NCBI GenBank assembly: GCA_019359045.1
Contig: JAHHIA010000001.1
Coordinates: 434,001-498,000, forward strand
Direction of reading: 5' to 3'
Length of the DNA stretch: 64,000 nucleotides
From: Scytolyngbya sp. HA4215-MV1
Lineage (GTDB): Bacteria > Cyanobacteriota > Cyanobacteriia > Leptolyngbyales > Leptolyngbyaceae
The notes under the pieces were generated by a model. The model was not told the origin of the DNA. It did no database searches and worked only from the letters and a program-made list of their open reading frames with translations. The first letter of the stretch is position 1; each line of letters starts with the position of its first letter. Positions 1 through 64,000 of this stretch are shown here, one piece after another. Both the position numbers and the translations under genes were made by a program.

Positions 1-57
1 GTTTCTAAAATTAGGGTACTCAATGTCCTTGTTGACTTAGCTATGCCACCAGGTTAA

Positions 58-81
58 GACAAGGGTTCTAAACCCCTTGTC
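58..81 (-). terminator. Stem-loop downstream of the Ser/Thr kinase gene
   Basis: Arms at 58-65 and 74-81 are perfectly complementary (8 bp) around an 8-nt loop. It lies about 95 nt past the kinase stop codon on the transcribed strand. It lacks a clear T-run, so its role as a terminator is only a guess. Confidence 0.3.
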
Positions 82-174
82 AACGCCAGGCTTTGAAATG
101 TTATATCGATAACTACTACGATAGCCCGACTTGCCCAAAACGTTTTTTGGGCGGACAGAGCATTGAGAGTCTGG

Positions 175-1923
175 CTAGGGTTTGATGAGCGATCGTCCCG
201 TTTTCCGATGGGATAAAGCCAGTTCCATGAGTCTGAAGGACTGTTGCACAAACATGAGAAAAAGGAGCAAGCTGCTGATGGCAATCACCGTTAACACCCG
301 TGAATTGTAAAATCCGATGGTTAAGCCCAGCCCAAAGCCAAAACCCAAAACAAGCGTTAGCAGGGCAACCAACATAAGGAGTTTCTTTTGTTCCATCTGA
401 GCCGCTAGGGTTTCGACGATCGCACCTAGGGCAAATCCCGTAATCATACCGCCCAACAGCCCCACTCCTGACCCAATCACAGCAGCCAATCCGGCAGCGG
501 TCATTGCACCTGACAACACTTGAATCAGCACAATCCCACCCAGCGTCCCTGCCGACAATGTACAGGCAAGCGCGCCTAGCTGCCAATTGACCGTTCGCAT
601 TAACCATGCGGCGATCTCAAACCCAATTCCTGCCCCGGCGATCGCACCGAAGTCTGCCATCCTAGAAGACGCAGTCATCATTGTGACAACTCGCAATATC
701 TGAGTAAAAATCCAGGTATTGCCCAAGGCGAAACATCCCAAAACGGCGAGTAAAGGATAGGGGATGGGATTTCTGGAGGAAAAATTGGCTATCTGAATTT
801 GAAGAGTGAGTGGATAGCTTTTTGCCAGCGTATTGGTATGGAGCATCAGTTTTCGACGATAGGTCTTGCCTGCCATGAGCCGACGGGTATCGATCGTAAT
901 TTGACAGTTCACCTGATTGCCTGTGAATGTTGCAGGTTCTACCGCAATCCAGGTGTAAATCTCAGGCGCAGGATCGTGCGGATGAGCAACAATCTCCCAT
1001 TGCCCTTCTAGGGTCGTTTCGGGAATTGGATTGACGATTTTCACTGATTGGGTCAACCAATCGCCTGCTCGATGGGCACTGAATTCCAAAGCTGAACAAC
1101 TAAATTGAGCTTCTGGTGGACGCAGCGGTGAAACAGGAATAGCAGTTAATGCGGCAACTGCATTGGGAAATCGATCTTTTAAGCGAGGCTCCACCATCTT
1201 TTCTAGCCAGCCTACCCACTGCATGTTGAGTTTGGGTACAAGATGTTTAAAACTAACTCGATAGGTAATGTCTACCAAATTGCCCACCTGGTCAGCTTTA
1301 GTGCCTGTAAGCAAGCAGATCAAGGTCATTCCTAGTCCATAGAGATCTGACCCCTCGGTTAATTGTCGATTAAACAACTGTTCGGGAGGCATAAACCCCA
1401 AAGTTCCTTTGACCACGCTACTAATGCCCACCTCTCCCTCTCCCACATGAGCAAACCCAAAATCCACTAAGTAGACATTGCTGTTCGCATCTAAAAGGAT
1501 GTTGGCGGGTTTAATGTCGCGGTGGATGATGGGCGGTATGCGATTTTGCAAATACACCAGAATTTCTAGGGTGGCGATCGCGATGGTTTTAATTTGGGCT
1601 GGGTTCAGGCTGGAAGCGGTTGCTAACGAGGTTGCTGGTTTGTATTCTTGGACTAGGCAAAATCCATCTCCGGTTTGAAAAGAGTTGAGATAGCGGGGAA
1701 TCCCAGAATGGTTCAGATCCTTTAAAAGTTGCACTTCCCGGTCGTGAGCATCGTAGTCAGCCCAACTTACACCTGTCTTAGCAAATTGGAACTGCTTAAT
1801 CACAACCTTTTGTTGTGTCTCGACAGTTGATGCCAGATAGGTAATTCGTCCACCCGCCAGATTATGCCCTAGCGCTTGTTCAACTCGATACCCTTGGTGC
1901 GTAAAGTCTGGAAACTCATTCAT
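175..1923 (-). CDS. Membrane-anchored serine/threonine protein kinase
   Basis: This 582-residue protein is a Hanks-type Ser/Thr kinase. The kinase domain fills roughly residues 10-265: a lysine in VVIKQF (about 43), the catalytic loop HRDIKPAN (134-141), DFG (154-156) and a PPEQ substitute for APE (179-182). A middle region (about 270-385) looks like an extra beta-rich domain. The C-terminal third (about 390-570) is a run of Gly/Ala-rich hydrophobic segments, so the protein should sit in the membrane. The ATG at 1923 is preceded by GGAGA. It is the last gene of a minus-strand block with YdcF-like, Wzc and Wza genes, so a role in signalling to envelope or polysaccharide synthesis is plausible but inferred from position only. 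Confidence 0.9.
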   Translation of the reverse strand: MNEFPDFTHQGYRVEQALGHNLAGGRITYLASTVETQQKVVIKQFQFAKTGVSWADYDAHDREVQLLKDLNHSGIPRYLNSFQTGDGFCLVQEYKPATSLATASSLNPAQIKTIAIATLEILVYLQNRIPPIIHRDIKPANILLDANSNVYLVDFGFAHVGEGEVGISSVVKGTLGFMPPEQLFNRQLTEGSDLYGLGMTLICLLTGTKADQVGNLVDITYRVSFKHLVPKLNMQWVGWLEKMVEPRLKDRFPNAVAALTAIPVSPLRPPEAQFSCSALEFSAHRAGDWLTQSVKIVNPIPETTLEGQWEIVAHPHDPAPEIYTWIAVEPATFTGNQVNCQITIDTRRLMAGKTYRRKLMLHTNTLAKSYPLTLQIQIANFSSRNPIPYPLLAVLGCFALGNTWIFTQILRVVTMMTASSRMADFGAIAGAGIGFEIAAWLMRTVNWQLGALACTLSAGTLGGIVLIQVLSGAMTAAGLAAVIGSGVGLLGGMITGFALGAIVETLAAQMEQKKLLMLVALLTLVLGFGFGLGLTIGFYNSRVLTVIAISSLLLFLMFVQQSFRLMELALSHRKTGRSLIKP

Positions 1924-1965
1924 ACCGGAATGTCTCCAAGATTTAATTTGCCAAATTCATTCTCA

Positions 1966-2664
1966 TCAGATTTTACAACCATGAATTTTTTCAATCACTT
2001 CTGCGGATGGTTGCCGAAGTTCAGCGACGGTTCGTTGCTTAAACTGTCCTGTCATAGCATACTGAACTAACGCTGCATACTCTCGTAAAATCAGTAGTAA
2101 ATGCTCTCTTGGATTGAATTGCGGGGGTAAGGGACTCAAATGAGGGACTACTTTGAACCCATAGCTTTGAAACAAGAGAACCGATCTCAACATATGCGGT
2201 GGATCTGTAATGAGAAGTATCTTTTGAATGCCCTGAGGATAGAGAATGCCTGATGTTAACTGAACATTTTCTTTCGTAGACTCAGAACATCGTTCACCTC
2301 CCAAAACTTGAGCAGGGATGCCTAAATCCTTCAGCTGTTCAATCATATAGGGGGCATCGGTCATCCCGCTAATAAAAATTTTGGGTGCTCGCTTTGCTCG
2401 CCAAAGTTGCTCTGCCAGTTCTATGCGTCGATGCTGTAGGGTTTCTCCTCGACCCAATACAGCAATGGTATCAACCGCCTCTCCTGAATCTTTTGGCAGA
2501 AAGATCAACATTCCTTGAGTCAATAATGAAAGTCCCCATGCGGATGTCGCGATCAGATAAGTCAAAAGAAAACCAGTAGCTGGAATGATGACCCGCCGCC
2601 GCCATCGGCGGGAGCTAATCAGCCAGAGTATGCCCATGCAGGTTAGAAGGATTAATACTTCCAT
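1966..2664 (-). CDS. YdcF/DUF218 (ElyC/SanA-like) membrane protein
   Basis: The product has two N-terminal hydrophobic segments followed by a DUF218 domain. It shows the family pattern: DTIAVLGRG at the first strand, a basic helix (RRIELAEQLWRAKRAPKIF), then SESTKENVQLT and LLITDPPHMLRS. Members such as ElyC and SanA act in envelope or undecaprenyl-phosphate-linked processes; the biochemical activity is not firmly known. I prefer the ATG at 2664, which puts the first membrane helix at the N-terminus (232 aa); a TTG at 2715 would add 17 residues. It lies between the Wzc and Ser/Thr kinase genes on the same strand with about 100 nt to Wzc, so co-transcription is possible. Confidence 0.8.
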   Translation of the reverse strand: MEVLILLTCMGILWLISSRRWRRRVIIPATGFLLTYLIATSAWGLSLLTQGMLIFLPKDSGEAVDTIAVLGRGETLQHRRIELAEQLWRAKRAPKIFISGMTDAPYMIEQLKDLGIPAQVLGGERCSESTKENVQLTSGILYPQGIQKILLITDPPHMLRSVLLFQSYGFKVVPHLSPLPPQFNPREHLLLILREYAALVQYAMTGQFKQRTVAELRQPSAEVIEKIHGCKI

Positions 2665-2759
2665 GTTTGGAAAGTCAAGAAATTGATAATGACTCGTTGA
2701 TTGTCCCAGCTTCAAACTGTTAAAAACTTAAACCTTAATAACCCAATTGACTTATTGAA

Positions 2760-5051
2760 TTACTCTTGCTGATCGTTTTTTTCGATCGATCGTGAATCAT
2801 CGATTACAGTTTTATTCTCTAGCTTTGTAAGCGAAGCTTCCTGCCCCATATAGTATCGGTTGTAAGAATTTAAATTGGGATTGTTCTCCTTCGCACCATT
2901 AGGAACAAAACCCAGAATACTTCCAGGAAACATCTTTAATGTTTCCATCGCTTGACTCAATGCTGAAGTCTTAACCTTCTCTAATCCAACCACCATCACA
3001 ATTCCATCTGTGTTTGATGCAATGAGTTTAGTATCTGCAAGTCCCAACAATGGGGGCATATCATAGATCACCAGATCATAATGCTCCTTGAATTGCGCCA
3101 TGAGACTTTGCATCTTTTGAGAAGAAAGTAACTTGGCTGGATCAGGAGGAACCTGTCCAGAGGTTAGAACAAACAGATTTGGCTCTACTGGTGATTTCTG
3201 AATGACCATCTCAGGTTCGATATCTAGGGAAATCAAATGACTCAAACCGCAGGTATTATCCAGCGCAAGCCGTTCATGTAGCTTTGGTAGCCGTAGATCG
3301 GTATCTACTAACAACACACGCTGACCCAGCGCTGCCGCAGTTTGGGCAAGATAAGTGGCAATTGTAGACTTGCCTTCTCCTGCAGTTGCTGAACTAATCA
3401 CAAAAGAGCGAATCTTTGAGTCAGATCCGAGTAACCGGATATTGATGTAGAGAGAACGGAGTGCTTCTAGAAAAGGAGAGGACGCATAATGATAGGATTT
3501 TGTATCTTCCTTGAAACTAATTTTTTGGCGCATCTGTTGGACAAAATCGACTACTTCTGAAATCGAGGACAGTTGTTTGAAGGGAAGATCTTCCAGATTT
3601 TTAAGGCCTGGGTTAAATGGAATAACACCTAGAATTGGCAACTTGCTGATCTCCTTGATCCCTTCAGGGCTACGAACCACGTTGCTCAGTTTATCTAGCA
3701 ATAAAGCAGCCCCAACTCCTAGGAGCAGTCCTAGAATTACACCCAACATTGCTGACTTTTTAGTATTGGCAGCAGACGGAATTGGCTCAGTCGGCGGAGT
3801 AAGAATTTGCCAGGGCGTTTTGCGCTGTCCGGCATCAATTCGCAGTGCCTCACGCTTGGTTAAAAACTGATTTAAATTGTCCGTTGAGATTGTCAGCTCT
3901 CGCTGAATATCGGTGTATCGTCGGGAAATCACAGATAGTTCTTTCACCTGACGGTTAAGTAGACTTTCAGTTTGGGCTAGAATTTGGTTGCGCGCTTCTA
4001 GCTCTCGAATACTACTGGCTGCTTCTTCTCGGACCCGTTGTCCTTCGCGTTGTAATAAAGGAATGAGATTTTGTTGCTGATCCCGTAAGACATGAATGTT
4101 GGGGGTGTCTTCGCGAAACAGGCTAGATTCCTTGGCAATTTCACTTTCTACTTCTAGCATCTGACTCAGTAAGCTCTGATAGCGAGAGCTCGCACCCAAA
4201 GCAGAAGATGCCGTAGATTCGTAGTTCGATTGCGCGAGCTGCCTGCTCAAATCTAAATAGAGCGCGTTAGCTTCTTTCAGCTTTATTTGTGTTTCAAGTC
4301 GTTGTTGCCCGATCGTGAGAAGCTGTTGAGACAATTGTTTACTTGTTAAGTCTGGATCAATTAAGTTGTACTTTTGCCGAAAATCTTGAAGATTATCTTG
4401 TAATTTTTCCACCCGACTTTGTAGCTGAGGTAGCTGAGTTTCTACAAACTCAATGCCCTGACGAACATCTGCCAAACGTTCTTCCAAACTGTAATCCAGA
4501 TAAGCCTCAGACACCAACTTCAAGATTGCTTTGACTTTATTCGGATCAACATCCTGATAATCAACCTCCAGAATCTCGCTAGGAGGAAGTGGTGTGACAA
4601 CCAGCCCACCTACGAGAGCATCGTAGTTGAAGTCCGGATACTTGCTTTGCAGTTTCTTGACGATCGGAGCCAGAATCTTAGGGCTTTTTAAGAGTTTAAG
4701 CTTGGTTTCATCGACTGTTCCCGGACTCGCTTGTTGCTCTTTACTGAGAGTTTGAGGCACAGAAGAAATCACCTGGGTCTCCACAGTGACCGGCTTGGTT
4801 AAAATTTCAAATTTTGCCTGATAGATAGGGACGCTGGTTGATGCCTTTAATATAGAGAGAGAGGTTACAACCGTTGTGACACCCAAAATTACTGGAATTC
4901 CACGTCGGAGGGCTGAGATGACTTGTCCGAAGTTCAAGCCTCCTTCGTCATCTTCTTTAGTAGATTGATTTACGGTGCCCATCGGCAACCACTGAAACCG
5001 ACCACCATCACCATCAGACAGCATTCTTTGCTCATGCTTATCACTGGTCAT
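2760..5051 (-). CDS. wzc: Wzc-like polysaccharide co-polymerase / tyrosine autokinase
   Basis: This 763-residue inner-membrane protein controls chain length and export of polysaccharide with a Wza-type channel. The Wzz domain is N-terminal, with a first membrane helix near 51-70. Long coiled-coil segments follow (about 195-400), then a second helix near 434-452. The cytoplasmic BY-kinase domain has Walker A with GEGKST (558-563), A' LLVDTDLRLP (580-589) and Walker B LVIYDMPP (660-667). The C-terminus carries only a small tyrosine cluster (Y730, Y733, Y734), fewer than in E. coli Wzc. The Wza gene lies directly upstream on the same strand with a 118-nt gap. Confidence 0.95.
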   Translation of the reverse strand: MTSDKHEQRMLSDGDGGRFQWLPMGTVNQSTKEDDEGGLNFGQVISALRRGIPVILGVTTVVTSLSILKASTSVPIYQAKFEILTKPVTVETQVISSVPQTLSKEQQASPGTVDETKLKLLKSPKILAPIVKKLQSKYPDFNYDALVGGLVVTPLPPSEILEVDYQDVDPNKVKAILKLVSEAYLDYSLEERLADVRQGIEFVETQLPQLQSRVEKLQDNLQDFRQKYNLIDPDLTSKQLSQQLLTIGQQRLETQIKLKEANALYLDLSRQLAQSNYESTASSALGASSRYQSLLSQMLEVESEIAKESSLFREDTPNIHVLRDQQQNLIPLLQREGQRVREEAASSIRELEARNQILAQTESLLNRQVKELSVISRRYTDIQRELTISTDNLNQFLTKREALRIDAGQRKTPWQILTPPTEPIPSAANTKKSAMLGVILGLLLGVGAALLLDKLSNVVRSPEGIKEISKLPILGVIPFNPGLKNLEDLPFKQLSSISEVVDFVQQMRQKISFKEDTKSYHYASSPFLEALRSLYINIRLLGSDSKIRSFVISSATAGEGKSTIATYLAQTAAALGQRVLLVDTDLRLPKLHERLALDNTCGLSHLISLDIEPEMVIQKSPVEPNLFVLTSGQVPPDPAKLLSSQKMQSLMAQFKEHYDLVIYDMPPLLGLADTKLIASNTDGIVMVVGLEKVKTSALSQAMETLKMFPGSILGFVPNGAKENNPNLNSYNRYYMGQEASLTKLENKTVIDDSRSIEKNDQQE

Positions 5052-5169
5052 CTTGATTGTTGCACCTGTGTTGAAGGGTGACTGATCAGGAAGCCCTGAT
5101 TGTGATCTTCATAAAACCATGTGTTTATCATGCTATAAAAATGCTGAACTGCTTACAGCAATTCCAGCC

Positions 5170-6639
5170 TTACTTACTAAAAATTCTAAATATACTGAAG
5201 ATTGAAAGAAAGCTATTAATCGGATTGATGGCAAATCCCAAGCTGTCAGTAAGCACTGTTAACCCAGATCGCTTAACAACTACCACATCATCATTCCGCA
5301 GGGCTGGATTATTCTTGTCATTCAGACTACGCTCAAAGTTAACAGAAATAGTTCGCTCGGTGACTGTACCATTCTGATTCAGACGGATTAATTTAACTGA
5401 GCTTTTATGGGCTTTGGGATTAAACCCCCCAGCCGCCAACAAAACTTGGTTTAATGGTGTGTTTGGAGGGACTTGCACAACTCCTGGCTGCATGACCTCG
5501 CCCACTACATTGACCCGAATCGTATCGGGCGAAAAGCTCGCAGCAGAAATTTGGGTGATTTCGGCTGGGCTGAGTTCAGTTGCTGTAGGAATAACAACAG
5601 TATCCCGATCCTGCAAAATGAGATCCTGGTCAAGATCTCCTGCCTTCAAAAGCTTCCATAAATCGATATGAATGATCTGTTCGCCCCCCGTTTTAGTTTG
5701 GCGGTGCACCTGAATCTGCCGAATATCTGCTTGGGGTCTAATACCGCCAGCAACCTGAATTGCACGAGTAATTGTTGGGGGAATATCGCCGCCGCCCCCA
5801 GCCTGTCCGACTGCACCCGCAGCTCCAGTTCTAGCAGAAGCAGTGACAGTATAAGGACCAGGTCGATAGACTTCACCGACGACTGCAATGTTGAGTGGCT
5901 GACCGCGGTCAGTAGAAAAACTAGCAGACGTTAGTTTAGGAGCCTCAGCCAAATTCAAGTTGGCGACAGTGGGGATAAAAACGGTATCTCCACCTCGCAA
6001 CGTAATGTCTCTACCCAGTTCTCCGGTTTGTAGAAATTCCCAGAGGTTCACTTTAATAACTTGCTCAGATCCCGATTGGCGGGGACGAAGAACCTTGACT
6101 TGACGGAGATCTGCGAGTTGAGTCACTCCACCTGCCAATTGTAAGGCTTGTGTTACTGTCGGTAATTGATTACCTGCATCGGTTGGGAGCGTATAAGTTC
6201 CAGGACGACCAACTTCTCCTGAAACCGCAACTTTGACTGGACGAGGAGCAACTAGGGTGACCGTAACGATCGGGTACTTCAAGAGTCTAGTATATTTCGC
6301 AGAAATGGCATCTGCCGCTGCTTCTAGAGTCAGACCTAGAACGGACACGCTACCTACTTGAGGTAAGTTGAGCGTACCGTCTACCAAAACCTGATGATCC
6401 CCACTAAACTGAGTTACTTTGAAAATCTCGATGCGAATGCGATCCCCAGGGCCCAATGTGTAGGCATCATCAGATGACGGGTTAATGTGTTCTGAAGGGG
6501 GGGAATCTACACCGATTGCAATCGGTATTTGAGGCAGCCCTAGACAATTACAAGCAATCGATATTGGGATCGCAAGTATCCAGATAGCGGAGCGTAGATC
6601 GAAATACTTAAAGCAATTTTCAGGAAGCTTAGCTAACAT
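5170..6639 (-). CDS. wza: Wza-like polysaccharide export protein with three SLBB domains
   Basis: This 489-residue protein is an outer-membrane polysaccharide exporter of the Wza/OPX family. A hydrophobic N-terminal segment (about 17-36) should export it. The Poly_export domain runs from about residue 58 (YTLGPGDRIRIEIF) to 130. Three SLBB repeats follow, each opened by a GEV-x-x-PG motif: GEVGRPG (141), GEVYRPG (255) and GEVMQPG (380). A Gly/Ala-rich insert (about 269-285) interrupts the second. The C-terminus is hydrophobic. It lies first in the minus-strand export block, ahead of wzc, so it should pair with that kinase. The 1.4 kb upstream region is shared with the divergent glycosyltransferase locus. 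Confidence 0.94.
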   Translation of the reverse strand: MLAKLPENCFKYFDLRSAIWILAIPISIACNCLGLPQIPIAIGVDSPPSEHINPSSDDAYTLGPGDRIRIEIFKVTQFSGDHQVLVDGTLNLPQVGSVSVLGLTLEAAADAISAKYTRLLKYPIVTVTLVAPRPVKVAVSGEVGRPGTYTLPTDAGNQLPTVTQALQLAGGVTQLADLRQVKVLRPRQSGSEQVIKVNLWEFLQTGELGRDITLRGGDTVFIPTVANLNLAEAPKLTSASFSTDRGQPLNIAVVGEVYRPGPYTVTASARTGAAGAVGQAGGGGDIPPTITRAIQVAGGIRPQADIRQIQVHRQTKTGGEQIIHIDLWKLLKAGDLDQDLILQDRDTVVIPTATELSPAEITQISAASFSPDTIRVNVVGEVMQPGVVQVPPNTPLNQVLLAAGGFNPKAHKSSVKLIRLNQNGTVTERTISVNFERSLNDKNNPALRNDDVVVVKRSGLTVLTDSLGFAINPINSFLSIFSIFRIFSK

Positions 6640-6900
6640 TGCTTGATTACTTTCTTAAAAGTGGCTCTATCTTATAACAATTCCGATTTGAAATGCGACA
6701 GTTGAAGATCCCCATGAGCACAGTGTTCTCAAAAACTTTGTGAACTATCCATCCATGTTGGAGTTAATTTCATCAATGAGTCTAAATGCTCAACCGATTC
6801 ATGCTCTAGGTGCACAGAATCGTAAGAGATGCAAAAGTGTCTATTGCACCGCTAACAAGCGAGCAGTAATACCTGTAGTAAGCAGGAAGGCACAATTCAA

Positions 6901-6949
6901 TATAGGGTTGTGAGCACCGGGTTGAGACACGAAACCTAACAACCCTATA
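6901..6949. repeat. 11-bp inverted repeat upstream of wza
   Basis: The arms tatagggttgt (6901-6911) and acaaccctata (6939-6949) are perfectly complementary around a 27-nt spacer. It lies about 260 nt upstream of the wza start. It may be a leader hairpin or an operator. Confidence 0.5.
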
Positions 6950-7286
6950 GATTACACAGAGAGATCAAGAGAAATCCATAAGTTCACGAAGAATCACCAA
7001 ACCTAGCTTGATTCCTCACCATTCTGATCCTCTTCGCGATCGACACAAGCTCCAGCTTTTAGATGGATTTGGAGGACACGATCATCAAAACTTGATGTAA
7101 TCCCAATTTTGGTAAAATTGCTCAGTTAATTATTTCCCGCAAGAAAATCAACTGAAAAATTAGAGTTCAATTCGTATAGCTCTTTCATTTGCATGACAAG
7201 AGTTTAGTTTCACCCACGCATTTTTGCCGTCTCAATACAGAGGAGGTCGGTTTGCAGAACACATAACTCCGCCAACAGGATGAATG

Positions 7287-7310
7287 TTTATCAGCAAATA
7301 TACTGACAAA
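7287..7310. promoter_or_regulatory. 24-bp dyad motif, copy 1
   Basis: This segment starts tttatcag and ends ctgacaaa, giving an imperfect palindrome with an AT-rich centre. The same 24-nt layout recurs at 7526-7549, where the arms are a perfect 9-bp palindrome. Both copies lie in the long divergent intergenic region, so a regulator-binding site is a reasonable guess. Confidence 0.4.
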
Positions 7311-7525
7311 GCAACAAGTAACTAAAGCTACTATAAAGAAAATTTGAGCATCAGTACAACTGAGGCACTCAATCCCTAAATCATCTGGTTAAGTGTTTTA
7401 TTATTTTTGCTTAAGGCATTTATTGACAAGGGAGCAGTTTAAGAATGCACCTTTTGTTCTGCATTACAGAGGAGAGCTTGCTGAGCATGGGGATGCACAT
7501 CTTCAGAATCTGCTCGAAAGGTGTG

Positions 7526-7549
7526 TTTATCAGTAAAACTACTGATAAA
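7526..7549. promoter_or_regulatory. 24-bp dyad motif, copy 2
   Basis: The arms tttatcagt (7526-7534) and actgataaa (7541-7549) are exact reverse complements around a 6-nt spacer. It matches the copy at 7287-7310 at about 19 of 24 positions. Both are also preceded, 50-60 nt upstream, by tacagaggag. It may be a repressor operator for the polysaccharide genes. Confidence 0.45.
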
Positions 7550-7888
7550 TATGCATGATATTTAAAGTTGATGTAAAAATACCTTGAAATGAATGTGAAG
7601 CAAGCGTAAAGTTCCTAAGTATACTAGCGGAGTAAGATACTATAATTCTGATCAAAAAAAATTCTTGGTAGACAAGTCACGGATTAATAAATTCCAAGAT
7701 GAGTTGAGGAGAGTGAGATTATTTTAGGCAGAAGATTGCGTGCCTCGGTCTAATCAGCTTCATGCGTCAGCGAATGTCTGGCGACTTAGGCGTCAAAAAA
7801 ATTACCTAATTGGTTAAATATTTTACTGTTTCGATTTAAAGAATGGCGAGAAAACAGTATACCTGCAGCTCAATCAGCGGTTAGATAG

Positions 7889-7915
7889 TTATCTATCGAA
7901 TACTTATCTATCGAA
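7889..7915. promoter_or_regulatory. Direct repeat of ttatctatcgaa upstream of the glycan locus
   Basis: The 12-mer ttatctatcgaa occurs at 7889-7900 and again at 7904-7915, a 15-nt period. It lies about 175 nt before the first gene of the plus-strand locus. Repeats of this type can be activator sites, but no regulator is identified here. Confidence 0.35.
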
Positions 7916-8089
7916 AGTTATACGAGTGGGCTTTTTAGCAGAATTGCATTGGAGCAATATTTATGAATGTCACAGATTGTGTTACAGAACTGAATCGGAT
8001 GATAAATAACCACTACTCCGATTGGGAGCGATTCGGAACCTAGAGTGTTTAGAGTTTTGGGATTCTACCAAAAGCATGAGGAAGAAAAG

Positions 8090-8869
8090 ATGATGTCGTC
8101 GGCTTGGTTAGACAGAGGTTTTTGCCAGAAAAGCGTCATTGGTTGTCCGGTTACTGCTTTGCCTTTTGATCATCAAATCGATTTAATGGTGAAGTGGGCA
8201 AAGAACCGAATTAGTAAGACCGTTTGTATCGCGAATGTTCACATGCTTATAGAAGCACATCGCGATCCAACTTTTGCTTCCGTCTTAACGAGTGCAGATT
8301 TAGTTGCCCCTGATGGTATGCCCCTAGTCTGGATGCTGAGGCTACTAGGGCAGTCAGAACAAGATCGGGTTGCCGGTTTGGATGTCCTTTCCGCTTTGTG
8401 TAAACAGGCTTCTGTTGAAAAAGTCTCTGTTTTCTTCTTGGGTTCCCACAAGATCATTCTTGAGAAGATGAAAGCTAGATTAGGAAATGAGTTTCCAGAT
8501 CTGGAGATTGCAGGGATGGAACCGTTGCCTTTTCGTCCACTAACTCAGCAAGAGGATGCAGAAATTATCCAAAAGCTCAACGAAAGTGGCGCCGGAGTTG
8601 TTTTTGTTTCACTCGGGTGTCCAAAGCAGGAGCTTTGGATTGCGGAACACAAAGATAAAGTACACGCAGTGATGATTGGTTTGGGAGGAGCCTTTCCTGT
8701 CTATGCAGGACTTCATAAGCGTGCACCTAAACTGATTCGTCAGGCAGGCTTGGAGTGGCTCTATCGACTATTGCAAGAACCAACTAGACTGTGGAAACGA
8801 TATGCTACTACGATTCCAGTTTTTGTCTGGTTAGCCTTTAAGCAATTGATGAATGATGCAACGGCATAA
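8090..8869 (+). CDS. WecG/TagA/CpsF family glycosyltransferase
   Basis: This protein (about 259 residues) belongs to glycosyltransferase family 26, which adds ManNAc-type or related sugars to a lipid-linked acceptor on the cytoplasmic side of the membrane. Diagnostic stretches are IANVHMLIEAHRDP, SADLVAPDGMPLVW (the conserved Asp-Gly), VFFLGS and VSLGCPKQELWI, followed by GLGGAFPVYAG. I chose ATG 8090, preceded by GAGGAAGAAAAG; an upstream GTG at 8045 would add 15 poorly family-like residues and has no ribosome site. It is the first gene of the large plus-strand locus and may act early in repeat-unit assembly. The exact sugar cannot be told. Confidence 0.93.
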   Translation: MMSSAWLDRGFCQKSVIGCPVTALPFDHQIDLMVKWAKNRISKTVCIANVHMLIEAHRDPTFASVLTSADLVAPDGMPLVWMLRLLGQSEQDRVAGLDVLSALCKQASVEKVSVFFLGSHKIILEKMKARLGNEFPDLEIAGMEPLPFRPLTQQEDAEIIQKLNESGAGVVFVSLGCPKQELWIAEHKDKVHAVMIGLGGAFPVYAGLHKRAPKLIRQAGLEWLYRLLQEPTRLWKRYATTIPVFVWLAFKQLMNDATA

Positions 8870-9789
8870 AAAATAGATCCGTAAACTTAGTACTGTATTT
8901 CCACAACTTTGGTCTCGTCTTAAGTTTTAGTGATCCCGGATGGGAAGCTCCATCGGTTTGCTAAGGATATGTTTAGTAGCGCATCAAAAGGATGACCGTG
9001 TGTTCACGCTGCTCTCGTCATTAAATGTTTCCTCTGTGGTCATTTTAAAACTCATAAACATAAACATGATGGGAATGTAGAAGACGTAACCACTTCAGAA
9101 GTCAGAACCGATGAAATTAGGTCATTTGTTCATAAAACAGGAGTTATGTATCCCTGCCAAATTTGGTACTGGGGACTGTTGAATTAGACAGAGTTTAATG
9201 AGTTCGAGCAGGTTATTCTAGCAGCACACGTTGATTAGGGAGGATATATTAACCTGGCAATGTAAGCTGCAAAAGCAAATTCAGTGTTCTCAAGGGTTCT
9301 AGCCCCAAAAGTGTAGGATCAATGATTGCCGATTTAGGCAGCAGGTACTGCTGTCTAAGGTTCTTACATTACATTGTCAAAAATAATGAACGCCTTCGCT
9401 GTAAGCGGATACAGTATTACACTTCACGATGCCTCACATAAGTTGCGTCCGGCTCCACTCAATAGTGCCCATGGGACCTTGTGTTTTACAGATGCAGTAA
9501 TCTGCGGGGAACTGCCCTCAAAAATCAAAATTCTAATTTACTGGAACTTACAGTAATTTTGAGACTGGCTCATGCAAATGAAAACGGTTGTTATATCTGG
9601 GACGAAGGAATCTTAAGAGGCGCTTGACGACCTGACTCCGAGCAGACACTTTAAAGGATTGTTTCGCGGATTTTTTCCAACCTTTAAATCAAGCCTTTGT
9701 TCATAAAGATTCAATCTAGATTCTGTTAAAATGGCGGATTTTTTATAGGATAAATTAAAATTAAAACACGTTGAAAGAAGGAAGAATCA
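8870..9789. other. 0.9 kb region without a recognisable gene
   Basis: No supported coding sequence is seen; one 60-codon frame at 9374-9556 needs a TTG start and has no ribosome site. Two segments have look-alikes elsewhere in the locus: 9301-9336 matches 20382-20417 at 27 of 36 ungapped positions, and 9566-9591 matches 19008-19034 with 14 identical leading bases. This suggests decayed or duplicated regulatory DNA ahead of the sugar-modification genes. Confidence 0.5.
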
Positions 9790-11016
9790 ATGTATGATTT
9801 TTTGGTCATTGGAGGCGGGATTGTAGGACTTTCCTCTGCAATGGCATTGGGACAAAGGTTTCCAGATGCTCGTATTGCTGTTTTAGAAAAAGAAGCTCAA
9901 TGGGCACATCATCAAACAGGTAATAATAGTGGTGTTATTCACTCTGGTATTTATTACAAGCCTGGTAGCCTAAAGGCCAAGCTTTGTCAAACAGGTTGTG
10001 ATTCAATCATTAAATTTTGCCAAATACATGAAATTCCTTATGATGTATGCGGTAAAGTCATCGTTGCAACAGAACCATCAGAATTAGGCCGTTTAGATGC
10101 CTTATATCAACGTGGATTAGAAAATGGTGTAAAGGTTGTCAGGCTAACTTCGCAGCAGGTTAGGGAGATTGAGCCCCATGTTAATTGCTTGGCAGGAATT
10201 CGAGTATTTTCAACGGGTATCGTTGACTACAAACAAGTTTGCCAAAAATATGCTGAGTTAATTAAACGGCAGGGAGGGCAGCTTTACCTCAATACGAAAG
10301 TTGAAAAGATTACTGTATTGAGCAATAGTCAAATATTGGAAACCAATAATGGAACTTTTGAAACAAAGTTTTTAATTAATTGTGCTGGATTGCATAGCGA
10401 TCGTGTTGCGAAACTTGATGCAATTGATCCTCAAGCAAAAATTGTTCCTTTTCGAGGCGAATACTACGAACTTAAACCCGAAAAGAGATATCTGGTTAAG
10501 CATCTGATTTATCCCGTTCCCAACCCAAACTTTCCCTTTTTGGGAGTTCACTTTACTCGCATGATTGATGGCAGCATTCATGCAGGACCTAACGCAGTTC
10601 TGAGTTTCAAGCGTGAGGGCTACCATAAAACAGACTTTGATCTGAGAGATTTTGCAGATGTTCTTACCTATCCTGCCTTCTGGAAACTTGCAATAAAACA
10701 TGCTGACGAAGGCATGCGAGAAATGATTCGATCCTTTTTCAAAACAGCTTTTGTTCATAGTTTGCAAAGGTTAATTCCAGAAGTCCAAGCAGAAGATGTT
10801 ATCCCAGCTCATGCAGGTGTGAGAGCTCAAGCATTAATGAACGATGGTAAACTGGTCGATGACTTTTTGATCGTCAAAGGTGGTCGTTCAGTGCATGTTT
10901 GTAATGCGCCTTCTCCTGCTGCCACTTCTTCTCTAGAAATTGGCAAAGCGATCGCCAATCAAATTCCTGACTTTTCTTGTTTAAAAACTGTTGTAAATAC
11001 AGAGAAAACACGATGA
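9790..11016 (+). CDS. lhgO: LhgO-like FAD-dependent L-2-hydroxyglutarate oxidase family protein
   Basis: This 408-residue protein is a DAO-superfamily flavoprotein. The FAD-binding dinucleotide fold is at the extreme N-terminus (FLVIGGGIVGLSSAMAL), and HHQTGNNSGVIHSGIYY is typical of L-2-hydroxyglutarate oxidases. Other family stretches are VPFRGEYYEL, IYPVPNPNFPFLGVHFT and VIPAHAGVRAQA near the C-terminus. LhgO normally oxidises L-2-hydroxyglutarate to 2-oxoglutarate and passes electrons to the quinone pool. Here the gene overlaps the next epimerase gene by 4 nt (ATGA), so it is translationally coupled to sugar-nucleotide genes. It may therefore act on a different 2-hydroxy acid or sugar, but that is inference. 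Confidence 0.88.
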   Translation: MYDFLVIGGGIVGLSSAMALGQRFPDARIAVLEKEAQWAHHQTGNNSGVIHSGIYYKPGSLKAKLCQTGCDSIIKFCQIHEIPYDVCGKVIVATEPSELGRLDALYQRGLENGVKVVRLTSQQVREIEPHVNCLAGIRVFSTGIVDYKQVCQKYAELIKRQGGQLYLNTKVEKITVLSNSQILETNNGTFETKFLINCAGLHSDRVAKLDAIDPQAKIVPFRGEYYELKPEKRYLVKHLIYPVPNPNFPFLGVHFTRMIDGSIHAGPNAVLSFKREGYHKTDFDLRDFADVLTYPAFWKLAIKHADEGMREMIRSFFKTAFVHSLQRLIPEVQAEDVIPAHAGVRAQALMNDGKLVDDFLIVKGGRSVHVCNAPSPAATSSLEIGKAIANQIPDFSCLKTVVNTEKTR

Positions 11017-12047
11017 AAATATTAGTTACTGGAACTGAAGGATATCTTGGCTCCTTATTAGCTCCCATTCTCTTGAAAAAAGGATACGAGGTTCTTGCCG
11101 TAGATACCGGTTTCTACAAAGTGGGCTGGCTATATAATGGCACTGAACTCACAGCCCAAACTCTTAACAAAGACATTCGCAATCTCACCAGTGAAGATCT
11201 GCAAGGGATTGATGCAGTTGTCCACATGGCTGAGTTGTCTAACGATCCTGCAGGTCAACTTTCACCCAACATTACTTACGATATTAATCACAAAGGGTCT
11301 GTTCATTTGGCAAACCTTGCGAAAGCATCGGGTGTGCGCCGTTTCGTCTACATGTCATCTTGCAGCGTTTATGGTTTGGCAACGGAAGGAGATGTTACGG
11401 AAGAGTCTCCCGTGAATCCCCAAACTATCTATGCAATTTGTAAAACGCTTGTAGAACGTGATCTCCAGACAATGGCGGATGATAACTTTTCTCCTACCTT
11501 TATGCGCAATGCCACCGCTTTTGGGGCATCTCCTAGAATGCGCTTTGACATCGTTTTGAATAACCTATCAGGATACGCTTGGACAACTCAAGAAATTAAA
11601 ATGTCCAGTGATGGGACTCCCTGGCGTCCATTGGTGCATGCACTTGACATTTGCAAAGCTATTGTTTGTGCTCTAGAAGCCCCACGAGATCTTATTCATA
11701 ATCAAATCTTTAACGTGGGTGATACCTCATTCAACTATCAAGTAAAAGACATTGCTGAAATCGTTGCTGATGTTTTCAAAGGATGCCAACTTAGCTTTGG
11801 GGATAGCAGTACAGACAACCGTAGCTATCGAGTTTCCTTTGAAAAAATTAATCAGTTATTACCTGGATTCAAGTGTGAGTGGGATGCTAGACGAGGTGCT
11901 CAGCAGCTGTTTGATGTGTTTACTCAAATTGACATGTCTGAAGAAACATTTTTCTTCAGAGGATTCACACGCTTAAAACAATTAGAATATTTAATTCGCA
12001 CTCAACAAATTAATCCCGATTTCTTCTGGACTAAAAAGCCATCATAA
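11013..12047 (+). CDS. NAD-dependent sugar-nucleotide epimerase/dehydratase (SDR), copy 1
   Basis: This 344-residue extended SDR enzyme starts MKILVTGTEGYLG, giving the TGxxGxxG nucleotide-binding motif. It continues with HMAELSNDP, SSCSVYG and the catalytic YAICK (Tyr-x3-Lys). FMRNATAFGASPRMRFDIVL and DGTPWRPLVHALDICKA are substrate-domain stretches shared with the paralogue at 19139. ATG 11013 overlaps the lhgO stop as ATGA and is preferred over an upstream in-frame start at 10977 inside lhgO. It presumably epimerises or dehydrates an NDP-hexose for the surface glycan. A broken third copy lies at 17745-17885. Confidence 0.93.
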   Translation: MKILVTGTEGYLGSLLAPILLKKGYEVLAVDTGFYKVGWLYNGTELTAQTLNKDIRNLTSEDLQGIDAVVHMAELSNDPAGQLSPNITYDINHKGSVHLANLAKASGVRRFVYMSSCSVYGLATEGDVTEESPVNPQTIYAICKTLVERDLQTMADDNFSPTFMRNATAFGASPRMRFDIVLNNLSGYAWTTQEIKMSSDGTPWRPLVHALDICKAIVCALEAPRDLIHNQIFNVGDTSFNYQVKDIAEIVADVFKGCQLSFGDSSTDNRSYRVSFEKINQLLPGFKCEWDARRGAQQLFDVFTQIDMSEETFFFRGFTRLKQLEYLIRTQQINPDFFWTKKPS

Positions 12048-12148
12048 GCATGGCTAAAAACTGAATTAAAAGCGAGGCTTACAAGCCATAATTTTACCCA
12101 GACATGCTGTCAAGGACAGCTTTTCTCACCAGTCACATTTGGAGTTAT

Positions 12149-12712
12149 ATGCTTTTCAAGGAAACCAAACTGAAAGGTTCTTATATTATTGACATCGAGC
12201 CTAGGGAGGATAATCGAGGTTTCTTTGCCCGTGCTTTCTGCCAAAAGGAATTTGAGGATCATGGGCTCAAATCGAGTATTGCACAGTCCAACATTGCCTT
12301 TAGTCTTAAGAAAGGTACGCTGCGAGGCATGCACTTTCAATATCCACCCGCAGCCGAAACCAAATTAGTCCGTTGTACACGGGGAGGGATTCTAGACATC
12401 ATTGTTGACCTTCGCCCTGAAAGCTCTACCTATCTGCAACATATTTCCGTCGAGTTAAATGAAGATAACTATCGCGCCCTCTATGTACCTGAGCGCTTTG
12501 CTCATGGGTATCAAGTCTTATGCGACAACACAGAAACCAGTTATCAAGTAGGGGAATTTTATACACCTGGTGCTGAAGGGGGGTTAATGTATGACGATCC
12601 TAGATTAGGACTCGAATGGCCCTTGCCAGTTTCGGTGATTTCTGAAAAAGATCAAAAGTTTCGATCTCTTCAAGAGATCGAAACTGAACTCGAGCAAAGA
12701 ATGTCTGTCTGA
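12149..12712 (+). CDS. rfbC: dTDP-4-dehydrorhamnose 3,5-epimerase-like protein (RmlC/RfbC)
   Basis: This protein of about 187 residues is a cupin of the RmlC family. It shows GYIIDIEPREDNRGFFAR-type N-terminal residues, the catalytic-histidine stretch GTLRGMHFQ, LVRCTRGGILDIIVDLRP and LYVPERFAHGYQVL. It epimerises C3 and/or C5 of NDP-4-keto-6-deoxyhexoses. ATG 12149 has GGAG 5 nt upstream; starting at 12104 would add 15 non-conserved residues. Dedicated rmlA, rmlB and rmlD genes are absent from the window, whereas an RfbF-type cytidylyltransferase is present, so the substrate might be a CDP-linked sugar. Confidence 0.93.
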   Translation: MLFKETKLKGSYIIDIEPREDNRGFFARAFCQKEFEDHGLKSSIAQSNIAFSLKKGTLRGMHFQYPPAAETKLVRCTRGGILDIIVDLRPESSTYLQHISVELNEDNYRALYVPERFAHGYQVLCDNTETSYQVGEFYTPGAEGGLMYDDPRLGLEWPLPVSVISEKDQKFRSLQEIETELEQRMSV

Positions 12713-12798
12713 GCAACAACCAGGCTATTCATTAGCAACCTTGAAGGTCACTCCCTTATTGATTTATTCGGCAACCTGTTACCCAAAGGAGATTCTTT

Positions 12799-14124
12799 AT
12801 GATGATGGTTGATAACGCGCTAAAAGCACGTGAGGAGCAAGGCAAACCAATCCGTGTTGGTATGATCGGAGCAGGTTTTATGGGGCAGGGACTGACAAAC
12901 CAAATTGTAAACAGTATTCCTGGGATGCGTATGGTTGCAGTATACAGTCGCAACCTAGATAAAGGATTTCATGTCTTTGGTTACGCTGGTCTAGAAGACA
13001 TCCTTGTTGCTACTACCCAGACTCAACTAGATGATGCCATTCATGCAGGAAAACCTGTGGTTACAGAAGACGCATTCCTGTTGTGTCGATCCGAGCATAT
13101 TGACGTATTGGTTGATGTTACTGGTTCGGTTGAGTTTGGTGCTCACGTTGTTCTTGAAGCATTCAAATATGGCAAAGATGTAGTGCTGATGAACGCTGAG
13201 TTAGATGCAACTATTGGACCTATCCTGCAGACTTACGCCAAGAAGCATAATGTTATTTTGTCGGCTTGCGATGGGGATGAACCTGGAGTTCAAATGAATC
13301 TCTATCGCTGGGTGAAAGGTTTGGGTCTTATCCCACGAGTTATGGGAAACATTAAAGGATTGCAGGATCGATACCGTAATCCAACTACCCAGCAAGGCTG
13401 GGCTGAGCGGTGGGGACAAAACGCTGCAATGGTTACTAGCTTTGCGGATGGCTCCAAAATCAGCTTCGAGCAGACGATCGTCGCCAATGCAACTGGCTTC
13501 GTGGTCCAGTCTAGAGGTATGTCTAGAGGTGTGGAATATCGTGGCGATATCATGAAAATCGGTGAGATTTATGACATTGATGAACTGCGTGAAAAAGGCG
13601 GCATTATCGATTATGTGGTTGGCACGCCTTTAACCAAAGTTTATTGTCTAGCCGAACATCCTGATCCCAAACAACAACATTATCTTAACCTCTATAAGAT
13701 GGGTGAAGGTCCTTTGTATTCCTTCTTTATTCCTTATCACCTCTGCCATTTTGAAGTGCCCAATGCGATCTCACGAGTAGTTTTGTTCCGTGATTGTCTG
13801 GCTCAACCTTTGGCTGGTCCAGTTGTAGAAGTATGTGCTGTCGCTAAGCGAGACCTCAAGGCTGGTGAGGTACTTGATGACTACGGAATGTATATGACCT
13901 ATGGCGAAGCAGTGAACGTTAACGAAATGAGTCAAATGCGCTATCTCCCTGAGGGGTTGGTGATGGGATGCAAACTCAAGCGGAATATTACGCAAGATGA
14001 TGTCATCACCTACGATGACGTGGAACTCCCTGCCGGTCGTTTGGCCGATCAGTTGCGTGCTGAACAATACCGTCATTTCCGTGGCGAATCCTGGCTTGAG
14101 GAACTACTTTGTGTTTCCGTATGA
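12799..14124 (+). CDS. Homoserine-dehydrogenase-like NAD(P)-dependent oxidoreductase with SAF domain
   Basis: This 441-residue protein has an N-terminal Rossmann domain (VGMIGAGFMGQG, near residues 20-30), a central DVTGSVEFGAHVVLEA region, and ACDGDEPGVQMNLYRWVKG typical of the homoserine-dehydrogenase-like/SAF group. The C-terminal part (about 340-435; VCAVAKRDLKAGEVLDDYG) is a SAF domain as in sialate synthases. ATG 12799 is preceded by AAAGGAGATT. Such proteins occur in sugar clusters next to SDR and RmlC-like genes, where they are thought to oxidise or reduce carbohydrate precursors. The substrate is unknown. Confidence 0.85.
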   Translation: MMMVDNALKAREEQGKPIRVGMIGAGFMGQGLTNQIVNSIPGMRMVAVYSRNLDKGFHVFGYAGLEDILVATTQTQLDDAIHAGKPVVTEDAFLLCRSEHIDVLVDVTGSVEFGAHVVLEAFKYGKDVVLMNAELDATIGPILQTYAKKHNVILSACDGDEPGVQMNLYRWVKGLGLIPRVMGNIKGLQDRYRNPTTQQGWAERWGQNAAMVTSFADGSKISFEQTIVANATGFVVQSRGMSRGVEYRGDIMKIGEIYDIDELREKGGIIDYVVGTPLTKVYCLAEHPDPKQQHYLNLYKMGEGPLYSFFIPYHLCHFEVPNAISRVVLFRDCLAQPLAGPVVEVCAVAKRDLKAGEVLDDYGMYMTYGEAVNVNEMSQMRYLPEGLVMGCKLKRNITQDDVITYDDVELPAGRLADQLRAEQYRHFRGESWLEELLCVSV

Positions 14125-14277
14125 TGAGGTTTTGCAAAAAGCAACTCACGTTTACTTGCAGCCATTAAGCTCCAATAAGTCAGATTTGAAGCTGATTGAT
14201 TGATATTCAAACTTCACAATTTGCTACGTTGTCTTGGGAGCTAATGGTCAACGTATGATTTAGAGGGAGCATAATAA

Positions 14278-15369
14278 ATGGATTGGGAGTTATCTAAGTT
14301 CCGAGCGGGTGACTTAGTTGAGGTACTGACTGAATCAGAGATTCTCCAAACGCTGGATGAGCATGGCTGCTTCGATGGTATGCCTTTCATGCCTGAAATG
14401 CTACAATTCTGCGGACAGCAACTACGTGTAAGTGCAGTTGCTCATAAAACCTGTGATACGGCCCGCCAGACTTGGACGGGGCGGCGGTTAAATCGCACAG
14501 TGCATCTTACGGAAGCCAGATGCAGCGGTTCAGCTCACGGGGGATGCGAAGCTGAATGTCTGATCTTTTGGAAGGACGCATGGCTCAAGGCAGTTGACCC
14601 AATGATTCAATTGCCTCCAAGTCAGCGAACAATGACAAGAACGGGCAGTATTTCAAATGCGGATCTTGCTAGACTCACGCGCATGACGCAACCAGATGTC
14701 AGCGACGAGGAACGGTTCTCCTGCCAAGCAACGCGAATGTGGGATGCGACTTCTGAGTTACATCCCTTGGATATACGTCAGTACGTATACGACGTAATTA
14801 CCCACAACCATTCAATTGGGCGAGTATTGCGCGTAACATGGATCGCGATGCTTAGATTTCATGTGTCGCGAGGCACGCTCTCCCGTGTTCCATTCGTTCA
14901 ACCACTGATTCGGTCACTTCTTGAAGTTACGCACAGGCTTCTGACAGGGCGCAAACCTCCGTATCTTAATCCAGCAATCAAACCCGGTGAGAAAACGCCA
15001 ATTGATGATGGTAGTATCGGCTTATCTGAAGGTGACTACGTCCGAATCAAATCGCAAAGCGAAATAGAGAAAACACTGGACTATCGTGGCATGAATCGCG
15101 GTTTGAGCTTCGATCGCGAAGAAATGGCACCGCATTGCGGCAAGATAGTTCGCGTCAAGAAAGTTGTAAAGAAAATCATTGATGAACCATCGGGCAAAAT
15201 GATTACGATGAAGTACCCTTGCATCATGCTGGATGGAGTAGTCTGTAATTCTGAATATGCGAGTTGTCGTATTAATTGTCCACGGCAAATCTACGCTTAC
15301 TGGCGCGAATTTTGGCTAGAACCAGTTGATTCTTCCATCGCACGCACTCATCTTGCCAAAAGACATTAA
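14278..15369 (+). CDS. Uncharacterised protein with two related Cys-rich domains
   Basis: I do not recognise this 363-residue protein. Its ends are related to each other: residues 6-106 and 248-351 share GDxVxxxxxSEIxxTLDxxG, then M/F-x-x-E-M-x-x-x-CG-x-x-x-RV, and a terminal C-x(6-7)-C-x3-C followed by an aromatic stretch ending W-L-x-x-V-D. Matching cysteines are 45/287, 82/323, 90/330 and 94/334; Cys31, Cys59 and Cys315 are extra. The middle (about 145-225) is different, with one Cys149 and a basic helix-rich region. No signal peptide or membrane helix is evident. The cysteines could bind a metal or an Fe-S cluster. It lies between sugar-precursor genes and the Wzm/Wzt exporter. A possible ribosome site, GAGGGAGCA, precedes ATG 14278. 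Confidence 0.85.
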   Translation: MDWELSKFRAGDLVEVLTESEILQTLDEHGCFDGMPFMPEMLQFCGQQLRVSAVAHKTCDTARQTWTGRRLNRTVHLTEARCSGSAHGGCEAECLIFWKDAWLKAVDPMIQLPPSQRTMTRTGSISNADLARLTRMTQPDVSDEERFSCQATRMWDATSELHPLDIRQYVYDVITHNHSIGRVLRVTWIAMLRFHVSRGTLSRVPFVQPLIRSLLEVTHRLLTGRKPPYLNPAIKPGEKTPIDDGSIGLSEGDYVRIKSQSEIEKTLDYRGMNRGLSFDREEMAPHCGKIVRVKKVVKKIIDEPSGKMITMKYPCIMLDGVVCNSEYASCRINCPRQIYAYWREFWLEPVDSSIARTHLAKRH

Positions 15370-15420
15370 CTCTAAAGTTTTCGGATCAGAAAGAGTTTTA
15401 TTTATAGGGTATAGCATTAC

Positions 15421-16245
15421 ATGAAGACTAAAGGGTTAGTCATTGAAGCAGGTCGTACTGAGCGTCAGTATTGGAAAGACCTTTGGAATTACCGAGAACT
15501 ATTCTATTTTTTAGCTTGGCGCGATATTCTGGTTCGCTATAAGCAAACAGCAATTGGAATTGCCTGGGCGCTGATTCGTCCATTTCTAACAATGGTTGTT
15601 TTTACAGTTGTTTTTGGAAATTTAGCAAAACTGCCTTCAGACGGAGCACCTTACCCAATTCTAGTATTTTCTGCCATGCTTCCATGGCAGTTTTTTGCGA
15701 ATGCCTTGAGTGAATGCAGTAACAGCTTGATTGCTAATTCTAATCTGATTTCTAAGGTCTACTTTCCCCGGTTGATCGTGCCTTCTAGTGCAGTGCTTGT
15801 TAGTTTTGTAGATTTCATGATTTCTGGCATGATTTTGCTGGGTTTGATGGCCTGGTATAACTTTGTTCCTGATTGGCGAATTTTGCTGCTGCCGCTGTTT
15901 ATCCTAATTGCATTTGCAGCTGCAGTTGGGTCGGGTTTGTGGTTAGCGGCTTTAAACGTTGAATACCGAGATTTTCGCTATATCGTACCGTTTATCGTGC
16001 AGTTTGGCTTATATATCTCTCCGGTCGGATTTAGCAGCAGCATTGTGCCAGAGGAATGGCGTTTGCTCTACTCACTAAACCCAATGGTGGGCGTGATTGA
16101 CGGCTTTCGCTGGGCTATTTTAGGAGGAAATTCAAACATTTATTTACCTGGCTTCCTCTTATCTATGGGATTAGTGCTTCTTTTGCTGGTTAGTGGCATC
16201 TGGTACTTCCGCAAAATGGAACGGACGTTTGCTGACGTAATTTAG
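15421..16245 (+). CDS. wzm: ABC-2 type polysaccharide export permease (Wzm/TagG-like)
   Basis: This 274-residue membrane protein is the permease of an O-antigen/teichoic-acid type exporter. It starts with the amphipathic segment and WRDILVRYKQTAIGIAWALIRP, the family hallmark, followed by about six membrane helices. PMVGVIDGFRWAILG near the C-terminus is also typical. It lies 32 nt upstream of the ATPase gene and should form one transporter with it, moving lipid-linked glycan across the inner membrane. Confidence 0.95.
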   Translation: MKTKGLVIEAGRTERQYWKDLWNYRELFYFLAWRDILVRYKQTAIGIAWALIRPFLTMVVFTVVFGNLAKLPSDGAPYPILVFSAMLPWQFFANALSECSNSLIANSNLISKVYFPRLIVPSSAVLVSFVDFMISGMILLGLMAWYNFVPDWRILLLPLFILIAFAAAVGSGLWLAALNVEYRDFRYIVPFIVQFGLYISPVGFSSSIVPEEWRLLYSLNPMVGVIDGFRWAILGGNSNIYLPGFLLSMGLVLLLLVSGIWYFRKMERTFADVI

Positions 16246-16277
16246 GGCTAATGTAATTTCAGGAAAGGACAGTATAA

Positions 16278-17600
16278 ATGACTCATAGTATTATTCGCGT
16301 AGAGAACCTAAGCAAAAAATATGTCATTAGTCATCAAAGAGAAAGTTCCAGCGTGCATCAGTATAGGGCTTTGCGTGATGTAATTTCGGATAAAGTCAGA
16401 TCTCTAGGTCGGAACTTGGTTAAATCTGGAAAAAACAAGTTGCCAGACCCCACTTGCGAAGAATTTTGGGCTTTGAGAGATGTTTCGTTCGATATTCAAC
16501 AAGGTGAAGCAATCGGGATTATTGGACGGAATGGTGCAGGCAAATCGACGCTCTTAAAAATCCTGAGTCGCATTACCGAACCAACAGCGGGACGCATTGT
16601 TGTTCAGGGGCGTGTAGCAAGTCTTCTAGAGGTAGGTACGGGATTTCACCCAGAGCTAACGGGGCGGGAAAATATCTACCTCAACGGTTCTATACTAGGC
16701 ATGGCCCGATCTGAGATTCAAAAGAAATTTGATGAAATTGTTGCCTTTGCTGAGGTGGAGAAGTTCCTCGATACTCCGGTTAAGCGGTATTCGTCCGGAA
16801 TGTATGTGCGCTTAGCATTTGCAGTGGCAGCACATTTGGAGCCAGAAATCTTAGTGGTAGATGAAGTATTGGCAGTGGGTGATTCTGCTTTCCAAAAAAA
16901 ATGTTTGGGGAAAATGGGGGATGTGGCGACCAAAGAAGGACGAACTGTCTTGTTTGTAAGTCATAGCATGCAAGCAGTGTCCCAACTGACTAAGCGCTGC
17001 ATTCTCCTGTCCAAAGGCAACGTTCAGTTTGATGGGAACACCAATCGAGCGATCAATTTGTACCTAGCTAGCCCAAAAGATTCTGCCGAACAACCAGCTT
17101 ATTACCGAGCACCTGCTAACAAGACCGGCAACTACCTTGCTTGGGCAAAAGTCCACACATCTGAAGCAGAGGGGATTCACTGTTGGGGAAATTCGATTAC
17201 CTTTGAGTTTGCTCTACATATTACGCAACCTGATGCAAATCTGCTTTTTACTTTCCAGGTCGTAAGTGCTTTTCAACAACAGATCTGTAATTTTTGGTTT
17301 TCCGAACCCGACGCTCCTTTTTGTCGTGCTCCAGGAACATTTATCCTCCGCTGTGAAATTCCGAAATTCAGGCTTTATATGGGTTTATATACTTTGAAAG
17401 CCTGGATCTGCAATCCCCGTGACCAAACTGTTTTAGAAAAATTGATGGATATCTGTCCGTTTGAAATTACTATGCACAACTTTGAACGTCCGGAATATCA
17501 ATGGGGAGCTGATGAGTGTACCTATTTAGAGGATGCAGTATGGCAGATTGCTGAGACATGCAGCGAAAATAGTGATTCTATATCCGTTATAGCAAGTTAA
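16278..17600 (+). CDS. wzt: Polysaccharide ABC transporter ATPase with C-terminal glycan-binding domain (Wzt-like)
   Basis: The 440-residue protein has an N-terminal ATPase domain: Walker A GRNGAGKST (83-91), signature-like YSSGM (171-175), Walker B ILVVDE (191-196) and switch His in VSHSM (229). The insertion between residues 20 and 60 is usual for this subfamily. Residues about 270-430 form an extra beta-rich domain resembling Wzt_C, which in E. coli O8/O9a recognises the terminated non-reducing end of the chain before export. GGAAAGGA precedes the start. Its presence suggests export of finished, capped chains. Confidence 0.93.
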   Translation: MTHSIIRVENLSKKYVISHQRESSSVHQYRALRDVISDKVRSLGRNLVKSGKNKLPDPTCEEFWALRDVSFDIQQGEAIGIIGRNGAGKSTLLKILSRITEPTAGRIVVQGRVASLLEVGTGFHPELTGRENIYLNGSILGMARSEIQKKFDEIVAFAEVEKFLDTPVKRYSSGMYVRLAFAVAAHLEPEILVVDEVLAVGDSAFQKKCLGKMGDVATKEGRTVLFVSHSMQAVSQLTKRCILLSKGNVQFDGNTNRAINLYLASPKDSAEQPAYYRAPANKTGNYLAWAKVHTSEAEGIHCWGNSITFEFALHITQPDANLLFTFQVVSAFQQQICNFWFSEPDAPFCRAPGTFILRCEIPKFRLYMGLYTLKAWICNPRDQTVLEKLMDICPFEITMHNFERPEYQWGADECTYLEDAVWQIAETCSENSDSISVIAS

Positions 17601-17612
17601 AGGAGGTCAACA

Positions 17613-17699
17613 ATGGCAGTAAGTGATGATGTCAACTTTAGAAAGGACATAAAAATTGTTCATCTGCACATTGTCTATTCTTTACGCATTTATCGTTGA
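17613..17699 (+). pseudogene. 28-codon leader, possible N-terminus of a broken hexapeptide acetyltransferase
   Basis: An ATG at 17613 follows a near-ideal AAAGGAGGTCAACA, but the frame stops after 28 codons. The start (MAVSDDVNF, then KDIKIVH) resembles the opening of left-handed beta-helix sugar N-acetyltransferases of the WbpD type, as recalled from the family. The body of such a gene is missing. It begins just after the wzt stop codon. Confidence 0.4.
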
Positions 17700-17744
17700 C
17701 AATAAAACCTAAATTGGCGTGTTGTAGAGTTTCAGAAAAATGCT

Positions 17745-17885
17745 ATGGAAAAGGATGCCAATTTGATGGCTGACGATAGTTTTCCCTGAACTTTTTTATG
17801 CAATACAATATCTTTTTGGGAATCTTCTAGAATGCGTCTCGGCATTGTTTTGAACAACCTGGTAGGTATGGGCTGGACAGATTAA
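17745..17885 (+). pseudogene. Remnant of a third SDR epimerase gene
   Basis: Translating 17745-17885 gives 47 codons that align without gaps to the SDR at 11013 (residues from VERDLQTMADDNF to GYAWTTQ). About 24 of 45 comparable residues are identical, including MADD, the TF of SPTF, RMR, IVLNNL and WT. There is one internal TGA (codon 15) and no upstream or downstream continuation. It is therefore a decayed internal piece of a paralogue, not a gene. Confidence 0.85.
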
Positions 17886-18013
17886 GCTCAGGGTAAAAAT
17901 CGGAGAATTGACAGCTTCTCCTAAATTAAACAGGTTGCTGTAGTGGGTTAGGGAGTTTTTTCGAGCCTTTATTTATTCAGTCAAATAGTCAATAGAAGGA
18001 GCAACACACGAAT

Positions 18014-18835
18014 ATGAACTTATCCAATCCTGAAGTTTCCAACAAAATTAAGCAATATTGGTGTGAGCGTGCAGGACAAACGGATCCAGCCTCTTTGCAA
18101 GCAACGACATACGATGTTTATCTTCGCGAACTTGAAATTACTAAATTGAAGGAGAAAATTTCAGCCGCTTCTCTGCCTCATGGCTCTACAGTAGTTGATT
18201 TGGGCTGTGGAGATGGTTATTCAACGATGAGCCTCGCCTCCGCGTTCCCGGATGTTCGTTTTATCGGTATAGATTGGAGCGAGGAGATGTTAACTTTGGC
18301 TGAGAAGAAACTCTCGGTTCAGTTAGATCTTCTTGACAGAGTTTCATTTCGTGTCGGCGATATGAGGAGTTTATCTTCCAGTCTTCAGGCCGAAAGATTT
18401 GATGTTTTCTTGACCATGCGCAGCCTAATAAATCTAACATCCTCTGCGGAGCAATACAACACAATATCGCAGATTGCAGAGCACCTAAAGCCTGGTGGCT
18501 ACTATTTTTGTATAGAGAACTTTATGCAAGGACAAAACAACTTTAATCGTATGCGCGTAACTATGGGACTTCCGGAAATCCCGGTGCGATGGCACAACCA
18601 TTTCTTCGAGGAAGAAGAGTTCTTGGTAGAAACCTCAAAATTTTTCGATCCCGTAATTATAGATAGTTTCTTGAGCTCATATTACCTTGCGACGCGGGTT
18701 ATTTATTCGGCTGGGTGTCACTTGATGGGCGAAGAACCAGATTATTTTCACCCAATCCATCAGACTGCCGGACAGCTTCCAGTAATTGGCGATTTTAGTC
18801 CTATTAAACTTGCGAGTATGAGACGAAAACTTTAA
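18014..18835 (+). CDS. Class I SAM-dependent methyltransferase
   Basis: This 273-residue enzyme has the SAM-binding motif I VVDLGCGDGYSTM (about residues 60-72), an acidic motif II (FIGIDWSEEM), RVGDMRSL and FDVFLTMRSLINL, all typical of small-molecule methyltransferases. It starts with MNLSNPEVSNKIKQYW and has an upstream AGAAGGAGCAAC. Located among sugar-nucleotide genes, it may methylate a sugar of the surface glycan, or a glycan end as a chain cap. The target is inferred from context only. Confidence 0.9.
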   Translation: MNLSNPEVSNKIKQYWCERAGQTDPASLQATTYDVYLRELEITKLKEKISAASLPHGSTVVDLGCGDGYSTMSLASAFPDVRFIGIDWSEEMLTLAEKKLSVQLDLLDRVSFRVGDMRSLSSSLQAERFDVFLTMRSLINLTSSAEQYNTISQIAEHLKPGGYYFCIENFMQGQNNFNRMRVTMGLPEIPVRWHNHFFEEEEFLVETSKFFDPVIIDSFLSSYYLATRVIYSAGCHLMGEEPDYFHPIHQTAGQLPVIGDFSPIKLASMRRKL

Positions 18836-19138
18836 CCGTGAATAAGTCCGGGTGTAATTGATTTTTCTTCTTTTAAGGAGAATAAAGGGTCTTCTGACCC
18901 TATCCTCGATCTCGATTCTGGGCAAAATTAATCAATTTAGAGCTTATAGCAGCAAATTTTCGGGCGAGGAAGCCACAGTTCGGTAAATGAGTCGATGAGT
19001 CTGAGTGTGGCTCATGCAAATTGAAAATGGCTGTAGCTCACGAGCTCACTCGATACCAATTCGAGGGAGATCGATTACACTCATCAACGCCTTAGATCAT
19101 CTGGCACATGCAGTCACAATCACAAAGAGAGTAAGAAC
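18836..19138. other. Gap of 0.3 kb before the second SDR gene
   Basis: No coding sequence is supported. The segment 19008-19034 (starting tggctcatgcaaat) resembles 9566-9591 upstream of lhgO. Both lie ahead of sugar-modification genes, so it may be a shared control element or decayed duplicated DNA. Confidence 0.45.
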
Positions 19139-20200
19139 GTGCGCATCTTAATCACAGGACACCAAGGGTACATTGGCACCGTCATGGTGCCGATTCTGCT
19201 CAACGCTGGACATGAGTTAGTTGGACTTGACAGTGGCCTTTTTCGGGAGTGTACAATCACTGCGGACATTTGCAACATTCCTGAACTGCAGATGGACTTT
19301 CGGGATATTCAGCCGACTCACCTGCAGGGGTTCGACGCGGTGGTTCACCTCGCTGCGCTCTCCAACGATCCACTGAGCAACCTATTCCCGGAGATCACAA
19401 ACGAGATCAACTATACCGCCTCGGTTCGTCTTGCACAGCTTGCACAGAGCGCACGGGTGCAGCGCTTTCTCTTTGCCTCTTCCTGTAGCGTCTATGGCAA
19501 GCCAGCAGGCAATGACCTCGTCGATGAGACATCCGAAGCCGCTCCAAGCACACCTTACAATATCTCTAAGTTCCGTGTCGAGCAAGACGTGACGAAGTTG
19601 GCAAATGACGCGTTCAGCCCGACATTCCTTCGGAACGCGACAGCATACGGTGTCTCACCGTGCCTAAACTCTGAACTTGTGTTGAACAATTTGGTGGCAT
19701 GGGCATATACGAAGGGCTACGTCTATATCAAGAGTGACGGCTCCCCCTGGCGGCCTGTGGTTCATGTAGAGGACATTTCGCGCGCCTTCTTGGCAGTTCT
19801 TGAGGCACCCCGCGAAGTAATCCACAACCAAGTACTCAATGTAGGCTATAACGATGAGAACTATCGTATCTCCGAGCTGGCCGAGATTGTCCAACAGGTT
19901 GTTGCCGGATCGCAAATCGAGTATGCGAAGGACGGCGGACCGGATCTGCGATCGTATCGGGTGGACTTCGGGAAGATTCAACGCTTGTTGCCCGAGTTTA
20001 AGCCTCAGTGGGATGCACGGCGGGGAGTGGAGCAACTTTATGAGGCTTACCGCAGCAACAATCTTGTGTTTGATGATTTCGAGGGCCCACGGTTCAAGCG
20101 GATCGACCACCTGAAGCAACTACTGGCTACTAATCAGCTAGATGCTACCCTTCGCTGGCGCAAATCTGACGATTTGCCTGAAAAACAGTCTGTTTTTTGA
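19139..20200 (+). CDS. NAD-dependent sugar-nucleotide epimerase/dehydratase (SDR), copy 2
   Basis: This 353-residue extended SDR enzyme is a clear paralogue of the gene at 11013. It has TGHQGYIG at the N-terminus, HLAALSNDPLSN, SSCSVYG, catalytic YNISK, FLRNATAYGVSP and DGSPWRPVVHVEDISRA. The start is GTG 19139. Its base composition is visibly richer in G+C, with many codons ending in C or G, compared with the AT-rich cytidylyltransferase and PIG-L genes that follow. That suggests a separate, probably more recent, acquisition. It likely makes a related NDP-sugar, perhaps from the CDP-hexose supplied by the next gene. Confidence 0.92.
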   Translation: MRILITGHQGYIGTVMVPILLNAGHELVGLDSGLFRECTITADICNIPELQMDFRDIQPTHLQGFDAVVHLAALSNDPLSNLFPEITNEINYTASVRLAQLAQSARVQRFLFASSCSVYGKPAGNDLVDETSEAAPSTPYNISKFRVEQDVTKLANDAFSPTFLRNATAYGVSPCLNSELVLNNLVAWAYTKGYVYIKSDGSPWRPVVHVEDISRAFLAVLEAPREVIHNQVLNVGYNDENYRISELAEIVQQVVAGSQIEYAKDGGPDLRSYRVDFGKIQRLLPEFKPQWDARRGVEQLYEAYRSNNLVFDDFEGPRFKRIDHLKQLLATNQLDATLRWRKSDDLPEKQSVF

Positions 20201-20481
20201 GATGTCCTCACAAGCAGAGTTGCAGCATTTGATGAATAACTCAAGCTAAGTACGCATCATATACGAGGTCATTCTGAATTGATTCAGAAACCTACTATGC
20301 ACAATTGAATGTTAATGGGTTAGTCGACAATATTTGCTGCCGCTCTCCCAAACTTTGAGCTGATTTGATGGGTAGCTTTTGAGCCAAAACTGTGTAGGCT
20401 ATTTCATTGCCGATTTAATAGGTTAGAGATGTCAAAGTAAGAAATTTAACTGACTCAAGATTCTAGAGAAGGAGACTTAAA

Positions 20482-21324
20482 GTGAAAGTTGTTTTATTTT
20501 GCGGTGGTTTAGGTACAAGAATCAGGGATTTTTCAGAAAAAATTCCTAAACCTATGATAAATATTGGGTATAGACCGATTCTATGGAATCTCATGAAATA
20601 TTATGCTCACTATGGCCATAAAGACTTTATTTTGTGCCTAGGCTACAGGGCTGATGCGATCAAAAACTACTTTCTCAACTACGATGAATGTCTCTCGAAT
20701 GATTTTGTTTTGTCTGGGGGGGGTAAACAGCTATTGATGCTGAATAGTGATATTCAAGAATGGAGAATCACTTTTGTAGATACGGGGCTTCATTCCAATA
20801 TTGGTCAACGTCTAAGGGCAGTTGAAAAACATCTGGCTGGTGAAGAATTTTTTCTGGCTAATTACAGTGATGGCTTAACAGATTTACCCCTCGATCTATA
20901 TATTGACAATTTCCTCAGACATGACAAGATGGCTAGCTTTGTGAGTGTTAAACCTACTCAGACTTTTCATATCATTTCTACAAGAGAGGACGGCATTGTT
21001 ACAAACATTAAGCATGTTAACGACTCCGAAACAAGAATTAATGGAGGTTTTTTTGCGTTCAAGACTGAAATCTTTAAAAATATCAATGAAGGCGAAGAAC
21101 TAGTCATCGAACCATTTCAAAGATTGATCGAAAGGGAAGAACTGATTGCCTACAAATACGATGGATTCTGGGCTTGCATGGACACCTTCCGAGACAAGCA
21201 AATGTTTGACGATATGTATTATCAAGGAAAATCTATTTGGGAGATCTGGAAATCTCCTGATAAGTTTGGAGCCAAATCACATACCCGAGAGCAAGCTCCA
21301 GTTCAGAAGGAATTAGTGACATGA
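20482..21324 (+). CDS. rfbF: Glucose-1-phosphate cytidylyltransferase-like nucleotidyltransferase (RfbF)
   Basis: This 280-residue sugar-nucleotide transferase starts VVLFCGGLGTRIRDFSEKIPKPM, the pyrophosphorylase signature with GGLGTR and the KP-M segment. It continues with GHKDFILCLGYRADAIKNYF and WRITFVDTG, as in RfbF, the enzyme that makes CDP-glucose from CTP and glucose 1-phosphate. The start is GTG 20482 after AAGGAGACTTAAA. No clear CDP-glucose 4,6-dehydratase (RfbG) is in the window, so the downstream step may fall to one of the SDR paralogues. The product could also be another CDP- or NDP-sugar. Confidence 0.9.
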   Translation: MKVVLFCGGLGTRIRDFSEKIPKPMINIGYRPILWNLMKYYAHYGHKDFILCLGYRADAIKNYFLNYDECLSNDFVLSGGGKQLLMLNSDIQEWRITFVDTGLHSNIGQRLRAVEKHLAGEEFFLANYSDGLTDLPLDLYIDNFLRHDKMASFVSVKPTQTFHIISTREDGIVTNIKHVNDSETRINGGFFAFKTEIFKNINEGEELVIEPFQRLIEREELIAYKYDGFWACMDTFRDKQMFDDMYYQGKSIWEIWKSPDKFGAKSHTREQAPVQKELVT

Positions 21325-21342
21325 ATGTTGTGAATAAGTAGG

Positions 21343-21376
21343 ACGTCCTTAATTAGATTACGTCCTTAATTAGATT
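21343..21376. repeat. 17-bp perfect tandem duplication
   Basis: The 17-mer acgtccttaattagatt occurs twice head to tail (21343-21359 and 21360-21376), just after the cytidylyltransferase gene. It looks like a small slippage event. Confidence 0.8.
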
Positions 21377-21411
21377 GAAGATGAGTGTATAGATTTCACG
21401 CATCAATCCAC

Positions 21412-21452
21412 CACCCGCATGGGTTACGCTAACGCTAACCCATCCTACAAAT
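21412..21452 (-). repeat. Palindromic cyanobacterial repeat related to the 37.1 kb element
   Basis: Arms atgggtta (21419-21426) and taacccat (21436-21443) form a hairpin. Read on the minus strand the segment is gtaggatgggttagcg..., nearly the same as gtaggttgggttagcg... at 37075. It is therefore a partial, inverted copy of the same repeat family. Confidence 0.7.
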
Positions 21453-21560
21453 AATTGAGGCGATCCATTTAATGCTCACAGATGCTTCGCGCTGCCTAAT
21501 CTACTTTTTAAATGAGGTAAAATAAAATAGTAATTGTATGTTTAAAAATGGAGCACTAAA

Positions 21561-22214
21561 TTGCTGAGGCTTAATATCGATAAAAATGCCAACTCAGTCT
21601 ATAAGATTCTATGCCTAGGATCCCACTGTGATGACATAGAAATTGGTTGTGGTGGCACAATTTTAAAACTCATAGAGGACTATAGAAATATTGTCTTTTG
21701 CTGGGTTGTTTTCAGTTCCAACGAACAGAGAGCAAAGGAAGCAATTCAAAGTGCCAACAACTTTCTGAAGGGAGCCAAAGTGGAAAACATTTTCATTAAC
21801 AACTTCAGAAATGGCTTTTTCCCTTTTATTGGTGCGGAAATCAAAGAATATTTTGAGCAGCTGAAACAAGAAATTTCTCCCGATCTCATTTTCACCCACT
21901 ATCGTCACGATCTACATCAGGACCACAGTTTGATTTCCGATCTCACCTGGAACACTTTTAGGAACCACCTTATTCTAGAATATGAAATTCCTAAGTATGA
22001 TGGTGATCTGGGATCTCCTAATTTCTTCGTTCAACTAGATGAGGATATTTGCCGCAGAAAAGTACAGTATCTTCTTGATGCTTTTGAGACAGAACGACAA
22101 AAGCAATGGTTTTCTGAGGATACTTTTTTGTCAATTATGAGACTGCGAGGGGTTGAATCCAACTCTCCAGGTAAATATTCTGAGGCTTTCTATTGTCGCA
22201 AAATTACCTTCTAG
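21561..22214 (+). CDS. PIG-L family (LmbE-like) deacetylase
   Basis: This 217-residue protein has the zinc-binding pattern of N-acetylglucosaminyl deacetylases: SHCDDIEIGCGG (His22, Asp24, Asp25) and the distal HYRHDLHQDH (residues 113-122). Such enzymes remove an acetyl group from GlcNAc-type sugars. The start is a TTG at 21561 with GGAG 7 nt upstream; no in-frame ATG is available near the family N-terminus. It follows the cytidylyltransferase and may de-N-acetylate a precursor or the assembled glycan. No signal peptide is seen, so it should be cytoplasmic. Confidence 0.88.
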   Translation: MLRLNIDKNANSVYKILCLGSHCDDIEIGCGGTILKLIEDYRNIVFCWVVFSSNEQRAKEAIQSANNFLKGAKVENIFINNFRNGFFPFIGAEIKEYFEQLKQEISPDLIFTHYRHDLHQDHSLISDLTWNTFRNHLILEYEIPKYDGDLGSPNFFVQLDEDICRRKVQYLLDAFETERQKQWFSEDTFLSIMRLRGVESNSPGKYSEAFYCRKITF

Positions 22215-22711
22215 TCAACATTTCGCAGATTGGCAAATATTATCCTCGTTAACTGCTCTAATTAAAATCTGAATTCTTCTCTATAAATAGTTTCTAATTT
22301 GATCAATCTACACTCTATGTTTCCTTAACTTAACATCTCGCAATGATTGGCTAGTTGAATTTCAAAGGCTGTAATATATAGCTAGCAAGGGCAAGTTATT
22401 AGCTCGAAATCCATGCACAAGAAAAATTAAATATCAACGTGCGGCATGTCGGTTCTAATTCTTAAAAAATAAATTTTCGATTTTCTTATACCAATTTAAA
22501 TTGAGAATGTGACACTTAAAAGTTTCCTCTAAATCCCCGCGTTGGTGCGCCGCTGCGCTAGAAGAAAGGGGGACTTCAAGGCTGGTTCAAGTTCTCTCCC
22601 TTTTTCAAGGGAGGCTAAGAGGAATCTAAATCTATCAAAGATTACAAATCAAATTGGTATTAGTTTCTACGTAACTGAAGCTTGAATTGTTAGCAATTCA
22701 GAGAAAAAAAT
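22215..22711. other. 0.5 kb AT-rich gap with a MITE-like insertion
   Basis: No coding sequence is supported here. The only structured part is the MITE-like element at 22488-22660. The remaining DNA is AT-rich and presumably holds the promoter for the apiosidase-like gene. Confidence 0.6.
22488..22660. mobile_element. MITE-like element, about 173 bp
   Basis: The ends are imperfect inverted repeats: ataccaattt at the left and aaattggtat at the right, exact over 10 bp and looser further in. The interior has the taaatcccc.../...aaggggga type sequence common in cyanobacterial non-autonomous repeats. It has no open frame, and TA dinucleotides flank both ends. Mobility would depend on a transposase encoded elsewhere. 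Confidence 0.65.
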
Positions 22712-24295
22712 ATGAAGAACCTATTAATGTCTTTTTTTAGAAGACGTTTTTTTCAAAAATCCATTCTTATATTGGCAACCTTTCTAATTACGCTAAGTGC
22801 TCTACTTACCCTTAATAAAGAGCCTAAGATCGTTAATAAACTATCTTCAATCATTAATAATATTCCCCAAAGAATATCAACAACTCAAAGAGTAATTAAG
22901 TTTAGTCTGATACCCTCTATCAGTGTCAATCCTACTAATGGTGTTAATAATAGTCCTGTAAAACCAATTCGATCTGCCGTTGCCACTGGACCACTACGAG
23001 TGAATCCCGCTAATTCACGGTACTTTATGGATAGCAGCGGTAGGACAATTTTTCTAGCTGGCTCCCATACCTGGGATAACCGTCAAGATATAGGAAATAA
23101 TGTTTTCGATTATCTTCGATACTTAACCCTACTTCAACAATACAATCACAATTTCATAAGACTCTGGGTTTTTGAACAACCCAAGGGCATTACGTCGTGG
23201 CCAGATCCGGCAAAAGCTATGGATACTCTAACACCTGAACTATTTGTTCGTAGTGGACCCGGAATGGCTGCAGACGGTGGCTTGAAGTTTGATTTAACTC
23301 GTTTCAACCCAGTACATTTTGACAGACTTCGCCAACGTATAATCGAGGCAGGCAATCGGGGAATATATACATCAGTTATGTTATTTGATGGTTGGAGTAT
23401 TGAGCTGAAAGCAGGTGGAGCCAATCCTTGGAAATACCACCCATTCAACAGGCACAATAACATCAATGGGATTGATGGTGACCCCAACAATGACCAAAGC
23501 GGAGCAGAGACACACACACTCCAGGTACCAGTTATTACTCAAGCTCAAGAAGCCTATGTCCGACAAGTGATCGATACGGTAAACGACTTAGATAATGTCC
23601 TTTACGAGATCAGTAATGAGAGCAACCCGGATTCTCAAGATTGGCAGTATCAAATGATTGCCTATATTAAGGCTTATGAAGCAACTAAACCCAAGCAACA
23701 CCCCTTAGGCATGACTGCCCCTTTTCCGAAGGGTTCAAACGACAGCCTATTTAATTCTCCTGCCGATTGGATCGCTCCCAGCGAGGAAGGTGGCTACAAA
23801 GACAATCCTCCCATAGCGACAGGAAAGAAAGTAATTATTAGTGATACTGATCATTTGTGGGGGATTGGAGGAGACCGAGCCTGGGCATGGAAAAGTTTTA
23901 CTAGAGGATTGAATCTGCTCTATATGGATCCTTGGGATGGTCAATTTATTCCTGTGAAACCCGACTCGGATCTTCGTGCAAACCTAGGCTATATTTTGTC
24001 TTTTGCTACCCGAATGAACTTATCAGCGATGGCACCTCGAGATGATTTGTCTTCAACTGGCTATTGTTTGGCAAATCCTATTTCTAAAAATCCTGAATAC
24101 TTGATTTATTCCCCCTCAGGGGGCAAGGTTACAGTCGATCTCTCAGCTGCTAAGGAAGATATAGCTGTGGAGTGGTTTAACCCAAACAGTGGGGTCGTAA
24201 CGAGCGGTATTAATACGTCAGGTGGAGGCAACCGAACATTCATACCTCCGTTTGATGGTGATGCTGTTCTATATATCCACAGTAGCCCAACTTAA
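22712..24295 (+). CDS. Membrane-anchored apiosidase/DUF4038-like glycoside hydrolase
   Basis: This 527-residue protein has one N-terminal hydrophobic segment (about 14-32), so it should be secreted or anchored. The catalytic part begins near GPLRVNPANSRYFMDSSGRT and has LAGSHTWDN, HNFIRLWVFEQP and YEISNESNPDS, where Glu303 fits the acid/base of a clan-A TIM barrel. The expected nucleophile region reads VIISDTDHLW (374-383), with Asp rather than an obvious Glu. The last about 90 residues (MAPRDDLSSTGYCLAN, then VEWFNPNSG) match the small beta domain often fused to DUF4038 proteins. It may trim or remodel the exported glycan. Confidence 0.82.
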   Translation: MKNLLMSFFRRRFFQKSILILATFLITLSALLTLNKEPKIVNKLSSIINNIPQRISTTQRVIKFSLIPSISVNPTNGVNNSPVKPIRSAVATGPLRVNPANSRYFMDSSGRTIFLAGSHTWDNRQDIGNNVFDYLRYLTLLQQYNHNFIRLWVFEQPKGITSWPDPAKAMDTLTPELFVRSGPGMAADGGLKFDLTRFNPVHFDRLRQRIIEAGNRGIYTSVMLFDGWSIELKAGGANPWKYHPFNRHNNINGIDGDPNNDQSGAETHTLQVPVITQAQEAYVRQVIDTVNDLDNVLYEISNESNPDSQDWQYQMIAYIKAYEATKPKQHPLGMTAPFPKGSNDSLFNSPADWIAPSEEGGYKDNPPIATGKKVIISDTDHLWGIGGDRAWAWKSFTRGLNLLYMDPWDGQFIPVKPDSDLRANLGYILSFATRMNLSAMAPRDDLSSTGYCLANPISKNPEYLIYSPSGGKVTVDLSAAKEDIAVEWFNPNSGVVTSGINTSGGGNRTFIPPFDGDAVLYIHSSPT

Positions 24296-24402
24296 TCTTT
24301 ATAAAGTTTTGACTAAATGTTATTTAAAAAGCAATTAGATTTGAACTCTATAGGTGAAATTATATTCATGAAAAATCATAGTTTGTTGAGGTTATTGTAC
24401 TA

Positions 24403-25344
24403 ATGACTAGTGGCAATCCAAAAGTAAGTATTGGACTTCCTGTATTTAATGGTGAAAGATATCTTAGGGAAGCTATCGATTCAATATTGACTCAGACTTT
24501 TACGGATTTTGAACTCATTATTTCAGATAACGCATCGACTGATTCTACAGAAGACATCTGTAAGGAATATCTAGCGCAAGATCCTCGTGTACGCTACTAC
24601 CGGAATAGTATAAACATTGGTTGTCTTAACAATTGTAACCGTACGTTCGAGTTATCCAATGGAAAATATTTTCGTTTTGCTGCTCATGACGATATTTGTG
24701 CTTCGGAGCTAATCGAAAAATGTGTCGAGATTCTTGATCGAGATCCATCAATAGTGCTTTGCTATTCCAATGTTATGAAAATTGACGAGGATGGCAGAGA
24801 AATAGGGCTTATAGATAAAGATTTTGGAATTTCAACAAAACCTCACATGCGATTCCGAGAACTTGGTAATTGGGAGCATAATTGTGAAACAGTTTACGGA
24901 TTGATTAGAACGGCAATACTGAAGAAAACTGATCTCTTACTCAATTATTCTGATGCCGATCGAACGTTTCTTTGTGAGCTGAGTTTACATGGTAAATTCT
25001 TTAGGATTCCAGAGAATCTCTTTTATAAGAGATATCATCCGGAAATGTCTACAAGGCTTTATCCCGACCCTGTTGAAAGAATGACTTGGTATAACCTACA
25101 AGGTCAAAATAAGGTTAGGGATGCTTTTCATTTAAAGTTGCTTCTATTAAGTCACTATCTAAAAATTATCGGATCTTCATCATTAAGTCTCAAAGAAAAA
25201 ATAAATTGTTACATACATATAAAACAGTGGCTGCTTCCAGGAGTGATTCCGGAGTGTAAAGGAAGGATAAAAAGGACAGTCCTATATTTAATAAAAAAGC
25301 CTTTCGTCTTCGTTCACACTAGGATAATTGCGAATTTAAAGTAA
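24403..25344 (+). CDS. Family 2 glycosyltransferase
   Basis: This 313-residue GT-A fold enzyme opens with VSIGLPVFNGERYLREAIDS and has ELIISDNASTDST, the nucleotide-binding Asp region, and FRFAAHDDICA, whose DD is the likely metal-binding motif. No membrane helix is evident. It should add a sugar from an NDP donor to the growing lipid-linked repeat unit in the cytoplasm. It is 26-49 nt ahead of a second family 2 gene, depending on that gene's start. Confidence 0.9.
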   Translation: MTSGNPKVSIGLPVFNGERYLREAIDSILTQTFTDFELIISDNASTDSTEDICKEYLAQDPRVRYYRNSINIGCLNNCNRTFELSNGKYFRFAAHDDICASELIEKCVEILDRDPSIVLCYSNVMKIDEDGREIGLIDKDFGISTKPHMRFRELGNWEHNCETVYGLIRTAILKKTDLLLNYSDADRTFLCELSLHGKFFRIPENLFYKRYHPEMSTRLYPDPVERMTWYNLQGQNKVRDAFHLKLLLLSHYLKIIGSSSLSLKEKINCYIHIKQWLLPGVIPECKGRIKRTVLYLIKKPFVFVHTRIIANLK

Positions 25345-25393
25345 ATCCAAGAAAAAGGGTGCGTGATTTTTGGCAACAGAGGAGTGTAATATC

Positions 25394-26431
25394 ATGCGGG
25401 CTGAACCATTAGTTAGTATTATTATCAATAATTACAATTATGCTCGCTTTCTATTAGAAGCAATTGATAGCGCTCTCAAACAGACCTACCCTTTCATAGA
25501 AGTCATTGTTGTAGATGATGGCTCCACTGACAACTCTCATGAAGCTATTTATAGTTATGGGAGTCGAATCATTCCTGTATTAAAAAGTAATGCTGGGCAG
25601 GCTTCTTCTCTGAATGAGGGATTTAGTGCTTGTAAAGGCGAGATTATATGCTTTCTTGATGCGGACGATTTATTTCACCATGAAAAGGTCGAAAAATTGG
25701 TGAATCTTTTTTTAGAAAATAATCTTATTAATCTACCTTGTATACTTTATAATTCACTTGAAGTTATTGATAAGGAAGGGCAGTTGATTGATAGTCTTAG
25801 CATAAATAATATTTTTGATTGGCTATCTTTACTCTATACAACAGGAAAAAACTGTTTGTTTAATGGAGAATTTGATAAAGTTTGCACTCCTGACCAGATA
25901 TATGCATATGCTTCTAAGTATAGGGTCGTTTGGTTTATTGGAATGCCCACCAGCTGTATTTCAATTTCACGTGCCATGGCGGATAGAATTTTCCCTCTAC
26001 CTGTTGTTGATCTTAAAATCAGTGCAGATCTTTTTCTCGTCAAAGCCGCTTCTTTAATGGGTTCAGTCTATTCAACAAATTTACTTCTTACCCAGTATCG
26101 AATTCATGGTAATAATGCCTGGTATGGATCGAAGAATACGTGGCAAACAGTAGCGAGAGATTCAATATTGCCAGAGGAATACCTCAATTCAAAACTGCAA
26201 GAATTTGGTAAAGAACCTGTTCTTTCCTTTTTAGATTCACCTTGGTCATCGGATTATTATAGATGCCAGTATGGATATAATTCTGGTGATCATTTAATAC
26301 AACTAGCTTTCAATGTAATACGATGGCGCTTAGATCTTGAAACTCTTATTTTTTTTATTAAAACTTATTTTAAGGGAATCTATCTTAAGCATATAAGATC
26401 TCATGTCATTAAGGATAATCATAACGACTAG
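25394..26431 (+). CDS. Family 2 glycosyltransferase
   Basis: This protein of about 345 residues starts with PLVSIIINNYNYARFLLEAIDS and shows VIVVDDGSTDNS and ICFLDADDLF (DXD-type). Its second half is rich in aromatic residues and ends in a hydrophobic, basic segment. I prefer ATG 25394, which has a GGAG in AGAGGAGTG about 9 nt upstream; a TTG at 25370 would add eight residues. Like its neighbour it probably adds one sugar of the repeat unit. Confidence 0.9.
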   Translation: MRAEPLVSIIINNYNYARFLLEAIDSALKQTYPFIEVIVVDDGSTDNSHEAIYSYGSRIIPVLKSNAGQASSLNEGFSACKGEIICFLDADDLFHHEKVEKLVNLFLENNLINLPCILYNSLEVIDKEGQLIDSLSINNIFDWLSLLYTTGKNCLFNGEFDKVCTPDQIYAYASKYRVVWFIGMPTSCISISRAMADRIFPLPVVDLKISADLFLVKAASLMGSVYSTNLLLTQYRIHGNNAWYGSKNTWQTVARDSILPEEYLNSKLQEFGKEPVLSFLDSPWSSDYYRCQYGYNSGDHLIQLAFNVIRWRLDLETLIFFIKTYFKGIYLKHIRSHVIKDNHND

Positions 26432-26578
26432 AATTAACAAGTTTTATCTTGCTTGCTATCAGTACAAGGAATTATGCATAAATTCTTAACCTTATTTCAG
26501 TAGCATTTTTAACTACAACTACAATCGTTATTGGATTAGAAGTGATTTTCAAACGCTATTTCGAGGAGTTTTCTTGTT

Positions 26579-27790
26579 ATGAAAACAGTGATTTTAGTTG
26601 ATGGCTTATGGGAAGGTCACCATTCGACCCACTTAAAAGCTATTGCTAAAACTCTGCTGGCACTGAATTGCCAAATTTTAGTTTGCTGTCCAAAGCCAAA
26701 TGAATTAAGTAATTGGCTATCTTCTCATGCTGAGAACCAGGAAAATATTTTGGGCAGTGTTGAGTTTCACGAGCCCGAAAAATCATCTTTTCCATTCAGA
26801 AAGATTCGGCAAAGTCTCAACGCTGTGAATCTTTGGAAAACAACTACTTTAGTTGTTCAGGAAATACTTGAGAAATTAGGTAAAACGCCTGATTTACTTT
26901 TTTTTCCCTGGTTAGATAGCTACTTAGAGGGTTGTCTGACTCACCATATTGTAGATCAAATTTTTCCTTACCCCTGGTCGGGTGTATATCATCAAGCCCA
27001 TCATATTCGGGCAAAGTCAAAATTATCTTTTATTTACTATGGCCCCCTCGATCCACAAGCTATCCTCTGGTCTTCTCATTGTCCAGTTGTTAGTGTGATA
27101 GATAGAGGAATTGCTGGAAAGCTTCGCGATCGACTGAACTCAAAACCTGTCGTTGCTTTCCCTGACATTGCAGATACTTCGCTTCCTGATACAAACTTTC
27201 CACTATTGAACAAGATTAAACAACAGGCGAAAGGTAGAAGAATTGTTGGTTTACTAGGCTCTCAGGCAAAGCGTAAGGGGCTTCTTACCTTGTTAAGGGC
27301 CGCTCAATTGATGAGTCACTCCGGTTATTTCTTTGTTTTTGCTGGGGTTTTCGCAAAAGACAGTTTTTCTATTGAAGAACTATCTGAAATTGAAAAAGTT
27401 ATTGAGTCAAATCCTGAACACTGCTTTTTTTATTTTGAAGAAATTCCTGGAGAGGCTCAATTTAATGCTCTAGTTGATCTTTGTAGTTTACTGTTCGTGG
27501 TTTATGAAAACTATCCTTTCATTAGCAATATTCTAATGAAAGCAGCAGTTTTTGAAAAGGGGGTTATTGCAAGTGAAACTTTTTATATCGGTGAGATCAC
27601 ACAAAAGTTTAATTTGGGGTTAACAGTTCCTGAAAGAAACGTTGAGAAATGTGTTGAGGCGCTTAAGGACTGGGATCAGGTATCTAATAGTACTATCGAG
27701 CAATATAAGCAAGGCTGTAAAGCTTACAGAGATTGGAATTCAGAAGAACGATTACATACTACACTCGAAGAAGTCTTGAGCTATGTCTAA
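26579..27790 (+). CDS. GT-B type glycosyltransferase with an N-terminal GHHS motif
   Basis: This 403-residue protein begins TVILVDGLWEGHHSTHLKA and has a second Rossmann-like half with IVGLLGSQAKRKGLLTLLRA, typical of GT4-like enzymes. It resembles the gene at 35132, which starts LLFDLSIRGHHPNYI and has LLFGALTGRKGIHKVLEA. The two are probably distant paralogues. GAGGAG precedes the start. Donor and acceptor are unknown. Confidence 0.8.
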   Translation: MKTVILVDGLWEGHHSTHLKAIAKTLLALNCQILVCCPKPNELSNWLSSHAENQENILGSVEFHEPEKSSFPFRKIRQSLNAVNLWKTTTLVVQEILEKLGKTPDLLFFPWLDSYLEGCLTHHIVDQIFPYPWSGVYHQAHHIRAKSKLSFIYYGPLDPQAILWSSHCPVVSVIDRGIAGKLRDRLNSKPVVAFPDIADTSLPDTNFPLLNKIKQQAKGRRIVGLLGSQAKRKGLLTLLRAAQLMSHSGYFFVFAGVFAKDSFSIEELSEIEKVIESNPEHCFFYFEEIPGEAQFNALVDLCSLLFVVYENYPFISNILMKAAVFEKGVIASETFYIGEITQKFNLGLTVPERNVEKCVEALKDWDQVSNSTIEQYKQGCKAYRDWNSEERLHTTLEEVLSYV

Positions 27791-27870
27791 AATAACTGTC
27801 TGGAAGCATCTGTTAAAGAAAGTTTCTTTTTCAAAAGAACTTAAATTACCGCAAATTTGATAATGAAATT

Positions 27871-28833
27871 ATGACTCTAGCGATCAGTGTGATCATTTGC
27901 GCGCATAACCCTCGATCTGAATATTTAAGTCGAGTACTTAGTGCTCTCCAAACGCAAACCTTGTCTAAAGAACAATGGGAGCTTTTGCTTATTGATAATG
28001 CTAGTGATAGCCCTTTGGATCAAAGAATTGATCTCAGTTGGCACCCCAAAAGTAAACACCTTTATGAGAGAAAATTAGGAATTTTATATGCTCGGCTATG
28101 TGGCATTCAACATGCCAATGCTGATCTGATCTTATTTGTTGACGATGATAATATCTTGACTCAGGATTACCTTGAGACAGCTTTGAAGATTGGTAGAGAA
28201 CATCCAGAACTGGGAGCTTGGGGAGGTCAGTGCATTGCGGAATTTGAGGAAAAACCACCCGATTGGACACAACGATTTTGGATCTATTTAGCGATCAAAG
28301 AGTTTGATCGGGACATTCTATCGGAGCGTGCTTATCAGCCTGAATGCTTGCCCGTGACCGCTGGTGGGTGCTATCGAAAAGTGGTATCCGATGCCTACCT
28401 CGAACTGGTAAATTCTGACTCTCGTCGAGCCATGCTAGGACAAAAAGGTTCTTTGTTACTGAGGGGAGAGGATTTAGATCTGGGTTATACAGCCTATGAT
28501 CTAGGATTTGGTGTGGGCTTATTTACGTCCTTAAAACTGAAACATTTGATGCCAGCCGATCGCCTTAAAGAAGGGTATTTAATTAATTTAGTTGCAGGTT
28601 CTAAATACTCTGAATTATTACTCGCATATCTTAGAGGTAGAATTGCCAGGGTTCAAGCTTGGAAACATCGCCTAAGGTTGATGTTAAGCTCAAAACTTTG
28701 GTTAATTAGTCCAAAAATGTGGCTTATGGCTCCTCAAGAACGTCGATTCTATTTAGCGCAAAGGAAAGCCTCTATCGAGGCCATGATCCAGATCTATCAT
28801 CTACAGAATTCAGTAAAACAGTCCACTCTATAG
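27871..28833 (+). CDS. Family 2 glycosyltransferase
   Basis: The 320-residue product starts AISVIICAHNPRSEYLSRVL and shows LLIDNASDSP and LILFVDDDNIL, a DDD metal/nucleotide motif. PVTAGGCYRKV and LLLRGEDLDLGY (an ED-x-D type acceptor motif) follow. Its C-terminal part is basic. It lies between a GT-B enzyme and the MsbA-like exporter, so it should act on the lipid-linked intermediate before flipping. Confidence 0.9.
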   Translation: MTLAISVIICAHNPRSEYLSRVLSALQTQTLSKEQWELLLIDNASDSPLDQRIDLSWHPKSKHLYERKLGILYARLCGIQHANADLILFVDDDNILTQDYLETALKIGREHPELGAWGGQCIAEFEEKPPDWTQRFWIYLAIKEFDRDILSERAYQPECLPVTAGGCYRKVVSDAYLELVNSDSRRAMLGQKGSLLLRGEDLDLGYTAYDLGFGVGLFTSLKLKHLMPADRLKEGYLINLVAGSKYSELLLAYLRGRIARVQAWKHRLRLMLSSKLWLISPKMWLMAPQERRFYLAQRKASIEAMIQIYHLQNSVKQSTL

Positions 28834-28930
28834 GCTTATCCTTGAAAAAGAGTGTTGAAAGTAATAGCATTGAAAGCATTGAGAACCAGCACCTACTTCT
28901 GTTAAATATTTGTAGAAGGTATTGCCATCT

Positions 28931-30754
28931 ATGAACTTTCTCTCAAAATTTCTATATGTTTTGCCTTCAAAACCCATTATCTTGTTGCCCTGGTTGCTGG
29001 CGTTTATTTGCTCCTCGATTCTGGAAGTCTTTGGTATCGGTATTATTGGTCCATTTATTGGGCTAGCTAGTCATTCTGGTATTATTTACCAGAATATATG
29101 GCTCCATCGAGCATATACAATCTTAGGTGTTAAGCAGGAAAGCCACTTTATTGCACTGATAGGAATACTTGTTATTTTAATCTTCTGCTTTAAATCGCTG
29201 ATTGTTTGGTATACACAATCTCGTATTTTTAAGTTTAGTTATCTTCAACAAGAAAAGCTAATATCCAGGCTCATGCATTCCTATATAGAAGCTCCTTATG
29301 AGCTTTTCATTAATAAAAATACTGTTCAGGTTATTAACAATGTTGTTGGTCAAACTAAAACTTTTACGGATAAAATCCTCTCGACTTTTCTCGTTTCTGT
29401 CTCCAATTTGGTAACAATTTTAGCAATTTCTTTTTTGTTATGTTTGGTTAGTCCTGTTGCTGTTTTATCTCTTCTATTGATTCTTTCTCCCTTACTCGTT
29501 CTATTTAATGCATTTAAAGGCAAGGTAAAAGCTTGGAGTAAAGCTTTGCATGAAGCGGATCTAGGCATCCTGCGTGGAATTAATCATGGGCTTGGTGGCT
29601 TTAAGGAAACTAGAGTAATTGGATGTGGTTCTTATTTTGAAGAGGAAACGCTTCAACAGGCTCACCAAATGGCCGAGGTGTCGATCAAATTCTATGCCTT
29701 TAAATTAGCTCCTCGCTTCATTATTGAAGTAATTCTCGTTGTATTTTTAGTTGGCTTAATCTCAATTGCTTTGTTATTCAACCAGGGTGTTGAGGAGCTT
29801 ATACCTGTTTTGAGTATTTTTGCACTGGCATCTATCCGTTTGATTCCTGCATGTACAAATCTTGCTAATGGGTTAAGTATTCTCCGGAACAATTCTCACC
29901 AGATGAATCAGCTTTATCTAGATTTGAAAGAGCTGGAAAACGCTCATATGGAAGCAGGTTTACATCTACCCATGATGACCGAGAAAAGTGAAAAGGGTTC
30001 TTATCTTGAAAACAAGCTATCAAAAATTAGTTTTATTGAGAAGATTGTTTTGGATAGGGTTTCTTTTCGTTATGGAAGCGAGGGTGGGAATGTATTAGAT
30101 CAAGTTTCCATAACAATTCCAAAGGGACAAGCGATAGGATTGATTGGTAGATCTGGAGCAGGAAAAACGACGTTGGTTGATGTGATCTTAGGGCTCTTGA
30201 TTCCCCAATCAGGAGATATTCAAGTAGATGGGCTTTCCATTTACAGCGATCTGCGTTCCTGGCAAAATCTGATTGGATATATTCCCCAATCAATTTTTCT
30301 AATTGATGACACGATCGAGCGCAATATTGCCTTTGGATTACCTGATCACCAAATTGATGCTCAACGATTGGAAAAAGCAATTCGAGCAGCTCAGCTGACT
30401 GAAGTGATTGAGCATCTTCCAAATGGGGTAAAAACACGAGTCGGTGAACGAGGTATTATGCTTTCGGGTGGGCAGCGACAAAGGGTTGGAATTGCACGAG
30501 CGCTTTACCATAAGCGCGAGATTTTAGTCTTAGATGAAGCAACGTCTGCTTTAGATAATGAAACAGAAAGATTGGTTACAGAAGCGATTCAAGCGTTAAG
30601 TGGTATCAAGACAATGATCATTATTGCCCACAGGCTGACGACGCTTGAACATTGTGATCAGGTTTACTTGTTGGACAAGGGAGCCATTGTGAGGTCTGGA
30701 AGTTTGCAGGAGGTTATGTTGGAAGACTACCTGCTTACAGATGTAGAGAGTTAG
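28931..30754 (+). CDS. MsbA/PglK-like ABC exporter (fused permease-ATPase)
   Basis: This fusion has about six membrane helices in residues 1-320 and an ATPase domain with Walker A GRSGAGKTT, signature LSGGQRQRVGIARAL, Walker B ILVLDEATSALD and switch His in IIIAHRL. The layout is that of lipid or lipid-linked-oligosaccharide flippases such as PglK. I take ATG 28931 rather than the TTG at 28922. Its place among glycosyltransferases suggests that it flips a lipid-linked oligosaccharide, in parallel with or instead of a Wzx, which is not seen in this window. Confidence 0.92.
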   Translation: MNFLSKFLYVLPSKPIILLPWLLAFICSSILEVFGIGIIGPFIGLASHSGIIYQNIWLHRAYTILGVKQESHFIALIGILVILIFCFKSLIVWYTQSRIFKFSYLQQEKLISRLMHSYIEAPYELFINKNTVQVINNVVGQTKTFTDKILSTFLVSVSNLVTILAISFLLCLVSPVAVLSLLLILSPLLVLFNAFKGKVKAWSKALHEADLGILRGINHGLGGFKETRVIGCGSYFEEETLQQAHQMAEVSIKFYAFKLAPRFIIEVILVVFLVGLISIALLFNQGVEELIPVLSIFALASIRLIPACTNLANGLSILRNNSHQMNQLYLDLKELENAHMEAGLHLPMMTEKSEKGSYLENKLSKISFIEKIVLDRVSFRYGSEGGNVLDQVSITIPKGQAIGLIGRSGAGKTTLVDVILGLLIPQSGDIQVDGLSIYSDLRSWQNLIGYIPQSIFLIDDTIERNIAFGLPDHQIDAQRLEKAIRAAQLTEVIEHLPNGVKTRVGERGIMLSGGQRQRVGIARALYHKREILVLDEATSALDNETERLVTEAIQALSGIKTMIIIAHRLTTLEHCDQVYLLDKGAIVRSGSLQEVMLEDYLLTDVES

Positions 30755-30769
30755 TGAAGTCGCTTTGCC

Positions 30770-31888
30770 ATGCCCAACAGTTCTACTAAGGTATTAATGA
30801 CGACAGGAAAATCGTCCCGGCTGCCAGGTATCGATCTGTTCCGCGGTTTGGCTGTCATTGCAGTTGCGATTCTGCATTCTGACAATCATATGCCGACTCA
30901 TGGATGGGCGGCATTCCTAGAGCACTTTGCTAGCTTTGCAGTGCCTTTTTTTTTGGCGACCTCGTTCTATTTGGCTGTTCGTAAACTCTATATCAGCCAA
31001 TCTCCCTATTCTCTCCGCTCTCGTCTCTCTCGCTTACTCATTCCCTATGTGATATGGACAGGGATCTATTTACTATTCACTCTATTGAAGTATACAATTT
31101 CCAGTAGAGAGGGAGAAATTGGGGCAATTTTTCGAGATCCCGTTAGTATTATTTTTTTGGGTAGTCCTGCGTATCATCTTTACTTTATTCCCTTGCTGCT
31201 GATCGGTACTCTATTGCTAAAAGGGGCTGAGTGGCTGGTTCAGCAGCAGATTCGAGTCGGGACGGTTTTGTTTTTGCTGATCTTGAGTGAGATGGCTTAT
31301 GAAGTCATTTTGATAAGTGGCAATGGATTTGAGCTAGGAGCCAATGCTGCGTTTCAGACAGCCTTCTCAGCAGTGGGAATCAATGTTCAACAGTATCCAC
31401 TACTAAGGGTTGGAGCGATCGCGATCGCCTGGATTTTACGTTGTCTACCCTATATCGCTCTAGCATTGTTATGGCAGCATCCCTTCGTTCAACAACGACT
31501 TCCTGAATTAGGGGTTCGATCAGTGGTTATCACTGGCTTAATCTTCATGCTGATCAATATCTTTGGAGATCGCATGTTGCTGGTAGGAATATATGAAATT
31601 GCCAGGGGGTATACGGCACTTATCTTTGCACTTTCCCTCTCGACCGTAATCAAAGATCATCCCTTAATTACTAGCCTGGGTCTCTGCTCTTTTGGCATTT
31701 ATCTGATGCACTTAATCTGGGTAGAGACGCTGAAGACAGTTTTAGGACGGATTTTCCCCTATTTACTAACGAATGTAACAGCTTTAACTCTGTTAATTTT
31801 TGCTTGCCTCGCCTGTACTATTAGTTGGTTTTTGACAGCATTATTGATCCGACAAAAGGGCTTTTTACCAAAAGCTTTGTTTGGGTAG
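30770..31888 (+). CDS. Acyltransferase 3 family membrane protein (OafA-like)
   Basis: The 372-residue polytopic protein starts LPGIDLFRGLAVIAVAILHS, the hallmark R-x10-H acyltransferase-3 pattern (the family's arginine and histidine). It continues with FFLATSFYL, SRLLIPYVIWTGIYLL and LYFIPLLLIG. About ten hydrophobic segments are present. Such proteins O-acetylate or otherwise acylate extracellular polysaccharides. It lies 15 nt after the ABC exporter and should decorate the same glycan. Confidence 0.92.
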   Translation: MPNSSTKVLMTTGKSSRLPGIDLFRGLAVIAVAILHSDNHMPTHGWAAFLEHFASFAVPFFLATSFYLAVRKLYISQSPYSLRSRLSRLLIPYVIWTGIYLLFTLLKYTISSREGEIGAIFRDPVSIIFLGSPAYHLYFIPLLLIGTLLLKGAEWLVQQQIRVGTVLFLLILSEMAYEVILISGNGFELGANAAFQTAFSAVGINVQQYPLLRVGAIAIAWILRCLPYIALALLWQHPFVQQRLPELGVRSVVITGLIFMLINIFGDRMLLVGIYEIARGYTALIFALSLSTVIKDHPLITSLGLCSFGIYLMHLIWVETLKTVLGRIFPYLLTNVTALTLLIFACLACTISWFLTALLIRQKGFLPKALFG

Positions 31889-31914
31889 CTTGCATTTCAT
31901 GATGCGTTGACACG

Positions 31915-33156
31915 ATGAAAGTTTTACACCTCAGTACTTCTGATCTTGATGGGGGTGCCGCTAGAGCAGCCTATCGTCTACATCGAGGGCTTCAATCGAC
32001 GGGGATGACGTCTCAGATGTTGGTACGAGCTAAAACGAGTACAGATAAAGCAGTTATCTCAGAGAGGACATTGTTAACTAAATTGGGACCTCCCTCCACT
32101 GAGTTACCTCTACGGTTTTATCCCCAACGATCGCGCCATATGTTTTCTGTGCAGTGGTTGCCTGATGCGATCGCACCAAAAGTTCGCCAGTTAAACCCAG
32201 ATATTGTGCATTTGCACTGGATTTGTAACGGGTTTATGCAAATTGAAACTCTGAGCAAGCTAAATCAACCTCTTGTTTGGACATTACATGACATGTGGCC
32301 CCTGACAGGAGGTTGTAATTATAGCAAGGAGTGCGATCGCTATACCCAGAGTTGCGGTGCCTGCCCCCAGCTCAAAAGTACACGAGAGCAGGATCTATCT
32401 CGGTGGGTGTGGCGACGGAAGGCAAAAGCATGGAAAAACCTGAATTTAACTATTGTAAGTCCTAGTCATTGGTTAGCGGATTGTGCTCGGTCTAGTCCTT
32501 TATTCAGGAACAGGCGCATTGAAGTCATTCCTCATGGACTTGATCTGACAAAATATCGACCCATAGATTGGAAGATTGCCCGGCAGTTATTGAATCTACC
32601 AACCGATAAGCAGTTGGTTTTGTTCGGCGCTTCACCAGGAACTACAGGCGATCAGCGTAAAGGATTCCACCTGCTCCAACTTGCCCTACAGCGACTCGGG
32701 AAGTTGAGTTTTCAAAATCGGCTAGAACTCGTCATTTTTGGTGATTCTCAATCAGATCAGTCTCTAGATCTAGACTTTAGCGTTCATTACTTAGGGCAGT
32801 TGCATGACGACCTCTCGCTGGCACTAGCCTACGCTAGTGCTGATGTTATGGTAGTGCCTTCACTTCAAGAAGCATTTGGACAAACTGCCTCTGAATCCCT
32901 TGCATGCGGCACCCCTGTGGTTGCGTTTAATGCAACTGGCTTGCAGGATATTGTCGAACATCAGCGAAATGGTTATCTGGCGAAACCATTTGAAATTGAA
33001 GATTTGATTCAGGGCATTACTTGGATACTGGAAGATTGCGATCGCCATCAAAAGTTAAGGGCTGGTGCTCGCAAAAAAGCAGAGCAAGAATTCGGCCTGG
33101 AATTGCAAGCACAACGCTATTTATCACTGTTTAATCAAATCTTTACAGATAAATAG
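31915..33156 (+). CDS. Family 4 glycosyltransferase
   Basis: This 413-residue GT-B enzyme starts KVLHLSTSDLDGGAARAAYR, as in WcaC-like transferases, and has LHWICNGF and WTLHDMWPLTGGCNY (with a cysteine cluster in the following 20 residues). The C-terminal half has the GT4 pattern VPSLQEAFGQTASESLACG, containing the E-x7-E motif. It should add a sugar with retention of configuration on the cytoplasmic side. Confidence 0.93.
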   Translation: MKVLHLSTSDLDGGAARAAYRLHRGLQSTGMTSQMLVRAKTSTDKAVISERTLLTKLGPPSTELPLRFYPQRSRHMFSVQWLPDAIAPKVRQLNPDIVHLHWICNGFMQIETLSKLNQPLVWTLHDMWPLTGGCNYSKECDRYTQSCGACPQLKSTREQDLSRWVWRRKAKAWKNLNLTIVSPSHWLADCARSSPLFRNRRIEVIPHGLDLTKYRPIDWKIARQLLNLPTDKQLVLFGASPGTTGDQRKGFHLLQLALQRLGKLSFQNRLELVIFGDSQSDQSLDLDFSVHYLGQLHDDLSLALAYASADVMVVPSLQEAFGQTASESLACGTPVVAFNATGLQDIVEHQRNGYLAKPFEIEDLIQGITWILEDCDRHQKLRAGARKKAEQEFGLELQAQRYLSLFNQIFTDK

Positions 33157-33370
33157 CTGTTTTTTTAAGAAACGGAAACGGCAATAAGGCTGATTGCCTT
33201 AGCAGATCAATTAGCAAGTATTATGGATTGAAGAAAATACTTAAGAGATTTTTTCAGCATCTCGTGGAGTTCAAGCAAAAGTTATCGAAAGCATTGCCTT
33301 CCGTAGCATGGTCAGAAGAACCTGTGAGCAATTTCAGTTTAGTGAGTTATTGAGTGATTAAAGTTTGATT

Positions 33371-34981
33371 ATGAAAAAGCCATCATTTCCAAGGTATTTC
33401 TCTTCAAATATATTGCGATCTTTACTTTTAAGTATATTGATCTTGGGAATTGTTTTCCGGTTTATTGATCTTGGTAAAAAGCCTTATTGGAGTGATGAAA
33501 CTTACACGTCGGCTGTAGTTTCTGGCTTTTCTCAAGCAGAGCTAATTGAAAAGTTTTCTACAAATCAGCCCATCAAGAACAAAGACTTCGTAAGATATCA
33601 ATATCCTAATTCTGAGAAAAATCTAAACGATTCACTAAGGATTCTGGCAGTTAACTCTCAAGATGGACATCCACCGCTTTTTCATGTTCTAGAAATGCTA
33701 TGGCTGAAGTGGTTTGGCAATTCAGTATCAGTTTTACGTAGCTTATCAGCTTTTCTGAGTGCGCTTGCACTTCCTTGTATGTATTGGTTGTGTCTAGAAT
33801 TATTTGAATCACCATTAGCAGGTTTGATTGGAGCCGCCTTACTGGCTATTTCACCATTTCACGTAATTTATGCGCAAGAAGCTCGCCCTTATAGTTTGTT
33901 GACTTTGTCAATTTTATTGACAGGTGCTGCTTTGATGCAAGCAACTCGTTTGAAAAGCAAGCTTTCATGGGCTATCTATGCGGTGACGCTAGCGATAGGA
34001 TTTTATTCTCATTTCTTTTTTATATTTGTTGTATTTGGGTATTTGATTTACATTCTAACGATCGAACATTTTCGATTGACCAAGACAGTAGTTAATTTTT
34101 TGATTTCATCTACTGTAGGCTTTGCAGTTTTTATTCCTTGGTTATTAATTATTTTTCAAAACCGATCAAGTTTCTCTTCAATGTCGTCTTGGATTAGTAC
34201 ACAGGAGCTTAGTTTTTTGGGAGCAGTCAGAATATGGGCTGATAATATCAGTCTTGCTTTTTTTGACTTAAGGATGAGCTCATATTTCAACCTCGGCAAT
34301 TTCGGCTTCTATTTTCTCATTCCACCTATCTTAATTCTAGTAGGATATTCAATCTACTTTCTCTATACCAAAACTCCTCCTAAAACCTATTTATTTATCT
34401 TTATTTTGATTGGATCGACTGCTTTTTCTCTAATTCTGTCAGATTTAGTTTTAGGTGGAAATCGCCAAACATGGTCGAGATACATTGTGGCTTGTTATCT
34501 GGGAATTCAGCTTTCTGTTGCTTACTTTTTGTCACATCAGGTTTCTTCTATCAAGAATCGCACTCGATCTCGGAAATTACAGTTAATTCTAATATCTACA
34601 ATATTTTCTGCCGGAATTTTTTCATGTCTCATAAACCTTAACGCAAGTACATGGTGGAATAAGTATGGGGGAGAGCGAATTCTAAAAGTTGCTCAAAATG
34701 TAAACCAGACAGAACGACCTTTGGTGATTGTTGAGCAAAGACCGATAGACATGATTGCCATCAGTTTCAGCTTTAGACCCGATGTTTATCTGCTATTTGT
34801 AAAGGATTCTAACCAGGTCAAAATTCCCAGCAATTTTAGTAACATTTTTCTAATCAATCCCACCCAAACACTATTATCGGAATTAGATAGTCAAGGCTAT
34901 CAGTCAAAAAATATCGATACTTTTCCCCAGATTGGTATGTTTCAGGGAATGGATTTTTGGAAAATTGACAAGGCGAAGTAA
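33371..34981 (+). CDS. GT39/ArnT-like membrane glycosyltransferase
   Basis: This protein of about 536 residues has ten or more hydrophobic segments. After the first helix comes KKPYWSDETYTSAVVSG, where the Asp-Glu corresponds to the metal-linked acidic pair of GT-C transferases, and later DGHPPLFHVLEMLWLKWFG and FHVIYAQEARPYSLLTL. These are typical of the family 39-like enzymes that use polyprenyl-phosphate sugars on the periplasmic side. ATG 33371 is preferred over TTG 33365. It may add a side sugar after flipping. Confidence 0.9.
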   Translation: MKKPSFPRYFSSNILRSLLLSILILGIVFRFIDLGKKPYWSDETYTSAVVSGFSQAELIEKFSTNQPIKNKDFVRYQYPNSEKNLNDSLRILAVNSQDGHPPLFHVLEMLWLKWFGNSVSVLRSLSAFLSALALPCMYWLCLELFESPLAGLIGAALLAISPFHVIYAQEARPYSLLTLSILLTGAALMQATRLKSKLSWAIYAVTLAIGFYSHFFFIFVVFGYLIYILTIEHFRLTKTVVNFLISSTVGFAVFIPWLLIIFQNRSSFSSMSSWISTQELSFLGAVRIWADNISLAFFDLRMSSYFNLGNFGFYFLIPPILILVGYSIYFLYTKTPPKTYLFIFILIGSTAFSLILSDLVLGGNRQTWSRYIVACYLGIQLSVAYFLSHQVSSIKNRTRSRKLQLILISTIFSAGIFSCLINLNASTWWNKYGGERILKVAQNVNQTERPLVIVEQRPIDMIAISFSFRPDVYLLFVKDSNQVKIPSNFSNIFLINPTQTLLSELDSQGYQSKNIDTFPQIGMFQGMDFWKIDKAK

Positions 34982-35006
34982 AATTCTAAGGAGTCTTACT
35001 TCGCCT
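34971..35006 (+). terminator. Hairpin at the end of the GT39-like gene
   Basis: Arms aggcgaagtaa (34971-34981) and ttacttcgcct (34996-35006) are perfectly complementary with a 14-nt loop. The left arm contains the stop codon. No T-run follows, so it may attenuate or stabilise the transcript rather than end it. Confidence 0.45.
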
Positions 35007-35131
35007 GATTAGGGGCTTGAGTACTATTTATTGGATCAGGTATTTGAGAAGGTAATGAATATACCGTTACTATTTAAAGAATAAAGATTTGGGGAATCAA
35101 GCAATTTGATCAAATGGATTTAGGGGTGAGT

Positions 35132-36421
35132 ATGCGACGAATCCAGAAGCAACCATGCGATGTTTTATCTAGCGACGCACTTGGTAGTCGCAATTGCCGC
35201 ATTCTGTTATTCGATCTTTCTATTAGAGGTCATCACCCCAATTACATTCAACAGTTAATTCGGTACTGGAGTGAGCACACAATTCCAGGCAGTTTGGAAA
35301 TGGTGGTTTCTCCTAGATTTCTAGAGGAACATTTCGATGTCGTAGAGCTAGCCAATCAACTGAATCGCGACAAGCTTAAATTCGTTGCCATCACCCCAGA
35401 AGAAGAAGCGGCGCTGAAATCTAGAAAATCTTTTTTTAGTCGAACTGTCCGAGCTTTTCAGGAACTGCAACTGTTGTGCAAATATGCAGCGATCGCCCAG
35501 GCAACGCATTGCTTGATGATGTACTTTGATACTGCTCAGATCCCCCTGGCAGCCGGGATCAAGCTTCCCTGTCCCTTTTCTGGCATCTACTTTAGACCAA
35601 CTTTTCACTATAGTGAATTGACGGGAAAATCTCTGTCTTGGAAAGAGCAGTTGCAGCAAGGACGGGAGAAGTTCATTCTGTCCAGGGTTTTGAATCATCC
35701 CCAGTGTCATCGGTTGTTTTGTTTAGACCCTTTTGCGGTTCAGTATTTGCAGACACGTGGCGATCGCCACTTGATCCATTTGCCTGATCCCGTGTCTGTC
35801 CAACCAAGGATTGCTCAGCCAAAAGCCCAGGAACAGCAACAGGTACTGAGAAAGACATTGGGAATTTCTCCTGAGCGGCGAGTATTTCTTTTATTTGGGG
35901 CACTCACCGGACGTAAGGGGATCCATAAAGTGCTAGAGGCTGTCTCAATGCTGCCACCTAACCTAACTCAGAAGCTTTGCTTACTTTTAGTAGGAGAAAT
36001 CAAAGCTTCTGAAGAAACCCAGGTAGAGGCGACAATCGCTCAGCTTCGTCAGACCATACCTGTTCAGATTGTGACTCATTACCAATTTGTAACCGATGAG
36101 GAGGTACAGTATTACTTTCAACTGGCGGATGTGGTGCTGGCAACCTATCAGCAGCATGTTGGCATGAGTGGCATTTTGTTACTGGCGGCAGCAGCTCAAA
36201 AGCCTGTGTTAAGTTCCGATTATGGACTGATGGGCGAGCTAGTACGACGCTATCAATTGGGATTGGTGGTAGATTCAACGATAGCTAAAGAAATTTCTTC
36301 TGGGTTGTCTCGATATTTAACTGAGTCTCTTGATCAATTAGGAGATCGTCAAAAAATGCAGCAATTTGCCGAACAGAATTCCTCTGAACACTTTGCTCAA
36401 ACTATTTTCCAGTATCTGTGA
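35132..36421 (+). CDS. GT-B type glycosyltransferase with a GHH motif
   Basis: This protein of about 429 residues has LLFDLSIRGHHPNYIQQ near the start and, in the second half, VFLLFGALTGRKGIHKVLEA and DVVLATYQQHVGMSGILLLA. It is related in layout to the gene at 26579. I favour ATG 35132, preceded by TAGGGGTGAG; ATG 35114 is possible but has no ribosome site. Its C-terminal 25 residues (from GDR-KM to TIF) recur in a broken fragment at 37263-37376. Confidence 0.82.
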   Translation: MRRIQKQPCDVLSSDALGSRNCRILLFDLSIRGHHPNYIQQLIRYWSEHTIPGSLEMVVSPRFLEEHFDVVELANQLNRDKLKFVAITPEEEAALKSRKSFFSRTVRAFQELQLLCKYAAIAQATHCLMMYFDTAQIPLAAGIKLPCPFSGIYFRPTFHYSELTGKSLSWKEQLQQGREKFILSRVLNHPQCHRLFCLDPFAVQYLQTRGDRHLIHLPDPVSVQPRIAQPKAQEQQQVLRKTLGISPERRVFLLFGALTGRKGIHKVLEAVSMLPPNLTQKLCLLLVGEIKASEETQVEATIAQLRQTIPVQIVTHYQFVTDEEVQYYFQLADVVLATYQQHVGMSGILLLAAAAQKPVLSSDYGLMGELVRRYQLGLVVDSTIAKEISSGLSRYLTESLDQLGDRQKMQQFAEQNSSEHFAQTIFQYL

Positions 36422-36429
36422 GGTTAAAC

Positions 36430-37014
36430 ATGACAAAATCGCCATTGTGCCTATCAGAATCTGAGCAACCACCCTTAACTACTGATATCGTTCGAAACTC
36501 CTTTTGGCAAGAGATTCAGGCTGATGCAGAAATTGCTTCTGGAGAGTCTCCTTGCTTAAAAGTTGTTCTCAAGCTGTTCTTATTTCATTCAGGGTTTCAA
36601 CTCTTACTTCTGGTTAGAATAGCCTCTCGTCTAAAACAGTATGGTTACCTGGGGAAATTTTTCTCCAAAGTATTTCTGAAACTTGCCACAGACCTCACAG
36701 GTTGCCACATCAATGCTGAAGCCCAACTTGAAGGTGGAATTCATTTTCCTCATGCCACTGGCATTGTGATTGGTGCAGCCATTGTGAAGAAGGGAACGAG
36801 TATTTATCAAAATGTCAGTCTAGGACGCAAGTCGATTAAAGATAAAGGATACCCAACAGTGTGCGAAGGCTGTGTGATTTATGCCGGAGCACAGGTGCTT
36901 GGTCCCGTTGTTCTGGGTAGGGGTGCAACCATTGGAAGTAATGCTGTCGTGCTTTCATCTGTTCCAGATTATGCTGTAGCGGTTGGCATTCCAGCCCGAA
37001 TAATTCTGAAATAA
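36430..37014 (+). CDS. Serine acetyltransferase-like hexapeptide transferase
   Basis: The product (about 194 residues) ends in a left-handed beta-helix: AQLEGGIHFPHATGIVIGAA, then GTSIYQNVSLGRKS and VLGPVVLGRGATIGSNAVVL. This is the CysE/polysaccharide-modifying O-acetyltransferase type. The N-terminal half has a hydrophobic helix pair, as in EpsH- or colanic-acid-type acetyltransferases. ATG 36430 follows GTGAGGTT; the preceding gene stops at 36421. In this setting it most likely acetylates a sugar rather than serine. Confidence 0.88.
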   Translation: MTKSPLCLSESEQPPLTTDIVRNSFWQEIQADAEIASGESPCLKVVLKLFLFHSGFQLLLLVRIASRLKQYGYLGKFFSKVFLKLATDLTGCHINAEAQLEGGIHFPHATGIVIGAAIVKKGTSIYQNVSLGRKSIKDKGYPTVCEGCVIYAGAQVLGPVVLGRGATIGSNAVVLSSVPDYAVAVGIPARIILK

Positions 37015-37034
37015 AACGTGAAAGAGGCTTACCT

Positions 37035-37176
37035 CCTGATTGACTGACAAAACTCCTCAAATCCTGATTCTTGCGTAGGTTGGGTTAGCGTGAGCGTAAC
37101 CCAACGCAACCGCTTTTGGTGTTGGGTTTCACGTTGTTCAACCCAACCTACAAAAAAGATTTGTCAGTCAATCAGG
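37035..37176. mobile_element. 142-bp MITE-like nested palindrome
   Basis: The outer 17-bp arms (37035-37051, cctgattgactgacaaa; 37160-37176) are exact inverted repeats. Inside, gtaggttgggtt (37075-37086) and aacccaacctac (37140-37151) form a second exact 12-bp pair. The core gtaggttgggttagcg is also found, inverted, near 21420-21450. It has no open frame. Confidence 0.8.
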
Positions 37177-37262
37177 GATTTTACCCCCTCCACTCCCAAA
37201 AACATCTTCAATTTAATTTAGCCCAGCTACTTACAAGTTGCTTGGAATGATTCAGAAGTTAA

Positions 37263-37376
37263 CTGAGTTTTCTTGCCAAAGTCGGCGATCGTACAAAAAT
37301 GCGTTCTTTGGCTGAACAAAACTCTACTGAATACTATACTAAAACGATTTTTGAACAGGTATTATCAAATCTATAG
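37263..37376 (+). pseudogene. C-terminal remnant of a GHH-type glycosyltransferase gene
   Basis: Codons 37263-37376 read LSFLAKVGDRTKM, then AEQNSTEYYTKTIFEQVL and a stop. They match the end of the enzyme encoded at 35132-36421 (GDRQKM, AEQNSSEHFAQTIF). A stop at 37260-37262 and no upstream similarity show that the rest of the gene is lost. It is a leftover of a tandem paralogue or of a rearrangement. Confidence 0.8.
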
Positions 37377-37627
37377 ACAATCAAGAGGTCAAGAAGCACA
37401 AAAAAATACTGAAGCCTGAAAGGCGAAAATATTTGCTCCTTTCTTCGCCAATCTCGAGAATATTTTGAAAACAGTGAAAAGTCCCTTGTTGACATTGCTT
37501 GTGCCGTTATTTCCGATGGGTTGTTGTTCAAGCGGAGATTGAAAATATTTAAAGCCTCTTAGGACCTCAAGTTGTTTAAGCAGTGATGCTATTGAGGGTC
37601 TCAGGGCAGGGATTACAAAACACACCC

Positions 37628-39862
37628 ATGAAAAACCTTCGTCCTCATTTACTCCTTGGAAGAAGAGCCTGCAACAAAATCAGAAGGATACTATTTCGAC
37701 CATGCGTCCTGTTGAACTTAATGGAGACAACTTATGTGCCAGTTGATAATTGGTTGAATCCCAACTTGTCTTCTATTGAGACACTTTGCCAGTGCTATCC
37801 TAAACGGATTCGCAAGTTATTTCGGTTTCTTAACTTGGAGCAACCAGGGTTAGAAATGGTGAAAGCCTCTGTTGCTCAGCAGAATTGGGTATCCGCTTGT
37901 ATCGCCTTAGTCGAGTACTATCAAACCCAATCAGGTCTATCTCATTTGAAATCTCTGGGTAGTCGATATCAGATCGCTTCTAACTTGCCTCTTGAACAAA
38001 TCCTTTCAGATACCTTTACCTTTCAGCAACAGATAGGAACCGTTCCCCGCTCTGAGGATGGGTTGCTGAATTGGGCATGGGAACCAAATGACGATCCAGA
38101 GTGGACTTGGTTTCTCAACCGCCACTATCACTTATTGAATCTGCTCCATGCCTATCAGCAGACTGGAAATTCCCTTTACACAACTTGTATCAACCGACAT
38201 TTGCTGGATTGGATTCTCTCTAGTTTTTCCAAGCCGAATCAATGGAGGTTTCAGTGGAGAAGTCGGGAATCTGCCTTGCGTGTGCTTCATTGGACCTCCC
38301 TATTCCATGGACTCACCTCATCCCTAGAGTTGAGTCCCGTGGTCAGAATTTTGATGCTGTCCAGTCTGCTCGATCATGCCTGCTATCTGCGCCATCTGCA
38401 TCATTGGGGGGCAAATTGGCTCTGCCGGGAAATGAGTGGGTTGGCAACTATCTCGCTGTGCTGGCCAGAGTTTAAGTTGGCAGATGCTTGGTTCAATTAT
38501 GCTCGCGATCGCCTGTTACAGGAACTGACTCGGCAAGTCTACCCCGATGGCGTTCATAAAGAGCTGACTAGCTACTACCACCGTGTTGTTTTTCACGATA
38601 TTCAGAATTTTGTTGAACTGTCGGAGCTCACACAAAAGCCCCTGCCAACCCTTTTTAGACAAGTACTGGAGCAGATGCTCAGTTACCTGGTGTACTCGAT
38701 GACGCCTACCGGGCAAAGTGTTTTGAACAATGATTCTGATGAAGAAGACAATCGTGCCTTGATTGAACGATCGGCAGGTTTTTATGAGCGTCCTGATTGG
38801 TTACATTTTGCTGATCATAGCGCAGGGGTGGCTGAGAAGCTAAAAGAAGGGTATTCCAGAGCCTTCCCCTGGGCGGGACAGGTGATTAGTCGCAGTGGCT
38901 GGGACGAACAAGCGCAGTGGTCATTTTTTGACATTGGGTCTGCGGGGATTAATTACCATATTCATTACGATAAGTTGCATTTGTCGATTGCTTCTGGTGG
39001 ACGGCAGTTGTTAGTAGACGGTGGTCGGTATCGCTACAGAAAAGATCGCTTCTGGCATTATTTTCGGAGTTCCGCGAGTCATAACGTCATTTTGATCGAT
39101 GGGCAAGGACAAGGAGTCGATTACCGGGAACAGACCTATCCTCTGACTGATCACTATACCCTCACACCTACCGTTGACTTCGCCTGGGGCTGTTTTAATG
39201 GACCCTTTCCAGGTTTGAAGGGTAAGGCAAGCCATGCACGAGCAGTGGTTTATCTGCATAACAAGTATTGGGTGGTGGTTGATCACATTGAGAGCGATCG
39301 CCCTCGAACGCTCCAGCCACTCTGGCATTTTCACCCACACTGCACTGTGGTGCTTGAGGGAGAAAGGGCTAGCTCTATTGATCCCGATGTTGGTAATCTT
39401 CAGATTATTCCTGTTGCGTCTTTCCCCTGGCAAGTCACGCTGGTTGCCGGACAAGATCACCCTGTACAGGGATGGTGGAGTCGTGAATATAATCATTGCG
39501 TTCCCAATCCTACAGCAATCTACTCGACTGAAGCGACTACATTAGTAACCTTTGCCTGGGTTCTCTATCCAGCGATTGGAGAAGTTCCGGCTGTCAAGGT
39601 CGAGTTGCTTCCTGCTCCCCTGGGTTCTATGCGGATCGCGGTTACCGTTCCTGGGCAACCAACGGATGAAATTGCTATCTGTATGGCAGGCAATCAGCCT
39701 ATTCCTCTTTCGGGTGACCTGCTGCTGAGGGGGAACTGTGCGGTGCTGTCTGTTGGGCAGTCCCCGATCGTCGCTCAAGGATCGATTTGGCAAAACAATC
39801 AGGAAATCTTCTCCGATGAAATTTGCTTGGATGCTTCAAATATGCCACTTGCCAGGAGTTAA
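37628..39862 (+). CDS. Heparinase II/III family polysaccharide lyase-like protein
   Basis: This protein of about 744 residues has an all-helical toroid half and a beta-sheet half typical of heparinase II/III and alginate-lyase-like proteins. Key stretches are YPDGVHKELTSYYHRVVFHD (the Tyr/His region of the lyase groove) and, in the beta domain, GGRQLLVDGGRYRYRKD and FRSSASHNVILIDGQGQ. Start choice is uncertain: GTG 37583, ATG 37628 and ATG 37721 are in frame and none has a strong ribosome site. No clear signal peptide is visible from 37628. Related proteins in polysaccharide loci may cleave or edit the glycan during export. Confidence 0.85.
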   Translation: MKNLRPHLLLGRRACNKIRRILFRPCVLLNLMETTYVPVDNWLNPNLSSIETLCQCYPKRIRKLFRFLNLEQPGLEMVKASVAQQNWVSACIALVEYYQTQSGLSHLKSLGSRYQIASNLPLEQILSDTFTFQQQIGTVPRSEDGLLNWAWEPNDDPEWTWFLNRHYHLLNLLHAYQQTGNSLYTTCINRHLLDWILSSFSKPNQWRFQWRSRESALRVLHWTSLFHGLTSSLELSPVVRILMLSSLLDHACYLRHLHHWGANWLCREMSGLATISLCWPEFKLADAWFNYARDRLLQELTRQVYPDGVHKELTSYYHRVVFHDIQNFVELSELTQKPLPTLFRQVLEQMLSYLVYSMTPTGQSVLNNDSDEEDNRALIERSAGFYERPDWLHFADHSAGVAEKLKEGYSRAFPWAGQVISRSGWDEQAQWSFFDIGSAGINYHIHYDKLHLSIASGGRQLLVDGGRYRYRKDRFWHYFRSSASHNVILIDGQGQGVDYREQTYPLTDHYTLTPTVDFAWGCFNGPFPGLKGKASHARAVVYLHNKYWVVVDHIESDRPRTLQPLWHFHPHCTVVLEGERASSIDPDVGNLQIIPVASFPWQVTLVAGQDHPVQGWWSREYNHCVPNPTAIYSTEATTLVTFAWVLYPAIGEVPAVKVELLPAPLGSMRIAVTVPGQPTDEIAICMAGNQPIPLSGDLLLRGNCAVLSVGQSPIVAQGSIWQNNQEIFSDEICLDASNMPLARS

Positions 39863-39933
39863 GAAATGCCTTATCTCCTTGTCACTCAATCTCTTGTGCT
39901 GATATCCATCTATGCTCCTTTGGCAAAGAACGT

Positions 39934-41079
39934 ATGAAAGACCTTCGTATTGCCTGGCTATTAACCTCTGCTTTCTACTACTGGCATCCCATGCTGAGTT
40001 GCCTGACACAGTTGTTTCCGCAAACCACTGCCTTTGCAGCTAACTGGCGGGGCTATGCACCAGGTTTTGAAGATTCGTTTGTGGTAGATGTGGTGGGTGA
40101 GCGAAAAGTGGTTTCTTTAACTAAATCAGAGACCAGCTATGGTTCAAATTTCACCTATCTGCCACTGACGATCGTTAGCCACTTGCTCCGATTCAAACCC
40201 GATGTGATCTTCTCCAATTCCTTTGGGGTATGGACAATCTTGGCGCTGCTTTTCAAACCTGTGGGTCATTGGCAGGTCGTTTTAGCCTATGAAGGCAGTT
40301 CTCCAGGGGTGGATTATCGTAGCTCTCCAGCAAGATTAGCGGTCCGGCGGATGATGGTTCAGGCATCGGATGCTTGTATTACCAATAGCCATGCTGGCAA
40401 AACCTATTTGATTGATATACTGAAAGCCTCTAGCCAAAAAGTATTTTTGCATCCTTATGAGGTTCCTTCGGGAGCAGCGTTGTTAAAATCTGCGAAAATT
40501 GCCCAAGTACAGCCATTGGAGGTGAAACATCCAACCTTTATCTTTGTGGGCAGTGTCAATCCTCGTAAGGGATTGAACTTATTATTGAAAGCGTGTGTGT
40601 TGCTGCAACAACAGGGGTGCGATCGTTACACTCTGTTGATTGTTGGGGATGGTGAGCAACGATCGGAACTCGAACAATTTTGTCAGCAATATCACCTGAC
40701 TCCCTATGTCCAATGGGTTGGACGAGTCGATTACAATGCGCTAGGTGCTTACTTTCAGCAGGCAGATGTTTTTGTTTTGCCAACCTTAGAAGACACCTGG
40801 GGCATGGTGGTGCTAGAAGCAATGGCGATGGGTAAAGCGATTTTATGTTCAAAATTTGCCGGAGCAGCTGAACTGGTCATCGATGGGGAAAACGGCTACG
40901 TCTTTGATCCAAATGATGCTCAAGCAACCTCAACTGCACTGCAAGCTTTTATCAATGACGCAACTTTAAGCGATCGCATGGGACAGGCATCCGAAAAGAT
41001 TATGACGCAATATACACCTGAAGCTGCCGCCGAGTTTCTAGCAACGGTTGCAGCGTTTGTAAGGCAACCACAGGGGTAA
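39934..41079 (+). CDS. Family 4 glycosyltransferase
   Basis: The product (about 381 residues from ATG 39934) has an N-terminal half with SNSFGVWTILALLFKPVGHW and AYEGSSPGVDYRSS. The C-terminal half holds FVGSVNPRKGLNLLLKA, IVGDGEQRSELE and VLPTLEDTWGMVVLEAMAMG, the GT4 donor-site pattern. The frame extends up to 39823 inside the heparinase-like gene, but KDLRIAWLLTSAFYYWHP is the natural N-terminus. It is 6 nt from the next transferase gene. Confidence 0.9.
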   Translation: MKDLRIAWLLTSAFYYWHPMLSCLTQLFPQTTAFAANWRGYAPGFEDSFVVDVVGERKVVSLTKSETSYGSNFTYLPLTIVSHLLRFKPDVIFSNSFGVWTILALLFKPVGHWQVVLAYEGSSPGVDYRSSPARLAVRRMMVQASDACITNSHAGKTYLIDILKASSQKVFLHPYEVPSGAALLKSAKIAQVQPLEVKHPTFIFVGSVNPRKGLNLLLKACVLLQQQGCDRYTLLIVGDGEQRSELEQFCQQYHLTPYVQWVGRVDYNALGAYFQQADVFVLPTLEDTWGMVVLEAMAMGKAILCSKFAGAAELVIDGENGYVFDPNDAQATSTALQAFINDATLSDRMGQASEKIMTQYTPEAAAEFLATVAAFVRQPQG

Positions 41080-41085
41080 GCTGGA

Positions 41086-42354
41086 ATGGGACAAACCTTC
41101 AAAGTATTGATTTCAGCTTATGCTTGCAGACCGGGTGAAGGTTCAGAACCCGGTATTGGTTGGGAAGTCGCCCGCGAGTTGGCACAGCACCATCAGGTGT
41201 GGGTGCTGACCCGGGAAAATAATCGTCCTGCCATTCAAGCGGAACTGGAAAAGTTATCAGCCCTTTCTCTACAGGTAGTCTTTCATGATGTGTTCGGTTC
41301 GCATCTGTGGCGACAAGCACCGGGCGGTGTCTATCTCCACTACTATCTGTGGCAGATCGGTGCCTATTTTGTAGCTCGGAAGCTGCATCAGCAAATCCAG
41401 TTTGATCTGGCACATCATGTGACCTATGTGAGATATGCGGCTCCTAGTTTCTTATCACTGCTCCCGATTCCTTTTATTTGGGGACCAGTCGGTGGCGGCG
41501 AGTCCGCACCTCCAGCATTTTGGCAAGATTTTAACTTGCACGCAAAGATGTATGAATCCCTACGCAGTTTGGCTCGCCGGTTGGGGGAATGGGACCCGTT
41601 TGTACGCATGACTGCTCGCAGAAGTGTCTTATCCTGGGCAACCACCTCTGACACGGCAAAACGCTTACAAGCTTTGGGAACCTCAAATGTGCAAGTACTC
41701 TCCCAACTCGGCTTATCTAATATTGAAATTCGCCAGCTTGCTCAATCTCGGGATCGGCCAAACCAGACCATTCGCTTCATTAGCATTGGTCGGTTATTGC
41801 ACTGGAAAGGCTTTCACTTAGGGCTACGGGCATTTGCTCAAGCAGAATTATTGCCGCCAGAGTCCGAGTACTGGATTTTGGGCGATGGTCCTGAGCGAAA
41901 TGCTTTAGAAAAATTAGCCCATTCATTGGGCGTGATGCATCGAGTCAAATTCTGCAACAAGTTGCCTCGCTCTGAGGTGTTGATCTTCTTACAGGATGGT
42001 TTAGCTCTGGTGCATCCCAGTTTGCATGAGTCGGGAGGCATGGTTTGTCTAGAAGCAATGGCGGCTGGGTTGCCTGTCATTTGTCTGGATCTGGGGGGGC
42101 CGGCGCTTCTGGTGACGCCAGAAACTGGCATCAAGGTTCCAGCCCATAGTCCAGAACAAGCCGTTACTGATATGGCAAAGTCAATGACGCATCTGGCAAA
42201 CAACCCGACGATCGCTCGCCAATTGGGACAGGCAGGGCAACAACGAACCCAAGAGCTTTTTTCATGGACGGTTAAAGGAACGCTTCTGACCGATCAATAC
42301 GAAGCACTATTACAAAGAAATCCTGATTGTAAAAGTAAAATTCAACCTGCATAA
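41086..42354 (+). CDS. Family 4 glycosyltransferase
   Basis: This 422-residue enzyme begins KVLISAYACRPGEGSEPGIGW, a very typical GT4 start with the glycine-rich acceptor-side loop. It continues with HVTYVRYAAPSFLSLLPIPF and IWGPVGGGESAPPAFW. Donor-site stretches are FISIGRLLHWKGFHLGLRA and VHPSLHESGGMVCLEAMAAG. It sits 5 nt before the next membrane protein gene, so they are likely co-expressed. Confidence 0.93.
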   Translation: MGQTFKVLISAYACRPGEGSEPGIGWEVARELAQHHQVWVLTRENNRPAIQAELEKLSALSLQVVFHDVFGSHLWRQAPGGVYLHYYLWQIGAYFVARKLHQQIQFDLAHHVTYVRYAAPSFLSLLPIPFIWGPVGGGESAPPAFWQDFNLHAKMYESLRSLARRLGEWDPFVRMTARRSVLSWATTSDTAKRLQALGTSNVQVLSQLGLSNIEIRQLAQSRDRPNQTIRFISIGRLLHWKGFHLGLRAFAQAELLPPESEYWILGDGPERNALEKLAHSLGVMHRVKFCNKLPRSEVLIFLQDGLALVHPSLHESGGMVCLEAMAAGLPVICLDLGGPALLVTPETGIKVPAHSPEQAVTDMAKSMTHLANNPTIARQLGQAGQQRTQELFSWTVKGTLLTDQYEALLQRNPDCKSKIQPA

Positions 42355-42359
42355 TCACC

Positions 42360-44642
42360 ATGCAAGCTCTCCACCACTTATGGCAGCTACTCTTGTTTCT
42401 GATACTTTTGTCAGGACCTGTTCCACTTTCACAATTTCTCATCACGCTTCAGAAGGATGACGCAACGCAAGTCCGCTTGAGCCATCGAGCATTAGCCTTT
42501 TTGACCTATTGGTGTGTGCTTGAAGTGACGATCGGATTGGTTTTGGGAATCTTGGGACAATTCTTCTTAATTCCAGTTCTCATTGCCGAATTTCTGGTTT
42601 TGGGAGTTGGCGTTGCGCTTCTCTTTTCGGCAAAGCGTTTGGCATTGCCAGTGTGGAAAGAGCCTTTCACGATTCAACCGCATCTGAGTGGTACTGAGTT
42701 GCTCATTGTGGGTGCCTTTTCATTTACTGGATGTGTTTTGTTGGAAAGGTTGGTGACGTTGCCGATTATTGACTATGACTCTCTCTGGTATCACTTACCC
42801 ATTATGGCGCGGTGGTATCAAGCAGGGGCTTTTGTCCGTTTGCCAGACTTCATGAGCACGGGTGTCTGGACAACCGATCAGATTGCTTACTATCCGTTTA
42901 ATTGGGAAATCCTCTGTACGTTATTTGTGATGCCGTTTCAGGAAGATTTTCTGGTTGCGCTGCCTAATTTACTAGTCTGGGCAATGTTGGGGCTGGCGAC
43001 TTACGGGTTGGGGCAAACGGTTGGAGCGACAAGAGTTTACAATCTGGCAGCGACGACTCTGGTTTTAACGATTCCGCTGATTCTTCAGCATGTGAATACG
43101 TTGCATATTGACCTACCATTTGCAACGTTTTTCATGATTAGCCTTTACTTTGCTATTTCTTATCACAAAACCCGATCGCCCTTTGACATTGGGCTGTTTT
43201 TAGCGTCCTTCGGCATGTTATTGGGTATCAAGCTCTCTGCTGTTGGCTATGGTATTTTGCCCGTCTTGGCATTGCTGTTGTTGGAGGTGAGATCGTTCCT
43301 GACTCACAGAAAGTTGCCTCGATGGTTTAACACTTCAACTGTCCTAGCAATTTCTATCTTGTTGGTTGGGATGGGGAGTGTTTTTCTAATCGGTGGATTT
43401 TGGTATTTCAGAAACTGGGCTGAAGTGGGCAATCCGTTAGGGAATGTCCAGGTGCAAGTGGCAGGATTGTCGTTCCCAGGTTCGGCAAAATTATCTGATT
43501 TACACCAAACCAGTTTGGCAAGTCTGTTCAAATTTACCAATCCATCTCACCTCAAAATTTTACTGACGCAATCGATCGCGCGGTTGCAACTGCCTTTCAT
43601 GGCACTGTTATTGCAACTATTGCTGCTCCCTGGCATTCTTTGGGTTAAAGATCGGAAATATCAGCTTGCCTCTTTGCTCGGTACTGGGTTGCTCCTCTTG
43701 GCAAATGTCTACCTTTACTGGACAACGCCCATGACGGGCACTCACCTGTTCCCTTCTGGCCCGATCACCTCCTACATTGGTCAGCAAGTTCGGTTTGCCA
43801 TCTCTTCAATGGCACTGCTGGGGGTGGTGGCAGCAACGATCGCCTCCATCCTCCAAACCCGATTAGCGATTGTGGTTCCAGTTGTGTTGGCAAGCAGCAT
43901 TTTAGGAATTGTCAGCAGCAGTATTTTTGAAATCATTCGCACAGAAACCGCATTTAAGGGAGGAGTGGGCTGGGCAAGCAAGATTTTGGATGGCTTTAGA
44001 ACCAATCCTGCTGGGGCAACCGATCAAGTCATGAAGTTGGTTGGTTCCAGTCTGCTTGATGTCATTATTTACGTGGTGCTGTTTGTGCTGGTCATGGCGA
44101 TCATTGCCTGGACTGTATGGGGTAAGTTAAAACCCACACAATTAATTCCTAGCCTGACCAAACTGTTGCAGCGATCGCGTCAAGTCGCCGTTTCTGCCTT
44201 TCTCATTGGACTGTTGATTACTGCAACCGGAATCGCCAGAGAAAAGCGAGACATCGAGCGGCACGAAATTTATCGTGGGGTGTATGACTACATTGCCGAC
44301 TTTGTCGGGCGAGACGAAACCATTGGGTATTTGCTGAGCTATCGCAGCTACTTTTTTTATGGCAAGTTCTTGAATCAAAAAGTTGCCTATGTTCCTTCCC
44401 ATGCTGATTCACTGGCTGGCTGGCTCAAGGAACTCAAACAGCGACAAATCAGTTTAGTCGCTGTAGGACCCTTAGAAGAAAAAATGGGCTGGCGGGAAAG
44501 CCGTGAACTCCAGTGGTTGACCAGTTCCCCGCAGCATTTCCAGCGAGTGTTCGGACAAGATCCCCAGAAGGAACCCGTTTTCTACCGCCTAATTGATCCC
44601 AAACCAGAAATTTCAATGATGGGGAGTTCACATTCATGGTGA
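42360..44642 (+). CDS. Large GT-C-like membrane glycosyltransferase
   Basis: This 760-residue protein has about twelve hydrophobic segments. The first large loop carries IIDYDSLWYHLPIMARWYQ and IAYYPFNWEILCTLFVMPF, typical of GT-C membrane transferases that use lipid-phosphate sugars. LHIDLPFATFFM also resembles that group. A soluble part at the C-terminus (about 635-755) contains YDYIADFVGRDETIGYLLSY. The function is assigned by fold and context only; no close characterised relative is recognised. It overlaps the next gene by 7 nt. Confidence 0.75.
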   Translation: MQALHHLWQLLLFLILLSGPVPLSQFLITLQKDDATQVRLSHRALAFLTYWCVLEVTIGLVLGILGQFFLIPVLIAEFLVLGVGVALLFSAKRLALPVWKEPFTIQPHLSGTELLIVGAFSFTGCVLLERLVTLPIIDYDSLWYHLPIMARWYQAGAFVRLPDFMSTGVWTTDQIAYYPFNWEILCTLFVMPFQEDFLVALPNLLVWAMLGLATYGLGQTVGATRVYNLAATTLVLTIPLILQHVNTLHIDLPFATFFMISLYFAISYHKTRSPFDIGLFLASFGMLLGIKLSAVGYGILPVLALLLLEVRSFLTHRKLPRWFNTSTVLAISILLVGMGSVFLIGGFWYFRNWAEVGNPLGNVQVQVAGLSFPGSAKLSDLHQTSLASLFKFTNPSHLKILLTQSIARLQLPFMALLLQLLLLPGILWVKDRKYQLASLLGTGLLLLANVYLYWTTPMTGTHLFPSGPITSYIGQQVRFAISSMALLGVVAATIASILQTRLAIVVPVVLASSILGIVSSSIFEIIRTETAFKGGVGWASKILDGFRTNPAGATDQVMKLVGSSLLDVIIYVVLFVLVMAIIAWTVWGKLKPTQLIPSLTKLLQRSRQVAVSAFLIGLLITATGIAREKRDIERHEIYRGVYDYIADFVGRDETIGYLLSYRSYFFYGKFLNQKVAYVPSHADSLAGWLKELKQRQISLVAVGPLEEKMGWRESRELQWLTSSPQHFQRVFGQDPQKEPVFYRLIDPKPEISMMGSSHSW

Positions 44643-45823
44643 TGGTCGATTCACAACCTCCGCCTGCTAATGAACCATCCGCCTTCAAGCCGACGGTTGT
44701 TTTGTTCAGTAGCCTGCTGTTGCCCCCCTCTCAAACTTTTATTAAGGCGCAGGGGGAAGAGTTGCGTCGGTTTAAGCCTTACTATGTGGGTTCTCGTTTG
44801 GTGAAAGGCTTGGATTTGCCCAGCGATCGTACCCTTGTGGTCAACCAGGGCAATCAGTTGGGCACGCTGGCAGAAGCCATTTTTAAGCTAACCGGGTTCT
44901 CGCCTCGGCTATATCAACAAGTACGGCGACTGAAGCCGGTTTTGTTGCATGCCCAGTTTGGCTTGAGTGGAGCCTTGGCACTTCCCTTAGCGCGATCGCT
45001 CAAACTTCCCCTGATTGTTCACTTTCGTGGTGCCGATGCCACCCTAAAAGATGAGTATGCTCGCTATGCATCGCTTAACCACTGGCTTTATTTACAGCGT
45101 CGTGAAACCCTTAAACGAGAAACTCGCCTGTTTATTACTGTCTCTCACTTTATTCGAGAGAAACTGCTAGAACAAGGCTTTCCACCTGACAAAATTGTTG
45201 CAATCTACAGCGGCATTAACGTTGCCGATTTCTCGCCTGATCCAGATCTCCCTCGTGAACCAGTGGTGCTGTTTGTCGGTCGTTTAACCGAAAAAAAAGG
45301 ATGCAAGTATCTGATCCAGGCGATGGCACAGGTGCAGGCAAAAATGCCTGAAGTTGAATTAGTGATCATTGGAGATGGTCCATTGCGATCGTCACTCGAA
45401 TCTCTTGCAGCACAACACCTCCGTCGTTACCAATTTTTGGGTGTGCAGCCAGCCTCTATCGTACGGCATTGGATGAATCGAGCGCGATTACTGGTAGCCC
45501 CTAGTGTGACTTCTATTCAGGGAGACTCAGAAGGCTTACCCAACGTCGTTTTAGAAGCTCAAGCTATGGCACTCCCTGTGGTCAGTACCATTCACGCTGG
45601 CATTCCAGAAGCGGTCACTCATGGAGAAACGGGTTTTCTGGCACCTGAACACAATGTAGATCAACTGACAGAGTATAGTCTGCGCCTCTTAAGAGACTGG
45701 GATCTCTGGCAACGCTTGAGTGCAAAAGGGCAGGCGCAAGTCCGATCTCAGTTCGATCGCTCCCGACAAACGCGAATTCTAGAAGATCTTTATCAAAAAA
45801 TCTTACATAAAGAGATCGAATGA
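44636..45823 (+). CDS. Family 4 glycosyltransferase (colanic-acid type)
   Basis: The 395-residue enzyme has LHAQFGLSGALALPLARSLK and VHFRGADATLKDEYARY, seen in colanic-acid WcaL/AmsK-type transferases. The donor half shows VLFVGRLTEKKGCKYLIQA, IIGDGPLRSSLE and APSVTSIQGDSEGLPNVVLE, giving the E-x7-E region. It overlaps both neighbours: 7 nt with the upstream gene and 4 nt (ATGA) with the downstream lyase-like gene, so the trio is translationally coupled. Confidence 0.93.
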   Translation: MVMVDSQPPPANEPSAFKPTVVLFSSLLLPPSQTFIKAQGEELRRFKPYYVGSRLVKGLDLPSDRTLVVNQGNQLGTLAEAIFKLTGFSPRLYQQVRRLKPVLLHAQFGLSGALALPLARSLKLPLIVHFRGADATLKDEYARYASLNHWLYLQRRETLKRETRLFITVSHFIREKLLEQGFPPDKIVAIYSGINVADFSPDPDLPREPVVLFVGRLTEKKGCKYLIQAMAQVQAKMPEVELVIIGDGPLRSSLESLAAQHLRRYQFLGVQPASIVRHWMNRARLLVAPSVTSIQGDSEGLPNVVLEAQAMALPVVSTIHAGIPEAVTHGETGFLAPEHNVDQLTEYSLRLLRDWDLWQRLSAKGQAQVRSQFDRSRQTRILEDLYQKILHKEIE

Positions 45824-47778
45824 TGCGATCAATATGGCTAATGATTCTGTTTATGGTAACGCTGCTGGCAGTCGTCTTAGGGAATAGAGGACTGCTCTGG
45901 AGCAATTCTTTGGGATTTCCTGAAATCTTCTCACAACGGGAAATCATGATTGCGTCGTTTGTAGCTAAATTGCCAGAGGTGCCCTCTATGTCACTTCCCC
46001 CGGAAGCTGGCTACGTCAATGTTAAGGATTGGGGTGCAAAAGGCGATGGTGTGACAGACGATACTCGGGTGCTCAAGAGTATTTTAGGTCGAAATAAACA
46101 AGATTCAGGGGGACCTCTCCGTTCAATCTACATTCCCAACGGGACTTATTTGGTTAGTGACACGCTGGAATGGGGCGATAAGCGCAAAGATGTGCGTGGG
46201 GAGAGTCGAGATGGCGTCATTATTCAGTTAAAAGATCATTGCACAGGGTTTCAAGACCCAGGACAACCTAAAAAAGTGCTTCAGGTTGAATTTGGACAGG
46301 GTGGACAAAACTTCAACCAGCGGCTTCGCAATCTGACGGTAGATGTGGGAAAAGATAATCCAGGGGCGATCGGCATTGGCTTCCACACCAACAATGGGGG
46401 TGGCGTTTATGACGTGGTGATCCGTTCAAGCGATTCTGAAAAACGGGGACACACTGGACTGAGTTTAGATAAGGCTTGGCCCGGACCAGGATTGATCAAA
46501 AACGTTCAGGTGGATGGGTTTGATCGAGGCATTTTTATCACGCACGACCAATACAGTATGACGTTTGAGCATCTTCTGTTGACCAATCAGCGCCAGGTGG
46601 GGTTGATTAACGCTTGGAATAGTGTGGCAATCCGAGATCTCAAGAGTAGGAACCGGGTCACAGCAGTGGAAAATCTGGGACAAATGGGTTTGATGGCGCT
46701 GGTTGAGGCAGATCTCACGGGTGGAGATCCCAACACGCCTGCCATTCGAAACCACAGCGACGGGGTGTTGTTTGCGCGTGACATCCGCACTCAGGGCTAT
46801 CAAGTGGCGATCGAGAATCAGTCGGGTCTAAGCCAGGATGTGTCTGCCCCAACTGTATCCGAATTTGTCTCTCACCAGGCCGCTAGTCTATTTCCCAGTT
46901 CTCAGCGATCGCTGCGGCTGCCCATTGAAGACCCTCCTGCAATTCCTTACGGCGATCCACGACATTGGATCAGTGTCACCCAATTTGGCGCGAAGCCAGA
47001 TGATGATCAAGACGATGGTGCAGCTATTCAGAAAGCGATCGACTCCGGTGCCAGAATCGTTTATTTTCCAATTGGCGCTTACCGTACCCAGCAGAGCATT
47101 CACGTGCGTAGCAATCTACAACGTCTAATGGGATTCAATGCCAGTCTCATCCTGACCACTCCTAACCAACCAACCTTTATCATTGAAAAGGGTTCATCTA
47201 AAGCGGTTTCAGTTGAAATCGAAAGTACTTACGGTAGCCAGCACAATTATTGGATACAGCATGCTTCCAAACGCACCTTGGTGATGAGTGGAGGCAGCAG
47301 CTATATGAATACCGTTTCAGGAGGCAAAGTCTTTATTGAAAATACGGTTGCAGTGCCTTTAGTGTTCGATCGTCAAAAAGTTTGGATGCGCCAAATTAAC
47401 ACTGAAAGTTACGACCACAATCCCCATATTGTTAACAAAAACAGTGACCTCTGGATACTGGGGCTCAAAACCGAAAAAGACCGCACGATTATTGGCACCT
47501 ATGATGGAGGGCGCACTGAAGTTCTGGGTGGATTATTATATAAAAACCGAGAACGATTAGGTTCAGTTCCAGCCTTCATCTGTGAAAATTCAGCGATGAG
47601 CTTGGTTTACCGTAATAAAGGGTTAGCGTATCAGACCCAAATATTGGAAAAGCAGAACAAAGCAGTCAAAGAATTACCCGTGCAAAATTTGTCTGCATCT
47701 AATGGACGAATGCCCTTGTATGTTAGCAACATCAATAAAGAGACTAATAAAAAAGCCTATGAACGATTAAAGAAGTAG
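45820..47778 (+). CDS. Secreted tandem beta-helix protein (pectate lyase superfamily / GH55-like)
   Basis: This 652-residue protein has an N-terminal membrane segment (about 5-23), so it should be exported or anchored. Two Pectate_lyase_3-type N-terminal motifs are visible: VNVKDWGAKGDGVTDDTRVL (about 67-86) and ISVTQFGAKPDDDQDDGAAI (about 386-405). Each opens a right-handed beta-helix, as in GH55 exo-1,3-glucanases. It probably cleaves or holds polysaccharide outside the cytoplasm. The start overlaps the preceding glycosyltransferase by 4 nt, a tight link to synthesis. Confidence 0.86.
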   Translation: MMRSIWLMILFMVTLLAVVLGNRGLLWSNSLGFPEIFSQREIMIASFVAKLPEVPSMSLPPEAGYVNVKDWGAKGDGVTDDTRVLKSILGRNKQDSGGPLRSIYIPNGTYLVSDTLEWGDKRKDVRGESRDGVIIQLKDHCTGFQDPGQPKKVLQVEFGQGGQNFNQRLRNLTVDVGKDNPGAIGIGFHTNNGGGVYDVVIRSSDSEKRGHTGLSLDKAWPGPGLIKNVQVDGFDRGIFITHDQYSMTFEHLLLTNQRQVGLINAWNSVAIRDLKSRNRVTAVENLGQMGLMALVEADLTGGDPNTPAIRNHSDGVLFARDIRTQGYQVAIENQSGLSQDVSAPTVSEFVSHQAASLFPSSQRSLRLPIEDPPAIPYGDPRHWISVTQFGAKPDDDQDDGAAIQKAIDSGARIVYFPIGAYRTQQSIHVRSNLQRLMGFNASLILTTPNQPTFIIEKGSSKAVSVEIESTYGSQHNYWIQHASKRTLVMSGGSSYMNTVSGGKVFIENTVAVPLVFDRQKVWMRQINTESYDHNPHIVNKNSDLWILGLKTEKDRTIIGTYDGGRTEVLGGLLYKNRERLGSVPAFICENSAMSLVYRNKGLAYQTQILEKQNKAVKELPVQNLSASNGRMPLYVSNINKETNKKAYERLKK

Positions 47779-47841
47779 AGACCTATCATTCAATCGAGGA
47801 TATTAACATATCGAGTTGATTGAGAAACTTACTTGTATGGG

Positions 47842-47859
47842 TTACCAATGTTTATTGGT
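47842..47859 (+). terminator. Short hairpin after the beta-helix gene
   Basis: Arms taccaat (47842-47848) and attggta (47853-47859) pair perfectly around a GTTT loop, about 65 nt past the stop codon. There is no T-run, so termination is uncertain. Confidence 0.3.
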
Positions 47860-48002
47860 ATCACCAACCTAGCTAATAAAATTCCGATTAAAGCTGTTAT
47901 ATTTTACTTTCGACCTTGTATTTTCTACTTGATTCGGATTGATTCGCATAGTTTTAGATCATCTTAATAAGTAATGAGTTGTGTTTGTTCAAGGAGACTG
48001 AA

Positions 48003-48926
48003 ATGTCAAGAAATAGACCAGCCGTAAAAGAAATTTACTTTTCAAAGGCAAGGTGCGAAAATCCGAGTGATCAAGAAGGAATTGAGAAGAATTTTTTCTT
48101 CAGCCTAGTCTTGAAAAATGGTGTATCAAAAACAACTTATGCTAACCGTTTCAATGATTTAAATGAGTTAATTAATAGCATATTGCCACAGAATTATCCT
48201 CTTCAATTAATGGACGTTGCTGTTTCTTCAGGAATTAGCACGATTGAGTGGATAGAGAGCCTCCGCATGGCTGGAATTAATCACCATATGGTTGCTGGCG
48301 ATTTAACGATAAAGGCTTACTTAGTCACCATTCTAAAATATCTACATATTTTGGTCGATAAAACAGGCTATCCCCTACAGTTTGATATTGCCGACATTGC
48401 CATCCCAGCTTCTCCAAGAAGTTTTTTCTTGTTTGCAATGCTCTATCCTTGTAGGGTAGTTGGAAGTATAGTAAGTAAATTCATTCTCTATTTTCTTACC
48501 TCCAATAAAGATTTTGAATTGTATGATTCCAACCCTGATAAAAAGTCATTTTTAATCTCCTGCTGCCCTCTATATCTAGTGAGTCCTAGACTCAAGAAAG
48601 AGCCAGGTCTAACGATTATTGAAGATGATATTCTGCTGAATGATGATCCCAGCTTAGAAAAGCGATTTCATTTAATTAGAGCCACAAATATTTTGAATAA
48701 AACATATTTTGATCAAAAAACTATCCTTCGAGCACTTGACAATCTTCACTCGCGACTGGTCGATCATGGTGTACTGGTTGTATGTAGGACTGAAGACAAT
48801 GGAATTAATCACGGAACAATTTTCAAGCTCAATGCGAACAGACGGTTTGAAATCGAGAAAAGACTTGGGAAAGGTTCTGAAATCGAAGATTTGGTATTAG
48901 AAATAAGACCTAAATTTAACCATTAG
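48003..48926 (+). CDS. Putative SAM-dependent methyltransferase-like protein
   Basis: This protein of about 307 residues is not clearly recognised. It has a methyltransferase-like order of motifs: LQLMDVAVSSGISTIEWIES (motif I, with the usual Gly-x-Gly replaced by VSSG), MVAGDLTIKAY, FHLIRATNILNKTYFD and LVDHGVLVVCRTED. An internal hydrophobic stretch (about 130-165) might touch the membrane. ATG 48003 is preceded by CAAGGAGACTGA. The gene lies just upstream of a PIG-V-like mannosyltransferase gene and may work with it. The non-canonical motif I leaves the activity in doubt. Confidence 0.65.
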   Translation: MSRNRPAVKEIYFSKARCENPSDQEGIEKNFFFSLVLKNGVSKTTYANRFNDLNELINSILPQNYPLQLMDVAVSSGISTIEWIESLRMAGINHHMVAGDLTIKAYLVTILKYLHILVDKTGYPLQFDIADIAIPASPRSFFLFAMLYPCRVVGSIVSKFILYFLTSNKDFELYDSNPDKKSFLISCCPLYLVSPRLKKEPGLTIIEDDILLNDDPSLEKRFHLIRATNILNKTYFDQKTILRALDNLHSRLVDHGVLVVCRTEDNGINHGTIFKLNANRRFEIEKRLGKGSEIEDLVLEIRPKFNH

Positions 48927-48941
48927 TGATCAGTGGAAACG

Positions 48942-50066
48942 ATGAAAAAAATAATTGCAATGGTAAGGACAAACGAGTTTATTTTTGTATTTACAATGTG
49001 GCTTCTTAGCCGTCTCTTTATCATCATTTCAACAGGGTTTCTTGCCTCGTTCGTTTCTCTTCCAGCAACCTATTCTGGAGCCGATATTCCGTTTGGTTTT
49101 GTGCCTGGACATATTCCCACATTCAGTTGGGATTCCCTTGCCAATTGGGATGGTGCCTGGTATCGCCAGATTGCCACGACTGGCTACACTTACGCAGGTA
49201 CGACTCAGCAATCTTCGATCGTATTTTTTCCAGTATTTCCTTCGTTGGTTCGTGGAGTAATGACCTTTGGACTACCTTTCGAGGTTGCGGCTCCTCTGGT
49301 CAACAACATGGCTTTTCTGGGGACGCTGATGATTTTACATGGCTGGATCTGCGATCGCTACAATGTCGGTTCCGCCAGATGGGTCACTGCTGTGCTTGCA
49401 TGGTGCCCATTTTCTCTATTCACGGCAGTTGCTTATACAGAAGGGTTATTTTTGCTATTTAGCACAGCAGCATTAAAGTCTTTTGAGCAAGGATATTATC
49501 GCTGGGCTGCGCTCTGGGGATCTCTCTCAACAGCAACACGCATCACGGGCATTACATTAATTCCGACTTTTTTATTGGTTGCTTGGAAGGAGAAAAAGCC
49601 TGTTGCTGCCTATTGGTCTGGGTTATTGACAAGCGTCGGATTGCTGGCGTTTAGTCTCTATTGCTATCTACGATTTGGCGATGCGCTGGCTTTTATTCAT
49701 GCTCAGAAAGCTTTCCATGTAGGTTACGGCATACAAGCTTGGTTTAAGCTGTTCAGGAAACCTAACTTTTCTGCCATCTATGGATTGCTTAAGTTACTTA
49801 TGGTATTTGGGGGTGGTTACTTACTGTGGTACTTCCGTAACAAACTTAATTGGGTTTTAACCATTTATGGTTTCTCTTCATTAGCACTGATTATATCCAG
49901 GGCAAATTCTGTAGGACGCTATGCATATGGCATTGTGTCTTTGTCTATTGCCTTGGGTCTCTTACTTGCCTTAAACCCTCGCTGGGGGTATGCAGTGATG
50001 GGCTTTTTTGCTGTATTACTGGCTGTTTTAAGTGTTCGTTTTGTCTGGTGGCAGTGGGTAGCGTAA
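48942..50066 (+). CDS. PIG-V-like mannosyltransferase family membrane protein
   Basis: The product (about 374 residues) has roughly nine hydrophobic segments. The first lumenal-type loop has SWDSLANWDGAWYRQIATTGY, where the WDG-x-WY pattern is that of the GPI-mannosyltransferase-2-like (PIG-V) bacterial family, followed by VFFPVFPSLVRG. These GT-C enzymes use polyprenyl-phosphate mannose or similar donors. A GTG at 48933 is an alternative start. It probably adds a sugar outside the membrane. Confidence 0.88.
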   Translation: MKKIIAMVRTNEFIFVFTMWLLSRLFIIISTGFLASFVSLPATYSGADIPFGFVPGHIPTFSWDSLANWDGAWYRQIATTGYTYAGTTQQSSIVFFPVFPSLVRGVMTFGLPFEVAAPLVNNMAFLGTLMILHGWICDRYNVGSARWVTAVLAWCPFSLFTAVAYTEGLFLLFSTAALKSFEQGYYRWAALWGSLSTATRITGITLIPTFLLVAWKEKKPVAAYWSGLLTSVGLLAFSLYCYLRFGDALAFIHAQKAFHVGYGIQAWFKLFRKPNFSAIYGLLKLLMVFGGGYLLWYFRNKLNWVLTIYGFSSLALIISRANSVGRYAYGIVSLSIALGLLLALNPRWGYAVMGFFAVLLAVLSVRFVWWQWVA

Positions 50067-50364
50067 TACTGTTGTAGAATAGACCTGTTATTTGATAGCC
50101 TGAAAAGCTCATAAAACCTAGTTATAGCAAAACTTTCAGCTAATTCTTTGGCTCATCAACTCTAGCCCAGGCTAGTGTTCTGGAACACCTTAAGGGTTGA
50201 AATAGGAAAAACTGAATTCCTGTCGTTGATCATTAATTTAACGATTCTTGCTGAGCCTAATCAGTGGATGGTTGTCATTAATAGGTAGACATTATGACTG
50301 AATGAGTGACTTATTGACAGATTGATCGATTCCTTCATTCAGCTCGCTTGATGACTTATCTAAA
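50067..50364. other. 0.3 kb gap before the GT4 gene
   Basis: Nothing coding or structured of note is seen apart from a short symmetric ctagcc/ggctag. It probably holds a promoter for the next two genes. Confidence 0.5.
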
Positions 50365-51528
50365 ATGCATATCCTAAGCATCCACAATACCTACCAGATC
50401 AAGGGTGGAGAAGATGAATCCCGTGCCGCAGAAGAACGCCTTTTGCGAGAAATGGGGCATCAGGTTGATGCTTATGAAGAGAGTAACGATCGGATTGGGG
50501 CATTAAAACCCTGGCGTATGGCAATTAGAACGATTTGGTCACGCGAGAGCCATCGCAAGGTAACGCGCAAGTTGCAAGCAGCCTCCTATGACTTGATCCA
50601 TGTTCAAAACTTTTTCCCTCTGATTTCGCCCTCAGTTTTCTATGCAGCTAAGGATGCTGGGGTACCCGTTGTTCAGACCCTGCGGAACTATCGTCTCCTG
50701 TGCCCCAATGGGCTCTTTTTCCGCGACGGGCAAGTCTGTGAAGAGTGTATGGGCAAATGGATTCCCTTTCCCGGCATTGCTCATGCCTGCTATCGAGAAA
50801 ACCATCTTGCCAGTGCAACAACTGCCGCCATGTTGACCTTCCATCGTGCGCTTCGCACCTGGACTGAGCAGGTCGATATTTACATTACCCTTACAGAGTT
50901 TGCCCGTCAAAAACTGATTGAGGGAGGGTTACCGGCAGAGAAGATTCTAGTCAAACCCAACTTCGTGAATCCTGACCCGGGTATAGGCGAAGGAAAAGGT
51001 GGCTACGCCCTCTACGTTGGCAGGCTTTCGGTTGAAAAAGGACTGGATACTCTACTGCAAGCTTGGAAACAGTTGAATGGACGAATCCCCCTGAAAATTG
51101 TAGGGGATGGGCCTCTGGCAGAGCAGGTGATTCAAGCTACCCAAGAAAATGACCAGGTGGAATGGTTAGGTCGTCGTCCAGTTCAAGAAGTCTATGACTT
51201 AATGGGCAAAGCAACCGTTCTGATCTTTCCTTCCAAATGGTACGAAACGTTTGGCAGAGTAGCTGTAGAAGCCTTTGCAAAGGGAACTCCTGTGATCGCA
51301 TCCAATATTGGAGCGATCGCGGAACTCGTTGAGCATGGTCGCACTGGATTACATTTTCGGCCTGGGGATGCTGCTGATCTGACAGACAAGGTGGAATGGC
51401 TCTTGTCCAATCAAGCAGACCTGAACCAAATGCGACAACAAGCCCGGGTGGGATTTGAAACTAAATATACAGCAGCGCGAAACTATCGACGTCTCATGGA
51501 AATTTATGATCGAGTTCTTAATAAATAA
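50365..51528 (+). CDS. Family 4 glycosyltransferase
   Basis: This 387-residue enzyme starts HILSIHNTYQIKGGEDESRA and has HVQNFFPLISPSVFYAA and TLRNYRLLCPNGLFFRDG, with cysteines in the next 20 residues. Donor-site stretches are LYVGRLSVEKGLDTLLQAW, IVGDGPLAEQV and FPSKWYETFGRVAVEAFAKG. The layout is very common in cyanobacterial exopolysaccharide loci. A 298-nt gap without recognisable genes separates it from the PIG-V-like gene, so it may have its own promoter. Confidence 0.94.
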   Translation: MHILSIHNTYQIKGGEDESRAAEERLLREMGHQVDAYEESNDRIGALKPWRMAIRTIWSRESHRKVTRKLQAASYDLIHVQNFFPLISPSVFYAAKDAGVPVVQTLRNYRLLCPNGLFFRDGQVCEECMGKWIPFPGIAHACYRENHLASATTAAMLTFHRALRTWTEQVDIYITLTEFARQKLIEGGLPAEKILVKPNFVNPDPGIGEGKGGYALYVGRLSVEKGLDTLLQAWKQLNGRIPLKIVGDGPLAEQVIQATQENDQVEWLGRRPVQEVYDLMGKATVLIFPSKWYETFGRVAVEAFAKGTPVIASNIGAIAELVEHGRTGLHFRPGDAADLTDKVEWLLSNQADLNQMRQQARVGFETKYTAARNYRRLMEIYDRVLNK

Positions 51529-51557
51529 CGCCCAAAGCATGGTGGTGGGAATCACTT

Positions 51558-52898
51558 ATGAATCCAAGTCTACAAACTTCACAAGAGAAGAAAAAGGGAT
51601 TTATTAAAAATAGTAATTTGACTTTGCTGGCTTTTTCTGCGGCATTTTTCCCACGTATTTTGACCGCTTTAAAGATTCCCTCAGCAATCAATTTTCTACA
51701 TTTTCTTCTGATTCCTCTTGCCTGTTACTTTACCCTAGTAAAATCTCGCAGTAAAGATCCTAAACAACTTGCCAACTCAAGCCGCATGGTTGTTGGCTTA
51801 TATATTTTACTAACCATCTGTTTTGCGAGTGCCCTATTAAATGACGCAGGAATTATTAATGCGATCTTGAGCTTCTTATTACTGGGCGAACCCTTTATAT
51901 TGCTGTTGACGATCGTGAGTCTACCCCTGACAGAAGAAGGATTTGTACATCTGCGTACCTGGTTCTATCGTTTTGCCCTGATTAATCTCTCATTTGCTTA
52001 TATTCAGAAATATATCTTTAAAATGGATACATTCCAAGGATTGGAAGACAACATCAAGGGAGTCTTTATTGCTCAGGGGGCCGGCCATGTTCTAGGAAGT
52101 TCCGTGTCTATGACATTTGGTATTTATTACCTAGTATCGGCGAAAACGAAGCCGCTATGGCTGCGTGCTTTAATGATGCTCTTTATCTTTAATCATGTGA
52201 TTATTTCTGATACCAAACAGGTGCTGTTATCTTTTATTACTGCCTATGTCTTGCTCTACTTGACTAATATCAAAAATCCTGTCAAAACCTTACTTTATCT
52301 AATTGCAGCAGCCGTTTTTCTGGCATTATTTCTTTGGGCTGCTTATAACATTCCAGCATTGGGTGCTTACGCCACTTGGATTAGACCTGAGATCTATGGA
52401 CCTGATGGAGAAGCAACAAAACTCAAGCTTGCAGCCTTTCGCCTTGTTCCCCAATTTTTCCATTCTCCCCTTAACTGGTTTCTAGGGTTAGGTCCTGGTC
52501 ACACCGTAGGAAGGTTAGGAGGTTGGATGTTGTGGGATCCGGGTTACTGGAAGTTACTGGAGCCTTTGGGAGCGACAAGATTTCAGGCAAGTATCGCCGT
52601 TTGGCAAGCAATTGGGGCAAGTTGGTTAGGCAACCAATCTAGTATGTTTTCTCCATTATTTGGTTGGGCAGGTATCTGGGGAGATCTGGGATATTTGGGT
52701 TTAGGAACCTATTTTTACCTTGGCTTTTTAGTATGGCAATATATTGCGCCAGGCAACCTGACTAGATATTTAATCCTGACAGTTTTCGCATTTGGCTGCG
52801 TTTTTTCTCAGTTGGAAGAGCCTGGTTATATGCTGTTTGTGAGTGGGTTAATTGGTCTCCAGTGGCATGAGGAACGATTTAGTTCTGAAGTACCATAA
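51558..52898 (+). CDS. O-antigen ligase/polymerase-like membrane protein (Wzy-like)
   Basis: The 446-residue protein has about ten to eleven hydrophobic segments and a large loop (about residues 270-370) with FRLVPQFFHSPLNWFLGLGPG and SSMFSPLFGWAGIWGDLGYLG. This arrangement fits Wzy polymerases and WaaL-like ligases, which are poorly conserved in sequence. It follows a GT4 gene by 29 nt. If it is the polymerase it would work with Wzc and Wza encoded on the other strand. Confidence 0.75.
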   Translation: MNPSLQTSQEKKKGFIKNSNLTLLAFSAAFFPRILTALKIPSAINFLHFLLIPLACYFTLVKSRSKDPKQLANSSRMVVGLYILLTICFASALLNDAGIINAILSFLLLGEPFILLLTIVSLPLTEEGFVHLRTWFYRFALINLSFAYIQKYIFKMDTFQGLEDNIKGVFIAQGAGHVLGSSVSMTFGIYYLVSAKTKPLWLRALMMLFIFNHVIISDTKQVLLSFITAYVLLYLTNIKNPVKTLLYLIAAAVFLALFLWAAYNIPALGAYATWIRPEIYGPDGEATKLKLAAFRLVPQFFHSPLNWFLGLGPGHTVGRLGGWMLWDPGYWKLLEPLGATRFQASIAVWQAIGASWLGNQSSMFSPLFGWAGIWGDLGYLGLGTYFYLGFLVWQYIAPGNLTRYLILTVFAFGCVFSQLEEPGYMLFVSGLIGLQWHEERFSSEVP

Positions 52899-52932
52899 GA
52901 ATCATAAATTATTCACGGTTCTAAGAATCAAG

Positions 52933-53136
52933 ATGAACTACCGAAAACTGATATACAAAGTTGTTCTTTTCATGCTCTGCACAACACTTTGGCTAAGTAT
53001 TCCACAAATCAGTTTGGCAGATGAAGCAGGAGGGTCTAGAGAAGGAGGAAAAAATCAGACTCCGGTACAGGTGATTGTCCAGATTGTTGTGACAACCATT
53101 CTTCTAAAATGGCTTGAACCTCGAGTGCTCCCATAA
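52933..53136 (+). CDS. Small secreted or membrane peptide at the end of the glycan locus
   Basis: This frame gives 67 residues from ATG 52933. It reads as a signal peptide (KVVLFMLCTTLWLSIPQISLA) with a likely cut after Ala, then a charged glycine-rich piece (DEAGGSREGGKNQ) and a second hydrophobic segment (VIVQIVVTTILLKW). No ribosome site is strong. The ordered peptide design suggests a real gene; I do not recognise the family. It is the last plus-strand gene and stops 28 nt before the convergent RND gene. Confidence 0.5.
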   Translation: MNYRKLIYKVVLFMLCTTLWLSIPQISLADEAGGSREGGKNQTPVQVIVQIVVTTILLKWLEPRVLP

Positions 53137-53164
53137 ATTTTTCCACCACAGTGTTGCTGGTGAC

Positions 53165-56100
53165 TCAATTTGGGCGATGACTTGCTTGCTGCCGACGTTG
53201 CCATCGCCATTTACTGAGCTTTTCCTGCCAGGATTCCATGTAGGTGTAGAAGACCGGTGTGAGATAGAGCGTGAGGAACTGGGAGAAGAGCAATCCACCG
53301 ACCACGGTTAATCCCAAGGGACGACGAGCATCGGCTCCGGCTCCAATGCCTAGAGCGATCGGCAAAGTTCCCAGCAGGGCTGCCATCGTCGTCATCATAA
53401 TGGGACGAAACCGAACCAGACAGGCTTCATAAATCGCTTTGCTGGCAGTTTTCCCTTGCTGGCGTGCTTCGATCGCAAAGTCCACCATCATAATCCCGTT
53501 CTTTTTAACAATCCCAATTAATAGGATGATGCCGACGAAGGCGTAGATATTCAGATCGACGTGGAACAAGAGCAGGGTGAGCAGTGCTCCAAACCCAGCG
53601 GAGGGAAGGCTAGAAAGAATGGTTACAGGATGAACAAAATTCTCGTAGAGAATCCCTAATACAATATAAATCACTAGAATGGCAGCAATCAGCAACCAGC
53701 CTAACCCTTGTAACGATGACTGAAACGCCTGTGCCGATCCCTGAAAACTAGTGGTAATGCTGGCAGGAAGAATTTGACGGGCAGTTTGCTCAATCTTGTC
53801 TGTGACATCGCCTAAAGAAATACCGGGTTTGAGGTTGAAGGATAACGTCACCGAAGCCAATTGTCCGGTATGGTTCACAGTCAGGGGTCCGGTTGCGCGC
53901 TCAAGGTTAGCGATCGAATTTAACGGCACCAGCGAGCTACTTTGAGAGGAGGTTTCTGTACCACTTTGATCAGCTGAATTAGAATTGCTTTGAGAGCGAA
54001 CAGACAGTAGATTCAAGGCATCTGCATTTTGCTGATACTGCGGCTCTACGCCCAAAATGACTTGATACTGGCTATCCGGCGCATAGATTGTAGAAATCTG
54101 ACGCATTCCATAGGCATACCCCAATGCGGTTTCTATCTGGGTGGCATTCAGTCCCAGTGTTGCCGCCTGATCCCGGTTAACCTGTACCAGCAATTGAGGA
54201 TTGTTGAGTTGCAGATCGCTGTTGACATCCTGGAGTTGTGCCAGCTTACGAAGTTCTTCCTCCAGTTTGGGACCGTATTCCTTGAGTTCCTCAAAATTGG
54301 GGCTTTGTAGGGTGAACTGATATTGGGCTTTGGTCTGCTGACCGCCGATATTGATCGCAGGCGGGTTTTGCAGAAAGACGCGAATACCAGGAATTCGGGC
54401 CAATTTGGGACGCAGCTCTTGCACCACCTCATCGGCACTGAGCGGTCTGTCATGGCGGGGTTTGAGGCGAATAAAGATGCGGCCTGAATTGGATGAGGCA
54501 TTCGGTCCTCCCGCGCCCACAGTCGAGTTAATTGCTTCTACATTGGGATCTCGACGAATCAGGTTGGCGATCTGCTGTTGATGTTTCACCATCTCTGGAA
54601 ACGAAATATCTTGAGCAGCTTGCGTATTGGCGGTAATCTGTCCAATATCAGTGCTGGGAATAAAGCCTTTAGGCACGACCATAAACAGTACCACAGTAGC
54701 CACTAGAATGGCACCGGAAAAAATCATGGTGAGCAGGTGATGCTTCAATGACCAACGCAAACTCCAGGCATAGGCATTTTGGACAGCATTAAAGACTTGT
54801 TCAGATGCATTGTAGAGGCGAGCCTTGAAATTTTGGGGTCTCTGCTTGGGTTGTAATGGGGCGGACTGAATGTTGTTTGTTTCGTCTTCTCCGGCACTTG
54901 ATTCCGACTGATGATGATGGGGCGGACGCAGAAACCGACTGCACAACATCGGCGTCAAGCTGAGCGACACGACCCCAGAGACCAGAATAGCAACGCCCAT
55001 GGTGACGGCAAATTCTTTAAATAAGCGTCCTAGAATCCCACCCATAAACAAAATTGGGATAAATACTGCCACCAGGGAAATCGTCATCGACAGAATGGTA
55101 AAGCCAATTTCGCGCGAACCATTCAGGGCAGCTTCCATCGGCTTTTCGCCCATTTCCATGTGACGGACGATATTTTCCAGCATCACGACTGCGTCATCCA
55201 CTACAAATCCCACTGCCAGGGTGAGTGCCATCAACGATAAGTTGTTCAGGGAGAAGCCGAGCAGCAGCATGATGCCGAAGGTAGCAACCAGAGAAAGGGG
55301 AACCGCAAGACTGGGAATAAGGGTGGCGGAAATGCTGCGCAGAAATAGGAAAATTACCAGAACGACCAGGGCGATCGTCAGCATCAACGTGAATTGCACA
55401 TCGTCGATCGATTCCTTAATCGGTTGAGAGCGATCGAACAAAATCTCCAAATTCACAGCGGCAGGGAGTTGCTTCTGAAACTGGGGCAACACCTGTTTGA
55501 TTTTGCGAACCGTTTCTACCGTATTCGTTCCTGGCTGTTTCTGAATTGCCAGGACGATCGCGCGCTTGCCGTTGTACCAACTCGCAACCTTGTCATTTTC
55601 TACACTATCTGTCACCTGCGCCACATCCCCCAATTGCACGGGCGCACCATTGCGATAAGCAACTACGAGCGTGCGATAGGCTGCTGCATCAGTCAGTTGC
55701 CCATTCGATTCCACCGTCAGGTTTTGCTGTTGTCCATACAACGTTCCCGTCGGTAAGTTAGCGTTACCTTGGCTGATGGCATTGGACACTTCATCGACCC
55801 CCATCCCCTTGGCACTCAGCGACTGAGGATCGACGAGCACACGCACCGCATATTTTTGCGAACCAAACACATTTACCTGCGCCACCCCATCGATCATGGA
55901 AAGTCTCTGTGCCAATTGGGTTTCAGCGTACTTGTCCACTGTTGAGAGCGGTAGCACCTCTGAGCTGAGGGCAATGTAAAGAATGGGTTGATCGGCTGGG
56001 TTGACCTTGCGGTAAGAGGGCGGTGTGGTCATTGTGCTGGGCAACTGGCGAGCCGCTTTGGAAATCGCAGCCTGCACATCTTGGGCAGCGCCATCAATGT

Positions 56101-56398
56101 CTCGGCTCAAGTCAAACTGCAAGGTAATTTGGCTGCTCCCCAGCGCACTGGTAGAAGTCATGGAAGTAATGCCAGCAATGCTGGAGAACTGTTGCTCCAA
56201 AGGAGTTGCCACCGAGGATGCCATCGTTTCCGGGCTGGCTCCTGCCAGGTTTGCCGAGACCTGAATGGTGGGAAAGTCCACATTGGGCAGGTCGCTTACA
56301 GGCAACCAGTGGTAACTGGCAAGTCCGAAAATCAAGGTTCCCAGCATCACCAGGGTGGTCATGATCGGACGACGAATAAATATTTCGGAAAGATTCAT
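53165..56398 (-). CDS. RND efflux transporter permease (HAE1/AcrB family)
   Basis: This 1,077-residue inner-membrane pump has the full RND layout: one N-terminal helix (IFIRRPIMTTLVMLGTLIF), a large periplasmic domain, a central six-helix block, and a second copy of each. The proton-relay motif VVDDAVVMLENIVRH is intact. It starts with ATG 56398, overlapping the adaptor stop by 4 nt. A TolC-type outer-membrane partner is not in the window. Substrates cannot be told from sequence alone. The ligand-binding region includes a low-complexity serine-rich stretch (RSQSNSNSADQSG). Confidence 0.96.
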   Translation of the reverse strand: MNLSEIFIRRPIMTTLVMLGTLIFGLASYHWLPVSDLPNVDFPTIQVSANLAGASPETMASSVATPLEQQFSSIAGITSMTSTSALGSSQITLQFDLSRDIDGAAQDVQAAISKAARQLPSTMTTPPSYRKVNPADQPILYIALSSEVLPLSTVDKYAETQLAQRLSMIDGVAQVNVFGSQKYAVRVLVDPQSLSAKGMGVDEVSNAISQGNANLPTGTLYGQQQNLTVESNGQLTDAAAYRTLVVAYRNGAPVQLGDVAQVTDSVENDKVASWYNGKRAIVLAIQKQPGTNTVETVRKIKQVLPQFQKQLPAAVNLEILFDRSQPIKESIDDVQFTLMLTIALVVLVIFLFLRSISATLIPSLAVPLSLVATFGIMLLLGFSLNNLSLMALTLAVGFVVDDAVVMLENIVRHMEMGEKPMEAALNGSREIGFTILSMTISLVAVFIPILFMGGILGRLFKEFAVTMGVAILVSGVVSLSLTPMLCSRFLRPPHHHQSESSAGEDETNNIQSAPLQPKQRPQNFKARLYNASEQVFNAVQNAYAWSLRWSLKHHLLTMIFSGAILVATVVLFMVVPKGFIPSTDIGQITANTQAAQDISFPEMVKHQQQIANLIRRDPNVEAINSTVGAGGPNASSNSGRIFIRLKPRHDRPLSADEVVQELRPKLARIPGIRVFLQNPPAINIGGQQTKAQYQFTLQSPNFEELKEYGPKLEEELRKLAQLQDVNSDLQLNNPQLLVQVNRDQAATLGLNATQIETALGYAYGMRQISTIYAPDSQYQVILGVEPQYQQNADALNLLSVRSQSNSNSADQSGTETSSQSSSLVPLNSIANLERATGPLTVNHTGQLASVTLSFNLKPGISLGDVTDKIEQTARQILPASITTSFQGSAQAFQSSLQGLGWLLIAAILVIYIVLGILYENFVHPVTILSSLPSAGFGALLTLLLFHVDLNIYAFVGIILLIGIVKKNGIMMVDFAIEARQQGKTASKAIYEACLVRFRPIMMTTMAALLGTLPIALGIGAGADARRPLGLTVVGGLLFSQFLTLYLTPVFYTYMESWQEKLSKWRWQRRQQASHRPN

Positions 56399-57813
56399 GG
56401 TGGGTTCCCTTTCCCTGATTGCTTATCTGGGTTTGCTTGCTCTCCTTGCCCCTTCTCGCGGATTTTTACCCCCGGAGCCAGGTTAAATTGCCCATCAATC
56501 ACCACCCGATCGCCTGCCTGTAATCCCGATTTGATCACGGTTTGGTTCTCGATCGATTGCCCAACGACAACGGGATGAGCTTCCACTGTTTGATCGGGTT
56601 TAATCAGGTAAACAAAATTACCTTTTTGGCCAGTTTGGACTGCCGGTGCAGGCACAACGATCGCGTTAGGTTCCTCGGTCAGTCGCAGAACCACATTGAC
56701 AAATTGCCCAGGCGTTAACTTGCTGTCCTGGTTCGGAAACTGAGCTTTAAGCTTAATGGTTCCAGTGGCAGGATCAACGCCACTATCCACAAAGACCAAG
56801 ACACCTTGTGCAGTTACACCGGTATTATGAGGAGATTGTGCCTCAACCCGTAACTTGCCCTGTGCCTGGTACTTTTTGAGATCGGGCAACTGTCGTTGAG
56901 AAATGGAAAACTCGACATAGATGGGATGAATCTGGCTAATCACCACCAGCGGACTGGTGTCATTTTCCTTGACCAAATTCCCCTGATTGACGTTGAGTTT
57001 ACCGAGCCGTCCCTGATTGGGTGCATTAATCGACGTGTAAGACAACTGCACCCTGGCATTGTCAACCGCCGCATCTGCCGCACTCACATTGGCTTGGGCA
57101 CTTTGCAGATTGGCTCGAGCTGCCTCAACCGCTGCGATCGCATTGCCTACGTTACTTTGATCGGCAGTAACGACAGCCCTTTGGGCATCTGCGTTAGTAA
57201 GGAATTGATCGGCTTGCTCTCGACTGACTGCTCCCTCGTTGACCAAGGTAGAGTAGCGTTGCGCCTGGACATCGGCATTTTTTGCCTGGGCAATATCTTT
57301 CGCCACAGTTGCTTTTGCCTGGATAACCTGTGCGTTTGCCTGGGATAGCTGCGCCTTCGCCTGACTCACTTGAGCAACGGCCCTGGAACGGTTGGCGATC
57401 GCCTGTTCTAGGGCTGCCTGTAAGGGGCGAGCATCGATCGTGAACAATAAATCTCCTTGCTGTACTTCCTGCCCTTCCCGAAAGTAAACTCCCGTCAGGA
57501 CTCCTGCCACCTGAGACTTGACTGAGACGGTTGAGTAAGCCTGCACAGTACCAGTAGTCCGAATCAGGAGCGGCATAGCCTTGCGAGTCACCGTTGCTGC
57601 CACAATGGGAACTGCGGGCTTGTTCTCCCCTGGCTTAGGAGATTGGGCATCTGAAGCGGCACAGGCAGATAGGCAGGTCAATCCTAACAGCAGGAGTAAA
57701 TTTCCACTATTTCGGACAAAACAGGGAGACAGAATTACTCCGCGACTGCATTTAGACTGCTTGGGTTGTGGGCGATCGCACGTGGCTCTGGAAAAAAAAT
57801 CTGGAGGAAACAT
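56395..57813 (-). CDS. RND efflux periplasmic adaptor (membrane fusion protein), lipoprotein
   Basis: The product has a lipoprotein signal ending LGLTCLSAC with the lipobox Cys, then the adaptor core: TVQAYSTVSVKSQVAGVLTG (first lipoyl half), a long alanine/glutamine-rich alpha-helical hairpin, and a closing lipoyl half at YTSINAPNQGRLGKLNV. A beta-barrel domain follows. Its likely partner is the pump encoded immediately downstream (4-nt overlap). ATG 57813 is my choice, though it leaves about 30 residues before the hydrophobic core; GTG 57855 is possible. A symmetric site at 57876-57892 lies upstream. Confidence 0.93.
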   Translation of the reverse strand: MFPPDFFSRATCDRPQPKQSKCSRGVILSPCFVRNSGNLLLLLGLTCLSACAASDAQSPKPGENKPAVPIVAATVTRKAMPLLIRTTGTVQAYSTVSVKSQVAGVLTGVYFREGQEVQQGDLLFTIDARPLQAALEQAIANRSRAVAQVSQAKAQLSQANAQVIQAKATVAKDIAQAKNADVQAQRYSTLVNEGAVSREQADQFLTNADAQRAVVTADQSNVGNAIAAVEAARANLQSAQANVSAADAAVDNARVQLSYTSINAPNQGRLGKLNVNQGNLVKENDTSPLVVISQIHPIYVEFSISQRQLPDLKKYQAQGKLRVEAQSPHNTGVTAQGVLVFVDSGVDPATGTIKLKAQFPNQDSKLTPGQFVNVVLRLTEEPNAIVVPAPAVQTGQKGNFVYLIKPDQTVEAHPVVVGQSIENQTVIKSGLQAGDRVVIDGQFNLAPGVKIREKGQGEQANPDKQSGKGNPP

Positions 57814-57875
57814 AGAATTTAAGCGTTGAGCGATGTTCAAATCAGCACCGATCACCTAACAATCTATATGATTTT

Positions 57876-57892
57876 AGTTAGTAACACTAACT
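57876..57892. promoter_or_regulatory. Candidate MarR-type operator
   Basis: The sequence agttagt-aac-actaact has perfect 7-bp arms with a 3-nt spacer. It lies between the divergent RND operon and the marR-like gene, 63 nt from the adaptor start. MarR proteins commonly bind such 15-20 bp palindromes, so it is a good candidate for self- and pump-regulation. Confidence 0.6.
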
Positions 57893-58020
57893 GTTTGTTT
57901 TACAGCACATCAATTCATTTTGAGTATCTTTCTTGAGGCATAACTGTCTAAAGCGATCGGGTAAGATGCTCAATTACAAGCAACGACCCATTGACGACGA
58001 CCAGAACGTCGCTAAAATTC

Positions 58021-58485
58021 ATGAGCCTGGAGCAATCTGCCAGTTCTATTACCCCCGAACAATGTGCTGCCGATTTGATGGAAGCGATCCACCCGATCAT
58101 GCAGTTCATTCGAACTGAGATGCGAAGTGAGCGCGACCCTTCCCTATCGGTTCCTCAGTTCCGCGTCCTGGCATTTCTCAGCGTGCATCCAGATGTTTCC
58201 TTGTCTGAGGTGGCAGACCACTTGGGGGTGACTCGGGCAACTGCCTCCGCCCTGGTCGATCGGCTGGTTAAGCGGGGGTTAGTCGATCGGGCAGAGCATC
58301 CTCAAGAACGTCGCCATGTCATGCTCAGGCTGACAACGATCGGCAATGATCAGTTACAGCTGATGCGCGAAATCACTCGGAGCAAAATTGCCAAAATCCT
58401 AGCTGATTTTAGTGCAGAGGAGTTGGCACAGATGTCTAGTATTTTGTGCAGATTGGAGCAGATATTTATAGCTGCCTCTCTCTGA
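58021..58485 (+). CDS. MarR family transcriptional regulator
   Basis: This protein of about 154 residues has the MarR winged-helix layout: SVPQFRVLAFLSVHPDVSLS, the recognition helix region LGVTRATASALVDRLVKRGL, and the wing VDRAEHPQERRHVMLRLT. ATG 58021 gives the natural N-terminus; an upstream in-frame start at 57991 adds ten residues. It is divergent from the RND operon and probably represses it until a ligand binds. The symmetric site at 57876-57892 would be its operator. Confidence 0.92.
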   Translation: MSLEQSASSITPEQCAADLMEAIHPIMQFIRTEMRSERDPSLSVPQFRVLAFLSVHPDVSLSEVADHLGVTRATASALVDRLVKRGLVDRAEHPQERRHVMLRLTTIGNDQLQLMREITRSKIAKILADFSAEELAQMSSILCRLEQIFIAASL

Positions 58486-58696
58486 GATTCTATAATATGG
58501 GTCATTTTTCAGCAGTTTGAATCAGGCATTGGAAACTGCACACACGAGCACGATTTGATTGTGGCAGACATCACGGTAGAAGATGCGATCGCTCAAATTA
58601 AACAAGCCCATGAGCAAAAAGAATGAATTTTGCGGTTAGCTTCCTCCAGCGATCGCTCCTGTGTAGACCAGACCTGCAATCAATTATTATTTGCCA

Positions 58697-59689
58697 CTAA
58701 ATATCGCTTTCTCCTTCAAACAAGGTCTTCAGCGGCAGCGCATTCAAACCATGAATCTCGCAGAGATAGCGAGCCAGTACCTCACTCTGCCCATGCGTGA
58801 CATAAATCGTTTGCGCGCCCGTTTGGAGTACCGTATTCACCAATCCTTGCCAGTCGGCATGATCCGAAAGGGCAAACCCCCGTTCATATCCACCGCGCCG
58901 TCGCGCCCCCCGCACTGTCATCCAACCAGAAGCAAACGCCGTTTGGGGTTGAGAGAACCGCTTCATCCAGGACGATCGATGTCCTGAAGGTGGAGCCAGA
59001 ATTAAATCGCCATTGAATTTGTGGGCGCGAGGCATCTCCGAGACAGGGATGGTTTCTACCATCTTCACGCCCGCCTGTCGATAGATTTCCGTTAGCACAT
59101 GGATGGCACCATGCACATAAACAGGCTGAGTTGTAAATTTCGCGAGTTCTGCCAACACGCGTTGGGCTTTGCCAAAGGCATAGCAAAAGAGAATTGATGG
59201 ACGCTCGCGATCGCTTAGCCACCAGTCGTAAATTTGCCAACAGGTCTTCTCACCTGTTTCCCAGTGATAGATCGGTAGACCGAACGTTGCCTCAGTGATA
59301 AACGTGTTGCAGGGAACCACCTCAAACGCATCACAAGTCGGATCATAGCAGCGCTTATAGTCCCCCGAAATCACCCAAACCTCATCCCTATGCTCCACCC
59401 GAATCTGTGCCGAACCCAACACATGCCCCGCTGCGTGGAAAGATACCCAAGTGTCGCCCAGCTTCAGTTTTTCACTATACTCCACTCCCTGAAGCGCGAT
59501 CCCTTCGCCTAACCGCTTTTTCAAAATCCCGGCAGAGATACGCGTGGCAATATACTGACGCGATCCAGAACGAGCATGATCGGAATGGGCATGGGTAATC
59601 AGCGCTTGGTCAACCCCTTTCCAGGGATCGATAAAAAAGCCACCTGGTTCGCAATAAAGTCCTTCTGGCAGAACGGTAATCAATGACAT
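58697..59689 (-). CDS. Ligase-associated DNA exonuclease (metallo-beta-lactamase fold)
   Basis: The product (about 330 residues) has the metallo-beta-lactamase/beta-CASP metal motif ITHAHSDHARSG and FHAAGHVLGSAQI, followed by VWVISGDYKR. LILAPPSGHRSSW and FALSDHADWQGLV are the C-terminal motifs typical of the ligase-associated exonuclease group, which is usually paired with an ATP-dependent DNA ligase and a helicase. Those partners are not in this window. ATG 59689 is preferred to GTG 59701. Confidence 0.9.
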   Translation of the reverse strand: MSLITVLPEGLYCEPGGFFIDPWKGVDQALITHAHSDHARSGSRQYIATRISAGILKKRLGEGIALQGVEYSEKLKLGDTWVSFHAAGHVLGSAQIRVEHRDEVWVISGDYKRCYDPTCDAFEVVPCNTFITEATFGLPIYHWETGEKTCWQIYDWWLSDRERPSILFCYAFGKAQRVLAELAKFTTQPVYVHGAIHVLTEIYRQAGVKMVETIPVSEMPRAHKFNGDLILAPPSGHRSSWMKRFSQPQTAFASGWMTVRGARRRGGYERGFALSDHADWQGLVNTVLQTGAQTIYVTHGQSEVLARYLCEIHGLNALPLKTLFEGESDI

Positions 59690-59768
59690 GAGTGGTTGCA
59701 CGGCTCCTTGATCGGATCAGTCGTCTACCGTCCATTGCTCCATGCTCTTCTGTGAATCCTGCTTCCGG

Positions 59769-60875
59769 TTATGCCGGAGTCGTTTTGGCGCGGTTTTGTA
59801 GCAACTCAAGAATAGCGGGCTTTTCTAACAGCCCGACCAGAATACCATTCTCACGAATGACGGTCAGTGCTGAAATTTGTTTCTCTTCCAGAAGCTTGAC
59901 CACTTCCAGCAAGGGCTGACTGGATGGCACAATGCGGGATTGTTCGATCGGCTGCACCAGTTCACCCATCTGCATTTCTGACCAGCGCTCGACCGGAATC
60001 GTTTGCAGGGCATCGATCGCCACTTCACCCAGCAATCGCCCTGCATCATCGGTCACCAGGAACTTGCGCCAGTTATCAGCACTGAGAATCCGCTGATCGG
60101 CAAAGGCTCGCAAAGACAAGTTCGCAGAGACGATCGGTCCATTGGGCAAAACTGCATCTGCTGCCGTCAACCCGGTAAATTGTTCCTGAACCGTAGCATA
60201 CTGAGCAGCTCGACCGGCATTTTGTAGCAAAAACAGACCAATCAAAGCATTCCACAGGTTACTGGAATTGCCTGTGAGCAAAAGCGGCACCAGTCCAGAA
60301 GCGATCGCCACCCAGCCAAAAATTTGCCCCACCCGTCCGGCAAACACAATCCCTTTATTAGGATTGCCTGTTACCTTCCAAACCAGCGCCTTGAGGATAT
60401 TGCCTCCATCCAATGGCAAACCAGGAATCAGATTGAACAATGCCAGCGCCAGATTGACATAAGCCAGCACTCCTAGCACCACCGCCAGCGCACCTGACCA
60501 AGGCAAGCTAATACGAATAGCTGTAAACAAAAGAAAGAGAAAAATGCTGACTAACGGACCTGCGATCGCCACCCAAAAGGCTCCGGCAGGAGTTTTTGAC
60601 TCTTTTTCTAAACTGGCAATGCCGCCAAACAAAAATAGTGTAATTGAATGCACTCGAATCCCCTGACTCAGCGCCACAAAGCTATGTCCCAATTCGTGGG
60701 CAAGCACCGAGGCAAACAAGAGTAATGCCGTTGCTAAGCCCCAGAGCCAGGGAGCACCCGCAGCTGAAAACTGTGTGCCGTAAACCCAGGTCACCAGCGC
60801 CAACACAACAAACCAGGACGGGTTGATATAAAAAGGAATGCCAAATAAATTACCAACACGAATATTGCCATTCAT
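59769..60875 (-). CDS. M50 site-2 protease family protein with C-terminal CBS domains
   Basis: This 368-residue intramembrane zinc metalloprotease-like protein has HELGH (60-64) in a membrane helix and the second metal motif N-x-x-P-x-x-P-LDGG ending at about residue 158. Roughly six hydrophobic segments cover residues 15-225. The last 140 residues include two CBS-like repeats, with SANLSLRAF, then LVTDDAGRLLGEV, IVPSSQPLLEVVKLL and LTVIRENGILVGLL. CBS domains often sense adenine nucleotides. The natural substrate is unknown. Confidence 0.93.
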   Translation of the reverse strand: MNGNIRVGNLFGIPFYINPSWFVVLALVTWVYGTQFSAAGAPWLWGLATALLLFASVLAHELGHSFVALSQGIRVHSITLFLFGGIASLEKESKTPAGAFWVAIAGPLVSIFLFLLFTAIRISLPWSGALAVVLGVLAYVNLALALFNLIPGLPLDGGNILKALVWKVTGNPNKGIVFAGRVGQIFGWVAIASGLVPLLLTGNSSNLWNALIGLFLLQNAGRAAQYATVQEQFTGLTAADAVLPNGPIVSANLSLRAFADQRILSADNWRKFLVTDDAGRLLGEVAIDALQTIPVERWSEMQMGELVQPIEQSRIVPSSQPLLEVVKLLEEKQISALTVIRENGILVGLLEKPAILELLQNRAKTTPA

Positions 60876-60886
60876 ACGGTGACCTC

Positions 60887-61183
60887 TTAATGAATTGCGG
60901 ACCCTGCGTCCACTTCATGTTCTAATTGTAACGAAATGTTAAAAAGGCTTTGTGTTAGCTTTTGTCGTGAAAACCGTCTATCTGTTGCAGTTCCCAATCT
61001 TGCCAAAGGTAGTGTTTTAAAAGTGTTGTTGGTATTTTTGAAAGCTTTGCTCAGCAAAGCTTTCAAAAATACCAACAACATGTCTAGAACATAGCCCATG
61101 CCAGAGAACGAAAAGATGGCTCCAAAGAAGACGCACGAAGAAAGTGCGCCGAACCCGATAGAGGAGAAAATAGAAGTCTGCAT
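60887..61183 (-). CDS. Doubtful 98-residue hydrophobic open frame
   Basis: The frame starts with ATG 61183 and begins with a hydrophobic stretch (FGALSSCVFFGAIFSFSG). It crosses a perfect 27-bp hairpin and its start is only 12 nt from the divergent hpt start, which would put the two promoters inside each other's genes. The second half looks like random polar sequence. I consider it probably not real. Confidence 0.2.
   Translation of the reverse strand: MQTSIFSSIGFGALSSCVFFGAIFSFSGMGYVLDMLLVFLKALLSKAFKNTNNTFKTLPLARLGTATDRRFSRQKLTQSLFNISLQLEHEVDAGSAIH
61024..61080. repeat. Perfect 27-bp inverted repeat with 3-nt loop
   Basis: The arms 61024-61050 and 61054-61080 are exact reverse complements around the loop tca. 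No T-run follows on either side. It lies between the M50 protease and hpt genes. It could be a bidirectional transcription barrier, an RNA stabiliser or a cruciform-forming repeat. Confidence 0.9.
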
Positions 61184-61198
61184 TGTAACAACACAGTG

Positions 61199-61762
61199 AT
61201 GAAAGAAAATTTGGTTTCCTTAATCTCTAAGGAAGAGATTGTTTTGGCTGTTAATCGGCTGGCGCAAGCCCTCGATCGCGATTATGCCGATCGTACTCCA
61301 GTTGTGGTCGGGGTTCTGAAGGGAAGTTTTATTTTTCTGGCAGACCTGATCAGAGCGATGCAAACCACGATCGCCAATGTAGAACTGATTCGCCTTTCCA
61401 GTTATGGCGCTGCGACTGTTAGCGCGGGTGAGGCAACCCTCTTACTAGGTCTCAAAGAAGACACTGTGAGGGGACGAGATGTCATCCTGGTGGAAGATAT
61501 TGTAGATACGGGTATTTCAACCACTGCGGCTCTCCAGTATTTGAAACGCTATCAGCCGGCCTCCATAAAGCTCTGTGCCTTGTTGGATAAACCAGCGCGC
61601 AGACGAACCCCTGTCACGATCGATTATCTGGGGTTCAAGGTGCCTGATCAATTCATTGTGGGTTATGGAATTGACTTTGACGAAAAATATCGACAGCTTC
61701 CCGGGATCTATGCGCTGGAGCGATCGATGAAATCGGACGTATCAGGCAGCATCAGAGTGTAG
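61199..61762 (+). CDS. hpt: Hypoxanthine phosphoribosyltransferase
   Basis: This protein of about 187 residues salvages hypoxanthine (and often guanine) to nucleotides using PRPP. It shows the PRPP-binding motif VILVEDIVDTGIST (the ED-x-x-DTG pattern), the loop VVVGVLKGSFIFLADL, and the Hpt-type C-terminal VPDQFIVGYGIDFDEKYR. ATG 61199 follows an in-frame GTG at 61196; either could be used. The gene is independent of the polysaccharide locus. Confidence 0.96.
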   Translation: MKENLVSLISKEEIVLAVNRLAQALDRDYADRTPVVVGVLKGSFIFLADLIRAMQTTIANVELIRLSSYGAATVSAGEATLLLGLKEDTVRGRDVILVEDIVDTGISTTAALQYLKRYQPASIKLCALLDKPARRRTPVTIDYLGFKVPDQFIVGYGIDFDEKYRQLPGIYALERSMKSDVSGSIRV

Positions 61763-61780
61763 GCTTTGACAGGTCAAGTT

Positions 61781-61810
61781 TAAAGAAAAACAGGAAGCGT
61801 ATGCTTCCTG
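61781..61810 (-). terminator. Rho-independent terminator of the DUF1517 gene
   Basis: The palindrome caggaagc-gtat-gcttcctg occupies 61791-61810. On the minus strand it is followed by TTTTTCTTT. It lies about 36 nt past the stop codon of the DUF1517 gene, a standard intrinsic terminator layout. It may also slow reading-through from hpt. Confidence 0.75.
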
Positions 61811-61845
61811 CTTCCCTACAAGAAATAGGCTATCGAAATTGCTAA

Positions 61846-62823
61846 CTAGATCAGTTTAAGGTCAGGGTATTCTGCAATCAACTCATCCGTCGAAAGAGTA
61901 TCTCCGGCTGCTTGAGGTTCCCAGAGGACTTCTAGCGCCAACAGACGATCGCTAGAGACCCCTCCCAACAGACTCAACGCCTGGCGCACCTCTTCTGTAC
62001 CGCGAATTTCAGGTAATTTTAGGTCTCCCTGAGCCGCAACCAGCAACGTTGCGACAATATATTCACCCGGAGCCTCATTGACAGAATTTACCAGGGAACC
62101 CTCCCCTTCGCCAGGAGGCAGAGTTGCTGGTACATCCGCCTGACCCAGCTTTTGTCCTTTGACATTAGAAACGGTTTCTTTTGCCAATTTGCTACGCTCA
62201 GTTAACACCATGCGGTTAAACTGGGTCTCGGCTGATTCTAACCGGGTTTGCTGGGCTGCCGATCCAGCATAAACCCAGTATTCGGGATGGCGGAGCAAGG
62301 CTAGCGAGGTTTCTTGTAACACCTGCGCCAGCCCTTCTGAAGAGTCGGTATTTGCCTTCTGAGCAATCCGGTTCAGATCGGTTTGCAGTTCCCGTGCGCT
62401 TGCCAGTAAACCGACCTGTAAGCGGGTAAGAGAGACCTTGGGATTGCTGATGTACCCTCCCTCAATCTGACTATCAGAAGTTGTGGCACGACGGAAGCTC
62501 TGCACCAAAAAGTTGGCGATCGCAATAAAAATCAGGATTGTAAACAACCCACCAAAGCCCCCGCCAATGCCAAAGAACGGAAAGAGGAAAGGAAAGCCAA
62601 ACCCACCGCCGCCAGGATAATAGCCACCGCCACCGGGAGGGGCATAGCTGCGAGGAGGTGCGTAGGTACGACTTGGCATCCGGAAGGAACCGCCACCAAT
62701 TCGCCCACCACTCCGCGCTGCCAGTGCACTAGCAGGTTGACCCAGTGCCATCACCAAAACCAGGCTCAGCAGGAACAGGGTTTTCAAAAAGGGTTTGATA
62801 GAAGAGAAAAGTTTTTCACGCAT
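61846..62823 (-). CDS. DUF1517 domain-containing membrane protein
   Basis: This 325-residue protein has a signal peptide or first helix (TLFLLSLVLVMALGQPASALA), then a Gly/Pro/Tyr-rich linker (about 38-75) and a hydrophobic FGGLFTILIFIAIANFLVQ helix. The C-terminal domain has VGLLASARELQTDLNRIAQK and EYIVATLLVAAQGDLKLP, typical of DUF1517 proteins found in cyanobacteria and chloroplasts. The function is not established. It is preceded by its own promoter region and followed by a clear terminator, so it is probably monocistronic. Confidence 0.92.
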   Translation of the reverse strand: MREKLFSSIKPFLKTLFLLSLVLVMALGQPASALAARSGGRIGGGSFRMPSRTYAPPRSYAPPGGGGYYPGGGGFGFPFLFPFFGIGGGFGGLFTILIFIAIANFLVQSFRRATTSDSQIEGGYISNPKVSLTRLQVGLLASARELQTDLNRIAQKANTDSSEGLAQVLQETSLALLRHPEYWVYAGSAAQQTRLESAETQFNRMVLTERSKLAKETVSNVKGQKLGQADVPATLPPGEGEGSLVNSVNEAPGEYIVATLLVAAQGDLKLPEIRGTEEVRQALSLLGGVSSDRLLALEVLWEPQAAGDTLSTDELIAEYPDLKLI

Positions 62824-63125
62824 AAGACTTACCTATCCCAGCTCATTCACACTATATCGGCTCTGACAGCCTCACGGTTTCGCAAAGATCTTCTCAAGAT
62901 TTACAGATAGGAAGCTGCCCACATGAGCCTGAAACCGTAACCCTTGATTCACGCTTTTGTTAAAAGTTGTAAACTTAGGCTACTTTTCTACTGTACCGCT
63001 TTCCCAGAGAGGGGGGAATTATTGGCAGAGGCAAAGAACGGGGGGATTACCGAACTGGATAGGGAGGGGGGGAGGGGGGAGAATACTGAGATCCTTTTCT
63101 GATCTGCGCTTGCGCCAACACCCCA
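62824..63125. other. 0.3 kb gap with a G-rich tract
   Basis: No gene is supported between the DUF1517 start and the thiS stop. The segment 63009-63081 has several guanine runs: 63011-63016, 63040-63045, 63062-63064, 63066-63072 and 63074-63079. A G-quadruplex on the plus strand is possible. Confidence 0.6.
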
Positions 63126-63350
63126 TCACCCTCCTCCGACGATCGTCACAATCTCCAGCCGATCTCCTTCCTGCAAGAGCGTATCTGTCCAAAATTGTCG
63201 ATGCAGAATTTCGCCGTTATATTCGATCGCAACTAACCGAGGATTTAATCCTAATTGTTCTAAATAGTGAGGGAGTGGGGTTGCGATTGCACAAGTTTTC
63301 GCTTCGCCATTAACTTGCAGCGTAATCTGAGTAGACAACGGGTTGCTCAT
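63126..63350 (-). CDS. thiS: Sulfur carrier protein ThiS
   Basis: This 74-residue beta-grasp protein has ITLQVNGEAKTC at the start, ALPHYL-type helix residues, LVAIEYNGEILHR and the diagnostic C-terminal EIVTIVGGG, where the Gly-Gly end is adenylated and thiocarboxylated to deliver sulfur for the thiazole ring of thiamine. No other thi gene is seen next to it in the window. Confidence 0.93.
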   Translation of the reverse strand: MSNPLSTQITLQVNGEAKTCAIATPLPHYLEQLGLNPRLVAIEYNGEILHRQFWTDTLLQEGDRLEIVTIVGGG

Positions 63351-63442
63351 GAGTCAAAAATCGATCAACAGATGAAATCGTGGTTGAGTCTTTAATACTA
63401 AGCCTTTCCGTAGGGCTTGTTGCAGAGATAATACCTTGGAAT

Positions 63443-64000
63443 TTAGGATGGAATACTCAGCCGTCGTTCTAGCCAACTGATGCCTGCATCAGCGATGAGT
63501 GCGATCGCAGCGGCGGGCACGGCTCCTGCCAGAATCAGTTGGTCATTGACGACCGAAATTCCGCGAAAAATGAACACCCCCAACCCACCTGCACCGATCG
63601 CCGCCGCAATGGTGGCAATGCCAATGGCAATTACTGTTGCAACCCGCACCCCTGCCAAAATGACACTCATCGCCAGCGGCAGTTCCACCTGCGTCAATAG
63701 TTGCCAGTCAGTCATACCCATTCCCCGTCCGGCTTCGCGAATTGCTGGATCAACCTGGGTAATACCCGTGTAGGTGTTGCGGATAATTGGCAAAAAAGAA
63801 TACAAAGTCAACGCTACGATCGCCGGAACGGCGCCAATCCCCACAACCGGGATCAACAGACCAAACAACGCCAAACTGGGAATGGTTTGCAAGATATTGG
63901 CAATGGTGAGAATGGGTTGACGTAATCCCTGGTGACGAGTAATCACAATCCCTAAAGGAATGCCCACCAAAACGGCGATCGCGATCGCTAAACCAACCAG
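63443..64000 (-). CDS. ABC transporter permease, OpuCB/ProW type (truncated by the window)
   Basis: This frame is open to the window edge; the true start lies beyond 64000. The visible part of about 185 residues has membrane segments with ILQTIPSLALFGLLIPVVGI and the cytoplasmic EAA-like loop AIREAGRGMGMTDWQLLTQV, followed by LPLAMSVILAGVRVATVIAIG. These are typical of glycine-betaine/choline/osmoprotectant permeases. The annotated TTG start at 63970 is not the real one because in-frame hydrophobic codons continue upstream. Confidence 0.9.
   Translation of the reverse strand: MVGLAIAIAVLVGIPLGIVITRHQGLRQPILTIANILQTIPSLALFGLLIPVVGIGAVPAIVALTLYSFLPIIRNTYTGITQVDPAIREAGRGMGMTDWQLLTQVELPLAMSVILAGVRVATVIAIGIATIAAAIGAGGLGVFIFRGISVVNDQLILAGAVPAAAIALIADAGISWLERRLSIPS

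Follow-up and report, generated by a model that had tools for sequence, protein, structure and literature searches.

The gene at 14278..15369 of the window, the 64,000-nucleotide stretch of DNA analysed here, encodes a cysteine-rich (Cys-rich) protein belonging to a bacterial family whose link to surface-glycan loci is firm. In its predicted structure the protein consists of two SH3-like halves, and in its relatives the gene frequently adjoins a polysaccharide exporter, a link that is suggestive and weakens when lineages are collapsed hard. We tentatively read the protein, at distinctly less than even confidence, as a membrane-surface, metal-bearing adaptor of surface-glycan assembly or export and not as a nucleotide-sugar enzyme.

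The duplicated domain and its predicted fold

The open reading frame, which has a purine-rich stretch immediately 5' of it, and the parts of its product are as follows:

14278..15369, + strand: Cys-rich tandem SH3-like protein, 363 aa, ATG start (open reading frame and translation)
14278..14613, + strand: predicted N-terminal SH3-like half, residues 1-112, with C45, C59, C82, C90 and C94; pLDDT 88 when modelled alone
14722..14724, + strand: codon of C149 (motif CQ) in the middle region, invariant in 97/97 full rows
14794..14967, + strand: predicted helical hairpin, residues 173-230, two helices, acid-poor and cationic
15004..15333, + strand: predicted C-terminal SH3-like half, residues 243-352, with C287, C315, C323, C330 and C334; profile match to the N half

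An earlier note on this DNA had claimed that the two ends of the protein share a domain of about 100 residues, and this is borne out. Local alignment of residues 1-125 with residues 241-363 scores 110, whereas 2000 shuffles reach 53 at most, and a profile of the N half (53 sequences) matches one of the C half (38 sequences) with a probability of 99.7 and an E-value of 8.9e-26 over 103 columns. Judged by these alignments, the duplication within the Cys-rich protein is real and well above chance. In the AlphaFold2 model of the whole protein (mean pLDDT 92, pTM 0.89, from 64 sequences) the predicted secondary structure of residues 1-112 is in register with that of residues 242-352, strand for strand and helix for helix. 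Likeness of the two folds had been set beforehand as a test of the duplication; in the models they are alike, and both rank the same solved domain, the MZM-REP of Mind bomb 1, first in VIA comparisons. For the N half modelled alone the top match is 4xi7 (Z 7.3, rmsd 2.4 over 71 residues), and for the C half within the whole model it is 4xi6 (Z 7.5, rmsd 2.2 over 70 residues). Other SH3-type barrels, those of ribosomal proteins and of the nitrile hydratase beta subunit, come next at Z ~6, the latter with Z 6.0 over 84 residues. As VIA Z scores below 8 may reflect merely a common arrangement, and as these other barrels follow so closely, the likeness to Mind bomb is a statement about fold and not about kinship.

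Foldseek returned no match at E <=0.001 for the whole model or for the N half. Ranked first for the whole model was the nitrile hydratase beta subunit, with an E-value of 0.019, above that threshold, and low TM-scores of 0.18/0.29; for the N half Mind bomb ranked first (E 0.045), with nitrile hydratase beta among the best. The nitrile hydratase subunit has one SH3-like barrel, in contrast to the two predicted in the Cys-rich protein. In the Foldseek and VIA comparisons no catalytic fold was matched, the halves matching SH3-type barrels instead, and of 142 matches in a viral structure library none had E <=0.001.

Mind bomb carries ubiquitin-ligase parts, and these are not seen in the Cys-rich protein, which further differs from it in being bacterial, in falling under the cut-off of the corresponding Pfam family, SH3_15, and in its cysteine motifs and cationic hairpin. 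In Mind bomb, according to PMC11887331, the MZM and REP domains recognise short epitopes located in the intracellular domain of its membrane-bound ligand. By analogy, this comparison might indicate how the Cys-rich protein works; membership in SH3_15 is not claimed, its cut-off being missed.

The hairpin of the middle region has very few acidic residues: windows of 49 columns between positions 173 and 233 hold 3.0-3.3% D+E, against a median of 11.3% for windows along the protein. Of the 98 aligned family rows, 91 carry a net charge of at least +2 here and 5 a charge of zero or below. From this acid-poor, cationic composition we infer that the hairpin may be a peripheral membrane element. A transmembrane segment was considered and rejected, hydropathy being too low (the best 19-residue window has a median of 1.04 and exceeds 1.6 in 3/98 rows), and hence no membrane span is claimed for the protein.

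Spread of the family and its fixed residues

As the earlier note had remarked, no recognised family claims the protein. In Pfam none reaches its cut-off, the nearest being SH3_15 with 12.8 bits against a cut-off of 24 (E 0.15, residues 8-56). Among 64 family members SH3_15 is found at E <=0.1 in 17, the best at 1.7e-4, and twelve further Pfam families are each found in one or two members. NCBIfam yielded no family for the window protein at E 10 and none for the 64 members at E 0.01. The single PHROG match is weak (E 0.017, over residues 150-190) and is to a family whose function is unknown. Sequence comparison with solved structures gave nothing significant (E 1.1 and 1.3 for the window protein, none for the family profile), and literature searches for the family or the cassette found no publication naming such a Cys-rich protein. 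A phage origin was considered and discarded: tblastn at E 1e-5 found nothing among 50,697 phage records, and a search of IMG/VR with exact peptide patterns was equally negative.

The gene is not an oddity of one glycan locus: two peptide patterns, searched in one genome per species, recover at least 339 related loci in several phyla, recurrently in polysaccharide loci. The best 80 of these 339 were fetched. Because both patterns sit in the N half, part of the conservation seen there, in the two stretches searched, results from the way the loci were chosen. Sources of the family include Bradyrhizobium, Mesorhizobium, Nonomuraea, Actinomadura, Acidobacteriota, Verrucomicrobiota, Planctomycetota and Nitrospira, and its distribution across phyla is patchy. 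In counts that are lower bounds, since in many genomes part of the first-look candidates were scored, the family occurs in a single genome, the window's own, among the 386 of its phylum and, the seed being included each time, in 11/247 genomes of the phylum of the acidobacterial seed, 3/289 of the class of the Bradyrhizobium seed, 1/246 of the phylum of the planctomycete seed and 3/296 of the phylum of the Microbispora seed. The window genome carries PsaA/PsaB and is thus cyanobacterial; of 14 control genomes, Synechococcus alone matched. In the tree, however, the nearest neighbours of the window protein are three rows from Planctomycetota and one from Nitrospira, in a group of 5 rows with support 100/100. 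This grouping, together with the single cyanobacterial carrier, suggests that the window gene was acquired by horizontal transfer.

Departures from the two-domain form were also sought. A candidate single-domain member, L122 (171 aa, C half only), has a stop inside the match and may be a broken gene, and none was confirmed. In L009 and L019 long frames run upstream over the CMT (C-methyltransferase) and DUF4910 genes; because that overlap is in a different frame and start codons stand at the usual place, these are not taken as fusions. A Bradyrhizobium polysaccharide locus (L084) holds two diverged copies of the family, at 7934-9040 (+) and 11288-12433 (-).

The cysteines were counted in 98 aligned family rows, of which L123 duplicates L034 and L122 is partial. 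Present throughout are C59, C82, C90, C94 and C149 (97/97 rows) and C323 and C334 (98/98 rows). C45 is missing in 3/97 rows, C287 in 5/98 and C330 in 66/98 (it is present in 32), and C315 is lost in 41. The earlier note had matched four cysteines of one half with four of the other: the pairs 45/287, 82/323, 90/330 and 94/334 do align in the window protein, and the halves close, as it had described, with C-x7-C-x3-C (N half) and C-x6-C-x3-C (C half), but the four-plus-four symmetry fails family-wide. As C45/C287 and C330 are lost in some rows, the site is not simply a doubled four-cysteine unit. The cysteine pattern suggests a metal site; metal or Fe-S binding had been supposed. C59 and C149, both invariant and both lacking a counterpart in the repeat, may mark a second functional site, and R81, Q150, E303 and R343 are kept in every readable row. 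Four of the five rows that lack C287 carry a third cysteine between positions 323 and 334; in the 93 rows that have C287 this interval holds two cysteines in 56, three in 36 and four in 1. Hence the extra cysteine is a possible ligand replacement for C287, in what are five related rows.

Gene neighbourhoods and the possible link to exporters

The genes around the Cys-rich gene in the window are the following:

9790..11016, + strand: FAD oxidoreductase of the L-2-hydroxyglutarate oxidase family (lhgO; NF008726, E 4e-184)
10977..12047, + strand: SDR sugar epimerase/dehydratase (PF01370)
12104..12712, + strand: RfbC/RmlC-type 3,5-epimerase (PF00908, TIGR01221)
12799..14124, + strand: DXR-II-like oxidoreductase with DRL_cat and SAF domains (PF21135, E 1.3e-45; 3upl/3upy, E 5e-67)
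15421..16245, + strand: Wzm-type exporter permease (PF01061)
16278..17600, + strand: Wzt-type exporter ATPase (PF00005)
18014..18835, + strand: SAM methyltransferase (PF13649)
19139..20200, + strand: second SDR epimerase (PF01370)
20482..21324, + strand: RfbF-like sugar-1-phosphate cytidylyltransferase (1tzf, E 3e-49; TIGR02623 below cut-off)
21561..22214, + strand: PIG-L type deacetylase (PF02585)

The window thus has the DRL-type order, namely lhgO, SDR, rfbC, DRL, the Cys-rich gene, Wzm, Wzt, methyltransferase, SDR, RfbF-like and PIG-L. The position directly before Wzm/Wzt that had been reported is correct, Wzm beginning 51 bp downstream of the stop codon of the Cys-rich gene; for the Wzt-type ATPase, models of galactan and teichoic acid exporter ATPases score under their cut-offs. 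The locus also has the SDR, sugar nucleotidyltransferase and SAM methylase genes of a DUF4910-type cassette. The DUF4910/CA_C2195 carbohydrate cassette described by Das et al. (PMC4000134) is likewise presented, in part of that paper, as containing an SDR, a nucleotidyltransferase and a methylase, in several cases with an exporter, and section 10 and Table 2 there name no such Cys-rich protein. The DXR-II and DXR-II-like oxidoreductases DLO1 and DLO2, as defined in part of PMC3847144, resemble the upstream neighbour at 12799-14124, which matches PF21135 and 3upl/3upy, and not the Cys-rich protein itself.

This neighbour, a DXR-II-like gene of a reductoisomerase family, shares its polysaccharide cassette with lhgO, SDR and rfbC (9790-12712), and the same lhgO/SDR/rfbC/DXR-II-like order, plus rfbF, is also found on two Deinococcus plasmids (L136, L137). 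We know of no DXR-type rearrangement in branched-sugar synthesis.

We mapped 83 loci with profiles of twelve neighbour families; 63 of them have at least 7 kb on both sides and are termed well-flanked. Any exporter is found in 51 of the 63 well-flanked loci (Wzx in 46, Wzm in 5, Wzt in 4). The same 63 loci hold GT2 (56), RfbF-like nucleotidyltransferase (52), SDR (52), PIG-L (49), RfbC (43), CMT (36), DUF4910 (31, with no match in the window genome), UGT (15) and DRL (13). Two cassette types recur with an exporter and the NTP+PIG-L pair, one with CMT plus DUF4910 (30 loci) and one with DRL (11 loci), and nine of the 63 have no exporter, CMT, DUF4910, DRL or NTP+PIG-L pair. A phytanoyl-CoA dioxygenase-like gene (PF05721 in the one member scanned) also recurs near the family (cluster c10, 21/86 sources, e.g. 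L006 13097-14059).

In 48 of the 83 loci the Cys-rich gene has an exporter gene no more than 400 bp away: Wzx downstream in 29, Wzx upstream in 14 and on the other strand in 2 more, Wzt upstream in 2 and Wzm downstream in 1. Hence, both exporter types and both sides occur; 26 of the 29 downstream-Wzx cases represent one actinobacterial gene order. With members collapsed into 30 clusters at 70% identity, the labelled gene closest to the Cys-rich gene is an exporter in the equivalent of 13.2 clusters, where 5.9 are expected (z 3.5), and the cytidylyltransferase in 1.0, where 4.2 are expected; in the 11 clusters at 60% identity the exporter figure is 4.4 against 2.5 (z 1.4). A separate exporter test at 60% collapse gave P 0.15, under a gap rule that misreads overlaps. 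At 60, 70, 80 and 90% identity the z values are 1.4, 3.5, 3.8 and 4.2 for the exporter, 1.5, 1.6, 1.1 and 0.8 for a glycosyltransferase, and -0.3, -0.2, 4.8 and 6.1 for DUF4910. The fall of the exporter value from 70% to 60% is why we call this link only suggestive. DUF4910 genes lie within 400 bp of the Cys-rich gene in 25 of 38 cases, mostly in one actinobacterial order, and the other sugar enzymes rarely adjoin it. In evolutionary distances the protein tracks Wzx best within Actinomycetota (r 0.86) and, outside it, PIG-L best of seven partners (r 0.81); these correlations are weak support, as cassette genes also correlate through shared descent.

Sugar cassettes also occur without the Cys-rich gene, in three loci that are not a survey. 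One, L135 in the cyanobacterial genome G173, has SDR, CMT, NTP, PIG-L, RfbC and DUF4910, and no exporter-profile match within the 20 kb read. The other two are the Deinococcus plasmid loci (~21 kb each), with rfbF-lhgO-SDR-rfbC-DLO and no PIG-L, one of which has a flippase yet no Cys-rich gene. That sugar modules exist without the protein argues against a role as a step in nucleotide-sugar synthesis. At L135 (9723-19311 and 3210-8210) the CMT/DUF4910 cassette adjoins a TPR-glycosyltransferase and a TPS-domain (two-partner secretion) protein, and may perhaps serve the glycosylation of a secreted protein.

Not all copies belong to glycan loci; some divergent acidobacterial ones are found elsewhere. 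The divergent members L116-L121, L125 and L126 have no matches to the glycan profiles nearby; a ScdA_N-hemerythrin protein is found near L117 and L121, a P-type ATPase in L125 and L126 and a PepSY membrane protein beside L116, the Pfam names coming from scans of L117, L125 and L116.

Possible functions in glycan export

According to the adaptor reading, the Cys-rich protein would be cytoplasmic, at the inner face of the membrane, and its cysteines would hold one or more structural metal ions, most likely zinc. One metal site would lie mainly in the N half (C59/C45, C82, C90 and C94), and another could be formed by C323 and C334 with C287 or the added cysteine. The cationic hairpin would bind the anionic inner leaflet and the SH3-type barrels would bind peptide stretches in the exporter, be it Wzx or Wzm/Wzt, or in an adjoining glycosyltransferase, and the glycan bearing the cassette's modified sugar would thereby be passed to the exporter. 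We favour this reading because both halves rank the epitope-binding domains of Mind bomb 1 first, because an exporter of either type so often adjoins the gene, because at 70% collapse the nearest labelled gene is more often than expected an exporter and less often the cytidylyltransferase, because the L135 cassette lacks both an exporter match and the Cys-rich gene, because the hairpin's composition fits a membrane surface, and because ligand replacement could account for the third cysteine in four of the five rows without C287. It is weakened by the low VIA Z scores and the lack of a Foldseek match at E <=0.001, by the drop of the exporter link at 60% collapse and the single gene order behind most downstream Wzx cases, by the nine loci without cassette or exporter and the copies outside glycan loci, and by the Deinococcus locus that has flippase, RfbF and DLO and no Cys-rich gene.

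A further weakness is that the invariant cysteines, R81, Q150, E303 and R343 resemble an active site equally well. The protein could be an enzyme, dependent on a metal or on thiols, that acts on the glycan, or on the lipid-linked precursor of it, ahead of export. Its active site would lie between the halves and comprise C59 and C149 as well as conserved residues of the HKTCD, RCDG and CQAT motifs. The family-wide invariance of C59 and C149, neither with a repeat partner, and of Q150 and R81 would suit such an enzyme, as would the membrane-type hairpin, the tracking of PIG-L outside Actinomycetota and the closeness of DUF4910 genes, the last two subject to the limits given above. However, the halves match SH3-type barrels and no catalytic fold, and the adjoining sugar cassette varies between CMT plus DUF4910 and DRL, so that no single substrate is apparent; we regard this alternative as only slightly less probable than the adaptor. 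For a step in nucleotide-sugar synthesis, in partnership with RfbF, PIG-L, SDR, RfbC, CMT/DUF4910 or the DXR-II-like enzyme, one can cite the frequency of RfbF-like and PIG-L genes in the well-flanked loci. Such a role appears very improbable, as the Deinococcus loci and the cyanobacterial cassette L135 do without the gene, whose only match among the 386 genomes of that phylum is the window's own, and as it rarely adjoins those enzymes, DUF4910 excepted.

The richness in cysteine would also be expected of a redox- or metal-responsive regulator tuning glycan export to metal or oxygen state, and of four divergent copies two (L117, L121) lie near an ScdA-type hemerythrin protein and two (L125, L126) near a P-type ATPase. 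Those neighbours, however, are known from these four copies, and no DNA-binding or signalling domain rises above Pfam cut-offs, making a regulator improbable. Least probable of all is a hitch-hiking accessory gene with no glycan function or several unrelated ones: patchiness and the copies outside glycan loci would fit it, but the sequence is strongly conserved and the linkage recurs in several phyla.

The adaptor reading can be taken further, to a new class of bacterial adaptor in which Mind bomb-like paired SH3-type barrels with cysteine-held cores, sitting on the inner leaflet, couple a modified-sugar cassette to the locus's own Wzx or Wzm/Wzt; in this full form we consider it rather unlikely. 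Were the adaptor reading true, one small protein would join sugar modification to both main polysaccharide export routes, implying a shared recruitment step for two routes (Wzx and Wzm/Wzt) thought to be independent; to our knowledge no shared adaptor of both is known. Even if the protein is an enzyme, the family, with seven fixed cysteines and at least 339 loci, occurs in rhizobial, acidobacterial and actinobacterial surface-glycan loci among others. As the copies of Pfam and NCBIfam that were searched contain no model for it, glycan loci are incompletely annotated at a well-defined point.

The glycan region of the window holds further proteins of interest. After PIG-L, at 22712-24295, lies a secreted-looking protein with a DUF6298 and a collagen-binding-like domain, which also resembles apiosidases at a score below threshold (21.5 bits, the cut-off being 26.5); apiose is a branched sugar. 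At 37583-39862 and 45820-47778 there are heparinase II/III-like and pectate-lyase-like proteins.
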